Part shown: positions 1-64,000 of the stretch, in pieces
How the letters are laid out: each line of letters begins with the position of its first letter
Position numbering within the stretch: the stretch's first letter is position 1
Assembly: GCF_014193515.1 (NCBI RefSeq)
Contig: NZ_BLXX01000007.1
Location: 1-64,000, forward strand
DNA length: 64,000 nucleotides
Direction: 5' to 3'
Source of the DNA: Geomonas silvestris
GTDB lineage: Bacteria; Desulfobacterota; Desulfuromonadia; Geobacterales; Geobacteraceae
Position numbers and translations under genes: made by a program
Notes under the pieces: model-generated
What the model saw: the letters and a program-made list of their open reading frames with translations, nothing else
Told to the model about the DNA's origin: nothing
Database searches by the model: none

Positions 1-129
1 ACTGGTGGATGAACGACTACAACGAGCTACGCCCGCACGATGCCCTTGGGGATCTAACGCCCTCTGATTACATGAATCGCTACACCAGAAACTCTACTTA
101 TGAAATGTCTACTTGACGGGGGAGCTTAC
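1..129 (+). mobile_element. Right end of an IS3-family insertion sequence (left part outside window)
   Basis: The first 116 bases encode the end of an IS3-type transposase, and the stop codon runs into a candidate terminal inverted repeat at about 106-129 (GTCTACTTGACGGGGG followed by AGCTTAC). IS3-family elements typically end just past the OrfB stop in this way. The left end and the matching repeat are not in the window, so the exact boundary and target duplication cannot be set. The element abuts and apparently truncates the minus-strand gene at 98-628. Confidence 0.7.
3..116 (+). CDS. IS3-family transposase OrfB, C-terminal fragment (partial at window start)
   Basis: The frame is open from the window edge for 37 codons to TGA at 114-116. 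It contains the pattern W-M-N-D-Y-N-E-L-R-P-H-D-A-L-G followed by L-T-P-S-D-Y, the conserved end of the DDE integrase domain in IS3-family OrfB (usual form YN..RPH..LG...P..F). The catalytic DDE residues lie upstream, outside the window, so it cannot be said whether the element is intact. OrfB is normally made as an OrfAB fusion by programmed frameshifting and catalyses copy-out/paste-in transposition. Confidence 0.75.
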   Translation, partial: WWMNDYNELRPHDALGDLTPSDYMNRYTRNSTYEMST

Positions 130-628
130 GGTACGGCCCACCCTTTTTTACATGTTTTCCGGCAAGGATCACGGTGCCGGACTCAATACCGAGCCGTGTC
201 CTCTTATGTTTGGCCATCAAGACTACCGGCACCGTCACCGGAGCGATGCGGGAGCTGCTGCGAGTCGGCTTGTTTTCTTTGAGCGGCAGCCCGGTGTTCT
301 GCAAAAGGGTCGGATCCTGCTTCTCGAGGGCTCGCATCACCACGTAGTTGATTATCAGCAGGATATCGAGTTCGGCCCGCGCCCTGACCTGGTCGCGCAG
401 TGCCTTCATTTCCCGGTCGCCCCGGTCTGCCCCTACCCCGTACTCCTTCATCTTAGTCACGTGGCCCCGCAGATTTAGGAAGTTCGGCACATAGGATTCC
501 CAGTTATCTTTGAAGAAGTGATGAACCTCCAGAGCATCGGCGGAATCGGAGAGTACCAGGTAAAATTCCGGATACGGCAGTTTGCGCAGGTTGGGTTCAA
601 AGATGGCGTACGCTTCAGGTATAGGCAT
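98..628 (-). pseudogene. Hypothetical protein, probably truncated at its 3' end by the IS3 element
   Basis: This 176-codon frame starts at ATG 628 behind a strong GGAGGTGATG ribosome-binding site, so its 5' end looks genuine. A TTGCAT / TAAGAT promoter-like pair lies about 40-65 bases upstream. The protein begins MPIPEAYAIFEPNLRKLPYP and has a charged, partly helical middle. I recognise no family. The last roughly ten codons (K-L-P-R-Q-V-D-I-S) are encoded by the complement of the IS terminal repeat, so the natural C-terminus seems to have been replaced by IS sequence. It could be a chimeric but expressed protein or a dead remnant. The element on the far side would have to be read to find the missing part. 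Confidence 0.5.
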
Positions 629-794
629 CTACATCACCTCCAGACGAGAGTAGAATTTGTTTTCACTAATCTTACAGACCCTAAAGGGCGATGCAAGCCC
701 CTTCCAACGATTTTTTTTCGTGATCAGCAATTTTTTTCGACCCGGGCCATTTTCAGGCTGCTCGCCAGAGGTCCCCTTTCAGCCGCGAAACGAA

Positions 795-822
795 GATGGG
801 CGCCCCTCGAGGAGCGCCCATC
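795..822 (-). terminator. Probable terminator of the DinB-like gene
   Basis: Perfect 9-bp arms GATGGGCGC and GCGCCCATC enclose a 10-base loop. On the minus strand the hairpin is followed by a T-rich TTCGTTTCG stretch, 43 bases past the stop of the 865-1359 gene. Confidence 0.6.
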
Positions 823-864
823 AGTTATGCTGCGTTTGCGGTAAGGATCTTCTTTCCGAAAAAC

Positions 865-1359
865 TTATTTGGCCAGCTCTGCCAGGATTTCCTTAAGGTG
901 GTCGATGTGCGACTGGAGGTGGAACTCCCCCACCCCCGCGATGAGGCCGTCCAGGGTCGGGTAGTCGCCAAGGGGAGAATCTTTCAGCTTCGGTATGTAT
1001 GCGGTCCGCGCCAGTTGCTCGTCGGAGAGCTCGGTCGCGAACCTCGCTATCCCCTGGTACTCCTGCTCGCACTCGCGCACCAGTTGCGAAAAGCTGGTTT
1101 GCGCCCGGGTTTCGGTGAAAAAAGGGTCCTCGGTCCGAAGGTCGATGGTGGGGGTCTCCTCCTTGAGAAACGCCTTGAAGATCGGCAGGTGCCCTTCCCT
1201 CTCGGGGCCGCAGAGGTGAGAGAGGATCTCCTTGGGCGACCACCTTCCCGAAGGGGCTCGGGATGCGGTGGCCTCGTCGACGCCGTCGCAAACCTCCTTG
1301 AGGCTCGCCATTTTCTGCAGGATCTCCTGCGCCAGCTGTTTGCCGCGTGAACTTGCCAT
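865..1359 (-). CDS. DinB-like superfamily protein
   Basis: 164 residues, the normal size of a DinB/YfiT-type four-helix bundle. The three histidines expected to bind a divalent metal can be seen: one in S-H-L near residue 48 and two in F-H-L-Q-S-H-I-D-H-L near the C-terminus. The W-S-P-K-E-I-L-S-H-L segment is the usual helix-2 signature. The family includes metal-dependent hydrolases and thiol-dependent transferases (bacillithiol/mycothiol S-transferases), so the substrate is unknown. Start chosen at ATG 1359, preceded by AAGGAGGAAC. It stands alone, divergent from the PhnB-like gene, with its own terminator. Confidence 0.8.
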   Translation of the reverse strand: MASSRGKQLAQEILQKMASLKEVCDGVDEATASRAPSGRWSPKEILSHLCGPEREGHLPIFKAFLKEETPTIDLRTEDPFFTETRAQTSFSQLVRECEQEYQGIARFATELSDEQLARTAYIPKLKDSPLGDYPTLDGLIAGVGEFHLQSHIDHLKEILAELAK

Positions 1360-1586
1360 GTCAGATGTTCCTCCTTGCCAAGACAGTCCGAGTTACTGGC
1401 TCAAGCATAGCACGTTGCAGGCGTTCGGCGAATGTTCCGGCTGGCGATGGCGGCCGCCCGGCACGGGCAACCCTGAACCCGGGGCGTGATACCGAGGCTC
1501 TGCCGCGTTATGACTTTGCAGAGCTGCACGGAGGTGGTACCGTATGCCAAGGTGCTGCGTTACCGGTATCTCTCAAGGAGGATGAC

Positions 1587-2072
1587 ATGGTGCAGCCAGC
1601 GAAGAATACAGTCTGCCTTTGGTACGATGGGACCGCCGAGGAGGCGGCGCGGTTTTATGCGGAGACGTTTCCCGATTCCTCGGTCGATGCAGTGCACCTG
1701 GCACCGGGAGACTTCCCCTCGGGAAAGGAAGGGGTCGTGCTGATGGTCGAGTTCACCGTGATGGGGATCCCCTGCATCGGGCTCAACGGCGGCCCCGAAA
1801 TCAAACACAACGAGGCCTTTTCCTTTCAGGTAGCAACCGCCGACCAGGAGGAAACGGACCGTTACTGGAACGCGATCGTCGGCAATGGCGGCCAGGAAAA
1901 CGCCTGCGGCTGGTGCAAGGACAAGTGGGGGATCTCCTGGCAGATTACCCCGACCGCCCTGATGAAAGCGGTCACCGATCCCGATCGCGCCGCCGCCAAG
2001 CGGGCCTTCGAGGCGATGATGCAGATGATGAAGATTGATATCGCCGCTATCGAGGCAGCTCGCCGCGGCTGA
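1587..2072 (+). CDS. VOC-superfamily protein, PhnB/3-demethylubiquinone methyltransferase-like
   Basis: 161 residues with the PhnB-like glyoxalase/VOC fold: start L-W-Y-D-G-T-A-E-E-A-A-R-F-Y, central G-I-P-C-I-G-L-N-G-G-P, and C-G-W-C-K-D-K-W-G-I-S-W-Q-I, which closes the second beta-alpha-beta module. This small family is often annotated as 3-demethylubiquinone-9 3-methyltransferase, but most members have no demonstrated enzymatic activity. A longer frame extends upstream, but ATG 1587 follows CTCAAGGAGGATGAC, a near-perfect ribosome-binding site, so I start there. Single-gene unit ending in a strong terminator. Confidence 0.8.
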   Translation: MVQPAKNTVCLWYDGTAEEAARFYAETFPDSSVDAVHLAPGDFPSGKEGVVLMVEFTVMGIPCIGLNGGPEIKHNEAFSFQVATADQEETDRYWNAIVGNGGQENACGWCKDKWGISWQITPTALMKAVTDPDRAAAKRAFEAMMQMMKIDIAAIEAARRG

Positions 2073-2104
2073 CCTCCACAATTTTTTTACCGGAGCAGGA
2101 AACG

Positions 2105-2136
2105 AAAGGCCTGTCGTGAATAAGCGACAGGCCTTT
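2105..2136 (+). terminator. Rho-independent terminator after the PhnB-like gene
   Basis: Perfect 12-bp inverted repeat AAAGGCCTGTCG / CGACAGGCCTTT with an 8-base loop, 33 bases after the stop. The A/T ends of the stem would let it work in both directions. Confidence 0.8.
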
Positions 2137-2317
2137 GCATTCTTTCCGCGGCATTGATACCGCTACAACAAGGGGTTGATATTCCGACGGAGACCGGCTA
2201 TCTTCCAGTTTCGATTTTTGCTGATGGGCACCCGTTTCGTAGCAAAGTCGATAGGAATAGCGGAATGGGTTCGCATCGGGCCCGTTTCTCAGAAATGAGT
2301 TGGAAAGGACCAGGAAC

Positions 2318-3049
2318 GTGACCAAGAACGACGCTCTCTACGCTGCGCCCCTGCAGGAAATCATCGATTTCGCTTTCGATGAACGGGTCGTCGCAGTTTT
2401 TCCCGACATGATACAGCGCTCGGTCCCCGGGTACGGGATGATCATTGCCAATATCGGCATCGTCGCCGCGAAGTACGCCCAAGCCGGCACGCACTGCTAC
2501 GACCTCGGCTGCTCCCTGGGGGCGGTCACCCTGGCCATGCGCCAGCGCATCACCCAGCCGGACTGCGACATCATCGCCGTCGACAACTCTCCGGCGATGA
2601 TCGAGCGCGGCCGCGAACTTCTGGCGCGCGACAACGGGTCGAGCGTCCCGGTGACCATGATCTGCGCCGACCTCAAGGAGGTGAAGGTCGAGAACGCCTC
2701 GGTGGTGGTTCTCAACTTCACCCTGCAGTTCGTCCCGCCGGCGCAGCGCCTCGCGGTGATCCGTTCGATCTACCAGGGGCTCCGGCCGGGAGGTGTCCTG
2801 GTCCTGTCCGAGAAGATCGCCTTTGCGGACCCCGCACAGCAGCAGGTTCTCATGGAACTGCACCACGACTTCAAGCGGGCCAACGGCTACAGCGATCTGG
2901 AGATCAGCCAGAAGCGGACCGCTCTGGAGAATGTCATGATCCCGGAAACGCTGGCCTGCCACCAGGAGCGGCTTGCTGCCGCGGGATTCTCGGCCAGCTA
3001 TCTTTGGTTCCAATGCTTCAACTTCGCCTCCCTGGTGGCCATCAAATGA
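2318..3049 (+). CDS. cmoA: Carboxy-S-adenosyl-L-methionine synthase CmoA
   Basis: CmoA converts SAM and prephenate to carboxy-SAM, the donor CmoB uses to make the wobble base cmo5U34 in tRNA. The family start ([18 protein letters not shown]) is present and is followed by the SAM-binding D-L-G-C-S-L-G-A motif. The order matches E. coli CmoA throughout. I place the start at GTG 2318 ([12 protein letters not shown]), which matches the family N-terminus and has AGGA upstream; an in-frame TTG at 2300 would add six residues. The stop overlaps the cmoB start (ATGA), so the two are translationally coupled. Confidence 0.92.
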
Positions 3050-3993
3050 ACTGCTACGATCCCCTCTATCGGCAACTGGCGGAACTTGGCCTGGGTGCCT
3101 GGGCGGAAAAGCTGCGGGCGCACCTGCCCGAGAGACTTGCCGAGCGGCTGGCTGCGGTAGAGTCGCTACCGAAGCTGCGCCCGTCGGGAATCGAACTCAA
3201 GGACGAGGTGCGCATCGGCCAAGGTGCGGATCTGGGCGATCTCGACCGCGATCAGCTGGTCGCCCAGCTCCAGGGCTTCCACCCCTGGCGCAAAGGGCCC
3301 TACCGTTTCTTCGGCATCGACATCGACACCGAATGGCGCTCGGACTGGAAATGGGAGCGCGTTCTCCCGCATATCCAGCCGCTCGCCGGGCGCAGGGTTC
3401 TCGACGTCGGCTGCGGCAACGGCTATCACGGCTGGCGCATGCGCGGCGCCGGCGCCGAGTTCGTCCTCGGGATAGAGCCCTTCTTGTTGTCGGTGCAGCA
3501 GTTCCTGGTGATGCAGCGCTACCTTAACGACCCGCAGCACCACGTCATCCCGGTCGGGATCGAGGAGGTCCCGCAGGATATCGCCTGTTTCGACAGCGTC
3601 TTCTCGATGGGGGTCCTCTACCACCGCCGTTCGCCCCTCGACCACCTCTACCAGCTCAAGGGGTGCCTGCGCCCGGGCGGGGAGCTGATCCTGGAGACGC
3701 TCATCGTGGATGGGGGGCGGGAAACCGTCTTCGTGCCGCAGGGGCGCTACGCCAAGATGCGCAACGTCTGGTTTCTCCCTTCCCTAGCCGCGCTGACCTT
3801 GTGGCTTGAGCGCTGCGGCTTCACCGACGTCGCCTGCGTCGGCACCAACCGCACCAGTGTGGAGGAGCAGCGCTCCACCGAGTGGATGCGTTTCGAGTCG
3901 CTGAGGGATTTTCTGGATCCGGAGGACGCGGAGAAGACGATCGAGGGGCACCCGGCGCCGGTGCGGGCGGTATTCACCGCGACACGGCCTTAG
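3046..3993 (+). CDS. cmoB: tRNA U34 carboxymethyltransferase CmoB
   Basis: CmoB transfers the carboxymethyl group of carboxy-SAM to 5-hydroxyuridine at tRNA position 34. The 315-residue protein (E. coli about 323) has the family core W-R-K-G-P-Y and [13 protein letters not shown], then the class I methyltransferase motif [10 protein letters not shown] and the [10 protein letters not shown] segment. ATG 3046 overlaps the cmoA TGA by ATGA; a longer in-frame start at 3004 would overlap cmoA by 46 bases and is unlikely. Together with cmoA it forms a complete two-gene wobble-modification operon; the upstream hydroxylation genes are not in this window. Confidence 0.93.
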
Positions 3994-4006
3994 GAGAGGG
4001 ATATTC

Positions 4007-4084
4007 GCCACGGAGACACGGAGCACACGGAGGACGTCAAGAACAGGAACTTGTTTTTCTCCGTGGCCTCCGTGTCTCCGTGGC
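4007..4084. repeat. 17-bp perfect inverted repeat, dispersed intergenic element
   Basis: GCCACGGAGACACGGAG at 4007-4023 is repeated in reverse complement at 4068-4084 with 44 bases between. A related but less perfect element built on ACCACAGAG occurs at 49908-49989. Elements of this CCACRGAG..ACACRGAG type look like multicopy intergenic palindromes. It lies just after cmoB and before the 4133 gene. Confidence 0.7.
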
Positions 4085-4132
4085 AGGCTTTCGTTTCTTT
4101 GACAAAGTAAAACAACAAGGAAGGAGGTATTC

Positions 4133-4495
4133 ATGCGCTACATCAATACCGACAGGATCCTCGCCGCACAGCTGACTACACCCGCGGAAAACCCTCTTTT
4201 GGGCGACGACACGCGACTGGTCGACGCCTGGTTCGACGGCGGCGCGGTGCATAAACAGCTTTTCAAGAAGGTGACGAAGGCCGAACAGGAATCGCTGGCG
4301 CAGGACCTCGTAACGAAGGGGTTCATCCGCACCGGAAACCTCCTCCTCAACCCGCGGGCGGTCCTCTTCGCGGAGATGGAACACGAGATCGTGGGGGGCG
4401 TCGTCACGATCGGCTACCAGGACAACGGCAACCCGGTAGAGCTTAAGGTGGACGGCGGCGCGTTCAAGGAGCTCTGCGAACGACTCAGGGCTTAA
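4133..4495 (+). CDS. Hypothetical protein, 120 aa
   Basis: A soluble-looking protein with no signal peptide or membrane segment. ATG 4133 follows AAGGAGGTATTC, an excellent ribosome-binding site. The sequence is mixed alpha/beta with a conserved-looking F-I-R-T-G-N-L-L-L-N-P-R-A-V segment and a C-terminal half (V-V-T-I-G-Y-Q-D-N-G) that reads like beta strands. I do not recognise a family. Its TAA stop overlaps the stop of the convergent lipoprotein hydrolase by two bases (4493-4494), so there is no room for a terminator between the two. Confidence 0.6.
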   Translation: MRYINTDRILAAQLTTPAENPLLGDDTRLVDAWFDGGAVHKQLFKKVTKAEQESLAQDLVTKGFIRTGNLLLNPRAVLFAEMEHEIVGGVVTIGYQDNGNPVELKVDGGAFKELCERLRA

Positions 4496-5379
4496 GGGGC
4501 GGCCGGGCCGGCCGGCGCGGTACCGGCCTTCCCCCGCAGGGCCTTGTCATAAAACTCGACGAGCGCCTTTCGGTAGGGGGAGTCGGACTGGGCAAAGGCC
4601 CCGGCGTGCACACCCCCGGGCACCTTCCAGAACTCCTTGGGCTCGCGGGCCTTCTGGTAGAGCTTCTCCCCCTCGGAAATCGGGACGATGTTGTCCTCGG
4701 TCTCGTAGATGAGAAGAAGCGGCACGGGGGAGATGGCAGCCACCGCGTCGATGGGGCTGTAGCTGTCCCCGATCAGCAGGTAGGAAAGCGGCCAGCGCAA
4801 AAGGGAGAGCACGGGAATCTGCGCCATCTTCTCCCTGACGATGCTTCGATAGCTGGCAAAGGCGGACTCGACGGCCACCGCTTGCACGCGGGGGGCACCG
4901 GGCACCCCGAGTGCGGCGATCGCATTGGCGCCCCCCAGGCTCTGCCCCAATACCACGAGGCGCTCGGGGTCCACGTCGCTTCTCCCCGCTACGTAGCGCA
5001 GCGCCGCCTGCGAATCCCGGAAAAGCCCGGCACGGTCCGGAGCGCCGGCAGACTTTCCGTAACCACGGTAATCGAAGAGGAACAGGTTGTAACCGGCCCG
5101 GGGAAGCCAGTGCACGAAGCTGAAATGCGCCGTCATGTTCTGGGCGTTGCCATGGAAGTGGACCACGGTCCCTCGCGCCGCGCCGGGCGCCGGGATGAAC
5201 CAGCCGGAGAGGCTCGTGCCGTCGGAACTGGGAAAAGTCACCTCCTCGTAGCCAAGCCCGACCTTCGCGGGGGTATGGTACACGTTGCGGTCGGGATAGT
5301 AGAAAAACCTCCCGAGACACCCCTGACAGCAGACAACCACGAGCAGCAGCACCGCCCGAAAACTCCACCTGGTCATCAC
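4492..5379 (-). CDS. Alpha/beta-hydrolase lipoprotein
   Basis: The N-terminus is a lipoprotein signal (hydrophobic run, then C-C-Q-G-C lipobox near residues 17-21), so the protein should be anchored on the periplasmic side of a membrane. The body is an alpha/beta hydrolase: oxyanion H-F-H-G-N-A-Q-N, F-D-Y-R-G-Y-G-K-S, nucleophile elbow G-Q-S-L-G-G, acid in E-T-E-D-N-I-V-P and histidine in G-G-V-H-A-G. This matches the BEM46/YqkD-like branch of serine hydrolases; the substrate cannot be deduced. ATG 5379 follows AAAGGAGCG. A proline/alanine tail ends the protein. Confidence 0.85.
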   Translation of the reverse strand: MMTRWSFRAVLLLVVVCCQGCLGRFFYYPDRNVYHTPAKVGLGYEEVTFPSSDGTSLSGWFIPAPGAARGTVVHFHGNAQNMTAHFSFVHWLPRAGYNLFLFDYRGYGKSAGAPDRAGLFRDSQAALRYVAGRSDVDPERLVVLGQSLGGANAIAALGVPGAPRVQAVAVESAFASYRSIVREKMAQIPVLSLLRWPLSYLLIGDSYSPIDAVAAISPVPLLLIYETEDNIVPISEGEKLYQKAREPKEFWKVPGGVHAGAFAQSDSPYRKALVEFYDKALRGKAGTAPAGPAAP

Positions 5380-5858
5380 GATCGCTCCTTTAGCTGCAGC
5401 TCTCCCCCCTTGCGACTTCCCGGCTGCAATAATAGCCCAGCCCGCCTAGGAGTCCACTGAAACCATTATAGTTTCACCTGGCGCCTTTTCCGCTGCGCCC
5501 CCCGCCTGGAAAACCGCGCCGACAGGAGCGAGCCCTCCCCTCCCCTTCCCTGCACGACAGTTTCAGCCATTATTTTTCCCCAATCAGGGAGAACCGGACG
5601 CCGAGACTGGTCTTACCAATTCGGCGCCGATAAAACAGGGTGCCAAGGATTTTGCCGTGGAAACCACCGGTGGAACCGCCCCTTTCACCTGCGGCAACAA
5701 GGCTCCCTGCCGGAAGCAGAACACCGTTAGCCTTATTTCTCATTGGACTGCCAGCAACCCGGCTGTAAACGGGATGAAATTACCTAAAGTTATCAGGTGG
5801 TTCACCGAATGAGTTTCCTAACATGTAATATCTGCACCTACACGCATAGGAGGATACG
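5380..5858. other. Intergenic region between divergent hydrolase and MCP genes
   Basis: About 480 bases without a credible ORF. The MCP-proximal end carries a sigma-28-like promoter (5785-5811). A GCCGATAA octamer at 5626-5633 also resembles a FliA -10 box but has no good -35 partner. I looked for a GEMM-type aptamer here and did not find the AAAGCC core. Confidence 0.5.
5785..5811 (+). promoter_or_regulatory. Candidate sigma-28 (FliA) promoter of the MCP gene
   Basis: TAAAGTTA, an 11-base spacer, then ACCGAATG. The FliA consensus is TAAAGTTT-N11-GCCGATAA: the -35 matches 7 of 8, the spacer is exact and the -10 keeps the CCGA core. It lies 47 bases before the GTG start. Confidence 0.6.
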
Positions 5859-7382
5859 GTGAAAAATTGGACCATCGGTAAACGGTTGAGCGGGGTATTT
5901 GCGGTAACGATCACGTTGTTCGTGGCGAGCATCGTTTACACGTCGTTAGAGTTCAGCAAGATCCAGAAAAGCAGCAAGCACATCTCCGAGGCAAACCTGC
6001 CGAAGATCACGCTGATAAGCAACGCGGCCAACTCCATCCAGACCATAACGCGCACGGTGGCCCTCTATGCCGCGATCCAGGACCCCGAGTTCCGCAAGAG
6101 CGCCCGCGCCACCATCGACTCCGACCGCGCCGTGTACCGCGACGCCATGAAGAAGCTTGAGGATACCCCGGTAGCGGACACCCCGGCCGGCAAGAAGTAC
6201 AAGGAGCAGCTGGTCGCCTTCAAGGACGCCATCAAGGAGTGCTCGGGGCTCAACAACACCGTGATCGAGGTTGCCACCGCGGGAAACCAGGAAGACACGG
6301 CCCGGGCCCTGAAGGCAGCGGCACCGTCCCTGGTGCGGGTCAACGAGGCCTCCTCGTCCCTTTTGAAGTCGCAGCAGGATGCGGTTTCCGGCCGCATCAA
6401 GAACGACATCGTCGCTGCCCTGGGAGAGGCGCAGGCAGCACTGTCGGTGATAAGCCTGCTGGTCGTGGCGATTTCCGCGCTCTCGGCCTACCTCTTGATC
6501 CGCAGCATCATGAAGCCGGTGAACGCGCTCGCCGAGGTCTCTGCCCGGCTCACCACCGGTAGCCAGGAGCTCTCCGCGAACGCCCAGACCATGTCGCAGG
6601 GGGCCAGCGAACAGGCGGCAGCGGCCGAAGAGGCCTCCTCGAGCATGGAAGAGATGAGCGCCAACATCCGCCAGAACGCCGACAACGCGGCCCAGACCGA
6701 AAAGATCGCCATCAAGTCCGCAGAGGCTGCCAAGGAAGGGGGCAAGGCGGTCGAGGAGACCGTCGGCGCCATGAAGGAGATCGCCTCCAAGATCAACATC
6801 ATCGAGGAGATCGCCCGCCAGACGAACCTTTTGGCACTGAACGCCGCCATCGAGGCGGCCCGCGCCGGCGAGCACGGCAAGGGGTTTGCGGTGGTGGCAA
6901 GCGAGGTGAGGAAACTCGCGGAGCGCAGCCAGCGCGCGGCCGGCGAGATCTCCGAGCTTTCGGCGAACAGCGTGAACGTCGCGGTACGGGCAGGCGAACT
7001 CCTCTCCCGGATGGTCCCCGATATCCAGAGAACCGCGGAACTGGTCCAGGAGATCAGCATCTCGAGCCGGGAGCAGGACAGCGGCGCCGAGCAGATCAAC
7101 AAGGCGATCCAGCAGCTGGACCAGGTCATCCAGCAAAACGCCAGCGCGGCGGAGGAGATGTCCTCCACGGCCGAGGAACTCGCCGGCCAGGCGGTGCAGA
7201 TGCAGGAGGCGATCACCTTCTTCAAGGCAAGCTCCGAAGATCCGCGCTACCAGGCACCGCAGGCGCAGATGCGGCGCAACGCGGCACGGCCGGCTGCCGC
7301 CCCCAAAAGGGTAGCGGCTCCCATGGCCTACCGGCACCAGGGGGTCGAGCTGGAGATGGACGAGAAGTTCGAGAGGTTCTAA
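5859..7382 (+). CDS. Methyl-accepting chemotaxis protein with four-helix-bundle sensor
   Basis: 507 residues. TM1 at about 13-29, a periplasmic helical 4HB_MCP-type sensor to about 190, TM2 at about 190-212, a short HAMP-like linker, then a long cytoplasmic coiled coil (about 240-455). The hairpin tip [20 protein letters not shown] is the CheA/CheW-contact consensus. The tail after 460 is Ala/Pro-rich and ends in D-E-K-F-E-R-F, close to the D-E-A-F-E-S-F end of the second MCP (43765-46083); a shared tail could be an adaptation-enzyme tether. Start is GTG 5859 behind AGGAGGATACG. A sigma-28 promoter places it in the flagellar regulon. The ligand is unknown. Confidence 0.93.
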
Positions 7383-7451
7383 GGGTAGTCCGGCCGCGGC
7401 GTCGTGGCAAGGGATTCGGTGCTTCGCGGGCAGTAGCATCTGGGCATAAAC

Positions 7452-7483
7452 GAAAGGCACCCGGCCGAAACCGGGTGCCTTTC
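7452..7483 (+). terminator. Bidirectional terminator between MCP and TPR-protein genes
   Basis: Perfect 13-bp stem GAAAGGCACCCGG / CCGGGTGCCTTTC with a 6-base loop, placed between two convergent genes and T-rich on both sides. Confidence 0.8.
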
Positions 7484-7529
7484 ATCGTTTGGTGCGTGCG
7501 GGAGAGCCTTTAACGGGGGGGGGCACTCC

Positions 7530-10484
7530 TTAGCTGCCGGCGGGCTCCCCTTCGGCCGCGGAAGGCTCATCCTCTTCGGCGGTGTACCCGAAATAGATCT
7601 GCCTGTGCAGTTCCTCACTCCAGTTCGGGTTTTCCTTTTCCTTGCCGTTCACCGGCGTCTGTGCCTCTTCCCACTCCAGTAGGTCAGCGAGCTCCCGGCC
7701 GATGTCCCTCACGGTCAGGGTCTGGCTCTCCTTTTGATAGTCGTAAACGTACCAGCTGCGCGCCGGTTTGGTGCCGACCAGGCGGCCGAGCGCAAACGAC
7801 TGGGAAATTCTGTTCTCCCCGTAATGGTAGAGAGCTGCCTTCTGCCGTAAGCGAACCATCAAGGTGCCGGTCTCGGGGCTCAGACCGAGCTTGCGGTGAT
7901 TTTCGGCGAAGAAAAAACAGCACGACGAGTTGGAATAGGTTATGCGGTTTTCGTAGTCGGCAATGTTGGCCCTCTTCAAAATCGCGCGGTCGAAGTAGTA
8001 GAAATGCCCGTTAGCCGCGTCGATTTCCCAGACGTCGCGCGGCGGCATGTCGAGACTGTAGTCCGAGGTGAGGTTCTTGAAGCAGAACTTCATGATGTCA
8101 TCGCACCCGATGATGAATTTGTCGGGGTAGCTGGAAATCCGCAGCACCTCGGGGCGCAGCCTGCTGCCGACCTGCAAGTTGACCGCCTGGCATTTGTTCC
8201 CAATCTTCCTGCGGACCACCCTCCCCGGCTGGGTTTCTTTCGCGTCCCAGATGACGACATAGTAGTCGGAGGCCCGCTCGGAGGAAAAATAAACGGACAC
8301 GGGAACGTCGTCTCCGGTTTGACTGAACTCCCTGATGTCGACACAGGCGGTGAAGACGCATTCCTCGTCGTTGAGCACCGCCCGCCACTTGTGCAGCGGG
8401 TCCTCCGTGCTGCTGAAGAGGAAGGTATCGTCGGCCGGAAGAGCATCGAGAAGGTACACTCCCTTCAGATGCGGCGAGACGAACCTCCCCGCCTGGCGCT
8501 TGTTGACATCCAAGACCACCAGGGCATCCTCGCCATCCTGCCACACGATATGGCGGTCGGTGGAGCCGATCCACTGCAAGGGTGCCTCGCCGAAAAGGTC
8601 CGGGGGGAGCGTGCCGGAGAACTCCAAGCGCAGGGGGGTGCGTTCGATGGCCAGGTCTGCGGCAACTTCGGCAGCGCACCTTTTAAAATCCTCATCACGA
8701 CCGGGGAGCATGTTTCTCACCAGGTCGGCCCGGTCGTGCACCCCCGACCTGACGAAGTAACGGTAGGCCTCGAAAACATCCTCGTCGGAGTGGGTGGGGG
8801 TCAACTCCGCGATCCGCGCCTCCAGTTTCCGGCCGATCTCGGCCCTTTCCTCCAAGGGAAGGTGGAGCATCGCCTTGCGGGCCGTGTTGGAAAAAGCCTG
8901 GACCTGGCCCAGGGTGGTACCCTCCCGCCCCGCTGCGGCGAGTATCCCCTCGATCTCCTCCCGTGCCCTCCCCTGTTCCCAGACGAGAGCCGCGTCGTAG
9001 ACCTCCTGGAACTCCCGGTACTTTTCGAAGTAGTGCCTCACCCGTTCCAAGATGTCCAGGCACCCTGCCGGTTCTCCCGCCTGGCAGGAGCCGAGGGCAG
9101 CAACCAGGTCGAGCCAGGCCTGGCGCGCGCTTTTATCGGGAAGCCTCTCCAGCCTGCGGTTTCCCAGCAAAAAGGCAAGGTAGGGAGAGAGGGAGCAGGC
9201 CTCGCGGCAGTCTTCCCGCAGCTCCGCCTGTTCGTTAAGCCACCAGACGATGTCGAACGCCTCCGGCCAGCAACCCTCGACAACCAGGACGCGCAAGCGC
9301 TCGAGGCGCGTTTGCGCCCAGGCCTTTTTCTGTTTCCCCCTCTCCTGCGCGACCAGGGCGGCGAGCGGTACCTCGTTGGCGCGGTCCCGGGCCAGGAGTT
9401 TCTCCAGAAGCTCCAGCCGCGCCTCGCACCCTGCGGTCTGCGCGAGACGCTCCCACAGGAGGGCGATCTCGGCGGCTTCCCGGTCGGCCGAGATCGCCGC
9501 CACGACCTCGCGCGCCCGCGGGTTGCCCGGGAAAAGGTGCAGCACCTCCCGCGCCAGGGCCTCGGCCCCGGCCAGATCTGCGCCCTGCAGCGCGGCGCAG
9601 GCCGCATCGAGGAGCGGGGCGACCTGCACCTGCAAGGCGGCTTCCACCTCCTGCTTCAACCCCTCCAGCCCCCCGGCGAACCCTTCGGTCTCCTCCGCGG
9701 TCTGCAGCAGCTTGAGGGCCAGGGCCAGGTTCCCGTCCTTGTGGGCGATGTCGGCATAGGCCACCAGGGCTTCCTTGTCCAGCTCCTTGCGCTGCAGGCC
9801 GTCGAAAATAGCCCGCGCCTCGGCAAAGGCGCCGCATAGGTGGTAGGCCCGGGCCGAAAGGACGCGCAGCCTGGGGTCGCGCAGGAACTGGTGCTGCTGG
9901 GCCAGAACCAGGTCGACAGCCTGCTGGTACCCCCCCATCTCCTCGATCAGGGCCCGAACCGCCCTCTCCACGGTCGGGACATCGTCCCGGTCCGTAATGC
10001 GGATGCTGCACAGGACCTCCTCCGCAGCCGCGAAATCGTACCCGGCGAGAAACTCCTGCGCACGCCTCAAAAGCTCCCGCGGGGTCCCGGCGGGCTCGGG
10101 GGCTTCCTTGTTCGCCTTGCGCGCTTTTTTCGGCGCTACCTGGGCGACAGGTTCGGCTTCGCTCAGGGCCTGGTCGAGGGCCTTTCTGGAAAGAGCGGCC
10201 AGCGGGGTGTGGCAGGCGTCGATGGATGGCAGGGCGGCGTGCTTGATGAGAACGATCTCGGAGTTGAGGGGATGGGGAACGAGCCGGAAGGTCTCTCCGT
10301 AGTGTTCCAGCAGCAGGTTCTGCAGTCTCGATTTGATCTCGTACCCCTTCAGGCGCTGGGTTTCGGAGAGGCAGACCGTGGTCGGGTTCACCTTCTTGAT
10401 CAGGGAGATGAGTTCGAGCGAAGAGGGAATGACGGCGGAGTCCAGCGTCTTCAGGGCGTCCTGCACGGCGGCATGCCAGCTCAT
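7530..10484 (-). CDS. Large TPR-like protein of unknown function, 984 aa
   Basis: Cytoplasmic-looking (no signal peptide or transmembrane run). The first 120 residues form a separate domain, followed by a basic linker (A-P-K-K-A-R-K-A-N-K). About 150-420 is alanine/leucine-rich helix pairs with TPR-like spacing (A-R-A-Y-H-L-C-G-A-F-A-E-A-R and similar). The last roughly 350 residues are beta-rich with repeated W/D patterns (I-V-W-Q-D-G-E-D-A-L-V-V-L-D, Y-Y-V-V-I-W-D), suggesting a beta-propeller-like fold. The tail is acidic. Start placed at ATG 10484 behind AAAAGGAGATG, 21 codons inside the longest frame. No enzymatic motif seen; a scaffold role is only a guess. Confidence 0.65.
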   Translation of the reverse strand: MSWHAAVQDALKTLDSAVIPSSLELISLIKKVNPTTVCLSETQRLKGYEIKSRLQNLLLEHYGETFRLVPHPLNSEIVLIKHAALPSIDACHTPLAALSRKALDQALSEAEPVAQVAPKKARKANKEAPEPAGTPRELLRRAQEFLAGYDFAAAEEVLCSIRITDRDDVPTVERAVRALIEEMGGYQQAVDLVLAQQHQFLRDPRLRVLSARAYHLCGAFAEARAIFDGLQRKELDKEALVAYADIAHKDGNLALALKLLQTAEETEGFAGGLEGLKQEVEAALQVQVAPLLDAACAALQGADLAGAEALAREVLHLFPGNPRAREVVAAISADREAAEIALLWERLAQTAGCEARLELLEKLLARDRANEVPLAALVAQERGKQKKAWAQTRLERLRVLVVEGCWPEAFDIVWWLNEQAELREDCREACSLSPYLAFLLGNRRLERLPDKSARQAWLDLVAALGSCQAGEPAGCLDILERVRHYFEKYREFQEVYDAALVWEQGRAREEIEGILAAAGREGTTLGQVQAFSNTARKAMLHLPLEERAEIGRKLEARIAELTPTHSDEDVFEAYRYFVRSGVHDRADLVRNMLPGRDEDFKRCAAEVAADLAIERTPLRLEFSGTLPPDLFGEAPLQWIGSTDRHIVWQDGEDALVVLDVNKRQAGRFVSPHLKGVYLLDALPADDTFLFSSTEDPLHKWRAVLNDEECVFTACVDIREFSQTGDDVPVSVYFSSERASDYYVVIWDAKETQPGRVVRRKIGNKCQAVNLQVGSRLRPEVLRISSYPDKFIIGCDDIMKFCFKNLTSDYSLDMPPRDVWEIDAANGHFYYFDRAILKRANIADYENRITYSNSSCCFFFAENHRKLGLSPETGTLMVRLRQKAALYHYGENRISQSFALGRLVGTKPARSWYVYDYQKESQTLTVRDIGRELADLLEWEEAQTPVNGKEKENPNWSEELHRQIYFGYTAEEDEPSAAEGEPAGS

Positions 10485-10837
10485 AGCGCATCTCCTTTTG
10501 GTCGCACGTAAATTTGAGAATTTTAATATTATAACAGGCGCTGTCAAAGGGGAAAGGTTCGAAACGGGAGGGGCGCTCCGTCAGGGGCGGGATGCCGCGG
10601 CATTTTCGGGCCAAACGGGAAAGAGCGCCGCGTTGCGGGGAAACCCGGTGTTCCCGCAGCGCTCCATCCCGATAACCTGCTGGTTTACCCGGTAAATGCC
10701 GGAGGAACCGACCTTCACGGGGAGGTCTGAGACCGGCAAAAGTGCCGGATGTAGGATCTGCCGTTGCGGTGACGGGGGTCACCAACGGTTCGCTCTTCCC
10801 TGTGCTACCGTCCTTGCAACGAAACGAAAACGGAATA

Positions 10838-10917
10838 GCGATAGACGACAATACTAAAACTTCCGCGAGGGAGTGACGGAAAGCCTAAGGGTCTCACCGA
10901 GACAGCCGGGTCGCCGA
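10838..10917 (+). promoter_or_regulatory. GEMM-family riboswitch (cyclic di-GMP or 3',3'-cGAMP type), candidate
   Basis: Conserved GEMM parts occur in order: ACTTCC-GCGA-GGGAGT hairpin with a GNRA tetraloop (10859-10874), the core GACGGAAAGCC (10875-10885), a GTCTC/GAGAC second stem (10891-10903), then AGCCGGGTCGCCGA (10904-10917), matching the usual AGCCGGGTTGCCGA end. The outer stem can form between CGAC 10846-10849 and GTCG 10910-10913, though the canonical 5' GGCAAAC is weak. GEMM riboswitches are common in Geobacter, where many bind 3',3'-cGAMP. The downstream terminator shares the CCGGG of the aptamer, suggesting ligand binding switches the gene on. Confidence 0.65.
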
Positions 10918-10955
10918 AATATCACAGCATGCTGATATGAGGCCCCGGTTTTTTT
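10906..10955 (+). terminator. Riboswitch-controlled intrinsic terminator
   Basis: CCGGG (10906-10910, also part of the aptamer 3' side) can pair with CCCGG (10944-10948). An ATATCA/TGATAT stem lies between, and seven T residues follow at 10949-10955. Formation of the aptamer outer stem would block this pairing, which is the geometry of a transcriptional ON switch. Confidence 0.6.
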
Positions 10956-11128
10956 GCGTCCGGAGTCGGGACCACGGGCTCATCAGCACCAGGCAAAGGA
11001 GAGTCAATGAGGGGGAAGGAACCGGAAAACTCGACCGGCTGGCAGCGCAAAAGCCTAAGAGGTGAGCACCGTCCTGCACCGGCCCGACGACCGCAACCGT
11101 CACAGAAACAAGGAGGCTACATACGTTT

Positions 11129-12910
11129 ATGATGAACACCGGCTACTCGAAACGAACCAACCTGCCCGCCCGGATCGCGTTTTGCGCGCTCATCCTGGCA
11201 ACGCTTGTAACGGCGCAACTGTTGCCGACCGCCACCGCCCACGCAGCACAGGCGACCATGTCCTGGAGCGCTCCGACGACCTACTCCGACGGCAGCACCC
11301 TTTCCGGTCTGAAGGGGTACAAGCTCTACACCGGCACGACCCGCGGGAGCTACTCGAACCCTGTGGACGTCGGCAACACCAATTCCTACACCATGACCGG
11401 GCTTGGCGACGGCACCACCTACTACTTCGCCGTCACCGCCTACGACAACCTGGGTAACTCGAGCGGGTACTCCAACGAGGTGAGCTACAGCACCCCCGCA
11501 ACCGGCGGCACCGGGAGCACAACCGGCGGCGGGACCGCTTCCGCCTACACCGTGACCGCCTCGGCAGGTAGCGGCGGCAGCATCACCCCCGCCGGGGCAA
11601 CCGTGGTCTCCAGCGGCGCCACCCAGGCCTACACCGTCACCCCGGCAACCGGCTACTACGTAGCGAGCGTCACCGTCGACGGCAGCCAGGTCGCCTCGAA
11701 CATCGCGGGGGGAGCCGGGTACAGCTACAGCTTCACGAACGTGAGCGCCTCGCACACCATCGCGGCCAGCTTCGCGGTCCGCTCCTACCACATCGTGGCA
11801 AGCGCGGGCGCCAACGGTACGGTATCCCCCGGCGACAGCTGGGCCCAGTACAACACGGCGCAGACGATCAGCATCACCCCGGCCAGCGGTTACCAGGTGG
11901 CCAACGTCACGGTGGACGGCAAGTCCGTAGGCGCCGTCACCTCCTACACCTTCAACAACCTGAACGCCGACCATACCGTCGCCGCCACCTTCGGCAACGC
12001 AGGCTATACCATCACGGCCTCGGCCGGGGCAAACGGTTCCATCACCCCCGCGGGTACCGCTACCGTCAGTTCGGGGAGCACCCCGACCTACACCGTCACC
12101 CCCGCCACCGGTTACTACGTGGCAAGCGTCACGGTAGACGGCACGGCGGTGGTTTCCAACATCCCCGGCGGTGCGGGGTACAGCTACACCTTCACCGGCG
12201 TGACGGCGCCCCACACCATCGCCGCCAGCTTCGCGGTGCGGTCGTACCACGTGGTGGCAAGTGCGGGGACCGGCGGCTCGGTCACCCCGGGCGACAGCTG
12301 GGTCGCCTATAACACCGCGCAGACCATCGCCATCACCCCGGCAAGCGGCTACCAGGTAAGCGACGTGACCGTGGACGGCAAGTCGCTGGGCGCCGTCACC
12401 TCCTACACCTTCAACAACCTGGCCGCCGACCATACCGTCGCCGCGACCTTCGCCGCCGGCTACACCATCGCCGCCTCCGCAGGGGCCAACGGCAGCATCA
12501 CCCCGGCCGGGACCAGCGCGGTCACCGGCGGCGGGAGCAAGTCGTACACCATCACCCCGAGCACCGGCTACTACATAAAGAGCGTGGTGGTCGACGGCGC
12601 GACCGTGGCCTCCAGCGTCGCCGGCGGTGCGCCCTACAGCTACACCTTCAGTAACCTGAGCGGCAACCACACCATCTCGGCCAGCTTCGACGTGCGCTAC
12701 TACAACATCCAGACCACCGCGGGGAGCGGCGGGAACATCAGCGCGGGGAACTGGGCACTCTTCAACACCTCGCCGGTGATCACCATAACCCCGGCAAGCG
12801 GCAAGAAGATCGCCTCCGTCACGGTGGACGGCGTCTCCGTCGGCGCCCTCTCCAGCTACACCTTTACCAACGTGAGCGCCGACCACAGCATTTCGGCAAC
12901 CTTCATGTAA
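11129..12910 (+). CDS. Secreted fibronectin type III protein with six InlB-B-like repeats
   Basis: 593 residues. A Sec signal peptide (about 1-39, ending A-H-A) is followed by one fibronectin type III domain (about 42-128, ending Y-S-N-E-V-S-Y-S-T-P), a Gly/Thr linker, then six repeats of about 70-80 residues starting Y-T-V-T-A-S-A-G-S-G-G-S-I-T-P and closing H-T-I-A-A-S-F. The repeats alternate two types: A with an extra S-N-I-A-G-G-A-G-Y insert, B with P-G-D-S-W and G-A-V-T-S-Y-T-F, so the array is three AB pairs. They resemble the divergent InlB B-repeat family found in surface adhesins. No membrane or LPXTG anchor. ATG 11129 is followed by a second ATG; AAGGAGG lies 12-14 bases upstream. 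The leader carries the riboswitch. Confidence 0.85.
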   Translation: MMNTGYSKRTNLPARIAFCALILATLVTAQLLPTATAHAAQATMSWSAPTTYSDGSTLSGLKGYKLYTGTTRGSYSNPVDVGNTNSYTMTGLGDGTTYYFAVTAYDNLGNSSGYSNEVSYSTPATGGTGSTTGGGTASAYTVTASAGSGGSITPAGATVVSSGATQAYTVTPATGYYVASVTVDGSQVASNIAGGAGYSYSFTNVSASHTIAASFAVRSYHIVASAGANGTVSPGDSWAQYNTAQTISITPASGYQVANVTVDGKSVGAVTSYTFNNLNADHTVAATFGNAGYTITASAGANGSITPAGTATVSSGSTPTYTVTPATGYYVASVTVDGTAVVSNIPGGAGYSYTFTGVTAPHTIAASFAVRSYHVVASAGTGGSVTPGDSWVAYNTAQTIAITPASGYQVSDVTVDGKSLGAVTSYTFNNLAADHTVAATFAAGYTIAASAGANGSITPAGTSAVTGGGSKSYTITPSTGYYIKSVVVDGATVASSVAGGAPYSYTFSNLSGNHTISASFDVRYYNIQTTAGSGGNISAGNWALFNTSPVITITPASGKKIASVTVDGVSVGALSSYTFTNVSADHSISATFM

Positions 12911-13009
12911 GCGCCCCCTCCGGGCCGCCAGGCGGCCGGAAGAGGCCCACGGCGCGGCTAACGAAGGCCGCGCACCGGGAAGCGGGCGGCGCGTCCGCCC
13001 GAGCAAGAA

Positions 13010-13044
13010 GCCGGCATCCGGGACGACCGTGTCCCGATGCCGGC
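13010..13044 (+). other. Strong intercistronic hairpin
   Basis: GCCGGCATC-c-GGGAC pairs with GTCCC-GATGCCGGC around a 6-base loop (14 bp with one bulge). No T-run follows, so it is more likely an mRNA stability, processing or attenuation structure between the two secreted-protein genes than a standard terminator. Confidence 0.5.
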
Positions 13045-13109
13045 CCCGCTCAGGCTTGCGTTCGGCGCACCGAGCACACCACGTACACCAATCGAAACAG
13101 GAGATACTG

Positions 13110-14714
13110 ATGTCTTTTAAGAAACCGACCCAGTTGCGACGCATCACCATACTGAGCGCGCTGGCAGCTCTTTTGATGTGCTCCTCGAGCTGGGCTGCCA
13201 CCTACTACGTCGACCCCAACGGCAACGACACCTCGGGCAACGGCAGTTCGACCTCCCCCTGGAAGACCCTGTCCACCGCCTGCTCCAAAGTGACCAGCTC
13301 CGGCAACACCATTTACCTGAACGCCGGCACCTATAGCGACAACAACCGCTGCAACCTCGCCCTGGGGGTCAACATCCAGGGCGCCGGCAAGGGCTCGGTG
13401 CTCATCAAGACCGCCTACAACGGCGGCTGGGGCACCGGCTACATCTTCCGCCAGACCTCGCCGAGCGCGCCGATGGTGCACGGCAACAACGAGATCAGCG
13501 GTTTCACCCTGGACGGCAGCGGCAAGACGCTCTCGGCCGGCATCTTCATCCGCGGCACCGACCAGATCAACATCCACGACGTCAAGTTCCAGTCGATCAA
13601 GAGCAACGCCATCTGGCTCGAGGGGTACTACGACTGGTCCAACAACACCATGGTCGAGCCGCCGGCCTACGGCCTCAACGACATCATCCACGACGTGGAG
13701 ACCAACGACACCACCACCGACGCGAACAACGGCCCGGGCGAGCGGATGGGCGCCATCAACATCGGCGGCATGGCCAACGCCCAGCTCTACAACCTGACCA
13801 TCAACGAGAACCTCCCCAACAGGGGTACCGGCGTGAAGTCCGTCCCGGGGTGGCTGAAGAACTTCAAGGCCTACAACTGGACGGTCAAGACCGACGTCAC
13901 CGACACCAACGCCTTCGTCTTCGAGATGTACAACTTCCTGGGCGATTCCGAGATCTACGCCTCGACCTACTACCACACCCTGTCGCTCAACGGCGGGCCG
14001 CAGAGCCTCTCCTCGGGGAGCACCTGGAACCTGAAGATCCACGACACGGTGACCGACCTGACCAACGTGAACCTGCCGGGGGTGGTGGGGCACGAGTTGT
14101 CGCACAACTACCTGGATTTCTACAACAACTACATGGCGGGGATTCAGGGGCGTGCGGCCGGCCTCTGGAGCACCAACTACACCACCGGCTCCGGGGTAAC
14201 GCACTGGAGGTTCCGCAACAACGTGGTCTACAACTGCGGTGACGGCCTGCACATCGTGCGCGGCAACAACTCGTACGTGGAGATCTACAACAACGTCTTC
14301 GATACCATCACGGCCAAACCGTGGGGCGGCAGCGGCATCGACGGCTCGGCCTTCTCCGGCTCGCTCTCGGGGACCAAGATCCAGAACAACCTGATCATGA
14401 ACACGGCGGCTGCGCCGATCAGCATCGGCGGCTCCATGAGCAGCACCCTGGTGGACCACAACTGGTTCTACAACACCGGCAACGGCAACACCGTCGCCAA
14501 CTCGAGCTCCAGCACCACCCAGACCAACAACACCAAGGGGGTGGCCCCGCAGTTCTCGTCTTCCGGCGTCCGGCCGGACCCCTACTACCGCAGCACGAGC
14601 GGGAACCTGGTCGACGCCGGCGTCAACGTGGGGCTCCCCTACTCCGGCCAGGCACCGGACATCGGCGCCTTCGAAGGAAAGCGCCTCTCCGCCCCGGTCC
14701 TGAGCCTTAACTAG
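13110..14714 (+). CDS. Secreted right-handed beta-helix protein
   Basis: 534 residues with a Sec signal peptide (about 1-29, ending S-S-W-A). The mature N-terminus T-Y-Y-V-D-P-N-G-N-D-T-S-G-N-G then S-P-W-K-T-L is the DUF1565-type entry to a parallel beta-helix. The body is rich in N/G turns with repeated N-N-x-V-Y-N and I-Y-N-N-V-F units, typical of pectate-lyase-like surface proteins. It ends in P-D-I-G-A-F-E, the usual closing motif. Whether it cleaves polysaccharide cannot be judged. ATG 13110 follows CAGGAGATACTG. Its position behind the repeat protein and facing glycan genes suggests a cell-surface or exopolysaccharide role. Confidence 0.82.
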   Translation: MSFKKPTQLRRITILSALAALLMCSSSWAATYYVDPNGNDTSGNGSSTSPWKTLSTACSKVTSSGNTIYLNAGTYSDNNRCNLALGVNIQGAGKGSVLIKTAYNGGWGTGYIFRQTSPSAPMVHGNNEISGFTLDGSGKTLSAGIFIRGTDQINIHDVKFQSIKSNAIWLEGYYDWSNNTMVEPPAYGLNDIIHDVETNDTTTDANNGPGERMGAINIGGMANAQLYNLTINENLPNRGTGVKSVPGWLKNFKAYNWTVKTDVTDTNAFVFEMYNFLGDSEIYASTYYHTLSLNGGPQSLSSGSTWNLKIHDTVTDLTNVNLPGVVGHELSHNYLDFYNNYMAGIQGRAAGLWSTNYTTGSGVTHWRFRNNVVYNCGDGLHIVRGNNSYVEIYNNVFDTITAKPWGGSGIDGSAFSGSLSGTKIQNNLIMNTAAAPISIGGSMSSTLVDHNWFYNTGNGNTVANSSSSTTQTNNTKGVAPQFSSSGVRPDPYYRSTSGNLVDAGVNVGLPYSGQAPDIGAFEGKRLSAPVLSLN

Positions 14715-14753
14715 GCGGGCTCCGGCCGAACCGGCCCCTAACCGCAACAAACG

Positions 14754-14791
14754 AACTCCCCCAGACCTCCGGGTCCGGGGGAGTTTTTTTT
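14754..14791 (+). terminator. Rho-independent terminator after the beta-helix gene
   Basis: AACTCCCCCAGACC pairs with GGTCCGGGGGAGTT (one mismatch) around TCCG, followed directly by a run of T residues. Confidence 0.9.
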
Positions 14792-14924
14792 GGCGGTCGG
14801 CTGCGATGCCGAAAAGATGGAGGAGTGTACTTCGGGGACCTGCCGGGGAGGGAGTTTCGGTTTCTGAAGGTGGCGTGGCGCGCGGGGATTGGGCGGATGC
14901 GTTCCCGGGGGAAGACCGCCCTCT

Positions 14925-16124
14925 TTACTTAAGCGCCGCCTGATATACCTTGCGCAGCGAAGCGGTGAGGTACTCCCAATCGTAGGTTTTCTCCACCAGT
15001 TCGCGCCCCTGCGAGGAGAGCCTCAGCCACTGCGAGCTGTCTTCGATAAGGGAAACCACCTTTGCCGCGAAGGCTTCGGGGGAGTCGGCGATCATGATGT
15101 GTTCCCCGTCCGAGACCTCGAGCCCCTCGCAGCCGACCGAGGTGGATACCACCGGGGTCCCGGTCGACAGCGCCTCGATGATCTTAAGCCTGGTTCCCCC
15201 GCCGGAGCGCAGCGGAATGACCGCGACCAGCGCCTTTTGGTAGTAGGGCCTCAGGTCGTCCACCCGCCCGGTCACGACCACGTCCGGATTGCGGGAGAGT
15301 TCCCGGACCTCCCGGGGAGGGTCGCTCCCCACCACCATAAAGCCCAAGTCCGGCACCTTTTCCTTGATCAGCGGGAAAATTTCCCGGTGGAAGTAGAGGA
15401 CCGCGTCGGCGTTCGGCCCGTAGTCCATGAGCCCGACGAAGATGATGTTCCGCTTTCGGCCGGCAAGCGGGGTACAGGAGAACTTCCGGGCATCGACCCC
15501 GTTGGGGACCACCGAGACGTCGAGCCCCGGGTTCATCAAGCGCAAAAGGATCCGGTCCAGCTCGGACACCACCAGCGACTTGTGGAAGCGCTGGGCGATC
15601 TTCGACTCCCACCTGAGCATCGGGACCCACTCGAAGAGGCACTCCACCTTCCTGACGAGCCGCTTTTCCAGCTGGTAGATCCGGTAGTACTGCAGCGAGG
15701 CGATGTTGTGGAAGGAGAGGACCGTCTTGCAGCTCAGCTCCTTCGAGAGGTATTTCACGTTGTACGCCATGTAGGAGTGCTCGAACTGGATGATGTCGTA
15801 GTTGTCGCGCTCGCAGACCTGCTCGAGCGCCTTTTTGAGCTCGGGGGCCTGGGCGTACTTGAGCATGAAGGGGAGCCCCCTGACGAAGTTGTAGAGCACG
15901 CCGGGGAGCTGCAGGAGGGCCGGGCGCCTGTTGGTGCGCACCGCGTGGACCTTCTTGCAGTAACGCTGCATCTCGGGGACCGCATCGTCGTCGCTGCAAT
16001 CGGTGAGGCTGATCAGGTGGACCTCGTCTTCCCGGGAGAGGTACCTTATGATGTTGAAGATCCGTATCTTCGCGCCGCTGTCGGGCGGGTAGGGAAACGA
16101 GGGGGTCACAATGAGTATCTTCAT
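14925..16124 (-). CDS. Glycosyltransferase family 4 protein
   Basis: About 399 residues with the GT-B layout: an N-terminal half opening I-L-I-V-T-P-S-F-P-Y-P-P-D-S-G and a C-terminal half with V-V-P-N-G-V-D, I-I-F-V-G-L-M-D-Y and the nucleotide-sugar signature G-G-G-T-R-L-K-I-I-E-A-L-S-T-G-T-P-V-V (the E of the EX7E pair). Such retaining enzymes add sugars from nucleotide donors on the cytoplasmic face. ATG 16124 (MKILIV) is preceded by AAAGGAG at good spacing; a TTG six bases upstream is less likely. Third gene of a minus-strand polysaccharide unit with 16177-17097 and 17115-18605. Confidence 0.88.
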   Translation of the reverse strand: MKILIVTPSFPYPPDSGAKIRIFNIIRYLSREDEVHLISLTDCSDDDAVPEMQRYCKKVHAVRTNRRPALLQLPGVLYNFVRGLPFMLKYAQAPELKKALEQVCERDNYDIIQFEHSYMAYNVKYLSKELSCKTVLSFHNIASLQYYRIYQLEKRLVRKVECLFEWVPMLRWESKIAQRFHKSLVVSELDRILLRLMNPGLDVSVVPNGVDARKFSCTPLAGRKRNIIFVGLMDYGPNADAVLYFHREIFPLIKEKVPDLGFMVVGSDPPREVRELSRNPDVVVTGRVDDLRPYYQKALVAVIPLRSGGGTRLKIIEALSTGTPVVSTSVGCEGLEVSDGEHIMIADSPEAFAAKVVSLIEDSSQWLRLSSQGRELVEKTYDWEYLTASLRKVYQAALK

Positions 16125-16176
16125 GCGCAAAGCTCCTTTGGATGAACCTGCCCGGTACCGGCCGGCTGCAGGGGTC

Positions 16177-17097
16177 TTATCCTTTCACCGGTTGTTCGCG
16201 GCGCCCCCGGTACCCGGTGAGCCAGTGCCAGTACCCCGATGACATGCAATTGGCCAGGCGGAACTCCCCCTTGGCCAAAAGCCTGAGAAATTCCCAGAGG
16301 TCGCTGCCGAAGCGGCTGAGCCAGCGGGCCTTTGCGCCGTTTCGGCTCATGAAATAAAGCCTGTTGCGGGTCATGTAGTAGACCCAGGCGCCGGCGAGCT
16401 TCCGGGTCGAGACCGATTCCTTGTGCCAGACGATCGAGGCGGGCACGTAGAGCAGCCGGTACCCTTGCCGCTTGGCCCGCAGGCACCACTCGCTCTCCTC
16501 GAAGTACAGGAAGTACCCCTCGTCCATCATCCCGACCTGCTCGACGACCTCCCTCTTGACGAGAAGGCTGCAACCGGTGACGTACCCGGTGTCGGTCACC
16601 TGGTCGAACTGCCCCCGATCGGGGACCCCCAGCCCGATGTGTCCGGTTTCTCCCCGGTCCGCCTCCACCCAGCCGCCGGCGAACCAGATGAGCGTCGGAT
16701 CGAGGTAGCTTAGGATCTTCGATCCCAGGATCCCGGCCTGCCGCTCCGCCTCCGCGACCCGGACCAGCTCGGTAAGCGCCTCGGGGTGCACCGTGGTGTC
16801 GTTGTTCAAAAGCCAGACGTAGTCGGCGCCGCGGTCCAGGGCGTAGCGGATCCCGACGTTGTTCCCCCCGGCGTAGCCCAGGTTGCTGCCGGTCTGGAGC
16901 ACCGGGAGGCCGGGAAACCTTTGCCGCAGCTTTTCTTCGGAACCGTCGCGGGAGGCGTTGTCCACCACGACGACGGTGGCCGGCCGGTAGCTCAGGGCCC
17001 GGCACGACTCGATGCACTCGACGGTATCCTGAAATCCGTTCCAGTTGAGCAGGACGATGTAGACGGTTTTTCCTTCCGACAAGCCGACGGCGCCCAT
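16177..17097 (-). CDS. Glycosyltransferase family 2 protein (rhamnosyltransferase-like)
   Basis: 306 residues with GT-A features: V-Y-I-V-L-L-N-W-N-G start, V-V-V-D-N-A-S-R-D-G-S, G-G-N-N-V-G-I-R-Y and the metal/nucleotide motif L-L-N-N-D-T in place of a classical DXD, then G-Y-F-L-Y-F-E-E-S-E-W-C with the putative base. This arrangement is typical of WbbL-like rhamnosyltransferases. The final 50 residues are basic and aromatic, suggesting peripheral membrane attachment. It sits 17 bases after the O-antigen-ligase-like gene, implying co-transcription and a role in the same surface glycan. Confidence 0.88.
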   Translation of the reverse strand: MGAVGLSEGKTVYIVLLNWNGFQDTVECIESCRALSYRPATVVVVDNASRDGSEEKLRQRFPGLPVLQTGSNLGYAGGNNVGIRYALDRGADYVWLLNNDTTVHPEALTELVRVAEAERQAGILGSKILSYLDPTLIWFAGGWVEADRGETGHIGLGVPDRGQFDQVTDTGYVTGCSLLVKREVVEQVGMMDEGYFLYFEESEWCLRAKRQGYRLLYVPASIVWHKESVSTRKLAGAWVYYMTRNRLYFMSRNGAKARWLSRFGSDLWEFLRLLAKGEFRLANCMSSGYWHWLTGYRGRREQPVKG

Positions 17098-17114
17098 CAG
17101 TTCTCCTCCGTTTT

Positions 17115-18605
17115 TCAGGTGGCCGGCTCCTCGGCCGGTGCCGGCAGCACGGCCTGCGGCGCGGGGTGAGCGCGGTTAATGAGTATCGTTTCCGACAGGC
17201 CGATCAGGATGGACAGGACCACGATGGAGTGCCATTCCAGAAAGAGCGGGATCACCAGGGCCATCGGCAGGGCCGCCACCCCCATCAAGAGAGCTCCCGC
17301 CGCTATCGACCTGAGGTACGGGTCCTGCTGAGTCCTGGCACTTTTGAAGGCGCGCCATAAAAAGGTCAGGTAAAAGGCGAAGAACAGCAGGCACCCCGGA
17401 AGCCCGAAGTCCAGCACCAGCCAGAGGTAGACGTTGTGGACGTAGTAGGTGATCTCGTCGTCGGGGCCGTAGAGCTTGGGACGGTAGTCCTGCCCCAGTC
17501 CGATCCCCAAGAGCGGATGCTCCCCGATCTCCTTCAGTGCGTAGCTGTTCTCGATCTGGCGGTCGTTGAGCGAGTTGGTCTGCACCAGCTCCTTTCCGGC
17601 GAAGAGGGTGGAGAACCGCCCCGATATCGCCGTGAGCGTGCTTTGGAACCTCCCGCCGGCCCCCCAGGCCCCTGCGGCGAGCAGAGCGAAGAGGAGCGAC
17701 CCGCAGACGACGAACCTGGCCAGGCGTCTGCGCTCATCGGGGCGCGCCACCGCGAAGTAGAACGTGATGACCAGCGCAATCGCCAGGAGGTAGGTGCGCA
17801 CGTAGGTGAGCAGCACCCCCCCCCCCAACAAAAGCACCAGGTACAGGTAGCGCGAGCGCAGCGACAGCGCGGAGCGCAGGTTGGCGAGCAGGGCGATGAC
17901 CGTGATGAGGCAGGCAAGCAATAGGGTCTGCCCCGGCGGCTGAAGGCGCATGGCGTCCACTTCCGCTTCCATGACGTCGACCCGGTACTGCTTTCCCGGG
18001 ATGAGCTGGACGGAATCCCCGATCACCAGTTGAACCAGCATGGTGAGCGCGACCAGGGCGGCGACCAGGAACAGGGCGTTCACCAGGAACCTGATCTGCT
18101 CCTTGGTGCGCACCAGGTTGGTAATCATGAAATAGATAAGGTAGTAGCTGACCACCCGGAAGAGCCTCAGCACGGTGTTCAGGTCCATCCCCAGGAGTAC
18201 GATCGACAAGATTGCCGTGCCCACGGCGTAGACCATGAAGAGGAGCAGCAGCCTGCTGACCGGGCTGGGGGTTGCCGGGTGGGAATCCCGGGTGGAGAGG
18301 TGTTTCCAAAACGACATGGCGAGAAGCACGAACACCAGGATGTCCGTGACGTTGAGGCTGCCGGGGCCCAGCGGGACGAGAGGAAGCGTGTAGACGTCGA
18401 TGACGCTGGCGATGATGACGACGATGGCGACGATGCTCAGCTCGGGTTTCTTGACGGTGACAAAGAGCGCGAAGAGCGCCCCCAGCAGGGCGAAGGTGTA
18501 CAAAAGTGACATCTTCACGAGGAGAAATCCGATGGCGAGCCCGCACGCCAGGTAGGCAGCGAATGCCAGAAGCGAAGTCCCGTTGCGGTCCGCAGCGACA
18601 GTCAT
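17115..18605 (-). CDS. O-antigen ligase/polymerase-like membrane protein
   Basis: 496 residues with about a dozen hydrophobic segments and one large loop (roughly residues 310-385) containing S-G-R-F-S-T-L, then N-S-Y-A-L-K-E-I-G-E-H-P-L-L-G-I-G-L-G and Y-V-H-N-V-Y-L. This H-N-x-x-L loop defines the Wzy_C/O-antigen ligase family, which joins or polymerises lipid-linked glycans on the periplasmic face. Polymerase and ligase members cannot be told apart by eye. It starts the minus-strand unit that continues with two glycosyltransferases. The start at ATG 18605 has a GGGGGT ribosome-binding site. Confidence 0.85.
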   Translation of the reverse strand: MTVAADRNGTSLLAFAAYLACGLAIGFLLVKMSLLYTFALLGALFALFVTVKKPELSIVAIVVIIASVIDVYTLPLVPLGPGSLNVTDILVFVLLAMSFWKHLSTRDSHPATPSPVSRLLLLFMVYAVGTAILSIVLLGMDLNTVLRLFRVVSYYLIYFMITNLVRTKEQIRFLVNALFLVAALVALTMLVQLVIGDSVQLIPGKQYRVDVMEAEVDAMRLQPPGQTLLLACLITVIALLANLRSALSLRSRYLYLVLLLGGGVLLTYVRTYLLAIALVITFYFAVARPDERRRLARFVVCGSLLFALLAAGAWGAGGRFQSTLTAISGRFSTLFAGKELVQTNSLNDRQIENSYALKEIGEHPLLGIGLGQDYRPKLYGPDDEITYYVHNVYLWLVLDFGLPGCLLFFAFYLTFLWRAFKSARTQQDPYLRSIAAGALLMGVAALPMALVIPLFLEWHSIVVLSILIGLSETILINRAHPAPQAVLPAPAEEPAT

Positions 18606-19031
18606 AGCGGACCCCCGACTTGATCAGCGGCGCCGTTACCTTGCGGTATCCCGATTTGCAGACACTGTTCGCACATTTTCCACACTCTCGGCAGATCACG
18701 GTATCGGTGGCAGGTTCAGCACTGGTTAAGGGTATATTGGATTTTTCTAAGGTCAACAGGATTGGAGAGAGAGGGGGGCGGGGCTCGGAGCACTTCCGAC
18801 AAGGAAGGAGCCAGAGCGTTTAAAAGGCCCTGTGGCTAGTAGGCTAGGCATGACGCGTTTGAGGGAAGGCTGGGGATCTGAAGAGCGGGGACTGGGACTG
18901 GAAGCTGAGAGCGGGGCAAAAGAGAGGGGGGATTGACGGAGAAGAGGGACGAGCGGCGCTGCTCGAATCGAAAGAGGCACCTGGCCGAACCGGGTGCCTC
19001 AGAATCCAAAGCCGGAAATGATGCGGAGACC
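18606..19031. other. Intergenic region between polysaccharide unit and alarmone synthetase
   Basis: Contains the terminator of the synthetase gene (18974-19000) and a purine-rich stretch at about 18760-18950. No credible ORF or recognised element. Confidence 0.5.
18974..19000 (-). terminator. Terminator of the RelA/SpoT-domain gene
   Basis: GAGGCACCTGG pairs with CCGGGTGCCTC around CCGAA; on the minus strand it is followed by TTTCGATT. Confidence 0.7.
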
Positions 19032-20141
19032 TCAACAGTCAGGCGCCGCCGGCCCGACGGTTCTGGCTGCGGAACAGGTGGTGCTCTTGAGCCAGGAAGC
19101 GAAGCGGTCCCGGGTCCTGCGCGAGAGGATGCGCTGGAACTGTTCCGGATCGTAGAGGTACAAACAGTGCCGTATCGAGGTATAGGCGCTGAACCCTTTC
19201 TCGGGATTCTCCGCCCGCACGAAGTCGCGGTACTCCCGAACCGTCTTCAGGTTCTCGTTGAGACAGCGATGCAGGTCGGCCTTGCGGAAGCTGCCGTTCA
19301 ACTCCAGGATGTCCTGGACGAAGTCGTCGATTTTGGCGTCTTCGAACTCGAAGTCGCGGAAGAAATGGCTCGCTATCGGCAGGAAGTTGAAGGCGTTCAC
19401 CAGCTTCGACCCGGCGGCGCTGCCGGACTCCGGCACCCCGGGGAGGCTTTCGGGAAGCTCGTCTATCGGGGTCACCGTCGCCTGCTGCATGAGGTCGACG
19501 GTCGCGTTGCGGATCTCCTTGAATTCGCGGTCGGCGAGTTCAAAGAGGGCGGCAAGGACGTTGATCCTGCGCTTGAGGTCGACGGGGATCGATTTCTTGT
19601 ACTTGATCATGTGATCCAGCCGGCTCCAGGCGTCCTGGATCAGGGACCGTATCTGCACCTCGAAGCTGAGGACCAGGTGCGGCATCCCCTTGAGCAGACC
19701 GTCGGGCTCGGGCGGGAGCGCCAGGTCGAGGTGCAGCCCCTTGTAGCCGAAGGAATCCTCGGTGCTCTCCACAGCCGAGGTCTTGTCGGTTACGTTGAGG
19801 GTGACGAAGTATCGCTGCAGCAGCTCCGAGACCATCGGAACCTGGTCTTCGTAGAGACAGACGATGCGGATTCCGATCAGGTCCGAGATGAAGTCGGAGA
19901 TCCGGTAGGGTTGTTCGTCGGCCTCGACCTTGCTCTGGTATTTGCGCTGGAACTTCCGGATGCACTCCTCTTCTTCCTTGATCCGCCCTTCAATCTTGGT
20001 GACGACCCCCACCTCGGACTGCTTGATCAGGGCACGGATGGCATCCATGTAGCTGTTCTTGGCGGCGACGAGTTGTTTGCGATTGGCCTGGTAGAAATCT
20101 GCAAAGGCCTTTTTTTCGGTCTCGAAGTCGATCGATGCCAT
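19032..20141 (-). CDS. RelA/SpoT-domain small alarmone synthetase-like protein
   Basis: 369 residues. Residues about 45-195 carry the (p)ppGpp synthetase fold: G-R-I-K-E-E-E-E-C-I-R-K-F (the usual R-x-K-S..S...K position), I-S-D-L-I-G-I-R-I-V-C-L-Y, G-Y-K-G-L-H-L-D-L and E-V-Q-I-R-S-L-I-Q-D-A-W-S-R-L-D-H followed by Y-K-K. There is no HD hydrolase domain and no TGS/ACT region, so this is not the housekeeping Rel. About 170 C-terminal residues, largely helical, are unassigned. The serines usual in the first motif are replaced by acidic residues. Start at ATG 20141 (MASIDFETEKK) behind AGAGGAA; a longer frame to 20207 overlaps untranslated leader. It may act as a regulator or a toxSAS-type toxin; no antitoxin gene is visible beside it. 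Confidence 0.75.
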   Translation of the reverse strand: MASIDFETEKKAFADFYQANRKQLVAAKNSYMDAIRALIKQSEVGVVTKIEGRIKEEEECIRKFQRKYQSKVEADEQPYRISDFISDLIGIRIVCLYEDQVPMVSELLQRYFVTLNVTDKTSAVESTEDSFGYKGLHLDLALPPEPDGLLKGMPHLVLSFEVQIRSLIQDAWSRLDHMIKYKKSIPVDLKRRINVLAALFELADREFKEIRNATVDLMQQATVTPIDELPESLPGVPESGSAAGSKLVNAFNFLPIASHFFRDFEFEDAKIDDFVQDILELNGSFRKADLHRCLNENLKTVREYRDFVRAENPEKGFSAYTSIRHCLYLYDPEQFQRILSRRTRDRFASWLKSTTCSAARTVGPAAPDC

Positions 20142-20271
20142 GGTATTCCTCTTTTGAGCAGGCACCCTGCGGCGCCGAATTTTCCCTAAACGGAAGCAAG
20201 ACGACACGGGGTGCGGATAACCAGCGGCGGAGCCGCGACGATGTGCTGCGCCGCCCGCGGAAAAAACGAAA

Positions 20272-20299
20272 AAGGCACCAGGTCGGAACCGGGTGCCTT
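20272..20299 (-). terminator. Terminator of the initiator tRNA gene
   Basis: AAGGCACC and GGTGCCTT arms with GGT/AACC inside. On the minus strand it is followed by TTTTCGTTTTTT (20260-20271). It starts eight bases past the tRNA 3' end. Confidence 0.8.
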
Positions 20300-20306
20300 C
20301 TTATAT

Positions 20307-20383
<77 letters not shown>

Positions 20384-20558
20384 TCATTGACTCACCACTT
20401 GTAGCACAGCCTCACCAATGAAGTCAACCTCTTGTTCCTCCCGGCGCGGTATACGCAAGCGGCGCGACGCCTCCTGAAGCGCATTTCGGGGAATATATCG
20501 GGTAGATAACGGTTGAGGAAAAAAGTGGCGCCGCCGCCGGCTTGCGGCCAGGTAAAGG

Positions 20559-20776
20559 CGAATCCCCCCTGCCCCCCCCTTTGCGAAGGTGCATCGGGAA
20601 AATCCGAGGGAAGCTGGAAAGAATTGCTCTACAGCACTGCTGGCGGCCTTACGTTCTCCCCTTTGCGAAGGGGAGACAGAAGGGGATTTGCTGTTCGCCT
20701 TCGTGGCGCGCGTATCGGACAGTGGCAACTCCGGATGAAATCCCCCCTGCCCCCCTTCCAAAGGGGGGGACGAGAG
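20559..20776. repeat. Cluster of C-rich palindromic intergenic repeats
   Basis: Three related units with CCCCCCTGCCCCCC and CCTTTGCGAAGG cores. One forms a perfect 9-bp hairpin (20655-20676) and the last pairs CCCCCCTT with AAGGGGGG at about 20751-20769. A looser relative occurs at about 48944-49042. Confidence 0.6.
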
Positions 20777-20866
20777 ATCTGCCACCGTTTCGAGGAAAGA
20801 AACGCTCGCGCTTCTCGGAAGTCCCGGAAGAGAACTTTTTGCAGGCGCACATTTTGAACCAAAAAG

Positions 20867-20897
20867 GGCGGCCGCACCCCAGGGTGATGCGGCCGCC
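20867..20897 (-). terminator. Terminator of the outer-membrane protein gene
   Basis: Perfect 10-bp stem GGCGGCCGCA / TGCGGCCGCC with an 11-base loop, followed on the minus strand by five T residues. Confidence 0.85.
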
Positions 20898-20931
20898 AAG
20901 CATTTCTCGGAGAGAGAAACGTAGTAGCTGT

Positions 20932-21729
20932 CTACGGGAAGTTGATGTCGAGCTGGGTGGTGAAGGTGTTGTTGCCGGCCAGGGACTTCTTGGTGTAGAC
21001 GTCGTAGCCGAAGATCACCGAGACGTTCTTGGCAAAGTTCCAGGAGGCACCGAAGTTGACGGCGCCATCGGCGTTGTTGCCACCCATGTAGTCGACGGCA
21101 AACCAGAGCTTGTCGGAGATCTCGCTCATGGTGCGGTCCCAGGAAAGAAGCACGCCGTCGTTTTCGGGCTTCAGGGTGTTGAAGTCGCTGACCAGGGCGC
21201 GCTCGCTGCCGCGGTAGTAACCGGCGGAGAGCCTGCCGACTACGGGGAGGGTCTTGGCGACCAGGCCGTAGGCGATGTTCTGGCCGGAAGTCACCCCGGG
21301 GGCCATGCTGCTGCTGAGGGTGGGTCCGATGTTATACATGCCGACCGCAATGGCCGGGGAGTACTTGAAGAGGGAATCCTCGGGGGTGCCGATCTTGAAG
21401 TTCGCGCTGAGCGGGTGGTTGTCGTTGGGCTCGTTGGCGGTGACCAGGTAGTCGAAACCGATTTCGGCCTGGATCTTTTCGAAGGGGAGAATACCCACGG
21501 TGGGGCCGATATCCATAACGTTCGCGTCGCGGGTGGCGCTGGCAGTCGGGGCCGACTTGGGGACGCCGGAAGCGCGGAAGTAGTTGTCGATGTTCAGGTG
21601 GACCGTCCCGAAGGACTGGATGTCGGTGGACGGGATCCAGATCTGGGTGGAAGGGGTCGCCGAGGCGATACCGGAGGTTGCAGCAGTCAGCGCCATTGCC
21701 AGCATGAGAATCTTGGAAATTCGTTTCAT
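20932..21729 (-). CDS. Outer-membrane beta-barrel protein, unknown function
   Basis: 265 residues with a Sec signal peptide (about 1-24, ending A-S-A). The mature chain is a series of alternating amphipathic strands with D/N/G turns and ends T-T-Q-L-D-I-N-F-P. The aromatic near the C-terminus fits an outer-membrane barrel, although a final Phe would be more usual. W-F-A-V-D-Y-M-G-G-N-N-A-D-G and V-I-F-G-Y-D-V-Y resemble porin-like hypothetical proteins of Geobacter. ATG 21729 is preceded by AAAGGAGTAAACG. Single-gene unit with its own terminator. Confidence 0.7.
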   Translation of the reverse strand: MKRISKILMLAMALTAATSGIASATPSTQIWIPSTDIQSFGTVHLNIDNYFRASGVPKSAPTASATRDANVMDIGPTVGILPFEKIQAEIGFDYLVTANEPNDNHPLSANFKIGTPEDSLFKYSPAIAVGMYNIGPTLSSSMAPGVTSGQNIAYGLVAKTLPVVGRLSAGYYRGSERALVSDFNTLKPENDGVLLSWDRTMSEISDKLWFAVDYMGGNNADGAVNFGASWNFAKNVSVIFGYDVYTKKSLAGNNTFTTQLDINFP

Positions 21730-21964
21730 CGTTTACTCCTTTGTAAGTTTGGTGAAAAGCAGGTGTAAAGCAGAGATGGGAGCCGGGGACCGCAACGTAG
21801 CGGACGGTTTCCCTCGGCTGACCGCACTGTCAATCTCGATAACGACCTGAATCCTCCCTTCGCATGTAGTGAAAACCGGGGACTTGAAACTGGGGGCCGG
21901 TGGCCAGGGAGGAGTTTTCCCTCACTGGATCCTGCCGCTTTTGGCAATGGGCTGCGATGAAAAT

Positions 21965-22046
21965 AAAAAAGGCGCTTCTCACCTGGTGGTGAAAGGCGCC
22001 TTTGCCTGTCTCAGTGCGACCTGGCACTGCACTGTGCCGGTAACTG
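21965..22046 (-). ncRNA. Candidate small RNA with intrinsic terminator
   Basis: Predicted from a promoter-like site and a terminator only. The transcript would begin about 12 bases past the -12 element, fold a GGCAC/GTGCC hairpin near its 5' end (about 22023-22038), and end at a hairpin AAAGGCGCC..GGCGC followed by six T residues. A 24-codon frame (ATG at about 22052) also exists but lacks a ribosome-binding site. Confidence 0.3.
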
Positions 22047-22056
22047 TCATCATTAA

Positions 22057-22072
22057 AGCAGAAGCTGTGCCA
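22057..22072 (-). promoter_or_regulatory. Candidate sigma-54 (RpoN) promoter
   Basis: On the minus strand TGGCAC-AGCTT-CTGCT, against the consensus TGGCAC-N5-TTGCA. The essential GG and GC are separated by exactly 10 bases. It points at the orphan terminator, not at a protein gene. Confidence 0.4.
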
Positions 22073-22330
22073 GAACGTCAGGCCGCGCTAACCTCCCGAA
22101 ATACAGTGCATCAGTTGCGAGAGAGTATACGAGCCATTGCTGCAGCGACGAAATTACAGGCAGCTCAGCTTAGATATTGTGCAGACAGCGAGTTCATCCG
22201 CCGATTCGGCAGCGCGGAACATTAGTTGCCGCTTGCCCATCTCATTTTTGTTTGTCTCCCGGACGCGAACAGGCTACTTTGTGGCCGCACCAGTTGAAGA
22301 ACTGGCATCATCGCTTCGGGAGCAGCTTTC

Positions 22331-23167
22331 GTGGTCATTACCTTCATCGAGATCTTCCTGCTCGGGATCGGCGCCGGCATCATGGGGTCGATGCTCGGGC
22401 TGGGCGGCGGCATCATCATCGTCCCGGCGCTTACCATCTTGTTCGGCATGTCGATGCGCACCGCAGTGGCGGCATCGACCGTCTCCATCATCGCGACCTC
22501 CACGGGCGCGGCGGTCGCCTACCTGCGGGACCGGCTCACCAATACCCGCGTCGCGATCTGGCTCGAGATGGGGACCGCCCTGGGCGCGCTGGGCGGTGCG
22601 CTGATCGCCGGGGTGATCAACCAGCGCGTACTCTACATCATGTTCGGGCTCCTCTTGGGCTACTCGACCTACAACATGTTCAAGGCGCGCAAGCAGGAAC
22701 TGCCGTCGGGAATCGTCCCGGACGCCCTGTCGCAAAAACTCCGCCTGGGCGGCTCGTACTACGACAAGGCGCTGGGGCACCGGGTGGACTACCAGGTGAC
22801 GCGCACCGTGCCGGGACTTATCATCATGATCTTCTCGGGTGCCGCGGCGGGACTGCTGGGGATCGGGGCGGGGATTTTCAAGGTCCCGGCCATGGACCAG
22901 GTGATGGGGATGCCGTTCAAGGCCTCGACGGCGACCTCGAACTTCATGATCGGCGTCACGGCGGCCTCGGGGGCGGTGGTCTACTTCGCGCGCGGCGACG
23001 TGCAGCCGCTGGTGGCGGGGCCCATCGTCCTGGGGGTGCTTCTGGGCGCCATAATCGGGGCGAAGCTCATGGTGCGGCTACGGGCCAACCTGATCCGCCT
23101 CTGCTTCATCCCGCTCATCGCCTATACGGCGCTTACCATGATCTACCGGGGGGTGAAATGGTGGTAA
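22331..23167 (+). CDS. TauE/SafE-family membrane permease
   Basis: 278 residues with eight or so membrane segments and the two family repeats: G-A-G-I-M-G-S-M-L-G-L-G-G-G-I-I near the N-terminus and G-L-L-G-I-G-A-G-I-F-K-V-P in the second half. Members export sulfite, sulfoacetate or other organosulfur anions; the substrate here is unknown. The start is GTG 22331. The stop overlaps the start of the DUF1634 gene by ten bases, and this pairing is a recurrent arrangement that argues for a functional two-component unit. Confidence 0.88.
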   Translation: MVITFIEIFLLGIGAGIMGSMLGLGGGIIIVPALTILFGMSMRTAVAASTVSIIATSTGAAVAYLRDRLTNTRVAIWLEMGTALGALGGALIAGVINQRVLYIMFGLLLGYSTYNMFKARKQELPSGIVPDALSQKLRLGGSYYDKALGHRVDYQVTRTVPGLIIMIFSGAAAGLLGIGAGIFKVPAMDQVMGMPFKASTATSNFMIGVTAASGAVVYFARGDVQPLVAGPIVLGVLLGAIIGAKLMVRLRANLIRLCFIPLIAYTALTMIYRGVKWW

Positions 23168-23475
23168 GGGAGGATTCGGTGGAAACGAAGCACGAAGCGA
23201 TCGAGTTGGTGCTGGCGCGGCTCTTGCGGTTGGGGTCTCTGGTCGCCGCGGCGCTTTTGGCGGTGGGGCTGACGGCGATGGTCGTGGGGCTTACCGGAAT
23301 CGCTCCGAGACTGATCACTGCGGGTCTTCTGGTACTTTTGGGGACGCCGGTTTTGCGGGTGGCTGCCGCGGCGCTCATCTTCGTGAGGGAGCGCGACTGG
23401 TACTTCGCCTTTTTCTGCGCGGTGGTGCTGGCGGCACTTGCCACGGGGATCTTGCTGGGGCGGGCGGGGGGATAA
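23158..23475 (+). CDS. DUF1634 membrane protein
   Basis: 105 residues with three predicted membrane helices and the DUF1634 pattern: an N-terminal E-L-V-L-A-R-L-L-R-L-G-S, central L-I-T-A-G-L-L-V-L-L-G-T-P-V-L-R-V-A and closing E-R-D-W-Y-F-A. ATG 23158 lies inside the end of the TauE/SafE gene (10-base overlap), with GGGGTGAA upstream, so the two are translationally coupled. A much longer frame upstream is a shadow of the permease. Its role is unknown, but it probably assists the permease. Confidence 0.82.
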   Translation: MVVREDSVETKHEAIELVLARLLRLGSLVAAALLAVGLTAMVVGLTGIAPRLITAGLLVLLGTPVLRVAAAALIFVRERDWYFAFFCAVVLAALATGILLGRAGG

Positions 23476-23536
23476 CAGTGCCCGAGGAACGTTCACAGCG
23501 GGAAGAACGCGGGTCTTCAGCAAGGCTCGCGGGGGA

Positions 23537-23710
23537 TCAGTCGGCGGGCGGGACCTCGCTCTTTTTTTTCGCCTGTTCCATCCGCTCGCGCTTCTGGCGC
23601 TCGAGCTTCTTGCGCTGGGGACCGCTCACGAAGGTGTGCTCCAACACGATGATCAAAAAAAGGCCGGCCGCGAGGATCGCACCGACTCCCAGAATCTGTA
23701 ACCAGAACAT
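23537..23710 (-). CDS. Small single-pass membrane protein, 57 aa
   Basis: A 57-codon frame from ATG 23710, preceded by AAGGGGAGACGTAA, to TGA at 23537. It begins M-F-W-L-Q-I-L-G-V-G-A-I-L-A-A-G, has one hydrophobic segment (about 3-23) and then a strongly charged tail (G-P-Q-R-K-K-L-E-R-Q-K-R-E-R) likely to form a cytoplasmic helix. The layout resembles small accessory subunits or scaffold microproteins, but I recognise no family. It lies between the MutY-like gene and the DUF1634 gene; the 41-base gap to the glycosylase stop allows no confident operon call. Confidence 0.6.
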   Translation of the reverse strand: MFWLQILGVGAILAAGLFLIIVLEHTFVSGPQRKKLERQKRERMEQAKKKSEVPPAD

Positions 23711-23751
23711 TTACGTCTCCCCTTCTCTCTAGATCGACCTTCCAATCAAGC

Positions 23752-24612
23752 TCAACAGATGACGAAGCCGCCCCGCTCCCGGCGGATGAACCCTTCACGC
23801 TCGAGCCGCTCGAGGTTGCCGGCCAGCGACTCCTCCTGCTCGGGGAGCGCCCGCACCAGATCCTTCTGGGTGATCCCGGGTGAGGCCAGGATGCTGCGCA
23901 GGATGAGGCTGCGGCGCTCGCGGTTGGAGCCCCGAAACGGCGACTGGCGCACGTGATGCGCGCTCTGCCGGCTGGGATTCACCCGGGTTTTCTTCAGCAT
24001 GGCTCCGTAGTCCATGAGGGCGTAGTACCACTCGCGGGGCCTTTCCCGGACCAGGGCCGCCTCGACCAGGGGGAGCAGCTCACGGTCGTGCACCGACTCC
24101 GCCCCGGGGAAGAAGTGCAGGATGAACACCGAACGGATGTTGGTCTCGATGAAGGCACTGGGGATGTCGAAGGCGAACGCGGCTACGGCTCGGGCGGTGT
24201 AGGGGCCGATGCCGGGGAGCGACTCGAGCCGGGCGATGTCGGCCGGCAGTTTCCCGCCCAGCTGCTCGACGGCCGCCTGGGCGCAGTTCTTAAGCGCCAC
24301 CGCGCGGCGGTTGTAACCCAACCCCTGCCAGACCGTGAGCACCCGGGAGAGCTCGGCCGCTGCCAGGGCCTCCAGGGTCGGGAACTCTCCCAAGAACTCC
24401 CGGTACTTCTCCCGGACCCGGTCCACCTGGGTCTGCTGCAGCATGATCTCTGAGACCAGGATGGCGTACGGGTCACGGGTCTCGCGCCAGGGGAGCGTGC
24501 GCCCCTGCGCCGCGTAGAAGTCGAGCACCACCTCGCGAAAGGCGGCGACGTCAGCGGCATCGGGGACGGCGCCCGAAGCGGGCCCGGGAGCTCTCTGCTT
24601 GGGCGGGCTCAT
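23752..24612 (-). CDS. MutY-like HhH-GPD glycosylase lacking the iron-sulfur cluster
   Basis: 286 residues. The MutY core is clear: L-P-W-R, the catalytic-Glu motif S-E-I-M-L-Q-Q-T-Q-V, G-L-G-Y-N-R-R-A and the helix-hairpin-helix L-P-G-I-G-P-Y-T-A-R-A-V. Two things are odd. The usual L-D-G-N-V that supplies the catalytic Asp reads I-E-T-N-I, so Asp is Glu, and the four-cysteine [4Fe-4S] loop after M-D-Y-G-A is replaced by K-K-T-R-V-N-P-S-R-Q-S-A-H-H. A winged-helix-like C-terminus (about 225-286) stands where MutY has its NUDIX-like domain. Such proteins are often mislabelled MutY or HesB. Activity on A:oxoG is uncertain. ATG 24612 lies two bases past the stop of the next upstream gene. Confidence 0.8.
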   Translation of the reverse strand: MSPPKQRAPGPASGAVPDAADVAAFREVVLDFYAAQGRTLPWRETRDPYAILVSEIMLQQTQVDRVREKYREFLGEFPTLEALAAAELSRVLTVWQGLGYNRRAVALKNCAQAAVEQLGGKLPADIARLESLPGIGPYTARAVAAFAFDIPSAFIETNIRSVFILHFFPGAESVHDRELLPLVEAALVRERPREWYYALMDYGAMLKKTRVNPSRQSAHHVRQSPFRGSNRERRSLILRSILASPGITQKDLVRALPEQEESLAGNLERLEREGFIRRERGGFVIC

Positions 24613-24614
24613 CT

Positions 24615-25364
24615 TCAGCGGTAGGTCCGGTAAAAGACGGCGGCGGTCATCAGGAAGGTGAGCAGGGTGATCCCCAGGCGCACCTTGTCCTGGGGAAGCT
24701 TTCTGGTGTAGTGGGCGCCGAAATAGCCGCCCACGACGGCGGAGGCCATCATGACGAGCGCCTGGGGCCACCAGACCTTGCCCGCGATGACGAAACAGAC
24801 CACGGCGGTCGCGTTCATCGAGCCGACCAGGAGCGTCTTCGCGGCGTTCATGGCGTTGATGTTGGCGTTGAAGAAGAGGCTCCAGACGGCAAGGGTCATG
24901 ATCCCCACCGCGCCGCCGAAGTAGCCGCCGTAGATGGCGAGCACGAACTGGCCGAACAACAACACCGCCGGCCCGATGTGCACCACGCGCCGCAGGGCCG
25001 CTCCGGCCTGGCGCCCGAAGGTGAACGCCAAGGTCCCGAAGAGCAAAAGCCAGGGGAAGATCCGGTCGAAAGTGGTGACCGGCGTGAAGAGGAGCAAAAG
25101 CGCCCCCGCCAGTCCGCCCAGTACGCTCGCGACCCAGAGCGCACGGATCGAGACCCCCTCGAAGGGAACGAAGTCGTGCCGATAGGCCCAGGCGCCGGCG
25201 AAACTCCCGGGAAAAAGGGCGACCGTGGAGGAGGCGTTGGCGATGACCGAGGGGACCCCGGCGAAGACCAGCACGGGGAGCGTCACGAAGGAGCCGCCGC
25301 CCGCGGCCGAGTTCATCACACCGGCGAGGAGGCCCGCGAAAAAGATCAGAAAGGGATGTTCCAT
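24615..25364 (-). CDS. Second TauE/SafE-family membrane permease
   Basis: 249 residues, about eight membrane segments. It opens F-L-I-F-F-A-G-L-L-A-G-V-M-N-S-A-A-G-G-G-S-F and has Y-G-G-Y-F-G-G-A-V-G-I-M in the second half, the two diagnostic TauE/SafE repeats. It belongs to a different branch from the 22331 permease (N-S-A-A-G-G-G type). The start at ATG 25364 ignores a long non-homologous upstream frame. Its stop lies two bases before the glycosylase start, so the two may be co-transcribed, although no functional link is obvious. Confidence 0.87.
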   Translation of the reverse strand: MEHPFLIFFAGLLAGVMNSAAGGGSFVTLPVLVFAGVPSVIANASSTVALFPGSFAGAWAYRHDFVPFEGVSIRALWVASVLGGLAGALLLLFTPVTTFDRIFPWLLLFGTLAFTFGRQAGAALRRVVHIGPAVLLFGQFVLAIYGGYFGGAVGIMTLAVWSLFFNANINAMNAAKTLLVGSMNATAVVCFVIAGKVWWPQALVMMASAVVGGYFGAHYTRKLPQDKVRLGITLLTFLMTAAVFYRTYR

Positions 25365-25429
25365 GCGGCCTAATGTGCCCGAAGCGGCGTGCCTTGTCAA
25401 TAATGAGAAGCGCGCCTGGCGCCCGGGTT

Positions 25430-25867
25430 TCAGCGGCGGGCGATGAGGGTGGCGCCGGCGAAGAGGAACAGGCAGCCGAGGAGGCGCTTGAGGTCGAAGG
25501 GGACGTGGCGCAGGCCGAAGGCGCCGTAGTGATCGAGGAGCACGCCGGTGGTGAGTTGGGCGGCGATGACCACGGACATGGCGGCGGCGGTACCGACGCG
25601 CGGCACCACGAAGATGGTCATGGTGACGAAGAAGGCGCCGAAGGCCCCGCCGGTCCACTCCCACCAGTTGGTGCCGGCGGCGGCTCTCAGGTTCCCCTTG
25701 CCGGCGCTGAGAACTACCGCGATGAGAACCAGGGTCCCCACCGCAAAGGAGATGCAGGAGCTTTCCAGGGCGCCGACCTTCTGCGCCAGGCGCGCGTTTA
25801 TCGAGGGCTGCACGGCGATGGCAATGCCGCCGCAAAACATCAATACCAAGAGTACGAGGTTGGTCAT
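25430..25867 (-). CDS. DMT-superfamily transporter, YdcZ/DUF606 type
   Basis: 145 residues and five hydrophobic helices, the size of a half-length DMT carrier. V-Q-P-S-I-N-A-R-L-A-Q-K-V-G followed by S-S-C-I-S-F-A-V-G-T and the W-W-E-W-T-G-G-A-F-G-A segment match the DUF606/YdcZ family. These short carriers act as homo- or heterodimers; substrates are mostly unknown. ATG 25867 is preceded by GAAGGAGCGATCC. It lies upstream of the TauE/SafE-glycosylase pair on the same strand with a 65-base gap. Confidence 0.82.
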   Translation of the reverse strand: MTNLVLLVLMFCGGIAIAVQPSINARLAQKVGALESSCISFAVGTLVLIAVVLSAGKGNLRAAAGTNWWEWTGGAFGAFFVTMTIFVVPRVGTAAAMSVVIAAQLTTGVLLDHYGAFGLRHVPFDLKRLLGCLFLFAGATLIARR

Positions 25868-26274
25868 GGATCGCTCCTTCGGGGGTGCAGAGATAAACGG
25901 ATAACAGGATAAATCGATAACAGGGATACATGGGATGAACGGGATAAAAACGTATCCCCAAATGCCTGATACTTGATATGGACGACAAAGATAGCAGGGA
26001 CGACGAAGGCTCGCAAGAACATCGGTTGGGCGTGATGGCTTTGCCCTGCTACTTACCCCCAGGAATTCCCGACTGAACCTGCGCTACTGGGTGAAGATTT
26101 CCTTTGAGACAGCGACAGCTCCCGCCGAAACGTCCTATGATATTGGCAGGAGCACTATTTCAGGATACAATGCCGCATTACAAAAGCTGACAACCGTTCC
26201 GGCACCGGGAAAATGGATACCCGGCGGGAACGTTATTTTCCGGGCGAGACCCGGATCTCACAGGAGGAGTCTAC
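25868..26274. other. Intergenic region between transporter and carbonic anhydrase genes
   Basis: About 400 bases, no ORF. Holds a run of GGATAA/GGATGAA-type short direct repeats at about 25890-25950 with A/T-rich joints. No promoter was identified with confidence. Confidence 0.45.
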
Positions 26275-26967
26275 ATGAAGAGCAGGAACCTGGCGGGCAA
26301 GTTGGCAATCGCGGTGGCAACTCTGGCAGCATCAGTAGGCCTCGCCTTCGCATCGGCGGGTACGGCCGGAGTGGGCGCGGACGAAGCACTGCAGAAACTG
26401 ATCGACGGCAACAAACGCTTCGTGGAAGCCAAGATGAATTCCACGTCCATGTGCGACGCCACGGCTCGCGGCAAACTCGCCAAGTCGCAGCACCCCTTTG
26501 CCATCATCCTTTCCTGCTCGGATTCGAGGGTTCCGCCCGAACTGATCTTCGACCAGGCCCTGGGCGAGATCTTCGTCATCAGGGTCGCCGGCAACGTGGC
26601 TGATCCCGTCGTGCTCGGGAGCATCGAGTACGCCGCGGAGCACCTGGGTTCGCACCTCATCATGGTTTTGGGCCACGAGCGCTGCGGCGCGGTGACCGCG
26701 ACGGTCAACGCCAAGGGGAAACCGGAAGGAAACCTCGGCGCGATCGTGAAGGCGATCGAACCCGCCGCCAAAGAGGCCAAGAAGATTGCCAAAGGAAAGC
26801 CTGCCGAAGAGGTGGTGGAGTGCGCGGTGGACGTCAACGCGAAGCTGGTGGCGGCAAGCCTCACCAGGCGCTCAAAGCTGCTCGCCGAAGAGCTGAAATC
26901 GGGCAAGATCAAGGTGGTGGCGGCCAAGTACGACCTGGACGACGGGACGGTCTCCCTGCTGAAGTAG
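26275..26967 (+). CDS. Periplasmic beta-class carbonic anhydrase
   Basis: 230 residues. A signal peptide (about 1-27, ending A-F-A-S) precedes a complete beta carbonic anhydrase: S-C-S-D-S-R-V-P-P-E supplies the first zinc Cys and the Asp-Arg dyad, and G-H-E-R-C-G-A-V supplies His and the second Cys. It interconverts CO2 and bicarbonate, here apparently outside the cytoplasm, which fits CO2 release from acetate oxidation in this group. The C-terminal D-L-D-D-G-T-V-S is usual for the family. ATG 26275 follows CAGGAGGAGTCTAC. Monocistronic, with a strong terminator. Confidence 0.92.
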   Translation: MKSRNLAGKLAIAVATLAASVGLAFASAGTAGVGADEALQKLIDGNKRFVEAKMNSTSMCDATARGKLAKSQHPFAIILSCSDSRVPPELIFDQALGEIFVIRVAGNVADPVVLGSIEYAAEHLGSHLIMVLGHERCGAVTATVNAKGKPEGNLGAIVKAIEPAAKEAKKIAKGKPAEEVVECAVDVNAKLVAASLTRRSKLLAEELKSGKIKVVAAKYDLDDGTVSLLK

Positions 26968-27037
26968 CTACAGGAAGGACTTAAGGAACCACAGGGACGT
27001 TAACGAGGTTAAGGAACCACAGGCCCGGAGAAAATAC

Positions 27038-27077
27038 AAAGACCAAGGGGAGAGCTCCACCCCCTTGGTCTTTTTTT
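27038..27077 (+). terminator. Rho-independent terminator after the carbonic anhydrase gene
   Basis: Perfect stem AAAGACCAAGGGG / CCCCTTGGTCTTT with a 10-base loop, followed by more T residues (27071-27077). Confidence 0.9.
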
Positions 27078-27140
27078 CGCCGGCACCGCAGCCGCACTCC
27101 CCCGCAGCCCCAGCCGCTAGTTCAACAACAACCACAGCCG

Positions 27141-27161
27141 TCAATTGTCAATTGTCAATTG
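27141..27161. repeat. Three tandem TCAATTG heptamers
   Basis: TCAATTG is repeated three times head to tail across the end of the nitroreductase gene and contains its stop codon. Confidence 0.8.
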
Positions 27162-27683
27162 TTCCTTGTAGGTATTGTGCCGCAGCTTGCCGTAATCGAG
27201 CCCGGAGGCGGGTACCGGGGTGCGCTTCTCGGCCGGGTGGCCGACCGCGATGATGCAGGCCACCTTGAGCCCCTCGGGAACGTCCAGCACCTGGCGCACC
27301 TGCTCCTCGGCACTGGAAGCGGCATCGTGCCGGCGCTCGCGGATCTGGATCCAGCAGCTCCCCAGCCCCAAGGACTGCGCCACCATCTGCACCAGGATCG
27401 CCGCGATGGAGCAGTCCTCTACCCAGACGTCGCAGCGGGCCGGGTCGGCCAAGACCACGATCCCTAAGGGCGCCCCCTTCAGGAAGGCGGAGCCGTGCTC
27501 CTTGGCCCGGGAAAGCTTCTCCAGCTGCTCCCGGTCGTCCACCACAACGAAGGACCACGGTTTGAGGTTGCGGGAGGTGGGGGCACGCAGCAGGGTCTCG
27601 GCCAAAAGGGCGACCTGCTCGGGGCTCACCGGCTCCTGGGTGAAGGATCTGATACTGCGACGTGCACGCACGATTTCGATCAT
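27141..27683 (-). CDS. Nitroreductase-family flavoprotein
   Basis: 180 residues. The FMN-binding start R-R-S-I-R-S-F, the central P-T-S-R-N-L-K-P-W-S-F-V-V-V and the later S-L-G-L-G-S-C-W-I-Q-I-R-E-R motif are typical of small NAD(P)H-dependent nitroreductases. Physiological substrate unknown. ATG 27683 is preceded by AAAGGAGAACATGAC. The last codons and the stop lie inside a three-fold TCAATTG repeat (27141-27161), so the C-terminal T-I-D-N tail is probably not native conserved sequence. It lies downstream of the DUF309 gene on the same strand with a 47-base gap. Confidence 0.88.
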   Translation of the reverse strand: MIEIVRARRSIRSFTQEPVSPEQVALLAETLLRAPTSRNLKPWSFVVVDDREQLEKLSRAKEHGSAFLKGAPLGIVVLADPARCDVWVEDCSIAAILVQMVAQSLGLGSCWIQIRERRHDAASSAEEQVRQVLDVPEGLKVACIIAVGHPAEKRTPVPASGLDYGKLRHNTYKEQLTIDN

Positions 27684-27730
27684 GTCATGTTCTCCTTTAG
27701 CTGAATTGCGATGCACCCCGCGCGAGCCCC

Positions 27731-28117
27731 TTAGGAGCTGTGCCGGTGCGCCTTGAAGATGAGCCGTTCCGGAACCTCGGCCATGCGCTCCTCCCCGAGG
27801 ACGGCGAGCTCTGCCTCGAGCAGGCCTGCGGCGACGATGAGCCCCGCGACGTCCACCCCCTCCAAGACGTCGGCCACCCGGCTCAACAGGCCGCAACCGC
27901 CGCGCAGCAGGATGAGCGCACCCTTGAAGTTACCGTTGCGCCAGTGGTGCAGGGCGACGGCCAGTTGCAAAAACCCCTGGTAGAAATCGCGCCGCTCTCC
28001 GCTCGCCCCGATCCAGAGTTCCTCGAGGGTCTCGTGGCACTCGAACCACTCCCGACGGTTGAACTCCCGGACCGCACGGTCCAGTTCCTGCCCCTGGCCC
28101 CCGACCTCTTGCCTCAT
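27731..28117 (-). CDS. DUF309 domain protein
   Basis: 128 residues, all helical. F-N-R-R-E-W-F-E-C-H-E-T-L-E-E-L-W, F-Y-Q-G-F-L-Q-L-A-V-A-L-H-H and G-N-F-K-G-A-L-I-L-L give the DUF309 pattern with conserved E, H and histidine pair that could bind metal. Function unknown across the family. ATG 28117 follows AAGGGGACGC. Upstream of, and probably co-transcribed with, the nitroreductase. Confidence 0.87.
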   Translation of the reverse strand: MRQEVGGQGQELDRAVREFNRREWFECHETLEELWIGASGERRDFYQGFLQLAVALHHWRNGNFKGALILLRGGCGLLSRVADVLEGVDVAGLIVAAGLLEAELAVLGEERMAEVPERLIFKAHRHSS

Positions 28118-28690
28118 GCGTCCCCTTCCCGTTGGCGACCGTCTAATGACAGCGTCTTATCGCGGCATGTAGTCATTTGACCAAATCAAAATTCGGTTTG
28201 CAAGTCAACCACAAATGACATAGAACCGCGCCTGGCAAGGTTTCGTATCGTATACGACATCTTGGCGAAGATTATGCAGATTCATCTTCGAAACGATCAC
28301 TGACAAAGGGAGATTGAGGAATCGTCTTCTAAAGAAGGAGAAGCTGACCGCTACTCCTGCAGCAGGGATTCCAACTGTTTTTAACTGGCGATTGCCAGAC
28401 TGAATTTGTTTTTTATGAATGCAATGTTATCCGATGCCGTACCTGTTATGCCATGTGATGTGATGCTTTCTCTTTTTATGAAGTGCATGCAGCTGCTATG
28501 TGATGTCATCTAATGTCGTGCGATGTTATGAGGGGGGGCTGTACCACAACTGAATAGGAGTACCCGGGAAGGTTGCCTGGCACCTTCCCCCGCATTCCCG
28601 GACCGCAAGACGGTTCTGGTTGTTGGTATCGAAGGCTGACCGCAGTGTTGCGGATCAGCCTTCCGTTTTTTTGGGCCGCTGCTGCCCCCG
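28118..28690. other. Intergenic region with ATG-rich tract and plus-strand terminator
   Basis: About 570 bases without a plausible ORF. It includes a perfect TCGTATACGA palindrome (28248-28257), a sigma-54-like site next to it (28263-28278), a hairpin CTGGC/GCCAG followed by a T-rich stretch at about 28385-28416, a tract full of GATGT/TATG units (about 28418-28532), and a strong plus-strand terminator at 28633-28669. No protein gene accounts for a plus-strand transcript. Confidence 0.45.
28633..28669 (+). terminator. Orphan plus-strand terminator
   Basis: GAAGGCTGaCCGCA pairs with TGCGGaTCAGCCTTC around GTGT, followed by CG and seven T residues on the plus strand. The gene that ends beside it (TadG-like, 28691) is on the minus strand, where no T-run follows. 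Confidence 0.65.
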
Positions 28691-29836
28691 CTACTTGACC
28701 AGGACCGGGTGCAGGGCGGGCAAGCGCTGCAGGTTCTTGCTGCCGCACCCCACGCAGGAGATGCGGTCGAGGAAGAGGCCGCTCTCTCCGGCGGCGCAGG
28801 CAAGAGCCGGGGTCTCGCGCGGAGCGTCCTGCTGCTGGCATCCGGCGGGGCCGCTGGTGCAGATCCGGGTGATGCGCACCAGGGAGTACTGGGTGACCGG
28901 GTGCGTCTCGAAGGTCGCGCCGGAACTCGCCGTGCTGCAGTCTACCACCGGGGCGAGCACCCACCACCCGACGAGCCGGCCGTTTTTGTCGTACTCCTTG
29001 TTGGAGCGGTCGAACTTGGGGTTGTACATCATCGCCCGGATGTCGCGCAGGATGTCGTCGGAACCTGCCGAGGTGTAGATGGGGCGCCCGCAGACCTCCT
29101 GGCCGGGAGCCTCGCCGCAGACCAGGTCGCTCATGGTGTTGGTGACGGTGACCGGGTGCGACAGCGAGGTGAACAGGTAGCGGTTGTTGGCGGGGGGTTG
29201 CCCGGGGCTTCGCGAGGCGCGCTCCATGTGGCGCTCCTTAACGGCGCAGACCTCGGGATAGACGCAGGCGGGATCGCAGTCAACGCTGCAAAGGGCGAGG
29301 TTCGCGCGGGTACGCGCCGCGATGGAGGCGATGGCGACCGGGGTTGAGCCGAAGGTTTCGGTGCCGGTTATCTTGGCGAGGAAGTCGCCCAGGGAGCCGA
29401 GCCCCACCGAGCTGCTCTCGGCGGTGCGCCGGGTGCGCACCTGCATGGCGTTCACCGGCGTGCCGCCGGGGGTGTAGCTTTGGCTGCTTACGTTCCAGAA
29501 ACCGACGGTGACGTCGTTGTCGGCGCTCAGGGCGTTGCCGTTGTTGTTGGCAAGCCCCACCAGGGCGACCGAGGTGTGCTTGCCGGAAACCGCCTCCACC
29601 GCCACGCTGCGCGCCTGCGCCTGCACCGGGTCCTCGACCGCTGCCGGGATCTGCCGGGGATCCTGCTGCACCTGCATGAGGATCCGGTTCTTGATGGACT
29701 GGGTCCCGGCGAGCGCTGCGGTTTCGGCGGCACTTTGCAGATCCTCCTCGCTCACATACAGATAGCCTATGTCGATGGCAAGTCCCGTGAGAACCAGAAA
29801 GACGATCAGCATGATGGTGACGTAGGTGGTATCCAT
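28691..29836 (-). CDS. TadE/TadG-like pilus-associated protein
   Basis: 381 residues. One N-terminal membrane segment (about 4-24), I-D-I-G-Y-L-Y-V-S-E-E-D-L-Q-S-A-A-E-T-A and A-A-L-A-G-T-Q form the TadG/DUF2134 signature shared by minor pilins and pseudopilins; the rest faces the periplasm. The C-terminal two-thirds hold a Cys-rich zone (C-S-V-D-C-D-P-A-C..C..C and C-A-A-G-E..C-V-G-C-G) that could form disulfides or bind metal. No other tad genes (ATPase, TadB/C, secretin) occur nearby, so this is an isolated gene. ATG 29836 follows AGAGGAGTCGCC. Confidence 0.75.
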   Translation of the reverse strand: MDTTYVTIMLIVFLVLTGLAIDIGYLYVSEEDLQSAAETAALAGTQSIKNRILMQVQQDPRQIPAAVEDPVQAQARSVAVEAVSGKHTSVALVGLANNNGNALSADNDVTVGFWNVSSQSYTPGGTPVNAMQVRTRRTAESSSVGLGSLGDFLAKITGTETFGSTPVAIASIAARTRANLALCSVDCDPACVYPEVCAVKERHMERASRSPGQPPANNRYLFTSLSHPVTVTNTMSDLVCGEAPGQEVCGRPIYTSAGSDDILRDIRAMMYNPKFDRSNKEYDKNGRLVGWWVLAPVVDCSTASSGATFETHPVTQYSLVRITRICTSGPAGCQQQDAPRETPALACAAGESGLFLDRISCVGCGSKNLQRLPALHPVLVK

Positions 29837-29884
29837 GGCGACTCCTCTGTGGCCGTGACTGGTAACGCATACTTACACTAATAC

Positions 29885-29924
29885 TAAAAAAAGGGCCATG
29901 CACAATTTGCATGACCCTTTTTTG
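29885..29924. terminator. Bidirectional terminator
   Basis: AAAAAAAGGG-c-CATGCA and TGCATG-a-CCCTTTTTT form a long A/T-flanked hairpin between the OFA transporter and TadG-like genes. It would end the transporter transcript on the minus strand. Confidence 0.75.
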
Positions 29925-30056
29925 TGTAACCACGAAGACTAAGACAGTTGAGCGGTTCGAAGGGATCCGGAGGTTCTTGCGGAGGTAGTAAAGAGTGCCT
30001 CCGACTCCTTAAGTGCCCTGCCAACGCCTCCGTGGCCGAGGCTTCTGGCCAGAGAG

Positions 30057-31355
30057 CTATGCGGAGACCTTCTCCACCGCCAGTTCGCCGGCAGGCACGG
30101 TAGCTTCCACGGCAACCGCCTTCTTCTCACGCAGGAAGAAGGTGAGGATCACGCCGGAGGCCAAGAGGGTGCCGGAGAGGATGAAGGACTTGTTGAGACC
30201 GCCGGGCTGGGCGTTCAGCATCTCGGAGAGGCGCCCCATCACGAAACCGCCCACGCCCCAGGCGCTGAAGAGCACGCCGTAGTTGAGGCCGTAGTTCTTG
30301 AAGCCCCAGTAGTCCTTGGCGAAGGAGGGGAACAGGGTCAGGTTCGAGCCGTAGTTGAAGCCGATCAGGGAGGCGAGCAGGACCAGCAGCACTGCGCTCT
30401 CCGAGCCGACCACGGGGATGGCGGCGAACATCAGGATGGCCTGGAAGGCGAGCATGATGGTGAGGGTGGCGCGGCGGCCGATCTTGTCGGAGAGTACGCC
30501 GGCAATGACGCGGCCCGAGGCGTTGCCGATAGCCATGATGGCGACGGCGACGAAGGCCATGCTCCCCATGGAGTGCTTGGCGAGGCCGGCGACCGAACCG
30601 ATCACCATGAGGCCCGCGCCGGCGCCGATAAAGAAGGTAAACCACAAGAGGTAGAACTTGGGCGAACGGAGCATCTCGCCTACGTTTGCGTCGTACACGG
30701 ATTTCTTGGCCGGGGCCGGCTTGCCGTCGTCTTTCACGGCCGGCTCGGCGGGGACGAAGCCCTTGGGCGGGTTCACCAGCGCGAAGGAGAGGCCGCAGAC
30801 GATGACCGCGAAGCCGGCGGCGAGGATCAGCATGGATTTCTGGATGCCGTAGATCCCCAGGAGGTAGCTCGAGAGCGGTGCGATGTAGACCGGGGCCAGA
30901 CCGAAGCCGGCCACGACGATACCCGCGATGAGGCCGGTCTTCTTGGAGGAGAACCACTTAAGTGCCGGCGGGGTGGCAGCCGAGTAGCCGAAGCCGAAGC
31001 CGGAGCCGGCCAGCAGCCCGAAGCCCAGGACCCAGGCGGCGTAGCTGTTGGAGTAGGACATGAGGGTGAAGCCGGCGCCGACCAGGACGCCGCCGATCAG
31101 GGCGGTGCGCGCCGGACCGATCTTGTCCTGGCACTTGCCGGCGACGATCATGGAGAAGGCGAAGGCGAGGCAGCAAACCGCGTAGGGATCGTTCACCGAG
31201 GACATGCTCCACTGGAAGGCGTCCGGACCGCCCGCCTTGATGGAGGCCTGGATTGCGCCCTTGAAGATGCTCCAGGCATACAACACCCCGAGCGCCAGGT
31301 TGATACCGGTACCAGCGATGACTACCTGCCAGCCCTTGTTAGATGACGTAGACAT
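30057..31355 (-). CDS. OFA-type MFS transporter (oxalate/formate antiporter family)
   Basis: 432 residues and 12 predicted helices. The start G-W-Q-V-V-I-A-G-T-G-I-N-L-A-L-G-V-L-Y-A-W-S is the diagnostic OFA opening. C-Q-D-K-I-G-P-R-like and S-D-K-I-G-R-R loops are the two MFS A-motifs, and Y-G-S-N-L-T-L-F-P follows. The family moves small carboxylates; the substrate is not predictable here, though acetate, formate or oxalate are candidates. A central charged loop (D-D-G-K-P-A-P-A-K-K) separates the halves. Start at ATG 31355 (MSTSSNKG) behind GGAGGTATAAAC, not the longer frame. Confidence 0.9.
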   Translation of the reverse strand: MSTSSNKGWQVVIAGTGINLALGVLYAWSIFKGAIQASIKAGGPDAFQWSMSSVNDPYAVCCLAFAFSMIVAGKCQDKIGPARTALIGGVLVGAGFTLMSYSNSYAAWVLGFGLLAGSGFGFGYSAATPPALKWFSSKKTGLIAGIVVAGFGLAPVYIAPLSSYLLGIYGIQKSMLILAAGFAVIVCGLSFALVNPPKGFVPAEPAVKDDGKPAPAKKSVYDANVGEMLRSPKFYLLWFTFFIGAGAGLMVIGSVAGLAKHSMGSMAFVAVAIMAIGNASGRVIAGVLSDKIGRRATLTIMLAFQAILMFAAIPVVGSESAVLLVLLASLIGFNYGSNLTLFPSFAKDYWGFKNYGLNYGVLFSAWGVGGFVMGRLSEMLNAQPGGLNKSFILSGTLLASGVILTFFLREKKAVAVEATVPAGELAVEKVSA

Positions 31356-31830
31356 GTTGTTTATACCTCCGCTTTGTGATTGTGACGCGATGCACAAGGC
31401 TTTAGCAACATGCATACCAATGTTCTAAATTTTTGTTTTCGGCATTTTTATGCGGTTTTACACCTACTTGGCGCCGGATCGCTTTTCGGGGATCGCAGAG
31501 CGCCAACCGGCACTTTTTGCAGTTGGGCAAAAAGGTTTGAGAAGAGGGAGAGCGGGAGACCGGGGCGATAGCACGTAATTTCAGCGCCTTGGACAAGATT
31601 AACCGGCCATAAGGGTCCTTTTGCAGAAATGCGAAAGCCCCAGAACCCTTTTTGCAAATCTGAAAAACGCCGCAGCCGCACGAGCGGATCGGCACAAGCG
31701 ATATTACCGATTGCTATCTCGCCTCCCCTTTAGTATCTTACGCGGCGAAACAAGCCCCCGATCCGGTCCCTGCCACGCAGACCGACCGGTGCGGCAGCCC
31801 CCCCGGAGGGGTGCACCCGAGGTCGCCGAC
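31356..31830. other. Intergenic region with three CTTTTTGC-type dyads
   Basis: No gene. Three small dyads of the same geometry (7-8 base arms, 6-base spacer) lie at 31513-31534, 31618-31637 and 31648-31669. The first is perfect (CTTTTTGC / GCAAAAAG). They sit between the divergent OFA transporter and sensor kinase genes. Confidence 0.5.
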
Positions 31831-34383
31831 ATGCCAAACTTCGCCAGCACCAGACACGTTGACCGCTCCATGGGGCTTTTCATCCTCATGCTGCTGGCGA
31901 TCTTCGCCACCGAGCTCGCGGTCAACGAGCTCTTGAACACCCTTCTGGGCGGACTGGAGACCCTGAAGACCGGGTTCATCGACGCGGGGCTTTTGATCGT
32001 CTTCTGCGCCCCACCGCTTTGGGCGGTCTGCCGGAAGCACTTCGCCGAGGAGTTCGCCGCCCGGGGCCGCAGCTTCACCATCCACCTCGCCCTGGTCCTC
32101 ATCGGGATCTTCGTCATCGAGCTTTTGGTCACCCTGCTGCTCCCCCGGGTGATGCCCACCTCGGACCACCAGGCGCTCGACCTGGCCGACGCCTGCCTCT
32201 CCACGCTTTTCAGCGCGCCGCCGCTTTGGTGGCTTTTGTTCCGCAAGTCCCAGCCCCGCCGGGTGCCGTTCACCGACCTCCTGGTGATCCCCTTGCGCCT
32301 GTACGTGCTGCTGCTCGTGCTGATCTTCCTGGTCGACCTGGTACAGGAACTGGTGCTCTCGCACAGCTTCGGGCTCCCCGCCTCCGGGGCGCGCATCGTG
32401 GACGCCTTCCTGAACACCGTGGTGATCGCCCCCCTGCTCTGGCTCTTCGTGATCCGGCCGCTCCAGAAGGTGGCCCAGTCGGACCGGGTCAGAGCCAGCG
32501 CGATCCACGACCAGGTCAACGACGCCATCGTCTCGCTAGACGCCAGGGGGAGGATCCTCTCCTTCAACCCCGCCGCCGAGCGGATCTTCGGCTGCGGCGC
32601 TGCGGCGCTCACGGGGACTCCAGCGGCGGCGCTTTTCACCGAAGGCGCGGCAGGGCTCGCCACGCTCCTCGAGGCGGCCCAGGCGCAGGAGCGGGCCCCG
32701 GTGTACCGGGAGATCTCCGGCAGGCGCTGCAACGGCACGCCGATCACCCTCGAGGTCTCCATCAGCGCCATCAAGACGGCTGGGGGTGGCTACCTGCTTA
32801 TCATGCGCGACATAAGCGACCGCAAGAAGGCCGAACAGGTGCTGCTCGAATCGCTCTCGCTGCAGCGCGCCACCCTGGAATCGACCGCGGACGGCATCCT
32901 CGCCGTAGACCTCTCCTACCGGGTGCGCACCTGCAACGACAACTTCCTGAAACTCTGGCAGCTGCCGCGCGAGCTGGTAACCGCCGGGGACCGCGAGACG
33001 CTTTTGGCCCGGATCTTCGCCCAGCTCAAAGAGCCCGGGGACTTTCAGGCGCAGCTCGAAGAGCTCTACAGCCGCCCGGAGCAGTCCGCCAGCCGCGACA
33101 TCCGGCTCAAGGACGGACGGGTCTTCGAGTGCTCTTCGCTGCCGCAGATCCTGGACCAGCACGTGGTGGGGCGGGTCTGGAGCTTCAGGGACGTAAGCGA
33201 GAAGAAAAAGGCCGAGGAGGCGCTCAGAAAAAGCGAGGAGCTCTTCAGGCAGGTCTTCGACCAGACCGAGGACGCCATCGTCTTCTTCGCCTGCGGCAGC
33301 TGCGACATCCTGGACCTGAACAACAAGGCGGAGCGGGTCTTTGGCTACGACAAGGAGGAACTCGCCGCGCAGGGGCTGGAGGCGATCTGCCGCCCCGAGG
33401 ACTTCCCGATGTTCTGCGGCACCATCATCGGCACGAGCATCGAGCGCTCCTCGCTTTTGGACAACGCGGTCTGCCGGCGCAAGGACGGCTCGGAGATCAT
33501 CGTGACCATGCGCGGCAAGATCCTCACCCTCATGGGCTCCCAGGTGGTCTACTGCACCTTCCGGGACGTGACCGAGCGCATCCGCATGGAGCGCGAGGCG
33601 CGCAACATCCAGTCCAAGCTGATCCAGGCCAACAAGATGACCTCGCTTGGGCTCCTGGTCTCCGGGGTGGCCCACGAGATCAACAACCCGAACAACTTCA
33701 TCATGGCGAACGCGCGGGTGCTCTCGCGCGCCTGGCAGGACGCCCTGAAATTTCTGCGGGAATACCAGCGGGAAAACGGGGAGTTCCTCCTGGGGGGGAT
33801 CCCCTTCTCGGAGCTTGACGCCCATTCGGGGGAGCTCTTCGAGGGGATCATCGACGGCACCTTGAGGATCGATGCCATCATCAACAACCTGAAGGGGTTC
33901 GCCCGGCAGGAGCGCACCGTGCAGGAGGTGGAGGTGGACCTGAACAAGGTGGCCACCTCCGCGGTGACGCTTTTGCACCACGAACTGGTCAAGTTCACCA
34001 GCAACTTCCACGTGGACCTGGCGCAGAAGCTCCCCCGGGTGAAGGGGAACGTGCAGCAGCTCGGGCAGGTGATCATCAACCTTTTGACCAACGCCTGCCA
34101 TGCCCTGCCGGAGAAGGGGCGCGGGATCTGGCTCGCTACCGGCTACGACGAGGCCAGGGGCGAGGTGATCATAACGGTGCGCGACGAGGGGTGCGGCATC
34201 ACCCGGGACGACGGGAGCCGGATCATGGAGCCCTTCTTCACCACGAAGCTCGACAGCGGCGGGACCGGGCTGGGGCTCTCGATCTGCTGTTCGATCGTGA
34301 AGGACCACAGCGGGCGGCTGGAGTACGACTCGGAGCCGGGGCGCGGCACCACCTTCACGGTCAGGCTGCCGGCCCAGCCCTAA
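31831..34383 (+). CDS. Membrane sensor histidine kinase with three PAS domains
   Basis: About 850 residues. An N-terminal block of six or so membrane helices (about 10-215) is followed by PAS domains at about 216-330, 340-455 and 465-590, a His-phosphoacceptor S-G-V-A-H-E-I-N-N-P-N-N (His near 613) and a HATPase domain with D-E-G-C-G-I-T, E-P-F-F-T-T-K and G-G-T-G-L-G-L-S-I. No receiver is attached. The H-E-I-N-N-P box places it with the NtrB/AtoS-like kinases common in Geobacter. Start placed at ATG 31831 with GAGG eight bases before; the longer TTG frame starts in the repeat region. No cognate regulator gene is adjacent. Confidence 0.9.
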   Translation: MPNFASTRHVDRSMGLFILMLLAIFATELAVNELLNTLLGGLETLKTGFIDAGLLIVFCAPPLWAVCRKHFAEEFAARGRSFTIHLALVLIGIFVIELLVTLLLPRVMPTSDHQALDLADACLSTLFSAPPLWWLLFRKSQPRRVPFTDLLVIPLRLYVLLLVLIFLVDLVQELVLSHSFGLPASGARIVDAFLNTVVIAPLLWLFVIRPLQKVAQSDRVRASAIHDQVNDAIVSLDARGRILSFNPAAERIFGCGAAALTGTPAAALFTEGAAGLATLLEAAQAQERAPVYREISGRRCNGTPITLEVSISAIKTAGGGYLLIMRDISDRKKAEQVLLESLSLQRATLESTADGILAVDLSYRVRTCNDNFLKLWQLPRELVTAGDRETLLARIFAQLKEPGDFQAQLEELYSRPEQSASRDIRLKDGRVFECSSLPQILDQHVVGRVWSFRDVSEKKKAEEALRKSEELFRQVFDQTEDAIVFFACGSCDILDLNNKAERVFGYDKEELAAQGLEAICRPEDFPMFCGTIIGTSIERSSLLDNAVCRRKDGSEIIVTMRGKILTLMGSQVVYCTFRDVTERIRMEREARNIQSKLIQANKMTSLGLLVSGVAHEINNPNNFIMANARVLSRAWQDALKFLREYQRENGEFLLGGIPFSELDAHSGELFEGIIDGTLRIDAIINNLKGFARQERTVQEVEVDLNKVATSAVTLLHHELVKFTSNFHVDLAQKLPRVKGNVQQLGQVIINLLTNACHALPEKGRGIWLATGYDEARGEVIITVRDEGCGITRDDGSRIMEPFFTTKLDSGGTGLGLSICCSIVKDHSGRLEYDSEPGRGTTFTVRLPAQP

Positions 34384-34410
34384 GTCCTGGGGAATCCCCC
34401 CGCTCCCTTC

Positions 34411-34614
34411 TCAGCAAAATAGGACATTGCCCCGGCGTTCCGGGCCGCGGTAGGTCCTCCCCCCCATGCCGCGCACCCGCCCCGAGCCGAGCTGCACGTT
34501 TTCGCCGTCGCTGCGCCGAAACGAGACGATGGCCGCCTTTTGGATAAGTTCCTGAAGCTCCTCCGCCCTCACAAACCCCCTGTGCTGATCCGCAAACACC
34601 ACTGCAATCTTCAT
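34411..34614 (-). CDS. Small conserved protein, 67 aa (resembles GSU3473-type family)
   Basis: Short protein from ATG 34614 behind AAGGAGGAGTCC, an excellent ribosome-binding site. It has a V-R-A-E-E-L-Q-E-L-I helix, I-V-S-F-R-R-S-D-G-E-N-V-Q-L-G and a glycine/arginine end R-G-M-G-G-R-T-Y-R-G-P-E-R-R. Short proteins ending in G-P-E-R-R are a recognisable Geobacter group, from memory only. Function unknown. It is convergent with the triple-PAS kinase gene, 27 bases from its stop. Confidence 0.65.
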   Translation of the reverse strand: MKIAVVFADQHRGFVRAEELQELIQKAAIVSFRRSDGENVQLGSGRVRGMGGRTYRGPERRGNVLFC

Positions 34615-35082
34615 GGACTCCTCCTTGAGAGCTGGCGCCAAAACAATTAGAGGATTCTAGCATTCCCTCAAGAGATGGCAACGCCCCGTCGAGAAAAGCC
34701 GGGACAGGCACAGTGGCGAAGCCCCTTAGTGTCGGTGCTGCGGTTAAGACAGTATCTCCCGAGGAGGCTTTCCCCGATCCTGGCAGAGGGGTCCGCGGAA
34801 GCCGGCCGACTGAGCGTCGGGAGCTCCGGGGACCGATCAAGAGACAAGGAGAACGCCGCTTCCCGCTCAAATAGCGTCACGAGCACTGGCAAGCTGTCGG
34901 ATTTTTCCTCACTTGGTGCACAATTCATCCACAATGCCGTGCTAGGATGAGCCTGAAACTGGGGGAAGATAGAGCATTTTGGCTTGACGCGGCACGGTTT
35001 TGAGCCAAGAATAGACCCGTAATGATCCTGACACGTTGGGCGGGTTCGCGCACCCGATCCCGGCACGAAGGGGAGGTAGCTT
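34615..35082. other. Intergenic region upstream of envelope-protein genes
   Basis: 468 bases without a gene; ends in a sigma-70-like promoter (34984-35012). Nothing else recognised. Confidence 0.5.
34984..35012 (+). promoter_or_regulatory. Candidate sigma-70 promoter for 35083 gene
   Basis: TTGACG, 17-base spacer, AAGAAT; about 70 bases upstream of the ATG. Confidence 0.45.
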
Positions 35083-35478
35083 ATGAGAAGATCGATCTCG
35101 TTACTTTTTACGGTAGCAGTCCTGGTGCTGGGCTTCAGCGTGCCGAGCCAGGCCCATGTCCGGGGGAGCGTCTGGATCGGCCCTGTCTGGGGACCGGGTT
35201 GGGGACCGGGCTGGGGGGGCCCCTACTACAGCTACCCGTACCCCTACTATCCCCCCTCCCCTCCGGTGGTGATCCAGCAGCAGCCGCAGGAGTACATCTA
35301 CCAGCAGACCCCGGCTCCGCCGCAGTCCGAGCAGAAGTACTGGTACTACTGCAGCGAGTCGAAGACCTATTACCCGTACGTGAAGAGCTGCCCGGGCGGT
35401 TGGAAAAAGGTGCTGCCGCAGGTAAGCCCCCCGAAGCCCGAGGCGGCGCCTGAGGACGACAGCGACATGGAGGAATGA
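35083..35478 (+). CDS. Secreted Pro/Tyr/Gly-rich protein
   Basis: 131 residues with a signal peptide (about 1-24, ending S-Q-A). The mature chain opens with W-G-P-G-W repeats and a run of Y-P-Y-P-Y-Y-P-P, then Q-Q-Q-P-Q-E-Y, and closes with the conserved Y-W-Y-Y-C-S-E-S-K-T-Y-Y-P-Y-V-K-S-C-P-G segment followed by W-K-K-V, known from many proteobacterial envelope proteins. Two Cys in that segment probably pair. ATG 35083 follows GGGGAGGTAGCTT. It is followed after four bases by the glycine-zipper lipoprotein, so the two form a pair. Confidence 0.75.
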   Translation: MRRSISLLFTVAVLVLGFSVPSQAHVRGSVWIGPVWGPGWGPGWGGPYYSYPYPYYPPSPPVVIQQQPQEYIYQQTPAPPQSEQKYWYYCSESKTYYPYVKSCPGGWKKVLPQVSPPKPEAAPEDDSDMEE

Positions 35479-35482
35479 CGTC

Positions 35483-36016
35483 ATGAGAAAGGGAACCCGG
35501 AAAACGCTGGTCGCGGCAAGCCTGGGGGCGCTGCTCATCGCGGGATGCGCCACCATGCCGAGCGGGCCGAGTGTCATGGTGCTGCCGACTCCCGGCAAGC
35601 CGTTCGAGGTGTTCATGCAGGAGGACGCCGAGTGCCGCATGTGGGCGGAGCAGCGCCTGGGGATCTCACCCCAGGAGCAGCACGACCAGAGCGTGGCGCA
35701 GGGTGCCGCGGTGGGGACCGTGCTGGGGGCCGGAGTCGGGGCGATGCTCGGCGCGGCCTCGGGTAACGCGGGGGCCGGCGCCGCCATCGGGGCCGGCAGC
35801 GGGCTGTTATTGGGGAGCGTGAGCGGCGCCGACGCCGGTCAGGCCTACGGCTACCAGGCCCAGCGCATCTACGACAACAGCTACCTGCAGTGCATGTACG
35901 CCAAGGGAAACCAGGTGCCGGGGACCGTGCGCAGGGAGTACCGCCAGCGCCGGGCGACTCCCCCCCCTCCGCCGCCGAGCTACAACAGCGTACCGCCGGA
36001 CTACCTCGAGCCGTAG
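35483..36016 (+). CDS. Glycine-zipper lipoprotein
   Basis: 177 residues. L-L-I-A-G-C is the lipobox (Cys about 22). The middle (about 75-115) is a glycine zipper: G-T-V-L-G-A-G-V-G-A-M-L-G-A-A-S-G then G-A-A-I-G-A-G-S-G-L-L-L-G, likely a membrane-inserting hairpin. The end has Y-L-Q-C-M-Y-A-K-G-N-Q-V-P-G and a poly-Pro tail. Glycine-zipper lipoproteins sit in the outer membrane and are often stress-linked; exact role unknown. It starts four bases after the previous stop. Confidence 0.8.
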   Translation: MRKGTRKTLVAASLGALLIAGCATMPSGPSVMVLPTPGKPFEVFMQEDAECRMWAEQRLGISPQEQHDQSVAQGAAVGTVLGAGVGAMLGAASGNAGAGAAIGAGSGLLLGSVSGADAGQAYGYQAQRIYDNSYLQCMYAKGNQVPGTVRREYRQRRATPPPPPPSYNSVPPDYLEP

Positions 36017-36046
36017 CTACAACTTGAACACTTCCGGCAGCGACAG

Positions 36047-36079
36047 CAAACCCCTCCGACCATCATGCGGAGGGGTTTG
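36047..36079 (+). terminator. Terminator after the glycine-zipper lipoprotein gene
   Basis: Perfect 12-bp stem CAAACCCCTCCG / CGGAGGGGTTTG with a 9-base loop. Confidence 0.8.
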
Positions 36080-36096
36080 TCGTTTCAGAAAGCGCG

Positions 36097-36125
36097 TTGT
36101 CCTTTGGCCCGCCCCTTACTACAAT
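36097..36125 (+). promoter_or_regulatory. Candidate sigma-70 promoter for 36155 gene
   Basis: TTGTCC, 17-base spacer, TACAAT; the -10 ends 29 bases before the ATG. Confidence 0.55.
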
Positions 36126-36154
36126 GAGGTGAGCCAACAACAAGGAGCACCATA

Positions 36155-36616
36155 ATGAGAATAAGCGTAGCGATCATCATGGCAGTACTCTTGGGGGGGT
36201 GCGCCACCGCGAACTACCCGGACGTGAGCCGTCAGCGCATGGCGAGCCTCCCCGGCCACTATAACCAGTTCGACCTGCAGCTTGCCTGGGCCACCCGCGC
36301 CGTCGACGACCATAGCGTCGTCGAGGGGATCGCCCGCAACGTCCGCTGGGCCTACATGTACGACCTGGAGATCTGGGTGGCGATCCTGGACCCGGCCGGC
36401 AAGGAAGTGGCGCGCTCGGCGAGCTTCGTGATCCCCCGGCAGCTCGATCAGGACGAGGCGGCCCCGTTCAGCGTGAAGCTCCCCAAACCGGCCCCGCCGG
36501 GAACCAAACTGCGCTTCACCTACCAGTACCGGGGCAGCGACGGCGGCGACCGGGAACGGAAAGGGGGCGCCGGCGGCATGCGCTGGATGCAGTCCTTCGA
36601 GTCGACGGTCCCCTGA
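36155..36616 (+). CDS. Small lipoprotein, 153 aa
   Basis: Signal with L-L-G-G-C lipobox (Cys about 16), so lipid-anchored. The mature part reads as beta strands (Y-D-L-E-I-W-V-A-I-L-D-P-A-G-K-E and R-F-T-Y-Q-Y-R-G) with a Gly-rich loop before the end. I recognise no named family. ATG 36155 follows ACAAGGAGCACCATA. It has its own promoter and is separated from the preceding lipoprotein by a terminator. Confidence 0.7.
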   Translation: MRISVAIIMAVLLGGCATANYPDVSRQRMASLPGHYNQFDLQLAWATRAVDDHSVVEGIARNVRWAYMYDLEIWVAILDPAGKEVARSASFVIPRQLDQDEAAPFSVKLPKPAPPGTKLRFTYQYRGSDGGDRERKGGAGGMRWMQSFESTVP

Positions 36617-36872
36617 GGGGGCGCAACGGCGGGCAGCGGCTCTTTGCCTTAAGGCCGCTGCCACTCCCCCTCCCCGCAGGCACAGCGCCAACCGGCCGTA
36701 TAAAGAAGACTCTCAAGCCCCAGACTCTATTCGCTGCTGCAGTCTTTAGATTAGCAACCTCTGTCTTAACTCCCTCCCCCATGGCACGCCTTCCGACAAC
36801 CGCTGACACAGCACACCCCAAAGATGCTGTCGAAAGAACTTCCTGAACTCAGATTGTGATAAACTAACGGGT

Positions 36873-38501
36873 ATGATCGGAGAATTCGGAGCATATCAGC
36901 AAGGCGTCGAGAGCCTCACCAGTATGACGGTCGAGGACGAAGTACTGCAGGGGCTTGCGGTGCTGCTGAAGAAGTCGCTGCACGCGCGCTGGGCGGCGGT
37001 CTATTTCAGGGACCAGGAGCGTACCGGCTTCGACCCGGTGCGCAGCAGCGGCCTCTCCGCGCGGCAGCTGGAACAGGTGCGCCAACTCCCGGTCCCCGCC
37101 CAGCAGATCCCGGTCCTCAAGAACCTGCTCGTGAAGAGAAAGTACCTCCTGATCTCCGAGCGCAGCGTCTTGCCGCTGCTGCCGGCCGAGTTGCGCCAGC
37201 TCCTGCACGGCTACAGCCTGGTGGCGGTGCCGATGCTGGTGCGCAACCAGGTGGAAGGGGTCGCCTTCGTGGCCCGACGCGCCGGGGATCCTCCCTTTAC
37301 CGGCAACGATATCGAACTCACCAAGCTCATGGTCTCCCACGCCACTTTGCTGGCGAGCCACATCAGCCTTTTCAACGACTCGCTGGAGATGTCGGTCACC
37401 ATGGCCAGGCGCTCGGACGTGATCTTCGCCCTGGACGAGATCAACAAGTCGATCTCCTCGTCCTTGAGCCACGACCAGATCCTGGAGACCGCAGTGGAGC
37501 GGATCGGCTGGATCATCCGCACCAACTTCATAAGCGTCCTGGGCCAGGTGAAGGGGTCCCTCATCGTGCAGGTCAGCCGGGGTACCGGCGTGCGGGTCCC
37601 GGAGAGTTTCCAGCCGGGAAACCGCCTTTTGGGGCGCAGCGTGGCGGAGGCGGCCTTCCAAAGCGGCGAGAACCAGCAGGCGACGGCGCTCGACGAGATC
37701 CCGGGACGGTGGCCGGCCGACCTGGCCTTAAGCCGGGCGGGGCTCGTGTCGCTTCTGGCCATCCCCCTGATCAGCAAGGAGACCCCCAAGGGGGTCCTGC
37801 TCTTGGGGCGCGCAGAGGCGGGGAGGTTCAGCGCCGAGGACATCTTCGCCATCGAGAAGATCGCGGCGCAGGTGGCGGTGGCCCTGGAGAACGCCAAGCT
37901 CTACGAGGAGCTGCGCGAGCTCTTCATCAGCACGGTGGCGAGCCTCACCAACGCGATCGACGCCAAGAGCCCCTGGACCTGGGGGCACTCGGAGCGGGTC
38001 ATGCACCTCTCGGTCGCCCTGGCAAACGAATTGAAGCTCGACGAGGCGCTCACCGAGCGGGTGCGGCTGGGGGCGCTTTTGCACGACATCGGGAAGATCG
38101 GGGTGATCGACTCGCTCTTGGACATCAAGGCGCCGCTGTCGGACAGCGAGTTCGTCCCGATGCGGCTGCACCCCGAGGTCGGGGTGGCGATCCTGGAGCC
38201 GATCGAGCGACTGCGCGAGGTGCTCCCCGGCATCCTGCACCACCACGAATGGTTCGACGGCACCGGTTACCCCAAGGGGCTCAAGGGGGAGGAGATCCCG
38301 CTGGAGGCCCGGGTGATCGCTGTGGCCGACGCCTTCGATGCGATGATCTCCAACCGCCCCTACCGCGGCGCCGCCCAGAGCTCCGAGGCCCTGGCCGAGC
38401 TGCGCTCCCACGCGGGGAGCCAGTTCGATCCGCGGGTGGTCGCAGCGCTCGAGCGCTACAACCGGAAGCTGGAACAGGAGCGCCTGCCGGATAAGGAATG
38501 A
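36873..38501 (+). CDS. GAF-GAF-HD-GYP cyclic-dinucleotide phosphodiesterase
   Basis: 542 residues: two GAF-like sensor domains (about 25-165 and 205-345) and a C-terminal HD-GYP domain. The metal and catalytic motifs are intact: H-S-E-R-V near 374, H-D-I-G-K near 405, then H-H-E-W-F-D-G-T-G-Y-P near 455-465 with the GYP signature. HD-GYP enzymes hydrolyse cyclic di-GMP, and some act on 3',3'-cGAMP, which is relevant given the GEMM-like leader at 10838 and the PilZ protein at 59709. No transmembrane segment, so a cytoplasmic sensor. Start ATG 36873 has only a weak upstream AACGGG. Confidence 0.92.
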   Translation: MIGEFGAYQQGVESLTSMTVEDEVLQGLAVLLKKSLHARWAAVYFRDQERTGFDPVRSSGLSARQLEQVRQLPVPAQQIPVLKNLLVKRKYLLISERSVLPLLPAELRQLLHGYSLVAVPMLVRNQVEGVAFVARRAGDPPFTGNDIELTKLMVSHATLLASHISLFNDSLEMSVTMARRSDVIFALDEINKSISSSLSHDQILETAVERIGWIIRTNFISVLGQVKGSLIVQVSRGTGVRVPESFQPGNRLLGRSVAEAAFQSGENQQATALDEIPGRWPADLALSRAGLVSLLAIPLISKETPKGVLLLGRAEAGRFSAEDIFAIEKIAAQVAVALENAKLYEELRELFISTVASLTNAIDAKSPWTWGHSERVMHLSVALANELKLDEALTERVRLGALLHDIGKIGVIDSLLDIKAPLSDSEFVPMRLHPEVGVAILEPIERLREVLPGILHHHEWFDGTGYPKGLKGEEIPLEARVIAVADAFDAMISNRPYRGAAQSSEALAELRSHAGSQFDPRVVAALERYNRKLEQERLPDKE

Positions 38502-38540
38502 TCCCTGCCCCGCCCCCTCCCCTCATCCCCGCCCTCCCCT

Positions 38541-38569
38541 TTGTCTTGCCGCTTGGGAATCTATATAAT
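38541..38569 (+). promoter_or_regulatory. Candidate sigma-70 promoter of the PAS kinase gene
   Basis: TTGTCT, 17-base spacer, perfect TATAAT; about 64 bases upstream of the GTG start. Confidence 0.65.
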
Positions 38570-38632
38570 GAGAGAAGAGTTTCCGGCAGCTAACCGTTGG
38601 GATACGGAGTTCTGCCGGTTCCAAGGAAAACG

Positions 38633-40195
38633 GTGGACGCTATGGCTAAATCGGACGACAACAAGCAAGCAGGCGCGGAGCAGGCTGCCACGCGGGCCCC
38701 GGTAGGCGCAGACCAGTTCCTGCAGATGGTGGAGCAGGTCAAGGACTACGCCATCTTCATCATGGACCCCAAGGGGTACATCCTCTCCTGGAACACGGGT
38801 GCGGAGCGCTTGAAGGGGTACCGCACCTCCGAGATCATCGGACGGCACTTCTCGGTTTTCTACACGAAAGAGGACGTGAAAAACGGCCTCCCCCAGCGCG
38901 AGCTGGAGATTGCCCGGTCGCTTGGGAGCGTGACCCAGGAGGGGTGGCGGCTACGCAAGGACGGCAGCCGTTTCTGGGCCGCGGCGACCATAACCGCGCT
39001 GCACGACGGGGACGGGGTGCTGGTGGGGTTCGGCAAGCTGACCCGGGACGCCACCGAGCGGCGCAGTGCGGACGAGGCCCTGGTGAAAAGCCGCAACATG
39101 TTCGAGCGGCTCTTCGAGAGCGCACCCGATGCGGTGGTGGTGGTCGACAGCCACGGCCAGATCCGCAAGGTGAACCAGCAGACCGAGGCGCTTTTTGGCT
39201 ACATGCGCGAGGAGATGATCGGCAAGAGGGTCGAGATGCTCCTGCCGGAGCGCTACCAGAAACGGCACCGGCAGCACCGCAAGAACTACTTCGCCGACCC
39301 GCGCGCCCGGAAGATGGGGATCGGGTTGGAGCTCTACGGCAGAAGCAGCGACGGCCGGGAGATCCCGGTGGACATCATGCTGAACCCGATAGAGACCCCG
39401 GAAGGAACCTGGGCCTTCGCGGTGATCCGCGACATCACGGTACAAAAGCAAAGCGACGCGAAGATCGTCGAGCTGAACGAGGCGCTGCGCCGGCAGGTGG
39501 CCGCCCTGGCCGCCACCAACAGGGAACTGGAGGCCTTCAGCTATTCGGTGTCCCACGACCTGCGCGCGCCGCTGCGGCACATCATCGGCTTCGTGGACCT
39601 CTTGAACTCGCGGGACATAAGCGCTCTGGACGACAAGAGCAAGCACTACCTGCAGGTGATCACCCAGGCGGCCCAGCGCATGGGAAACCTGATCGACGAC
39701 CTGCTCTCCTTCTCGCGTATGGGGCGCGCCGACCTGATGAAGATCCAGGTCGATTTCGACAAGCTGGTGCGCGACATCGTGAAGGAGCTCAGCGAAGATG
39801 CCGGGAACCGGTCGATCCAGTGGGAGATCGCGCAGCTCCCCACGGTCACCGGCGACGCCGCGATGCTGCGCCAGGTGATGGTGAACCTCCTTTCCAACGC
39901 GGTGAAGTTCACCCGGCCGCGGGACCTGGCCCGAATCGAGGTGGGGTGGATGGAGCAGCCCACTGAGGTTCTGTTCTTCGTGAAGGACAACGGGGTGGGG
40001 TTCGACATCAGGTACGTGAACAAGCTGTTCAGCCTGTTCCAGCGCCTGCACTCCAACGAGGAGTTCGAGGGGACCGGGGTGGGTCTGGCGAACGTGCAGC
40101 GCATCATCCTGCGCCACGGCGGCCGGGTCTGGGCCGAGGGGTCGCTGGAAGGGGGTGCGAGCTTCTGGTTCGCGCTCCCCAAAGAGGCGGCGTAG
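38633..40195 (+). CDS. Soluble PAS-PAS sensor histidine kinase
   Basis: About 520 residues without membrane helices. The first PAS (about 25-140) has D-Y-A-I-F-I-M-D-P-K-G-Y-I-L-S-W-N-T-G-A, typical of light or redox type PAS domains. A second PAS (about 155-275) and a coiled linker follow. The H-box S-V-S-H-D-L-R-A-P-L-R-H (His about 307) is the phytochrome-like HisKA class, and the HATPase has D-N-G-V-G-F-D and G-T-G-V-G-L-A. I favour GTG 38633, with AAGGA upstream; ATG 38642 is three codons inside. No receiver domain, no adjacent regulator. Confidence 0.9.
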   Translation: MDAMAKSDDNKQAGAEQAATRAPVGADQFLQMVEQVKDYAIFIMDPKGYILSWNTGAERLKGYRTSEIIGRHFSVFYTKEDVKNGLPQRELEIARSLGSVTQEGWRLRKDGSRFWAAATITALHDGDGVLVGFGKLTRDATERRSADEALVKSRNMFERLFESAPDAVVVVDSHGQIRKVNQQTEALFGYMREEMIGKRVEMLLPERYQKRHRQHRKNYFADPRARKMGIGLELYGRSSDGREIPVDIMLNPIETPEGTWAFAVIRDITVQKQSDAKIVELNEALRRQVAALAATNRELEAFSYSVSHDLRAPLRHIIGFVDLLNSRDISALDDKSKHYLQVITQAAQRMGNLIDDLLSFSRMGRADLMKIQVDFDKLVRDIVKELSEDAGNRSIQWEIAQLPTVTGDAAMLRQVMVNLLSNAVKFTRPRDLARIEVGWMEQPTEVLFFVKDNGVGFDIRYVNKLFSLFQRLHSNEEFEGTGVGLANVQRIILRHGGRVWAEGSLEGGASFWFALPKEAA

Positions 40196-40200
40196 AGGTG

Positions 40201-40237
40201 AAAAAGCCGGCAGCTCCCCAGAGCGCCGGCTTTTTTC
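40201..40237 (+). terminator. Terminator after the PAS kinase gene
   Basis: AAAAAGCCGGC and GCCGGCTTTTTT arms with a 13-base loop, starting six bases after the stop. Confidence 0.9.
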
Positions 40238-40280
40238 TGCTGCGTGACAGGGTGCCTGAACTAGCCCCCGAAAAGGACGA

Positions 40281-40703
40281 TCACCAGGTCCCCTCCCCTC
40301 CCGGCCGCACCGGTTCAAAGCGTAGCGTGAGGATGCTGGCCGCCTCCAGGCAGCACCAGCGGTGCTCGATCCCGGCACCCCAGGCGACGAAATCCCCCTG
40401 GCGGGACAGGACCACGCGGCGCACCTGGTCGGGGGGAAATTCCGGCGAGCGGCAGAACTCCACCTGGAACGCCCCTTGAGTGACCAGGAGGGAGACCGTG
40501 CGCCCGACGCTGACCGGCTTGGGCGCGCTGCGGTCTCCCGTCGGGTGGTCGTACCACTTGAGGCAGAGCCCGGCCACGGACTCCCCGCGCGGCACGAAGA
40601 GGAGCTCGGAATTCTCGCGGCACCAGTCACTGAACCCGAGGAACCAGCCGGTGCCACGGGTGTCGGCGTCGTGGGCGTTGCCGGTAGCGATCTCCATTTC
40701 CAT
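40281..40703 (-). CDS. Hypothetical protein, possibly cupin-like
   Basis: 140 residues, no signal peptide. Beta-rich, with F-V-P-R-G-E-S-V-A-G-L-C-L-K-W-Y-D-H-P, T-V-S-L-L-V-T-Q-G-A-F-Q-V-E-F and D-F-V-A-W-G-A-G-I-E-H-R-W, which together look like a small cupin barrel (the W-G-x-G-I-x-H step is typical), but the metal-binding histidine set is not complete. Function unknown. ATG 40703 follows AAGGAGGCAGGATC. A single-gene unit convergent with the PAS kinase. Confidence 0.6.
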   Translation of the reverse strand: MEMEIATGNAHDADTRGTGWFLGFSDWCRENSELLFVPRGESVAGLCLKWYDHPTGDRSAPKPVSVGRTVSLLVTQGAFQVEFCRSPEFPPDQVRRVVLSRQGDFVAWGAGIEHRWCCLEAASILTLRFEPVRPGGEGTW

Positions 40704-40916
40704 GATCCTGCCTCCTTGCGGTGGTCGAGGCCATGCGGTGGCCACCCCGGCAAGTTGTACATCATGCAGGCGAACATGCAAACCCGCCCCTGAACTCGTA
40801 CGGGTGCAGGTTCCACGCAAGGGAACCGGGTACCTGACGGAACAAGTCCCCCTCCTAGGTCCCTCTGGCCATCGGCGAATACTCCACTAACAAGATAGAC
40901 AAAACAGATTTTTTTC

Positions 40917-40945
40917 TTGACTGGTTTGATGCGTATCTATATCTT
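40917..40945 (+). promoter_or_regulatory. Candidate sigma-70 promoter of the 41026 gene
   Basis: TTGACT, 17-base spacer, TATCTT, in an A/T-rich pocket about 80 bases upstream of the ATG. Confidence 0.5.
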
Positions 40946-41025
40946 GTAAAAACCCAGACAGGGCTCAGGTACTTCGAACTGTGAGAGCGTGGCAGTAACA
41001 GCCGAGTAGAGAGAGCAGGAGCCAG

Positions 41026-41811
41026 ATGAAGATCGACCAGCACAAAGTGAGGGAGTTCCTGTCCCGAGAGGAGCGCGGCGCGGCAGCGGACGAGTTGCGG
41101 CGCGAGGGGAACGTCTTCTTCGTCGGGGGAAACCTCCCCGAGCGCCAGACCCTGGAGACCCTCTTCGAGAGCCACTACCAGGAAAACGCCTCCCTGTTCC
41201 ATCTCTCCTTCGGGGGCCCGGACCACTTTGGCAACGGCGAGGGCCTGGCCCGCCAGATCAAGAAGAACTTCAACGCCCACCTGGTGGGGTGCCTGGATTA
41301 TCCGGCCTCCGCATCGGTCCTGGAGCGCGCCTACGTCGCCGGGGTCGACATCCTGGAGCTCCCGCTGGGCGCCGGCCCGCTGCACCGATTGGAGGAGCGT
41401 CTGAAAGCCCTGGAAAATGCCCGCGCCATCTTCCCGCGCTGGGCGGTCGCCGCGACCCTGGTGGCCGGCGCCGAGCCGGCCTCCCTCACCCGCGAGAAGA
41501 TCGACCGGCTGCTGGAGCAGGAGGTGATCCCGCTGGTAACCCTGGGCCGGCCGGGGACCGAGCTCTCCGCGCAGGAATGCACCGACCTGTTCCACCACCT
41601 CATGGCAGCCTGGCGGCGCAGCAAGGCGCTCATAAAACCGCTGCTGCCGCTCATCTACCTCAGCGCGCCGCTGGTGCCGGCCTCTTCGCGCACCGGGCTG
41701 CGGGGTTTCATCGACCTCATCGAGGGGCGGCGCCTGTTGGCCACCTCGGACCTGCGCCGCGTACTGAGGGTGAAGGAAGTCGAGGAATCCTTCGCCTCCT
41801 CCGGCCTCTAA
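41026..41811 (+). CDS. Hypothetical protein, TIM-barrel-like, next to an SLC13 carrier
   Basis: 261 residues, soluble. The stretch F-N-A-H-L-V-G-C-L-D-Y-P-A-S-A-S-V-L followed by A-Y-V-A-G-V-D-I-L-E-L-P-L-G reads like beta/alpha units of a TIM barrel, reminiscent of radical-SAM-like enzymes, yet there is no C-x3-C-x2-C motif. I do not assign a family. ATG 41026 follows GCAGGAGCCAG. Twenty-three bases separate it from the SLC13 carrier, so the two should be co-transcribed, which suggests a link to handling of the transported carboxylate. Confidence 0.55.
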   Translation: MKIDQHKVREFLSREERGAAADELRREGNVFFVGGNLPERQTLETLFESHYQENASLFHLSFGGPDHFGNGEGLARQIKKNFNAHLVGCLDYPASASVLERAYVAGVDILELPLGAGPLHRLEERLKALENARAIFPRWAVAATLVAGAEPASLTREKIDRLLEQEVIPLVTLGRPGTELSAQECTDLFHHLMAAWRRSKALIKPLLPLIYLSAPLVPASSRTGLRGFIDLIEGRRLLATSDLRRVLRVKEVEESFASSGL

Positions 41812-41834
41812 CTCCCAACACCCCGAAGGCCGCC

Positions 41835-43289
41835 ATGAACGACAACAACCAGTTCCTCGAAAAGCCGCTCAAGATCGACAACCGCCCGATGTGGCTCATC
41901 CTCTTGGACAAGACCGCCCGCTACCAGGTGATGGCCGCCGTCGTGCTGGTGACGGCGCTCGTGCTGCGCCTGGAGCCCCCCGCCGATCTCTCGGTCAGCG
42001 GTTACCGCTCCCTGGTCCTCTTCGGGGCCACCATCTTCTTCTGGATCTCGGGGATGCTCCCGATCGCGGTCACCGCGCTCCTCTCCATGGCGTTCCTGCC
42101 GCTTTTGGGGATCATGGACGCCAAGAAGACCTACTCGATGTTCGGCAACGAGGCGGTCTTCTTCATCCTGGGCGCCTTCATCCTGGCGGCGGCGATGACC
42201 GGCACTGGGATCTCGGCGCGCCTGGCCCGCGCCATGCTGGCCAGGTTCGGCAGGACCCCGACCCGGCTCGCCCTCACCGTCTTTCTCCTGTCCGCGTTTC
42301 TCTCCTTCGTCATGAGCGAGCACGCCGTGGCGGCCATGCTCTTTCCGGTGGTTGCCGAGATCAGCACCGCGCTGGGACTGGAAAAGGGGAAGAGCAACTT
42401 CGGCAAACTCCTCTTCATGGCGCTGGCCTGGGGGTGCATCATCGGCGGTATCGCCACCTTCCTCGGGGGGGCGCGCGCCCCCTTGGCCGCCGGGCTCTTG
42501 AAGGAGTCGACCGGGCAGCACTTCTCCTTCCTCGAGTGGACCACCGCCTCGTGCATGATCGTCCTGCCGCTTTTGGTGATCGCCTTCCTGCTCCTCATCC
42601 GGTTCTTCCCGGCGGACCTGCAAAGCGTCGAGGTGGGGCTCAAGTTCCTGAACCGCAAGCGCCTGGAAACCGGCAAGATGAGCTACGACGAGATGCTGAC
42701 CGCGCTGGTCATGGTGGCGACCGTCGCCTGCTGGATCATCTTCGGCGAGAAGGCGGGACTCGCCGCCATCGCCATCCTGGGTGCGGGAGCACTCTTCACC
42801 TTCAAGGTGGTCTCCTGGCAGAAGATCGAGGAGTACGTCAACTGGGGAGTGATCCTCATGTACGGCGGGACCATCGCGCTCGCCTCCGCTCTCGAGAAGA
42901 CCGGGGCTGCGGTGTGGGTGGTCAAGAAGGGGCTGGGGACGCTGCACCACTCCCCCCTGGCCATCATCGCCGTGATCTCGCTGGTCGCCATCGTGCTCAC
43001 CGAGTGCATCAGCCACGCCGCGGTGGTGGCGATCCTCATGCCGGTCGGCATGGGGCTTTGCCAGACTACCGGTCTCGACCCGAAGGTGATGACCCTCTCC
43101 ATCGCGCTCCCCGCGGGCCTTGCCTACTGCCTCCCGATGGGGACGCCGGCCACCGCCATCGCCTACGCCTCGGGCTTTTTAAAGAGCCGGGACATCATCG
43201 TCTCGGGGGTCACGGTCATGGCGATTTCCTGGCTTTTGTTCATGGCCTCGGTGCTCTTCGTCTGGCCGCTCCTCGGGCTGAGCATCTGA
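41835..43289 (+). CDS. SLC13/DASS-family anion symporter
   Basis: 484 residues, 11-12 membrane helices. The DASS signature is present in both halves: S-M-F-G-N-E-A-V-F-F-I-L-G-A-F-I-L-A then E-H-A-V-A-A-M-L-F-P, and later E-C-I-S-H-A-A-V-V-A-I-L-M-P (the usual S-N-T/T-S-like clamp loops) with a final P-M-G-T-P-A-T-A-I. These carriers import dicarboxylates, citrate or sulfate with Na+ or H+. The start is ATG 41835, with GAAGG upstream. The gene follows the 41026 protein in one operon. Substrate not predictable. Confidence 0.88.
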   Translation: MNDNNQFLEKPLKIDNRPMWLILLDKTARYQVMAAVVLVTALVLRLEPPADLSVSGYRSLVLFGATIFFWISGMLPIAVTALLSMAFLPLLGIMDAKKTYSMFGNEAVFFILGAFILAAAMTGTGISARLARAMLARFGRTPTRLALTVFLLSAFLSFVMSEHAVAAMLFPVVAEISTALGLEKGKSNFGKLLFMALAWGCIIGGIATFLGGARAPLAAGLLKESTGQHFSFLEWTTASCMIVLPLLVIAFLLLIRFFPADLQSVEVGLKFLNRKRLETGKMSYDEMLTALVMVATVACWIIFGEKAGLAAIAILGAGALFTFKVVSWQKIEEYVNWGVILMYGGTIALASALEKTGAAVWVVKKGLGTLHHSPLAIIAVISLVAIVLTECISHAAVVAILMPVGMGLCQTTGLDPKVMTLSIALPAGLAYCLPMGTPATAIAYASGFLKSRDIIVSGVTVMAISWLLFMASVLFVWPLLGLSI

Positions 43290-43764
43290 TACTACGTCCC
43301 CGCCGGCGCGCCGGGCGTATGATCATGCGCCCCTACCTGTCCGTTACCCCCTGAAACCGATACGCGTGAAGGCTCCCCCACTCCGCGCAACGGTGTACCA
43401 GCCTGGGCTCTTCTGCCTCAGCGCAGCCACCTGCTCCGCACGAGCTGGAGGCGAAGCTGCGTCGTCTTCGTTCCCCGACCTTCCAAGCCCTGCCCGAATA
43501 GGTCTTCAGCCGCCTTTTCCCCCTCCCCACCGTTGCCCTGCCCCCCTGCCGGATATCCCGGATCACCCAACGACCTGCTAAAGCAAAAATAATGCTGGGA
43601 CGCCATCTTCCGGCTAAAGTGTTTCCCTCCGTTTCCGATTATCTCCTACATCGCGTTTTCCAAATTACGTATCCGCAATCCCTGAGACGAGCGGGTGCTC
43701 TCTCCGGTGGTAGCGGGTCAACGGACCTGGGCGATCGCCATCCCACTGAAAAAGGAGTAGCTAC
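43290..43764. other. Intergenic region upstream of the second MCP
   Basis: 475 bases without a gene. A sigma-28-type promoter is present (43615-43641). A CCGGCGCGCCGG palindrome near 43301 could be part of a terminator for the SLC13 operon but lacks a T-run. Confidence 0.5.
43615..43641 (+). promoter_or_regulatory. Candidate sigma-28 (FliA) promoter of the second MCP gene
   Basis: TAAAGTGT, an 11-base spacer, TCCGATTA; matches TAAAGTTT-N11-GCCGATAA at 7 of 8 and 6 of 8 positions. It lies about 120 bases before the ATG. Confidence 0.65.
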
Positions 43765-46083
43765 ATGACTTGGTTCAACAACCTGAAGATCGGCGGCAAA
43801 ATCGTCCTGGTCGTCGCGGGCGTCCTGGTGCTTTCCATCGTCCAGGGGGTGATCTCCCTGAGCCAGCTCTCGAAGGTGAACGGCTCGACCCTGGAGATGG
43901 CCCAGCAGCGCCTCCCCAGCGTGCGCTCCATCGGCCGGATCCAGACCCTGGTGGGCGATTTCCGGCGCGCGGAGTTCCAGCACCTGCTCTCGGATACCGA
44001 CCAGGACATGGAAAAGTACGAAAAGCGGATGGTGAAGACCATCGAGGACATCAAGAAGCTCACCACGGAGCACGAGAAGCGGATCGGTAACGCCGAGGAG
44101 AAGGCGCTCTTCAACGAGTTCAACGCCAACTTCGCCTCGTTTTTGACCGAGCACCAAAAGCTGGTGCAGCTCTCGCGCGCGGACAAGAAGCAGGCGCTCA
44201 CCGCGCTGCGCGGCGACTCCTACAAGTTCTACCTGGCCGCCGCGGCCGCCCTGGAGAAGGAGGTGGCGCTGAACGACAAACTCGCCGACGGCTCCTTCCA
44301 CAGCTCGCAGGCCACCTTCGCGACCTCGCGCACCACCATTGTGGCGGTGATCGTGGCGGCACTCCTCATCGGGGCACTCCTCTCGCTCTTGGTCGCACGG
44401 GTCATCAACCGCTCGCTCAGGAAAGGGGTCGAAGTGGCGGACCGGCTGGCCCAGGGTGACCTGGAGGTGCAGATCGGCGAGACCTACCGTGACGAGACCG
44501 GCCAGCTGCTCTCCTCCATGGCCTGCATGGTGCAGAGCATCCAGGCGCTCGCGGCCGATGCCACCAGCCTCTCCCACGCCGCCATGGAAGGCCGGCTCGC
44601 CACCCGCGCCGACGCAACCCGCCACAAGGGTGCCTACAGAAGCATCGTCGAAGGGGTGAACGGCACGCTGGACGCGGTGATCGGTCCTTTGAACGTGGCG
44701 GCAGAGTACGTGGACCGCATCGCCAAGGGCGACGTCCCGCAGAAGATCACCGACGAGTACCGCGGCGACTTCAACGAGATCAAGCAGAACCTGAACAACT
44801 GCATCGACAACGTGAACGCCCTGATCGCCGACGCGAACCACCTGGCGGGAGCCGCGGCGCGAGGCGAGCTGGCCACCCGCGCCGACGCCGGGCGACACCA
44901 GGGCGATTTCCGCAGGATCATCGAAGGGGTGAACGGCACCCTCGACGCCGTGATCGCTCCCCTGAACGTGGCGGCCGAGTACGTGGAGCGGATCTCCAAG
45001 GGTGACATGCCGGACCAGATCAAGGACGAGTACCGGGGCGACTTCAACGCCATCAAGAACAACCTGAACACCCTGATCCTGGCAACCAGGAACATCACCA
45101 GCGCCGCCCAGGAGGTCGCCCGCGGCAACCTGACCGTGCAGCTCACCGAGCGCTCTGAGCACGACGAGTTGATGCGCTCGCTCTCAAGCATGGTGGCGAA
45201 ACTGTGCGAGGTGGTAAACGACGTGAAGTGCTCCTCGGACAACGTCGCCAACGGTTCGTCGCAGATGTCGGCGAGCTCGGAGGAGCTCTCCCAAGGGGCG
45301 AGCGAGCAGGCGGCCGCCGCCGAGGAGGCGAGCGCGGCGATGGAGGAGATGTCGGCCAACATCAGGCAGAACGCGGACAACGCGCTGCAGACCGAGAAGA
45401 TCGCCGTGAAGTCGGCGCAGGACGCCCAGGAGAGCGGCAAGGCGGTAGTGCAGACCGTGAACGCGATGAAGGAGATAGCAGGGAAGATCTCGATCATCGA
45501 GGAGATCGCGCGGCAGACCAACCTGTTGGCGCTCAACGCGGCCATCGAGGCGGCGCGGGCCGGCGAACACGGCAAGGGGTTCGCAGTGGTGGCTAGCGAG
45601 GTGAGAAAGCTCGCCGAGCGCTCGCAGCGGGCCGCGGCCGAGATCTCGCAGCTCTCCAGCTCGAGCGTAGAGGTAGCCGAGATGGCCGGCGCTATGCTGA
45701 CCCGGATGCTTCCGGACATCCAGCGCACCGCCGAACTGGTCCAGGAGATCTCCGCGGCATCCCGCGAGCAGGACACCGGGGCCGAGCAGATCAACAAGGC
45801 GATCCAACAGCTCGACATGGTGATCCAGCAAAACGCCGCGGCTGCCGAGGAGATGTCCTCCACCGCCGAGGAGCTCGCCTCCCAGTCCGAGCAGTTGCAG
45901 GACGTCATCTCCTTCTTCGACCTGGGGGTCGAGCGCGCTGCCGGCAAGCCGGCGCGTCAGGCCGCCAAGTCCGAGCGGCCGGTGCTGAAGAAGGCGTCCC
46001 AGGCGCCCCGGCTCACCCGTGCCTCCCGCAAGGGGGCGGACCTGCACCTGAGCCAGGACGACGAGGCGTTCGAGAGCTTCTAA
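43765..46083 (+). CDS. Methyl-accepting chemotaxis protein with repeated HAMP-type modules
   Basis: 772 residues. TM1 at about 13-30, periplasmic four-helix bundle to about 185, TM2 at about 190-212, then HAMP ([14 protein letters not shown]). Two near-identical modules of about 80-90 residues follow (about 272-355 and 355-440), each with R-A-D-A-x-[13 protein letters not shown] and D-E-Y-R-G-D-F-N-x-I-K, before another HAMP-like unit and the signalling coiled coil with the conserved [16 protein letters not shown] tip. It ends D-E-A-F-E-S-F. The poly-HAMP layout suggests relay or aerotaxis-like sensing. ATG 43765 follows AAAGGAGTAGCTAC; sigma-28 promoter upstream. Confidence 0.93.
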
Positions 46084-46124
46084 GCTGCACGGCGGGCATG
46101 GCACCCCGCCCTTTCCGAACCAAA

Positions 46125-46162
46125 TGGAAAAGGCCCACTTTCTTGAGAGAGTGGGCCTTTTC
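46125..46162 (+). terminator. Terminator after the second MCP gene
   Basis: GAAAAGGCCCACT pairs with AGTGGGCCTTTTC around a short loop, about 42 bases past the stop. Confidence 0.85.
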
Positions 46163-46234
46163 GTTGTCTGCAGCAGGATTGCGAGCCTGTACGACGTGTG
46201 CTGCCGACGTCGAGGCCGCCTCAGGCGTTTTCCG

Positions 46235-46837
46235 TTAGAAGCGGTAGCCGAGACCGAAGGAAACCAGGTTCGGGTTCAGGTCCAGCTTGTACTTGGTGCC
46301 GGCAACCCTGATCTTCGTGTCGACGTTGACGTACTTGTAGTCGATGTTGAAGTAGACGTTCTCCTTGATCTTGATATCGGCGCCTGCCTGGGCGACCCAG
46401 CCAATCGTGTTGTCGATGCTGAAGTCGTCCACGCCGTTCAGCTTCGACTTGAACGGGAAGGTTGCGTTGATGCCGACACCCACATAGGGGCTAACCGGCA
46501 TGCCGGCCAGCGGGTGATACTTCACGGAAAGGGTCGGCGGGAGCAGCCAGGTGGAGCCGACGAACTGTCCGGCGCTCTTGATGTCGTGCCGGGTCACCGC
46601 CGCCATCAGCTCGGTGGAGATGTTCTTGGTGAAGAAGTATTCGAAGTCGATGGCCGGAACGATGTCCTCACTTACCTGCAGGTTCAGGGCGCTGAGTCTG
46701 CTGTCAAAGGATTCCGCAGGAATGACATAGGTACCCCTGACGCGCACGCCGAACTTGTAGTCCTCGGCACTCGCCAGAGATGCCACTGCCAGCATGAGAA
46801 CCATCAACAACCCGAGCACTTTAAACATCTTTTTCAT
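46235..46837 (-). CDS. OmpW-family outer-membrane protein
   Basis: 200 residues. Signal peptide about 1-24 (ending S-L-A-S-A), then an eight-strand barrel with the OmpW markers: V-R-V-R-G-T-Y-V-I-P, F-E-Y-F-F-T-K-N-I-S-T-E, P-P-T-L-S-V-K-Y-H, P-Y-V-G-V-G-I-N and closing N-P-N-L-V-S-F-G-L-G-Y-R-F with the C-terminal Phe. OmpW forms a hydrophobic channel for small molecules. Start at ATG 46837 (MKKMFK) behind AGGAGGAAGTAC. The upstream region carries several operator-like palindromes. Confidence 0.9.
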   Translation of the reverse strand: MKKMFKVLGLLMVLMLAVASLASAEDYKFGVRVRGTYVIPAESFDSRLSALNLQVSEDIVPAIDFEYFFTKNISTELMAAVTRHDIKSAGQFVGSTWLLPPTLSVKYHPLAGMPVSPYVGVGINATFPFKSKLNGVDDFSIDNTIGWVAQAGADIKIKENVYFNIDYKYVNVDTKIRVAGTKYKLDLNPNLVSFGLGYRF

Positions 46838-46890
46838 CTTGTACTTCCTCCTGTAATAAAATATGGGGCATTCCCCGGATAACACTACAT

Positions 46891-46902
46891 TGTGTAAACA
46901 CA
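46891..46902. promoter_or_regulatory. Operator-like palindrome TGTGTAAACACA
   Basis: Arms TGTGT/ACACA around AA, just downstream of the proposed -10 of the OmpW gene, where a repressor would block transcription. A related GTGTAAACA occurs in the promoter spacer of the cytochrome gene at about 61968-61976. Confidence 0.4.
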
Positions 46903-46995
46903 GGCGGTTTTGTTAGTTATAATATGAATACATAAAAGTCAACAACTAAGATTTTATAATCGTAAACGCATCCAAGACAGACCAAATACAGTCTA

Positions 46996-47029
46996 TGTAT
47001 ACACTATGTCAGTATCTTGTATACACTAT
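46996..47029. promoter_or_regulatory. Two direct TGTATACACTAT repeats, 22-bp period
   Basis: Each copy contains the perfect palindrome TGTATACA. The 22-bp spacing (two helical turns) puts both on one face of the DNA, as expected for cooperative activator or repressor binding, about 55-90 bases upstream of the OmpW -35 box. Confidence 0.45.
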
Positions 47030-47303
47030 TAGCTTATTCTTTAGTAATTAATATTTTAGAAACTGAATAGGCACCAACAGAGACATTTGCAGCAGTTGTT
47101 GCGCTCAACAAACGGAAAAAATTATTTTCTTTTTATGGAATATTCAGAGCGTGCGGTGCGCAGCTTCCCAGTGAGCAAGCAGCTGAGCTGGCGGGCCGAA
47201 AGGCGAAGAGAAGCAGGCGGTGCAAGGTGGGAGGACGGGGTAGCAAGGGGAGCGCCAACCGCGGACCGAATCGGCCGACACGCGGTAGCCGGGTTTCTCG
47301 TGG

Positions 47304-48230
47304 TTACGAATCGAGAAGAAAGTCGCGAACCTCGGCCAGGGATGGGAGCGCAGTGCGACCGCCCAGTTCCCGGGTGTTCAGCGCGGCCACCGCACTGGCA
47401 AAACGGAGGGAACCCTGAAGGTCGAAGCCGCGGAGGGTGCCATACAAGAAGCCGCCGTGGAACGCGTCGCCCGCCCCGGTGGTATCCACTGCATCGACCG
47501 CGTCGAAGGCCGGCTGGTGGACCACCTCGCCCGAGGCGTCCCAGCCCCAGCTCCCTTCCCTGGCGGCGGTTATCACCACCGTTTGGGCGCCCTGCTCGCG
47601 CAGCCGTGCGGCGGCCTCGTCCTGGTCCTCGGTCCCGGAAAAGGAACTTGCGAACTCCCGGGCCACGACGCAGAAGTCGCTGAGGGCCACCAGTTCGCGG
47701 AGTTCCTCCCGGTAGCGGTGCGCTCCGCCGTCGAAGGAGACCGGCACGCCGTTTTTGCGGGCCCAGCGCGCAGCGGCGAGGCTTGCCTCGAGATGCCTGC
47801 CGTTCAGGTGGAGGAGCTTCGCACTGGCGAGAAAGCCAAAGTCGAGGTCGGCAGCAGAGAGCTCTGCGGTATCTCCTGGAGCGTAGACGATGGTGCGGGC
47901 TCCATCGCGGCGGCGCACCAGGATGGAGGCGATGGAGGAGGTAGCTCCCGGCACCACGGTCAGGCGATCAGCTGCCACCCCTTCCTTGGCAAGCTCCTCC
48001 AGGACCAGCTTGCCGCGCCAGTCGTCCCCCAGCTTGTCCAGCATCGCCGTCCTCACACCGAGTCGCGCCAGGGTGACCAGCGCCGTCGCCACCGGTCCGC
48101 CTCCTTGCAACAGCGAGGTCTCGGCGCGCTGCACCAGCTCTGCGCCGGGGAGCTCGTCGACCACCATGAAGAGGTCCAGGGTGCTCACGCCAATACCGAC
48201 GACATCGAAGGAATGCCGGTGAGAGATCAT
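47304..48230 (-). CDS. PfkB-family carbohydrate kinase
   Basis: 308 residues. The N-terminal V-V-G-I-G-V-S-T-L-D-L, the G-G-G-P-V-A-T-A glycine motif and the C-terminal D-T-T-G-A-G-D-A-F-H-G-G with the catalytic Asp are those of the ribokinase/PfkB family. It phosphorylates a sugar or nucleoside-like hydroxyl with ATP. Gly-Gly-Gly-Pro instead of Gly-Gly-Asn hints at a branch with unknown substrate. The start at ATG 48230 has only a modest upstream GGTAAT. It follows the LysE gene with a 37-base gap on the same strand. Confidence 0.88.
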   Translation of the reverse strand: MISHRHSFDVVGIGVSTLDLFMVVDELPGAELVQRAETSLLQGGGPVATALVTLARLGVRTAMLDKLGDDWRGKLVLEELAKEGVAADRLTVVPGATSSIASILVRRRDGARTIVYAPGDTAELSAADLDFGFLASAKLLHLNGRHLEASLAAARWARKNGVPVSFDGGAHRYREELRELVALSDFCVVAREFASSFSGTEDQDEAAARLREQGAQTVVITAAREGSWGWDASGEVVHQPAFDAVDAVDTTGAGDAFHGGFLYGTLRGFDLQGSLRFASAVAALNTRELGGRTALPSLAEVRDFLLDS

Positions 48231-48267
48231 CAGATTACCTCGGAGGGATCCGACAAGAGTGCAGCCA

Positions 48268-48897
48268 TCAGCGGGCGGAGAGGATCAGCTTGACGCCCAG
48301 CACGGACATGACGGCGCCGGCGGAGCGGTCGATCCAGGATTTGAAGCGCAGGTAAGCGGCGCGCGGCTGGGAGGAGGAGAGCACCAGGGCCACCAGGGTG
48401 TACCAGCCGGCCTCGATCAGGAAGATGACCAGGACGGTGCTCACCGCAAGGGAGCCGGAGAAGTTGGGTGGCAGGAAGGCGGCGAAAACGCTCGCGTAGA
48501 TGATGGCGGCCTTGGGATTACTGAGCTGGGTCCCGGTGGCCAGCAGGAAGGAGCGGCGGGCGTCGTTCTCCGTCGTCTCTGCTGCTTCGGATTGCGCCGC
48601 GAGGGGAACGGCAGCGCCGCGCCAGATGCGGCAGCCGAGGTAGATGAGGTAGAGGCCGCCCAGGATCTTGAGGGCGAGAAAGAGGCTCGGGACAGCGGCG
48701 AAGACCGCCTGCAGGCCGGCCAGTGCGGCAATGGCGAAGGAGACGCCGCCCAGCCCCATGCCGAGCGCGGCGGCGAGCCCTGCCGAACGCGAGGAGGCCA
48801 CCGCGGTGCGGGCCACCATCAAAAAGCTCGGTCCCGGGCTCATGGCGCCCACGGCAATGGAACCGGCAATGCCTACCAAAGGAAGTAATTCTTGCAC
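48268..48897 (-). CDS. LysE-family amino acid/metabolite exporter
   Basis: 209 residues with six membrane segments and the family start G-A-M-S-P-G-P-S-F-L-M-V-A-R, then G-L-G-G-V-S-F-A, G-G-L-Y-L-I-Y-L-G and Q-L-S-N-P-K-A-A. RhtB/LysE proteins export amino acids or homoserine lactones; the substrate here is unknown. Start codon is GTG 48897 with AGGAG six bases upstream. Probably co-transcribed with the PfkB kinase. Confidence 0.88.
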   Translation of the reverse strand: MQELLPLVGIAGSIAVGAMSPGPSFLMVARTAVASSRSAGLAAALGMGLGGVSFAIAALAGLQAVFAAVPSLFLALKILGGLYLIYLGCRIWRGAAVPLAAQSEAAETTENDARRSFLLATGTQLSNPKAAIIYASVFAAFLPPNFSGSLAVSTVLVIFLIEAGWYTLVALVLSSSQPRAAYLRFKSWIDRSAGAVMSVLGVKLILSAR

Positions 48898-48943
48898 ACG
48901 AGACTCCTGCTTCGTTCATCTGACAATATCGGCGACCACATCC

Positions 48944-49042
48944 CCCCCTCCCTTGACGGGAGGGGGTCGAGGGGTGGGTGAAGCTGCCATCGACAGTGAT
49001 GTTGCGCCTTCCCCCTCACCCTGTCCCGCAGGGGGAAAGGGG
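48944..49042. repeat. C/G-run palindromic intergenic repeat
   Basis: CCCCTCCCTTGACGGGAGGGG and CCTTCCCCCTCACCCTG followed by CAGGGGGAAAGG form two hairpins in the gap between the LysE and Ehr operons, similar in type to the 20559-20776 group. Confidence 0.5.
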
Positions 49043-49102
49043 ACCCGATTTGGACTTTTCTCCCGAAATTTTCGGACGAGCTTCGAGATGTAATCCCAGT
49101 CC

Positions 49103-49882
49103 CTAGCCCCTAGCCCCTGCCTCTCCAGGCAGCCTGTCCAAAAGCCTTAAGAGGCCGTCCAGGATGGTGGCGGGGTGCGGCGGGCAGCCGGGGATGTAGA
49201 GATCGACCGGAAGCATGCCGTGCACGCCGTCGTGCGCCTCGGGGGAACCGATGAAGGGGCCGCCGTTGATGGCGCAGGCACCGCAGGCGACAACGAGCTT
49301 CGGTGCCGGGATCGCCTCGTAGGTGAGCAGGAGCGCCTCGCGCATGTTTTCGGTGACCGGGCCGGTGACCCAGAGCCCGTCGGCGTGGCGGGGGCTGGCG
49401 ACGAACTGGATCCCGAAGCGCCCGATGTCCCAGCCGATGGTGGATAGGACGTTGGTGTCGGCCTCGCAGCCGTTGCACCCCCCCGCAACCACCGAGCGGA
49501 ACTTGAGCGAGCGCCCGAAGAGCTTCAGCATCTTCTCCTCGAGGGCCTGGGCCAGGCGGTACTCCTCCCCTTCCTGCGCCACCAGGTCCTCGCGCCGGTT
49601 GGCAGCGAGCCGGTAATCGTTACCGTAGGAGATGCCGCCGTGCGGGCAGGCCTTTTGGCACTCGGCACAGAAGAGGCACTTGCCGAGATCCACCGAGAGA
49701 TTGGGCGTGCAGCTGATGGCACCCGTGGGGCAGACTTCGCGGCAGAGCTGGCAATCGGCGCGGCAGGCGGAGTTATCCAGTTGAGGGAACCCGCGGAAGC
49801 GCTCCGGGATCACCACCGGTTCCTGCGGGTAGCGCATGGTGCGGTGCCCCTGCTTCATGCGGGCGAGTATTGCCTTGAACAT
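49103..49882 (-). CDS. Ehr complex small subunit fused to a ferredoxin domain (HycG/NuoB-like)
   Basis: 259 residues. An N-terminal ferredoxin module has C-R-A-D-C-Q-L-C-R-E-V-C-P and C-L-F-C-A-E-C-Q-K-A-C-P, i.e. two [4Fe-4S] motifs. The second half is the small subunit of complex I-like hydrogenases: G-C-N-G-C-E-A-D, later A-C-G-A-C-A and G-C-P-P-H-P, all four proximal-cluster cysteines kept. It would pass electrons between the ferredoxin domain and the large subunit at the membrane. It is the last gene of the operon, separated from the large-subunit gene by a repeat-bearing 141-base gap. Confidence 0.85.
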   Translation of the reverse strand: MFKAILARMKQGHRTMRYPQEPVVIPERFRGFPQLDNSACRADCQLCREVCPTGAISCTPNLSVDLGKCLFCAECQKACPHGGISYGNDYRLAANRREDLVAQEGEEYRLAQALEEKMLKLFGRSLKFRSVVAGGCNGCEADTNVLSTIGWDIGRFGIQFVASPRHADGLWVTGPVTENMREALLLTYEAIPAPKLVVACGACAINGGPFIGSPEAHDGVHGMLPVDLYIPGCPPHPATILDGLLRLLDRLPGEAGARG

Positions 49883-49907
49883 GACGACTCCTTAAACAAA
49901 ACCGCTC

Positions 49908-49989
49908 ACCACAGAGGACACGGGGCACAGAGGAAACGCAAAAAGACTGACTTGATTTTTCCCCTGTGTTCCTCTGTGTGCTCTGTGGT
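49908..49989. repeat. Dispersed inverted repeat inside the Ehr operon
   Basis: ACCACAGAG (49908-49916) and CTCTGTGGT (49981-49989) are perfect, with further imperfect pairing inward (ACACGGGG / CCCCTGTG). Same type as 4007-4084. It lies between the large- and small-subunit genes. Confidence 0.65.
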
Positions 49990-50023
49990 TAATGCTTTGC
50001 TTTTGCCAAAGGCGAAAAACACC

Positions 50024-51532
50024 TTACAAATCGACCCCGCAGTACGACAAATTGAAGCTCTTGTTGTTGAGCGGAAAATCCGAGATCTGCCCGCCGCGCA
50101 GCGCCATGGCAAGCCCCGGCCAGTTGTGGAAGGACGGGTCGCAGATCTTGTAGCGCTCGAAGCGCCCGCGTCCGTCGGTCAAGGCCACGTGGCAGATCTC
50201 GCCGCGCCACCCCTCGGTCAAGGCCACCGCCAACCGGTCCTCCCCAAGGCTCCCCACCGGGTTCTCGATCCCCCCGCCCGGCAGCTGGCGCAGCTGCTCC
50301 TCGACGAAATCGAGCGATCTCTCGATCTCCAGCCAGCGCACCAGGGTGCGGGCATAGACGTCACCGGCCCGCGCCGTCACCACCGGGATATGCGTCATGT
50401 TGTAGATCCCGTAGGGGTGATCGCGGCGGATGTCCCGGTTCAAACCACTCGCCCTTGCCGCCGGCCCCACCAGCCCCAGCTCCCGCGCGGTCTCCTTGGA
50501 TACCACGCCGGTCCCTTCCAGACGCGCCAAGACCGAGGGCGTGTCCCACAGGAGCTCCACCGCGTTGGTGAGCTCGTCGCGCGCCGCCAGGAGCCGGCGG
50601 CGCAGCTTCTCGACGGTGAGCGCGTCGAGGTCGAAGTTGACCCCGCCCGGGGTCAAAAGCCCCCGCCCGAAGCGGCTGCCGCAGATCTCGGCTGTCAGGT
50701 TCAAAAAGTCGCCGCGGATCCGCCCGCAGTAGGAGGCGGTGGGAAGATATCCCACGTCCCCGGCGATCGCCCCCAGGTCCCCGGTGTGGTTCGCCAGCCG
50801 CTCCAGTTCGGCACCGATGCCGCGCAGGTCGTGGGCGCGCGCGGGGACGCGGGTTCCGGCAAGCGCCTCCAGGCACATCGCGTAGGCGAGCCCGTGACCG
50901 ACGGTGGTGTCGCCGGCCACGGTCTCCATCTGGCGGAAGGTGACCGGGTAGGGGCCGCCTAGAACCAGCTTCTCGACCCCGCGGTGCTGGTAACCCAGGG
51001 AGATCTCCAGGTGCATGACCTCCTCTCCCAGGCACTGGAAGCGGAAGTGCCCCGGCTCGATGATGCCGGCGTGCACCGGGCCGACCGCCACCTCGTGCAC
51101 CTCGCTCCCCTCGACCCGGTAGAAGTCCATGATGCCGATCTTTCCCGGCCCGGTGGGGCAAAAACCGGGGAGTGTGGCCAGGGGCGGGGCGAAGCGGACC
51201 GGCTTCATCCAAGGGTGTCCCTCGAAGATGACGCCGTACTGCTCGGCCATCTCGCGCTCGAAGAGGTGCAGCTGCGGCGCATAGGGGACCAGCGAGGTGA
51301 AGCCGCCGTCGTCGAGCCTGGTATGCAGGACGCCGAGGGTCGCATCGGCCTTCAGGGAGAGCACGCAGTAAAGGGCGAGCCCCTCACCCTCGGGGAGCGC
51401 GAAATAGGAGACGACGCGCCAGCCGTGGTCCAGGGCGGAGAGGATCTCCTCCAGGAAGTGGTCGCCGTGCAGCACCGGGATGTCGCGCCTGGCCAGGGAG
51501 GCGCCGTTTTGCAAAAGTGTCAGCCTGTTCAT
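50024..51532 (-). CDS. Ehr complex large subunit (HycE/NuoCD-like, no Ni ligands)
   Basis: 502 residues: an N-terminal NuoC/HycE-like region (about 1-130, L-F-E-R-E-M-A-E-Q-Y-G-V) fused to a NuoD/HycE-like catalytic-subunit fold. The L1 site reads Q-H-R-G-V-E-K and the L2 site near the C-terminus reads D-P-S-F-H-N-W, so the R-x-C-x2-C and D-P-C-x2-C ligands of [NiFe] hydrogenases are both absent. This is the hallmark of energy-converting hydrogenase-related (Ehr) complexes, which keep the quinone-/ferredoxin-linked fold but cannot bind Ni-Fe. The natural donor and acceptor are unknown. ATG 51532; overlaps the next gene by four bases. Confidence 0.88.
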   Translation of the reverse strand: MNRLTLLQNGASLARRDIPVLHGDHFLEEILSALDHGWRVVSYFALPEGEGLALYCVLSLKADATLGVLHTRLDDGGFTSLVPYAPQLHLFEREMAEQYGVIFEGHPWMKPVRFAPPLATLPGFCPTGPGKIGIMDFYRVEGSEVHEVAVGPVHAGIIEPGHFRFQCLGEEVMHLEISLGYQHRGVEKLVLGGPYPVTFRQMETVAGDTTVGHGLAYAMCLEALAGTRVPARAHDLRGIGAELERLANHTGDLGAIAGDVGYLPTASYCGRIRGDFLNLTAEICGSRFGRGLLTPGGVNFDLDALTVEKLRRRLLAARDELTNAVELLWDTPSVLARLEGTGVVSKETARELGLVGPAARASGLNRDIRRDHPYGIYNMTHIPVVTARAGDVYARTLVRWLEIERSLDFVEEQLRQLPGGGIENPVGSLGEDRLAVALTEGWRGEICHVALTDGRGRFERYKICDPSFHNWPGLAMALRGGQISDFPLNNKSFNLSYCGVDL

Positions 51533-52968
51533 CTGCCACCCTCCAGAAGACCGGCCGCCTGGTGCAACAGCTCCTGCAGCGATTCGGGGAGCCACAATCC
51601 GAGCATGAGGACCAGGGCCATGAGTACCAGCGGAGGCCAGACCGTCGGCGCAGTGTCACGGTAGGGGGTCCGCTCCAGGTCGTCGGGTACTTTACCCAGG
51701 ACCACCGGGATCACCGTCGAGGCCATGCCCATGAAGATCATCGCCAGAAACAAAAGGAAGAGCGCCGCGGTCCAGTAGTTCTGCTGCACGAAGGCGGAGC
51801 TTACGATGGTGAACTCGCTTACGAAGGGGCCAAAGGGGGGCGAGCCGGTGATCGCCAGGAAGGCGGCCAAAAAGAGTGCGCCGGACCACGGGGTACGCCT
51901 CAGGGCGCCGCGCACGAACTGGGTGCTCTTCGAGTTGTAGGCGCGGTGGATGTTGCCGCAGGAAAGAAAGAGGACACCCTTGGTGAGGGCGTTGTTCACC
52001 ATGTGCAAGAGCGCACCGAAGAGGGCCCCCTTCCCCAGCCCGAGGGCGACGGCGATGATCCCGACGTGCTCGACGCTCGAGTAGGCGAGCATCCTCTTGA
52101 AATCGCTTTGCCGGGCCATGAAGACCGCCGCGAACGCCATGGAGAGGAGCCCCATGCCGAGCAGCACCTCCTGGAAGAGTTCGGCCTCGGTGGAGGCGAC
52201 CGCGATCTGATAGACCCTCAACAGCGCCAGGAGCGCGCAGTTGACGAGCCCCCCCGCCAGGAGCGCACCCACCAGTCCCGGCGCCTCGCCGTAGGCGTCG
52301 GGCTTCCAGGTGTGCAGCGGCGCGAGCCCCATCTTGGAGCCGAAGCCGACCAGGAGGAAGATGAAGGCGGCGTGGCGCCAGCCAGCATGCAGGTCGGCGG
52401 CCGTGTCGATCAGGGTCCCCAGAAGAAGCGTCACCTCCTGCTTGGCCACGATGGTCGAATAGGCCAGGAAGAAGAGCCCCAAGAGCGCGATGGCGATCCC
52501 CACCGAGCAGATCAGGAGGTACTTCCAGGTCGCCTCGATGGAGCGGGCGTTGCGGTTGAAGTAGATGAGCGGCGCCATGGTGATGGTGGTCATCTCAAGC
52601 GCGATCCACAAAAGCCCCAGGTGCTGGGCGATCGCCACCAGGGTCATGGCGGAGAGGCAGACCAAGAGCGAGATGCAAAGGACCCGGTTGGGGCGCTTGC
52701 GCCTGAGTTTCAGGTACCCCACCGCGTAATTCGCGCAGACGAAGAAGAGGATGCTGTTGCAGAGGAGGCTCAACTTCCCCAGGGGATCGAGGAAGATCCA
52801 GCGGTCCGGGGACGGAGGGGGCGTCTGGACCAACAGCGTCACGGTGAGGGCCAGGTGCAGGGCGGCGACCACCGGAAGCACCAGGGCGCGCCGGCGGTTA
52901 TCCGGGATGAGCCAGGCGACCAGGGCGCCCAAAAGCGGCAGGAGCACGAAGATCCAGATCAGGTACAT
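51529..52968 (-). CDS. Ehr complex antiporter-like subunit (HyfF/NuoN type)
   Basis: 479 residues, about 14 helices. The functional residues of Mrp/NuoLMN proteins are present: Glu in L-G-L-L-W-I-A-L-E-M-T-T-I and Lys in G-F-G-S-K-M-G-L-A-P-L-H, then D-F-K-R-M-L-A-Y-S-S-V-E-H-V-G-I. Such subunits move H+ or Na+ across the membrane, driven by redox chemistry. The stop overlaps the large-subunit start by four bases, and 1 base separates it from the upstream HyfE-like gene, so they are one operon. Confidence 0.9.
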   Translation of the reverse strand: MYLIWIFVLLPLLGALVAWLIPDNRRRALVLPVVAALHLALTVTLLVQTPPPSPDRWIFLDPLGKLSLLCNSILFFVCANYAVGYLKLRRKRPNRVLCISLLVCLSAMTLVAIAQHLGLLWIALEMTTITMAPLIYFNRNARSIEATWKYLLICSVGIAIALLGLFFLAYSTIVAKQEVTLLLGTLIDTAADLHAGWRHAAFIFLLVGFGSKMGLAPLHTWKPDAYGEAPGLVGALLAGGLVNCALLALLRVYQIAVASTEAELFQEVLLGMGLLSMAFAAVFMARQSDFKRMLAYSSVEHVGIIAVALGLGKGALFGALLHMVNNALTKGVLFLSCGNIHRAYNSKSTQFVRGALRRTPWSGALFLAAFLAITGSPPFGPFVSEFTIVSSAFVQQNYWTAALFLLFLAMIFMGMASTVIPVVLGKVPDDLERTPYRDTAPTVWPPLVLMALVLMLGLWLPESLQELLHQAAGLLEGGR

Positions 52969-52969
52969 C

Positions 52970-53611
52970 TCATTCCTCCCGCAGGGTGCTCAGGCGCGAG
53001 GTGTCCAGTGAGGAGAACTCGCGGCTGATGTGGTTGATGACGATCCCCATGACGAAGACGCCGACCAGGAGGTCGAGAAGCGCCCCGGCCTCGACCATGA
53101 CCGGCATCGCCTCGGCCAGGAGCAGGCCGAAGATGAAGATACCGTTCTCCATGAGGAGGTAGCCGATCACCTGGCTGATCGCCTTGCGCCGCCCCATGAG
53201 CACCAGGAAACCGCACATGAGGGTTGCCAGCGAGGCCGGCACGAAGAGGAGCCCCTCGTGCTCGGGGGCCAGGGGGAGCCTGGAGGCGAAGATGAAGGCG
53301 AGCGCGGTGAAGATGGCGCCCAGGACCAGGGAGGGGATGTAGCCTATGAACGGCTCGAACTCGCGCTGGATGTCGGCCTTGAGGATGGCGCGCACGATGA
53401 GGATGGGGATCGCCGCCCCTTTCACCAGGATGATGCCGGCCACGATGGCGACCAGGTGCCAGGAGAAGGGGTGCACCAGCGCGGGGAGTACGCCCAGGAC
53501 CACCCCCTGCAGCGCGACGGCGCGCACCGAGAAGGCGAGCCGGCTGGTGCCGAGCACGGCGAAATTGAGCAAGAGGCAGAGGACCAGGAGTTGATCGGCC
53601 AGGGCAGTCAT
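52970..53611 (-). CDS. Ehr complex HyfE-like (NuoK-related) membrane subunit
   Basis: 213 residues with six membrane segments. P-F-I-G-Y-I-P-S-L-V-L-G and the conserved acidic helix V-I-G-Y-L-L-M-E-N-G-I-F-I-F-G match the HyfE/hydrogenase-4 component E family, the NuoK-like element that links antiporter subunits to the peripheral arm. Start ATG 53611; 4 bases separate it from the HyfC-like stop. Third gene from the end of the operon. Confidence 0.87.
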   Translation of the reverse strand: MTALADQLLVLCLLLNFAVLGTSRLAFSVRAVALQGVVLGVLPALVHPFSWHLVAIVAGIILVKGAAIPILIVRAILKADIQREFEPFIGYIPSLVLGAIFTALAFIFASRLPLAPEHEGLLFVPASLATLMCGFLVLMGRRKAISQVIGYLLMENGIFIFGLLLAEAMPVMVEAGALLDLLVGVFVMGIVINHISREFSSLDTSRLSTLREE

Positions 53612-53615
53612 CGGA

Positions 53616-54524
53616 TCACCTCACCACAAGAACCAGGGAAAAGGCCGTCAGGATCAGGGCCGCCACCAGAAGCTGCGGCACCCGGATAAGCCTCAGGCGC
53701 GCCATCACTGACTCCACCACCCCCACCGCGACGCTTAGGGCAAGCATCCCCGCGAGGAAGACGAGCCAGTCCGCGAGGCTCGAGCCGGTGGTAAAGGGGA
53801 GCGCCACGTTCACGAAGAGCGCGCCCAACAGGAAGAGCTTTAAGGCGGCACCGTAGAGGATGCAGCCGAAATAGGGACCGGAATGGTCCAGGACCATCAC
53901 CTCGTGGATCATGGTCAATTCGAGGTGCGTGTTGGGGTCGTCGAAGGGGATGCGGCTGTTCTCGGCCAGGAGCACCACGAAGAGCCCGGCCAGCATGAGG
54001 ATGAGCGCGGCGCCGGTCCCGAGCCAGACCGAGAGGTCCAGGTGGTTCAGCATCGGGGTGAGCGAGAGCGTTCCGGAGAGTCGGGTCAGGGTGATCAGGG
54101 CGAAGAAGAGGGTCGGCTCGGCCAGGCAGGCGAAGCTCACCTCGCGGGCCGCCCCCATCCCCTCGAAACTCGAGCCGGTATCGAGGGCGGCGATGGTGGT
54201 GAAGAAGCGCCCCAGGGCGAAGAGGTAGGCGAAAAGGACCAGGTCGCCGTCGAAGGAGATGGGGGCTGTGTGCCTGCCGAGCGGGATCAACAGGCCGGCG
54301 CACAGGGTGGCGGCCAGGGTCACCGCCGGTCCGGCGCGGAAGATCCAGCTGGTGGTTTCACTTATGACCACCCCTTTTCTGAAGAGCCGGGCCAGGTCGT
54401 AGTAGGGCTGCAGGAACGGAGCCCCTACCCTGCCGGCGAAGGCCGCCTTGGTCTTGCCGATCACCCCGAGCAGCAAGGGGGGCAAACCGAGCGCGATCAC
54501 GATATGCACCAGGATGTCGATCAT
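53616..54524 (-). CDS. Ehr complex HyfC/NuoH-like membrane subunit
   Basis: 302 residues, eight helices. Q-P-Y-Y-D-L-A-R-L-F-R-K-G, A-E-N-S-R-I-P-F-D-D-P-N-T-H-L-E-L-T-M-I-H-E and L-D-H-S-G-P identify the HycD/HyfC/NuoH family, whose acidic loop contacts the large subunit and, in complex I, helps form the quinone site. Start at ATG 54524 behind GGGAGAACGAG. A 144-base gap with a heptamer repeat separates it from the upstream antiporter gene. Confidence 0.9.
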   Translation of the reverse strand: MIDILVHIVIALGLPPLLLGVIGKTKAAFAGRVGAPFLQPYYDLARLFRKGVVISETTSWIFRAGPAVTLAATLCAGLLIPLGRHTAPISFDGDLVLFAYLFALGRFFTTIAALDTGSSFEGMGAAREVSFACLAEPTLFFALITLTRLSGTLSLTPMLNHLDLSVWLGTGAALILMLAGLFVVLLAENSRIPFDDPNTHLELTMIHEVMVLDHSGPYFGCILYGAALKLFLLGALFVNVALPFTTGSSLADWLVFLAGMLALSVAVGVVESVMARLRLIRVPQLLVAALILTAFSLVLVVR

Positions 54525-54616
54525 CTCGTTCTCCCGAAATCTCAAAATCCTTCAGATACTTGTTGCAGCAAAAGGCCGGAGGCCGGTTTTCAGCCGCAGG
54601 TTCCCGGTTTTTCAGC

Positions 54617-54644
54617 CCCTGAGCCCTGAGCCCTGAGCCCTGAG
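54617..54644. repeat. Four tandem CCCTGAG heptamers
   Basis: Exact 7-bp units at 54617, 54624, 54631 and 54638 in the spacer between the HyfB- and HyfC-like genes, followed by CTTACC/CTCACC-type short repeats. Copy number could vary between strains. Confidence 0.85.
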
Positions 54645-54668
54645 TCCCCAGTCCTGCCTTACCTTACC

Positions 54669-56648
54669 TCACCTCACCCAGAGCATCAGTGCGAGCAGGG
54701 TGATGAAGATGTAGATGATGTACAGGTGCACCTCGCCGTGCTGCACCCTTCTCAGGTACCTGAAGGCGATCCCCACCAATCCCAGCGCCGGGAGGATGAG
54801 CCGCTCGAGCAGGGTCTCCTCCGGGAGGTAGCCGGCTCGCGCCGCACCGGGGACCAGACCGCGCGGAGCCCGGGTGCTGGTCCGGGTGCGCACCACTCCT
54901 GAGCTGAAGCTTCCGAAGAGCAGACCGAACGAGCTCCCGGTGTACTCCATGCGGGGAGTGGGCGCCAAGTAGCCGCACCCCCAGGTCGGGCCCGTTTCGG
55001 CCGGGAGAACCTGCTGGCGCCGACGCAACAGCCAGGAGAGCCCCAGCGCCAGGACCAGCAGAACGCCCCCGGCGGCGGCAAACCAGAGCAGGCTGTAGGG
55101 GAGCCCGGCAAAGCCGGCGGCCTGGGGAACCACGGTCGCCAGAACCGGCTGGACCAGGGTGAGGAACAGCACGGGGCAGAGCCCGCCGAGCAGGCAGAGC
55201 ACCCCCAGGACGGCCATCGGGAAGAGCATGGCAGCCGGCGCCTCATGTCCGTGGGCCGCCGCCTCGCTGCGTGGCGCCCCGAGGAAGGTGATGCCGTAGA
55301 GTTTCACGAAGGAGATCGCCGCGACCCCCCCGACCAGCGCCAGGACCGGCACGCCGAGGCCCAGGTAGGGCAGCGGGGCGCGTGCCTCACCGAGGAAGCC
55401 GAGGTAGAGCAGGAATTCGCTGGCGAAGCCGTTAAACGGGGGAAGGCCGCAGATCGCCACGGCGCCCACCAGGGAGAGGAGTGCGGTCCGCGGCAGGCGC
55501 TTCCCAAGCCCCCCCATGAGATCGAGGTCGCGGGTGCCGGTGGCATGCAGCACGCTCCCGGCGCAGAAGAAGAGCAGCGGCTTGAACAGGCTGTGGTTCA
55601 AGAGGTGGAACAGGGCGCCGGCGAGCCCCAGGTAGGCGAGCCGAGGATTTCCGGTTTCCTGGCCGATGAGCGCCATGCCGATTCCCGCGGCGATAAGGCC
55701 CAGGTTCTCGATGCTCGAGTAGGCCAAGAGCCGCTTGAAATCCTTCTGGACCGCGGCAATGGCGATGCCGAGGAGCGCGGAGACGAGCCCCAGCACGAGG
55801 ATGGTCCCTCCCCACCAAAGCGGCCGCTCGCCGAAGAAGGAGAGCACCCGCAAAAGGCCGTAGATCCCCATCTTGAGCATCACCCCGGAAAGCAGAGCGG
55901 AGACGTGGCTCGGGGCGTTGGCGTGCGCGGCGGGGAGCCAGATGTGCAGCGGCATGAGCCCGGCCTTGGAGCCGAAGCCGACCAGGGCCGCGAGAAAGAC
56001 AACCGTTGCCGCCCCCCCGGCCAGCGCGAGCGAGCCGGTCTCGGGAAACAGAAAGCTCCCGGTTACCATCCTCAGTTCGGAGAAGAGCACGAAGAGGCCG
56101 GCCACCCCCACGTGGCTCGCCACCAGGTACACGGTTGCCGCGCCTCGCACCTCTGCCGATTCGTGCTCGGGGAGCAGCAGGAAGAACCCGGAGAGCGCCA
56201 TCACCTCCCAGGCCATGAGCAGCAGCGGCCCGCTATGGGCCAGCACCACCAGCGCCATCGAGGCGCTCAGGAGGCCGTAGAAGAAGGTGAGGGACGGGCC
56301 GGTCGAGGGGCGGCTGGCGTTTGGCCAGTAACCGAGGGCGTAGAGGGAACCTAAGGGGAAGACCAGGAAGATCGGGATCAGGAACAGCAGGGAGAGCGGA
56401 TCGAAGGATAGTTCGGTAGGGCCGAAGGGGAGACCCCAGTTGAAAACGTAGCGGGAGGTTTTGCCGGCAACCAGCAGTGAGATCAGGGCCGGGAGAGCCA
56501 GGGCGGAAGCGGCGACAGCCAAGAGGCTGGCCAACTTCTGCCCCGATTCCCCCGGTCGCAAAAGCAACCCGGGGACCCCGGAGAGTGCGGCGAGCAGCAC
56601 CGCGCCCAGTACGACGAGGGATGGGTCTTGCAGCAGACTGTCAAACAT
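54669..56648 (-). CDS. Ehr complex antiporter-like subunit 2 (HyfB/NuoL type)
   Basis: 659 residues, about 16 helices. Key residues: Glu in L-L-M-A-W-E-V-M-A-L-S, Lys in G-F-G-S-K-A-G-L-M-P-L-H-I-W-L-P-x-A-H, and the D-F-K-R-L-L-A-Y-S-S-I-E-N cluster. The C-terminus has the extra W-G-C-G-Y-L-x-P-T-P-R-M segment of HyfB/HycC proteins. The start is ATG 56648 behind AAAGGTCC; a much longer frame upstream overlaps the paralogue in another frame and is spurious. It is paralogous to the gene directly upstream. Confidence 0.9.
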   Translation of the reverse strand: MFDSLLQDPSLVVLGAVLLAALSGVPGLLLRPGESGQKLASLLAVAASALALPALISLLVAGKTSRYVFNWGLPFGPTELSFDPLSLLFLIPIFLVFPLGSLYALGYWPNASRPSTGPSLTFFYGLLSASMALVVLAHSGPLLLMAWEVMALSGFFLLLPEHESAEVRGAATVYLVASHVGVAGLFVLFSELRMVTGSFLFPETGSLALAGGAATVVFLAALVGFGSKAGLMPLHIWLPAAHANAPSHVSALLSGVMLKMGIYGLLRVLSFFGERPLWWGGTILVLGLVSALLGIAIAAVQKDFKRLLAYSSIENLGLIAAGIGMALIGQETGNPRLAYLGLAGALFHLLNHSLFKPLLFFCAGSVLHATGTRDLDLMGGLGKRLPRTALLSLVGAVAICGLPPFNGFASEFLLYLGFLGEARAPLPYLGLGVPVLALVGGVAAISFVKLYGITFLGAPRSEAAAHGHEAPAAMLFPMAVLGVLCLLGGLCPVLFLTLVQPVLATVVPQAAGFAGLPYSLLWFAAAGGVLLVLALGLSWLLRRRQQVLPAETGPTWGCGYLAPTPRMEYTGSSFGLLFGSFSSGVVRTRTSTRAPRGLVPGAARAGYLPEETLLERLILPALGLVGIAFRYLRRVQHGEVHLYIIYIFITLLALMLWVR

Positions 56649-56779
56649 CAAGTGGACCTTTCTTTTCGAGCGGTTCCCGGCAGCGGGACAGGAATCGTAA
56701 GTAATAGCACAATCCGCGCCCCATGAAAAGAAACAAACATGCAGGAAATCACTTACAGGACAGATTTCCCGGTTTCCCT

Positions 56780-58777
56780 TTAGCGCGTGGTCAGGATGAA
56801 CAGGACGACCAGCGTCAAAAAAGTGTAGACGATGTACAGGTTGAGCTTGCCGTGCTGCAGGTGGCGCACCGGCGCGCTCTTTTCGTAGAGGTACTCCAAA
56901 AGCGGCAGGAAGAGGCGCTCCAGGGCGGTCTCGGGGAGGTGGCTGCGGTACGCTGCCGGTCCCGGGAAGGATCCCGCCGGATCGGTCCGGTGCACCTCGG
57001 GGCGCAGCACCACGCCGAACCAGGCAACCAGGAGCGACCCGAAGGAGCTTGCGCTGTACTGCATGCGCGGCGTCGGTTTCAGGTAGCCGCACCCCCAGGT
57101 GCGCGAGGTTGCAGCCGCGCGGCCGGTCCGCCTCCGCAGCCAGAGGGCCGCGCCGGCCGCGAGCATGAGGAGCAGCACGGCGAGCAGGGTGATCCAGGTA
57201 AAGGGGACCATGGGGACCAGCGCCTGCTGGACAAACCCACCGCGGTAGGCCGCGAGGGCGTTCTCCAGCGGGCGGGCCACGCAGATGGGCGCCACGCCGA
57301 TCAGCACGCAGACCAGGGCGAGGAGCGCCTGCGCCCCCAGCATGCTGGCCGGGGGATCACCTGTGCCCACATGCTCCGGACTCCTCGGTTCCCCCAGGAA
57401 CACCACCCCGTACACCTTGACGAAGCAGGCGACCGCCAGGCCGCCGATGAGTGCCAGCACCGGGACGGCCAGCACCGGGAGCGCGCCCATGAGGCCCGGT
57501 GAGCTCTTCAGCGAGGTAAAGCCGGCGAGGTAGATCATGAGCTCGCTGACAAAGCCGTTTAGGGGCGGAAGCCCGCAGATCGCCAGCGCGCCAGTCAGGA
57601 AGAAGAGCCCGGTCCTCGGGAGGCGCCGCCCTACCCCGCCCAGCACCTCGATCTCCCGGGTTCCCGCGGCCTGGATCACCGCCCCGGCCCCCAAAAAGAG
57701 CAGGGCCTTGAAGGTCGCGTGGTTCAGCACGTGCAAAAGCGCCCCAGCCAGCCCCAGGGTCGCCAGGACGGGCGACGCCAGGCTCTGCCCCAAAAGCGCG
57801 CACCCCAGCCCGATCATGATGATCCCGATGTTCTCGATGCTGTGGTAGGCAAGCAGCCGCTTCAGGTCGTGCTGCCCGATGGCGAAGGCGACGCCGATCA
57901 CCCCGGAGATGGCGCCCAGGATGAGCACGGTACCCCCCCACCAGGGGGGCGGCGTTGCGAAACAGGAGAAGATGCGCACCATGCCGTAGATGCCGACCTT
58001 GAGGACCACCCCGGAAAGGACCGCCGAGATGTGGCTGGGGGCGTTGGCGTGGGCCGACGGGAGCCAGACGTGCAGCGGCATCACCCCTGCCTTGAGGCCG
58101 AAGCCGATCAGGGCGCAGAGGAAGATGGCGCTTGCCAGCCCCCCCTGGGCCGGCAGCGACCCGGGCGCGGGAAAGAGGTAGCTGCCGGTCAGCGAGGCGA
58201 TGAGCGAGACCATGGCGAAGAGGACCAGCACCCCCAGGTGGGCGGTGACCAGGTAGAGGATGCCGGCGTCGCGCACCTCCGGCTTCTCGTCCTCGGTGCT
58301 GAGGGCGAACCAGGCTGCGAGCGCCATGATCTCCCAGACCACCAGGAAGAGCACCAGGTGGCGCACCAGCAAAAGCGCGCTGAGCGAGGCGGCCAAAAGC
58401 CCCAGGAAGAAGGTGACCCGTGCGGCAGTTTCGGGGTGACGGTCGGCGGGCCAGTAGCCGAGGGCGAAGAGGGCGCTCGCCCCGGTGACCAGGAATACCG
58501 GGATGAGAAACCAGGCGGAGAGTGCATCGATGCCGAGGCTGCCGGGGCCGAAGGGGAGTCCGGAGATGAGGGCGAAGGTGACCGGTGCCGGCGAGGTGAG
58601 GGACCAGAGTGCGGCGGCGCTCCCGGCACAGGATCCGGTCAGCATCAGGAGAACTGAGAAGCGCTGGGCGGCGGCAGAGCTGCGGGCGAAGAGCAGCGGA
58701 AGCCCGGAGGCTCCCTGGCAGGCGACGGCAAGGCAAAACAGCACGAAGCAGTTGATCGCCTGGCCGCCCGCTGCCAT
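56780..58777 (-). CDS. Ehr complex antiporter-like subunit 3 (second HyfB/NuoL type)
   Basis: 665 residues, built like the previous subunit: W-E-I-M-A-L-A-A-W for the Glu helix, G-F-G-L-K-A-G-V-M-P-L-H-V-W-L-P-S-A-H-A for the Lys helix (Ser to Leu before the Lys), D-L-K-R-L-L-A-Y-H-S-I-E-N and the W-G-C-G-Y-L-K-P-T-P-R-M tail. Two tandem HyfB paralogues plus one HyfF give three ion-pump modules, the number found in complex I. It is the second gene of the operon; its start lies one base past the stop of the HTH-EIIA gene. Confidence 0.9.
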   Translation of the reverse strand: MAAGGQAINCFVLFCLAVACQGASGLPLLFARSSAAAQRFSVLLMLTGSCAGSAAALWSLTSPAPVTFALISGLPFGPGSLGIDALSAWFLIPVFLVTGASALFALGYWPADRHPETAARVTFFLGLLAASLSALLLVRHLVLFLVVWEIMALAAWFALSTEDEKPEVRDAGILYLVTAHLGVLVLFAMVSLIASLTGSYLFPAPGSLPAQGGLASAIFLCALIGFGLKAGVMPLHVWLPSAHANAPSHISAVLSGVVLKVGIYGMVRIFSCFATPPPWWGGTVLILGAISGVIGVAFAIGQHDLKRLLAYHSIENIGIIMIGLGCALLGQSLASPVLATLGLAGALLHVLNHATFKALLFLGAGAVIQAAGTREIEVLGGVGRRLPRTGLFFLTGALAICGLPPLNGFVSELMIYLAGFTSLKSSPGLMGALPVLAVPVLALIGGLAVACFVKVYGVVFLGEPRSPEHVGTGDPPASMLGAQALLALVCVLIGVAPICVARPLENALAAYRGGFVQQALVPMVPFTWITLLAVLLLMLAAGAALWLRRRTGRAAATSRTWGCGYLKPTPRMQYSASSFGSLLVAWFGVVLRPEVHRTDPAGSFPGPAAYRSHLPETALERLFLPLLEYLYEKSAPVRHLQHGKLNLYIVYTFLTLVVLFILTTR

Positions 58778-58778
58778 G

Positions 58779-59456
58779 TCAGCTCCTGATCCCGCGTTCG
58801 AAGTGCCGGGCCGCTTCCAGGACGCCCTCGGGGTCGCAGGCTCTCAGCACCGTGTCGTGGAACTGCGGGTCGTGCAGCGCGTAGGCAAGCCGGGAAAGCA
58901 GGTGCAGATGCACCTTCACGGTAGGGCTTGTGAGCAGGAACAGGATGTGCACCGGCTGGCCGTCCAGTGCCGCGAAATCGATCGGGTTGGCGAGGTAGCA
59001 GAGGGTGACGGTCGGCGCAGGACGGTTCTGCAAAAGGATCGGGTTTCTCACGTGCGGGATGGCGATCCCCCCGCCGATTGCCGTGGTCCCCAGCGCCTCC
59101 CGGGCCAAAAGGACCTGGAGCAGGAAATCCGGGTCCACCTGGGGCGGCAGCTTCAAAAGGTTCACCACACTGCGCAAAACGCTCAGCTTGTCCTCTCCCG
59201 GCACGCCGCAGTGGATGCCGCCGGCCTCGAGCGCCTCGCTGAGCGTCGGATAGTGCATATCGGCCTCTGCCGCCTCGAAGAGCTCGGGGGGCATGGTGAT
59301 GCCGTTCTCGGTGGCCCACTCGAGGAGGTCGATCCGGTTGATCCGGTAGCTCCCGCGCACTAAGGTGGCGGCCAGCTTCTCCTTCTTGATCCACTTAAGG
59401 ACGGTGTTCTCGTCTATTTTGAGAAGTGCGGCCACTTCCGAGGCTTTCAACAGCAT
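58779..59456 (-). CDS. HTH-PTS EIIA fusion protein heading the Ehr operon
   Basis: 225 residues. Residues about 1-55 are an excisionase/MerR-like helix-turn-helix (L-K-A-S-E-V-A-A-L-L-K-I-D-E-N-T-V, I-N-R-I-D-L-L-E-W). About 75-220 are a PTS EIIA type 2 domain with the phosphoacceptor motif G-G-G-I-A-I-P-H. With no sugar PTS genes near, it is more likely a regulatory (PTS-Ntr-like) protein. As first gene of the Ehr operon it may sense phosphorylation state and regulate the operon, possibly through the CTAAC/GTTAG palindrome just upstream. ATG 59456. Confidence 0.85.
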   Translation of the reverse strand: MLLKASEVAALLKIDENTVLKWIKKEKLAATLVRGSYRINRIDLLEWATENGITMPPELFEAAEADMHYPTLSEALEAGGIHCGVPGEDKLSVLRSVVNLLKLPPQVDPDFLLQVLLAREALGTTAIGGGIAIPHVRNPILLQNRPAPTVTLCYLANPIDFAALDGQPVHILFLLTSPTVKVHLHLLSRLAYALHDPQFHDTVLRACDPEGVLEAARHFERGIRS

Positions 59457-59478
59457 CTTCCAGACTCCTGTAGGGTAG

Positions 59479-59502
59479 CTAACATTTGTATAACATCGTT
59501 AG
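59479..59502. promoter_or_regulatory. Palindromic operator candidate upstream of the Ehr operon
   Basis: CTAAC and GTTAG arms enclose ATTTGTATAACATC (59479-59502), 23 bases before the first start codon and overlapping a TTATAC -10-like hexamer. The position suits autoregulation by the HTH protein. Confidence 0.4.
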
Positions 59503-59663
59503 AAGAAAGAAACAAGAGCCTCCTCGGAGAACCGGAAAGTTTCAGTCTCTTCCATGACCTATTTGTTCTAACCGGGCCCCGCCCCGCTCAACCGCGCCCC
59601 GTCCACCGCCCCCTGCGCTCCCCTGCCCCACCCGATTGCCCGCGCGCGCCGCGGCACAAAAAA

Positions 59664-59690
59664 GGCGCCCTTGGGACCAGGGGCGCCGGA
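59664..59690 (-). terminator. Terminator of the PilZ gene
   Basis: GGCGCCC and GGGGCGCC arms; TTTTTTGTG follows on the minus strand. Confidence 0.75.
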
Positions 59691-59708
59691 ACTCATACTG
59701 GAATCGGG

Positions 59709-60077
59709 CTAGCCGAAGTGCGAGCGCCGCGGCGGCAGGGAGCGCTCCCGCGGCAACTGGTGGGCGATCAGGCTGCGCAGCCTGAGTCTCGTGTCCTGGT
59801 CCAGGTTCACGAACCTGACACAGGCCATCCCGTACCCCAGGTGCACCAGGCGCGTCATGAAGCGCAGCGACGTGTTGTTGTCCTCGCGGTACAGGGCGAG
59901 CGAGCAGCGCTCCCCCGGCGACATGGCGGGCTCCGCGCCCTCCAGGGTCACCAGGGCCCCGGCCAGCGAGATGTTCTCCAGTCGGGCACGGTAGAGTTCG
60001 TCGCGATATACCAGCAGCCCCTCGGCATCCATGGCAACGCGGGGAAAGGTCCTTTTCTCCAGAACCGGTCCTGGCAT
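59709..60077 (-). CDS. PilZ-domain cyclic di-GMP-binding protein
   Basis: 122 residues, a stand-alone PilZ domain. The binding residues are in place: the basic motif E-K-R-T-F-P-R-V (R-x3-R spacing) near the start and N-I-S-L-A-G-A (D/N-x-S-x2-G) about 30 residues later. Later R-L-V-H-L-G-Y-G-M-A-C-V-R-F-V-N-L matches the barrel end. It acts as a c-di-GMP receptor, partner unknown. ATG 60077 follows AAGGGAGCAGATC. Single gene with its own terminator, between the Ehr and respiratory clusters. Confidence 0.88.
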   Translation of the reverse strand: MPGPVLEKRTFPRVAMDAEGLLVYRDELYRARLENISLAGALVTLEGAEPAMSPGERCSLALYREDNNTSLRFMTRLVHLGYGMACVRFVNLDQDTRLRLRSLIAHQLPRERSLPPRRSHFG

Positions 60078-60391
60078 GATCTGCTCCCTTGAGCTCCCCG
60101 GAGCGTGCAGCCTGCACGAGCTCCAATGAAAGCTGACTGTCCGTAGCTTTTCCCCACTGAATCGGCAGCCAGGGCGGGAACTTTAGGAAAAATACCGACA
60201 AAGACTCAGGCACCAGGGGAGCGCGGTTTTTCGCGGCGGAGGTTCCGCGCCCCCCGCTTCCGGCACCGGGAGTCGGGCTGCCCGGCGTAGGGTTGCTGCG
60301 GCGAGGGAGTCCTCCGGGACCCGGGCCAGGCACAAAAAAAGGCCCCCGGAGTATCCTCCGGGGGCCTTGCTGCATAGGCTGGTACTTGAAA
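60078..60391. other. Intergenic region before the cytochrome gene
   Basis: Only the terminator at 60339-60368 was recognised; the rest is GC-rich without a credible ORF. Confidence 0.5.
60339..60368 (-). terminator. Terminator of the ImcH-like gene
   Basis: AAGGCCCCCGGAG pairs with CTCCGGGGGCCTT around TATC; on the minus strand TTTTTTTGTG follows. Confidence 0.85.
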
Positions 60392-61912
60392 CTACTTCTT
60401 GTGGGCCTCACCGCCCGGGACGTCCTGGCCGCCGGCGGAATGGCAGTCCGAGCAGTTGGTCTTCATGATCTCGTCGCCGATGTCAACCGGATGCACGAAG
60501 CCGTTGGGCTTGGTCCCCTCGGGGATGTTCTCCTGCTTCTGGCTCAAGACGGTGTGGCACAGGTTGCAGTCCTTCGAGATGATGCGCCCCTCGGCGTTCT
60601 TGTGCTTGCCGTCGTGGCAGCGGAAGCACCCCGGGGTGTAGAAGTGGCCGATGTTGTTTGGATAGGTGTTCCAGGAAACCTTCATCTGCGGGAAGAAGTT
60701 CCTGCCGTAGATATCCTGGACCTCGGTGACCGCCTTGGCGATCTCCTTGGCCTTGGCCTGCGCCACCTGCGGGTAGTTCTTCTGGTAGTAGGCCGGGATC
60801 TCCTTGGCGATGGTCGCCTTGGCTTCCTCGGTCGTCTTGTAGGGCCTGGTCAGCACTTCGACCGCCACCTTCTTCATGTAGGGGAGCGACTGGTCGATGT
60901 GCCCAGACACGAAGTTCTCATCCATCTCGACGCCGGGGGCGCGGTAGATGTGGGTCGGACGGTTGTGGCAGTCGGTGCAGTCCATCTCACGCTGCTTGGA
61001 CTTCTCGATCTCCGCCTTGGTGAGCGGCTTCTCGGTGTCCATGAACTCGGTGATCTTGCCGTCTCTCCCCTCGACCCTGATGTAGGGGATGTTCATGCGT
61101 TTCTTGTCGGTGGCGATATAGGTAACCTTCTGGCCGATGTGCCAGTGGATCCCCTTGGAGTGGGCGCTCTTCGGGGTGCCGCCGATGTTGATCAGCATGT
61201 TGATCTCGCGCGGCGAGTTCTGCTCGTTGGGCGCGTAGTGATAGAAGACCTTCTGACGGCCGGCGTAGAACTTCTCGGGCCAGTGGCAGTGCTCGCAGGT
61301 GTCGCGCGCCGGGCGCAGGTTGTCGATCGGGGTCTCGATGGTCTCCGGGTAGGTGTGGAAGGCAACTGCGTAGAGCTGGCGCATGCCGGAGAGTTTCGCC
61401 TTGACGTACCAGGCGGCACCGGGGCCGACGTGGCACTCGACGCACTTCACCTTGGCGTGCGGAGAGTTGGCCCAGGCGGTGTGCTCCGGCGACATCACCA
61501 CGTGGCAGAGCTCGCCGCAGAAGGTGGTGGACTCGGTGAACTCGAAACCCTTGAGCGAAGCTACCGAGACGAGCAGCACGAACCCGACGCTGGCGATGAC
61601 GAAAAAGATGAACATGTGACGCTTGTGCGGGTCGTTGAAGTCGACCCGGGGGAACGGCGGGATGTGCTCCTCTGCCTCTTTACGCTTCTTGTTGCGCACC
61701 AGGTAGGCGCCCAGCGGCACCAGCAGCAGGCCGAAAATGAGCATCCCCGGGAACAGGAAGTAGGTCATCAGACCGAGGTAGGGTTTCTCCACTCCAGTTA
61801 TCCCCTCATAGGACAGGAAGCCTATGATGAGACATGCTGCTGTCAGAGCCAGGACCATGCCGGCGAGGCTGATCATGTTCCAGGCGTAGCCAGCATACTT
61901 TCTCAGTGCCAT
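60392..61912 (-). CDS. imcH: Seven-heme inner-membrane NapC/NirT-type cytochrome, ImcH-like
   Basis: 506 residues. Three N-terminal membrane helices (about 12-34, 47-70, 100-120) precede a periplasmic part with seven heme sites: C-G-E-L-C-H near 132 (unusual CX3CH spacing), then C-V-E-C-H, C-E-H-C-H, C-T-D-C-H, C-F-R-C-H, C-N-L-C-H and C-S-D-C-H. Helix count, heme number and NapC/NirT-like middle match ImcH, the Geobacter menaquinol oxidase needed for electron transfer to high-potential acceptors such as Fe(III) and electrodes; the symbol rests on architecture, not alignment. ATG 61912 follows AAGGAGAACAC. A clear promoter lies upstream. Confidence 0.7.
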   Translation of the reverse strand: MALRKYAGYAWNMISLAGMVLALTAACLIIGFLSYEGITGVEKPYLGLMTYFLFPGMLIFGLLLVPLGAYLVRNKKRKEAEEHIPPFPRVDFNDPHKRHMFIFFVIASVGFVLLVSVASLKGFEFTESTTFCGELCHVVMSPEHTAWANSPHAKVKCVECHVGPGAAWYVKAKLSGMRQLYAVAFHTYPETIETPIDNLRPARDTCEHCHWPEKFYAGRQKVFYHYAPNEQNSPREINMLINIGGTPKSAHSKGIHWHIGQKVTYIATDKKRMNIPYIRVEGRDGKITEFMDTEKPLTKAEIEKSKQREMDCTDCHNRPTHIYRAPGVEMDENFVSGHIDQSLPYMKKVAVEVLTRPYKTTEEAKATIAKEIPAYYQKNYPQVAQAKAKEIAKAVTEVQDIYGRNFFPQMKVSWNTYPNNIGHFYTPGCFRCHDGKHKNAEGRIISKDCNLCHTVLSQKQENIPEGTKPNGFVHPVDIGDEIMKTNCSDCHSAGGQDVPGGEAHKK

Positions 61913-61957
61913 GTGTTCTCCTTCAAAACGTGTATCTGGGGTCTAAAAAATCGCAAT

Positions 61958-61986
61958 AATTTACTATGTGTAAACAGTTTTGTCAA
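61958..61986 (-). promoter_or_regulatory. Sigma-70 promoter of the ImcH-like gene
   Basis: On the minus strand TTGACA, 17-base spacer, TAAATT. The spacer contains TGTTTACACA, similar to the palindrome upstream of the OmpW gene. Confidence 0.6.
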
Positions 61987-62171
61987 AGGAAAGAACGTTA
62001 AAATTTCCTACCCCGAAATAAAACGCAAATCGGTGAGAAATCCGGGTGATACCGTGACCTTGGCCTTGCAAAATGAACTTTTTCTGGTAGCTTCAAACCG
62101 GCGTTATATTAAAGCTAAACATGGTGCCGACCGAAAGAAGAGAACACGCCAGAAGGCGAGGAGGCTGTCCA

Positions 62172-62723
62172 ATGAAGAGTCACGTTTGGCGACCGCTCTA
62201 CGTGGTGCTGCTGGTCGTCGGTACCGTGTTGCTGGTGCGCAAGGTCCTGGTGCCCGCCGACTTCGGCATCGGCAGCCGCGGCTACATGTACGGCTGGCAC
62301 CGTCCCAGCAACGAGGCCGAGTGGCAGAAGGTGACCGTTAAGTACCGGACCGCCGAGTACTGCAAGGATTGTCACGCCGACAAGTACCAGGAGATCAAGC
62401 AATCTCCCCATGCCGCCATCAGCTGCGAAAACTGTCACGGCCCCGCGCTGAAGCACCCCGACGATCCCCGGTCCCTCACCATCGACCGCAGCCGCGAACT
62501 CTGCGCCCGCTGCCACTTCCGGCTGGAGTACCCGACCAGCGGCCGGGGCAAGATCCGCGGGATCGATCCGAAGACCCACAACCCGGGACTTGAGTGCGTC
62601 ACCTGCCACTGGCCCCACGACCCGCGCAAGCAGGGGCACACCAAGAAAAGCGCCGCGGCTTCGGGCCTGCCGGGGCGGCCAGCATCGATCGGGCACAAGG
62701 GGGGCGGCCATGATATCGCGTAG
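62172..62723 (+). CDS. Tetraheme c-type cytochrome, membrane-anchored
   Basis: 183 residues. An N-terminal anchor or uncleaved signal (about 8-24) is followed by four heme motifs: C-K-D-C-H, C-E-N-C-H, C-A-R-C-H and C-V-T-C-H, with S-P-H-A-A-I-S supplying likely distal His. It is the cytochrome of a cytochrome/FeS/NrfD quinol-oxidoreductase operon, like the Cbc-type complexes of Geobacter. ATG 62172 follows GAGGAGGCTGTCC; its end overlaps the next gene by 14 bases. Basic Gly/His-rich tail. Confidence 0.88.
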   Translation: MKSHVWRPLYVVLLVVGTVLLVRKVLVPADFGIGSRGYMYGWHRPSNEAEWQKVTVKYRTAEYCKDCHADKYQEIKQSPHAAISCENCHGPALKHPDDPRSLTIDRSRELCARCHFRLEYPTSGRGKIRGIDPKTHNPGLECVTCHWPHDPRKQGHTKKSAAASGLPGRPASIGHKGGGHDIA

Positions 62724-63495
62724 GAACTTCTGCAAAAAGTCGCTCCTGGTGGCCGGCGGTCTCGCCATTCTGCTCTCGGCACTCGAGCTTTTCGACCCCC
62801 GCCGCCTCGAGGCCGAAAAGGGGGACGGCAAGAAGGTGCGCTGGGTCTTTCTGGTGGATACCCACAAGTGCGTGGGGTGCGGCTTCTGCGTCAAGGCGTG
62901 CAAGATCGAGAACGAGGTCCCCTACGACGCCAACGTGACCCGGACCTGGGTGGAACGCTACGTGGTCACCAAGGACGGCAAGACGCACATCGACTCCCCC
63001 AAGGGGGCGCGCGACGGCTTCGAGGACACCCGGATCGACATCGGCGAAGGGAAATTCCAGGAGATCAAGAACGAGGAGATCAGCAAGGCGTTCTTCGTCC
63101 CGAAGCTCTGCAACCAGTGCGACAATCCCCCCTGCGTCCAGGTCTGCCCGGTGGGCGCCACCTACCAGACCGCGGACGGCGTGGTGCTGGTGGATCGGAA
63201 GTGGTGCATCGGCTGCGGCTACTGCGTGATGGGGTGCCCCTACGGGGTGCGCTTCTTCCACCCGGTGTACCACGTCGCCGAGAAGTGCAACTTCTGCTAC
63301 CACCGGATCTCCCAGGGGATGCAGACCGCCTGCGTGGACGCCTGCCCCTTCGGTGCCCGCAAGGTCGGCAACATCCGTGATCCCCAAGACCCGGTCACCA
63401 AGGTGATCACCACCGATCGGGTCAACGTCCTCAAGGAGGAGTACGGGACCACGCCGCAGGTCTTCTACCTTGGGCTCACCAAGGAGGTGAAATAG
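62710..63495 (+). CDS. Tat-exported ferredoxin subunit (DmsB/NrfC-like)
   Basis: 261 residues. The N-terminus S-R-R-N-F-C-K-K is a twin-arginine signal with hydrophobic segment. Four [4Fe-4S] sites follow: C-V-G-C-G-F-C-V-K-A-C, C-N-Q-C-D-N-P-P-C-V-Q-V-C-P, C-I-G-C-G-Y-C-V-M-G-C-P and C-N-F-C-Y..C-V-D-A-C-P. The order is that of NrfC/HybA-type subunits that carry electrons from an NrfD-type quinol oxidase. ATG 62710 lies within the cytochrome gene (14-base overlap). AAGGAGGTGAAATAG before the stop gives the ribosome-binding site for the next gene. Confidence 0.92.
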   Translation: MISRRNFCKKSLLVAGGLAILLSALELFDPRRLEAEKGDGKKVRWVFLVDTHKCVGCGFCVKACKIENEVPYDANVTRTWVERYVVTKDGKTHIDSPKGARDGFEDTRIDIGEGKFQEIKNEEISKAFFVPKLCNQCDNPPCVQVCPVGATYQTADGVVLVDRKWCIGCGYCVMGCPYGVRFFHPVYHVAEKCNFCYHRISQGMQTACVDACPFGARKVGNIRDPQDPVTKVITTDRVNVLKEEYGTTPQVFYLGLTKEVK

Positions 63496-63497
63496 CC

Positions 63498-64000
63498 ATG
63501 GTGCACGGAGAAGCCTGGACCCTCAAGGAGTTTTTCACCTACCCCAACGAGTACATCTACTGGACCATCCAGATCGTCATGTACCCGTTCATGACCGGCC
63601 TCGTCGCCGGGGCTTTCGTACTCTCCTCGCTGTACCACGTCTTCGGCGTGACGCAGCTCAAGGGGATCGCCCGCTTCTCGCTGGTGTTCTCCTTCGCCCT
63701 CTTGCCGGTCGCCATGCTCCCCCTGATGCTGCACCTGCAGCAGCCGCAGCGCGGCATCGAGGTGATGATGACGCCGCACTTCACCAGCGCCATCGCCGCC
63801 TTCGGCATCGTCTTCTCCACCTACGGGATGATCGTCGCCTCCGAGCTCTGGTTCGTCTACCGCAAGCACTTCGTGGAGAGCGCGCTCAGGCTGAGGGCCA
63901 TCCCCCAGCGCAGCGTTCCCGAAAACCTCTGGCACCTGCTCTACTCGGCGCTCACCCTGGGGGCGACCGACATCAGCCACGAGGCGCTCGAGGCGGACGA
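63498..64000 (+). CDS. NrfD-family quinol-oxidising membrane subunit (partial at window end)
   Basis: Open from ATG 63498 (AAGGAGGTGAAATAGCC upstream) to the window end, 167 codons seen. It shows W-T-I-Q-I-V-M-Y-P-F-M-T-G-L-V-A-G-A-F-V followed by three further helices, matching the NrfD/PsrC start, where the N-terminal helices form the quinol site. NrfD proteins are usually 300-400 residues, so more than half is missing. Two bases separate it from the ferredoxin gene, completing a cytochrome/FeS/NrfD operon. Confidence 0.88.
   Translation, partial: MVHGEAWTLKEFFTYPNEYIYWTIQIVMYPFMTGLVAGAFVLSSLYHVFGVTQLKGIARFSLVFSFALLPVAMLPLMLHLQQPQRGIEVMMTPHFTSAIAAFGIVFSTYGMIVASELWFVYRKHFVESALRLRAIPQRSVPENLWHLLYSALTLGATDISHEALEAD

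Follow-up and report, generated by a model that had tools for sequence, protein, structure and literature searches.

The name Ehr is said to have been given by Coppi in 2005, about two decades ago. It is applied to GSU0739-0745 of Geobacter sulfurreducens in excerpts of PMC7894505 and PMC8691401, which name EhrA-1, EhrC, EhrL and EhrS; ehrA-2 and ehrB appear in an excerpt of PMC13194489, and ehrABCDLS in one of PMC6688271 for Methylacidiphilum. These excerpts describe Ehr as being without a NiFe-binding centre (PMC13194489) and state that the role of the G. sulfurreducens complex has never been investigated (PMC7894505), and no substrate has been assigned to Ehr in the open-access literature searched. 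One complex with all four cysteines is also called Ehr in an excerpt of PMC3569383, indicating a broader use of the name. Ehr shares its fold and its antiporter modules with respiratory complex I (NuoB/CD/H/K/L/M/N/I).

The window analysed here is a 64,000-nt stretch of Geomonas silvestris (GCF_014193515.1, NZ_BLXX01000007.1, positions 1 to 64,000 of the forward strand). It contains an eight-gene minus-strand operon at 49103-59456 (Table 1), the Pfam and NCBIfam matches of which agree with the Ehr complex proposed in the earlier note. Large and small subunits of the group-4/complex-I type are encoded together with antiporter-like membrane subunits, nearly in the gene order of E. coli Hyf (hyfB-C-D-E-F-G-H-I), and the gene types and names agree with those of GSU0739-0745 as far as the excerpts give them. 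The name Ehr is upheld by the subunit families, the large-subunit alignment and a 29-row tree, in which Ehr and Ehr2 share one branch (100/100) distinct from the NiFe hydrogenases and complex I, with only six outgroup rows, three NiFe rows that do not fall on one branch, and long-branch warnings. The complex is a member of the already known Ehr family and not a new system, and relatives are encoded by at least 556 stretches among the genome contigs searched.

Table 1. Features of the Ehr operon of Geomonas silvestris (window coordinates)
Feature	Position	Strand	Basis
HTH-EIIA protein (HTH_17 + PTS EIIA_2), 225 aa, first gene of the operon	58779..59456	-	PF12728, PF00359
A1, antiporter-type subunit, HyfB-like, 665 aa	56780..58777	-	PF00361; NCBIfam hydrogenase 4 subunit B, below cut-off
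A2, antiporter-type subunit, HyfB-like	54669..56651	-	PF00361; start codons
B, membrane anchor, NuoH/HyfC-like, 302 aa from ATG 54524	53616..54524	-	PF00146
C, HyfE-like subunit with NuoK-like C-terminal part	52970..53611	-	NCBIfam PRK11492, below cut-off; PF00420
D, antiporter-type subunit, HyfF-like, 479 aa	51529..52968	-	PF00361
EhrL, large subunit, 502 aa, NuoC + NuoD domains	50024..51532	-	PF00329, PF00346; alignment
EhrL codons 206-209 (A-G-D-T), first CxxC Ni-ligand place	50906..50917	-	Alignment, conservation; coordinates from reading frame
EhrL codons 491-502 (K-S-F-N-L-S-Y-C-G-V-D-L), second CxxC place and protein end	50027..50062	-	Alignment, conservation; coordinates from reading frame
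EhrS, small subunit, 259 aa, fusion of a 2x[4Fe-4S] ferredoxin part and a NuoB-like part	49103..49882	-	PF01058, Fer4 families

E. coli HycE is the top PDB match of EhrL both by sequence and by fold, and the structure model of EhrL is nearest to it (7z0s_E). HycE and HyfG carry a C-terminal tail in addition to the two CxxC motifs, whereas EhrL has neither: in the alignment, AGDT replaces CGIC at residues 206-209 and NLSYCG replaces DPCYSC at residues 494-499, and the two motifs with which group 4 [NiFe] hydrogenases bind Ni-Fe are thus missing. The ligands are lost in 47/47 distinct Ehr-type sequences found by whole-protein search, and no row of a second, 60-row EhrL set keeps the four Cys: one row has Cys at just one aligned ligand position, 206, and the others have Cys at none of these positions. 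The loss of the Ni-Fe ligands had been claimed correctly, but the motifs cited as the ligand sites lie elsewhere, DPSFHNW (465-471) corresponding to AATYANW and HRGVEK (183-188) to HRGMEK of HycE; the His and Glu at 183 and 187 recur in HycE, in NuoCD and in the NiFe-type subunit that the genome itself encodes, so that neither motif marks a ligand site. Read to the stop codon, the Ehr-type rows finish at DL without the C-terminal tail that is cleaved off during maturation, a feature that is not diagnostic alone, since the tail is not universal and is absent from the genome's own NiFe-type subunit as well.

In the 60-row set, which covers many phyla, G207, D208, S496, Y497, G499, D501 and L502 are each conserved in 60/60 rows. 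These rows were gathered with the peptide patterns IEPGHFRF and [TV]EGWRGE[IV], and conservation at 158-165 and 439-446 in this set is therefore partly due to selection of the rows; E159 is conserved in 47/47 rows of the alignment based on the whole-protein search. Strict conservation of the replacement residues from phylum to phylum, together with a dN/dS of 0.035-0.18 across the eight genes (one pairwise comparison of one species pair), which is a sign of purifying selection, suggests that the former Ni-Fe site has been re-used and has not decayed. Missense mutations in ehrA-2 and ehrB were found in evolved lineages of strain KN400, and the excerpt of that study (PMC13194489, published in 2026) calls Ehr non-functional and drifting. 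The conserved pocket and the EIIA partner described below speak against this printed statement, and a relic, i.e. a drifting metal-less hydrogenase, is extremely improbable given the low dN/dS, the invariance of the replacement residues and the large number of stretches encoding relatives. An active-site disulfide between C489 and C498 was rejected as a general feature, because residue 489 is Asn in 3/60 rows, including that of the window, and residue 498 is Ala in one of the 60 rows and Ser in the five Ehr2 rows of the alignment based on the whole-protein search.

The small subunit keeps its cluster and carries additional ferredoxin motifs, as had been noted; these are two [4Fe-4S] motifs fused to the NuoB-like domain. 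EhrS joins in one protein the parts that are encoded by separate genes, HyfH and HyfI, in E. coli Hyf. Alignments to MbhJ and HycG and the list of Cys positions show that the proximal-cluster spacing is of the hydrogenase type (CNGCE), and E159 of EhrL takes the place of MbhL E21, so that the proton-transfer Glu of hydrogenases is kept, as counted on alignments. Ehr shares both features with Pyrococcus MBH (MbhJ/MbhL, 6CFW), which, unlike Ehr, has Ni-Fe and reduces protons; an excerpt of PMC7684303 gives this difference as well as the roles of MbhL E21 (proton transfer) and Nqo4 H38/Y87 (quinone). According to the same excerpt, the ferredoxin-linked relative MBS of Pyrococcus likewise lacks Nqo4 H38/Y87, and like Ehr it has no Ni-Fe site. 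However, it has lost the E21 equivalent, its proximal [4Fe-4S] cluster has a shortened loop with three Cys and one Fe without Cys, and it keeps two Ni-ligand Cys (PMC7684303), whereas Ehr retains the Glu and the MBH-type spacing and has at most the single Cys mentioned above. It is thus very improbable that Ehr is, like archaeal MBS, a sulfane-sulfur (polysulfide) reductase whose catalytic site is the proximal [4Fe-4S] cluster.

Ehr may alternatively be a complex-I-like, proton-pumping ferredoxin:menaquinone oxidoreductase with its site of menaquinone reduction at the interface of EhrL, EhrS and B, which we consider unlikely. Such a function would suit the NuoH-like and complex-I-type subunits and the quinone-respiring Geobacterales, and an MqnA/D or MenB marker is present in 29/50 Ehr-bearing genomes (UbiE/MenG is under the cut-off in 4 of these 29, indicating that this marker misses some). 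In addition, an NrfD/Fe-S protein/cytochrome c module, or part of it, lies near Ehr in the window and in 6/30 Geobacterales loci (L037-L066); it occurs in L037-L041, which belong to the genus of the window and its close relatives, as well as in L137 and, next to Ehr2, in L057, and its position adjoining Ehr in the genus of the window fits a quinone link. The module was not found in the other 24/30 loci, for which up to 20 kb each was covered, and was rejected as an obligate partner of Ehr, although it is kept as a lead. The quinone-binding His38 and Tyr87 of complex I (Thermus thermophilus Nqo4 numbering) are replaced by I158 and G207 in EhrL, as counted on alignments; the NADH-oxidising module of complex I, NuoEFG, is not in the operon, and the two NuoD-type subunits of the genome are encoded elsewhere. 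Furthermore, MqnA/D, MenB over the cut-off and UbiE/MenG over the cut-off are all missing in 14/50 Ehr-bearing genomes, all of them MAGs for which completeness is not given; 13 of these belong to the 60-row set and share its pocket, and the other (L121) is outside the set. According to an excerpt of PMC6349859, Riflemargulisbacteria with Ehr were likewise found to have no complete quinone pathway. With the quinone His and Tyr replaced, the proton-transfer Glu kept and three markers missing from 14 genomes, a universal complex-I-type quinone acceptor for Ehr is doubtful. Of the two redox couples considered in the earlier note, ferredoxin-to-quinone is weakened, and a different acceptor is favoured.

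No recurring donor or acceptor gene was found beside Ehr among 100 co-directional proteins, hand-picked from 260 neighbour ORFs. The commonest family was MFS_1 (5/100), twelve others, including EIIA_2, matched 2/100 and the remaining families at most one; the families matching at least two neighbours include no ferredoxin oxidoreductase and no other redox-partner family. One Ehr locus (G093, L164) starts approximately 1.8 kb downstream of two ferredoxin-oxidoreductase-domain genes on the same strand, with an ORF without family match in between. The link to ferredoxin therefore rests on homology and this locus. Formate dehydrogenase is also absent from the families matching at least two of the 100 neighbours, and it is very improbable that Ehr takes electrons from this enzyme, as has been proposed (FDH-Ehr) for Riflemargulisbacteria and Saganbacteria in an excerpt of PMC6349859. 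In G. sulfurreducens, all Ehr subunits are reported to have reached higher abundance during growth on formate than in cultures containing hydrogen (PMC7894505, excerpt), but H2 release from formate, a role suggested there, is not expected because the Ni-Fe site is absent.

The first gene of the operon encodes an EIIA_2 domain (PF00359, 2.6e-23) with a predicted phospho-acceptor, His135 in GIAIPHVRNP, which is His in 34/35 aligned rows; its IPH motif is at what we take to be the expected EIIA phospho-site. This gene was absent from the earlier note. The score against TIGR01419, the NCBIfam PtsN equivalog, is 62.6 bits and below the cut-off of 138.7, indicating that the protein is EIIA-like and not PtsN itself. 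It shares the EIIA_2 domain and the IPH motif with E. coli PtsN (EIIA-Ntr), a regulator of cation transport, whereas the N-terminal DNA-binding domain and the linkage to an Ehr antiporter gene are additional; the HTH-EIIA gene ends one base before the A1 gene. EhrL is present in 42/42 HTH-EIIA carriers among 58 genomes of the host's order and in 14/14 carriers of close EIIA homologues in a 148-genome phylum sample (the two sets have four genomes in common). Judged from this distribution, the protein is specifically tied to Ehr, a link that is new as far as searched: none between EIIA/PtsN and Ehr was found in the open-access literature searched, and the published Ehr accounts, in the excerpts available, do not list the gene among the named subunits and otherwise contain no contradiction. 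The gene is present in 33/50 informative Ehr loci of mixed phyla and missing in 17/50, as well as in 10/52 Ehr-bearing genomes of the order and 15/29 of the phylum sample, and therefore cannot be essential for Ehr; with one antiporter gene, it forms a separable cassette. The genome encodes EI, one HPr match and RpoN. The sigma-54 promoter TGGCACN5TTGC, with one mismatch allowed, matched 4 times in the window (4.47 expected) and not upstream of the operon. As a precedent, the unphosphorylated form of PtsN acts as an inhibitor of the K+/H+ antiporter YcgO (PMC11808508, excerpt), and the HTH-EIIA protein probably controls the Ehr complex.

In the reading that we prefer, with a probability of roughly 60%, the Ni-Fe-less Ehr exchanges electrons with ferredoxin and links this, in one direction or the other, to the translocation of ions, with its substrate in the vacated pocket and under EIIA control. 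Electrons would run, by way of the two [4Fe-4S] clusters of EhrS and the proximal [4Fe-4S] cluster, between ferredoxin and a substrate in the former Ni-Fe pocket, where Glu159 and Asp208 of EhrL are the probable proton donors; protons/H2 are improbable as this substrate, and so is a quinone bound in the manner of complex I. A conformational change would then drive the antiporter modules D, A2 and A1, and HTH-EIIA probably makes either expression or A1 activity dependent on the EI/HPr phosphorelay, which is fed by PEP. A wider reading is tentative: Ehr may be a widespread ferredoxin-coupled pump with a conserved acceptor other than quinone or protons, using a re-purposed pocket (E159, D208, N490-K-S-F-N and S496-Y-x-G-x-D-L), and having in many lineages its own HTH-EIIA phospho-switch that reads the phosphorelay and acts on the adjoining antiporter gene. 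The EIIA link, if true, would make low-potential electron flow and ion pumping responsive to carbon status (PEP). The pocket signature, the occurrence of the same pocket without detectable quinone biosynthesis and the phospho-sensor partner turn the statement 'acceptor unknown' into testable claims as to the residues to mutate, the acceptor class to deprioritise and the signal to vary.

The membrane arm contains three Proton_antipo_M subunits, the number expected from the earlier comparison with complex I, although the resemblance is nearer to E. coli Hyf, with two HyfB-like subunits and one HyfF-like subunit; one of each type was detected by BLAST in 33/50 informative mixed-phylum loci. In the alignment, A1 keeps the TM5 Glu, TM7 Lys, TM8 Lys and TM12 Glu columns. 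D, which is 33% identical to E. coli HyfF, keeps the TM5 Glu, TM7 Lys and TM12 Glu columns and, like HyfF, has Asn in place of the TM8 Lys. Subunit C scored 25.6 bits against PF00420, just under the cut-off of 26.1, and PRK11492, its other match, represents a hydrogenase 4 membrane subunit. A2 is 47.8% identical to A1, and its translation probably starts at TTG 56651 or ATG 56648 rather than at GTG 57092, which overlaps A1.

The complex encoded in the window is an additional member of the known energy-converting hydrogenase-related (Ehr) family. Its eight genes are listed in the table, together with another large subunit gene from the same genome. In the available excerpts of PMC7894505 and PMC8691401, an Ehr complex is named in G. 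sulfurreducens (GSU0739-0745), its role there is stated to have been 'never investigated', and it is reported to be more abundant in formate-grown cells. Ehr complexes without Ni ligands are also described in parts of PMC6349859 and PMC10284858, and an excerpt of PMC3569383 states that most Ehr lack these ligands and that one Ehr-named complex has all four ligand Cys. In methanotrophs, Ehr is listed among possible pH-homeostasis factors (PMC6688271, in excerpt). The top-scoring named relative of the large subunit (EhrL) in the genome_contigs collection belongs to Geomonas limicola (94%). In a 29-row tree, which has only six outgroup rows, NiFe rows not placed on one branch and long-branch warnings, Ehr and its paralogue type Ehr2 shared a single branch with full support, separate from the complex I and NiFe references. 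As for gene boundaries, a GTG start of A2 at 57092 would overlap A1 and is unlikely; TTG at 56651 or ATG at 56648 is preferred.

Genes of the Ehr operon and the NiFe-type large subunit gene of the same genome
Feature	Position	Strand	Remark
HTH-EIIA protein	58779-59456	-	first in transcription order
antiporter A1	56780-58777	-	second in transcription order
antiporter A2	54669 to about 56651	-	third in transcription order
NuoH-like subunit B	53616-54524	-	fourth in transcription order
HyfE-like subunit C	52970-53611	-	fifth in transcription order
HyfF-like antiporter D	51529-52968	-	sixth in transcription order
large subunit L (EhrL)	50024-51532	-	seventh in transcription order
small subunit S (EhrS)	49103-49882	-	eighth in transcription order
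group-4-type large subunit (L067)	G000:C2:407734-408879		same genome; both CxxC motifs (LCSLC, DPCISC)

The earlier note, which had proposed an Ehr operon without Ni ligands, was partly confirmed: the loss of the ligands stood, and the motifs taken as their sites, DPSFHNW and RGVEK, were corrected by alignment of 53 distinct sequences (42 Ehr orthologues including that of the window, 5 Ehr2 paralogues with about 37% identity, and 6 references, namely E. coli HycE, HyfG and NuoCD and three paralogues from the window's genome). DPSFHNW aligns with AATYANW of HycE, and a separate HMMER alignment pairs HRGVEK with HRGMEK of HycE. H183 and E187 are shared by HycE, by NuoCD and by the NiFe-type subunit of the window's genome; thus, neither motif is a ligand site. 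The true places are those of CGIC and DPCYSC, which read A206-G-D-T209 and N494-L-S-Y-C-G499 in EhrL of the window. Across the 47 Ehr-type rows, residue 206 varies among A, G and S and residue 209 between T and S, with S496 and G499 constant. In a 60-row set drawn mostly from other phyla, position 206 is A in 55, S in 4 and C in 1, position 209 is T in 50, S in 7, A in 2 and V in 1, and all 60 have S at 496 and G at 499. In the same alignment, the NiFe-type group-4 large subunit from the window's genome keeps both motifs and serves as a positive control. EhrL ends in DL and lacks the tail of HycE and HyfG, a feature that alone is not diagnostic because the genome's own NiFe-type subunit is likewise tail-less. 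The AlphaFold2 model of EhrL is confident (mean pLDDT 92.1, minimum at residues 153-156), and its top PDB match is HycE (7z0s_E, TM 0.87/0.82). In Ehr2 (L057-L061), the pocket signature is the same except for S in place of C498. Other ORFs lie between the Ehr2 C and D genes in L057 and L060, and one in L060 resembles a transposase by eye.

Invariant in the 60-row set are G207, D208, N490, K491, S492, F493, S496, Y497, G499, D501 and L502. These rows comprise the window and 59 of the best 80 loci that match the peptide patterns IEPGHFRF and [TV]EGWRGE[IV], so that conservation at 158-165 and 439-446 partly reflects how the rows were chosen, the other residues being unaffected. In a single pairwise comparison with L037, the nearest relative among the loci (EhrL about 94% identical), dN/dS was 0.096 for EIIA, 0.180 for A1, 0.135 for A2, 0.046 for B, 0.035 for C, 0.054 for D, 0.083 for L and 0.090 for S. 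In an excerpt of PMC13194489, Ehr is stated to be non-functional and drifting; the invariant pocket and the dN/dS range of 0.035-0.180 speak against that statement. The ligand pocket of EhrL looks re-used rather than a relic.

Counted on HMMER alignments, I158 and G207 of EhrL stand at the places of His38 and Tyr87 of Nqo4 (Thermus thermophilus complex I), and E159 at that of Glu21 of Pyrococcus MbhL. According to excerpts of PMC7684303, H38 and Y87 are quinone headgroup residues and MbhL E21 is key for proton reduction, so that Ehr keeps the hydrogenase proton-transfer Glu and lacks the quinone pair. By the same excerpts, the Pyrococcus sulfane reductase MBS lacks H38, Y87 and E21 and has a three-Cys proximal cluster, whereas Ehr retains the E21 equivalent and, in EhrS, the hydrogenase-type Cys spacing of the proximal cluster (CNGCE). 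Ehr also differs from complex I, not only in the replaced quinone residues but also in that no NADH module is present in the Ehr operon. The extra ferredoxin motifs described earlier for the small subunit were found as two four-Cys motifs, C40/44/47/51 and C69/72/75/79. From these motifs and the lack of an NADH module in the operon, we infer that ferredoxin is the natural partner of Ehr, by homology with MBH (the Pyrococcus hydrogenase) and Ech. In one genome (G093, locus L164), the Ehr genes start about 1.8 kb downstream of a pair of same-strand genes with POR_N/TPP and POR domains, and the ORF between them has no family match. In EhrS, the leading ferredoxin motif is spaced C-x3-C-x2-C-x3-C rather than beginning with the usual C-x2-C, a pattern also seen by eye in one relative (L165).

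Quinone markers were searched for in 50 Ehr-bearing genomes, of 61 initially put forward. MqnA/D (PF02621) was found in 24 and MenB over the cut-off in 5 more, leaving 21 with neither; UbiE/MenG (TIGR01934) exceeded the cut-off in 32, comprising 25 of the 29 genomes positive for MqnA/D or MenB and 7 of the other 21. None of the three was detected in 14 of the 50 genomes, all of which are MAGs of unstated completeness and one of which (G235) is borderline (147 bits versus a cut-off of 158). These 14 include one Treponema, one Spirochaetales, two Lentisphaerota and three Planctomycetota genomes, and 13 are represented in the 60-row alignment, where they show the same pocket (L121 is outside the set). 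Such marker-less genomes provide moderate evidence against a universal quinone acceptor for Ehr. For Ehr-bearing Riflemargulisbacteria, the excerpted PMC6349859 reports that a full quinone pathway was not found and still discusses quinone as a possible acceptor.

A1 and A2 share 47.8% identity; of the E. coli references, HyfB is the closest to both, and HyfF is the closest to D. All three antiporter-type subunits retain Glu in TM5, Lys in TM7 and Glu in TM12 at the aligned columns, and TM8 Lys is kept in A1 and A2 and is Asn in D, as in HyfF. Among 50 informative mixed-phylum loci, BLAST counts of HyfB-like plus HyfF-like subunits were 1+1 in 33, 2+1 in 9, 1+0 in 5, 2+0 in 2 and 2+2 in 1. A count of zero may reflect a missed subunit, and the 2+2 locus consists of two tandem Ehr sets. 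The three-antiporter arm, previously likened to that of complex I, is thus one of several Ehr forms. In L038, an ORF at 11436-12608, between A2 and B, resembles an integrase-type transposase by eye.

The first gene of the operon encodes an HTH_17 and an EIIA_2 domain with the motif GIAIPHVRNP. This protein is EIIA-like, scoring far below the PtsN equivalog cut-off. In 58 genomes of the window's order, including its own, HTH-EIIA (E at most 1e-20) was found in 42 and EhrL (E at most 1e-60) in 52; all 42 carriers are EhrL-positive, and the six EhrL-negative genomes all lack HTH-EIIA. By hand comparison of coordinates, HTH-EIIA lies within about 15 kb of EhrL or an Ehr2 large subunit in 40 of the 42, and the remaining two, drafts of 160 and 280 contigs, have it on a separate contig. 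In a 148-genome phylum sample, full-length HTH-EIIA with at least 45% identity, a line set after the data were seen, occurs in 14 genomes (4 shared with the order set), all within the 29 that are EhrL-positive (hypergeometric 5e-12, uncorrected for kinship). Seven more genomes of this sample carry full-length HTH-EIIA at 30-38% identity and no EhrL, so the tie to Ehr belongs to the subfamily and not to the domain architecture. Among the best 80 loci of genome_contigs, 50 extend far enough upstream and contain an A-type antiporter; 33 of these show an HTH-EIIA profile match in or beside the operon, and each of the 33 matches includes the HTH part. Ehr carriers without HTH-EIIA (10 of 52 in the order, 15 of 29 in the phylum sample and 17 of 50 mixed-phylum loci) count against an essential role.

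HTH-EIIA often abuts or overlaps the antiporter gene, and in six Geobacterales loci (L044, L047, L050, L052, L064 and L066) the EIIA-A1 pair is on the strand opposite to the rest of Ehr, so that the pair behaves as one cassette. HTH-EIIA is also found next to the distant Ehr2 in L059 and between the Ehr and Ehr2 operons in L061. The window's genome contains one HPr match, EI and EIIA-Man genes in one stretch with rpoN, and two EIIA_2 matches, the operon's own and one other. A precedent for EIIA action on cation/proton antiport is the inhibition of the antiporter YcgO by unphosphorylated E. coli PtsN, as given in the abstract of PMC11808508. No earlier mention of an EIIA-Ehr linkage was found in the open-access literature searched. 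This linkage and the quinone results are leads rather than proof of mechanism.

Six Verrucomicrobiota loci (L092, L100, L106, L109, L116 and L123) carry a 25-32% identical HTH-EIIA variant with the motif A(L/M)PH, which in L092, L100 and L106 is flanked by A1 and B within the operon. A tandem pair of HTH-EIIA genes precedes the Ehr operon in a Planctomycetales MAG (L080). Upstream of Ehr in the window (60392-64000, continuing to G000:C7:64745; L070) are a gene for a NapC/cytochrome c-type protein and then a divergent module for cytochrome c, Fe-S and NrfD proteins; in L038, L039 and L040, the module separates A1 from A2 and is on the opposite strand. A small ORF (59709-60077) that separates the NapC-like cytochrome gene from the Ehr operon is PilZ-like by eye and is kept in L037 at 90%.
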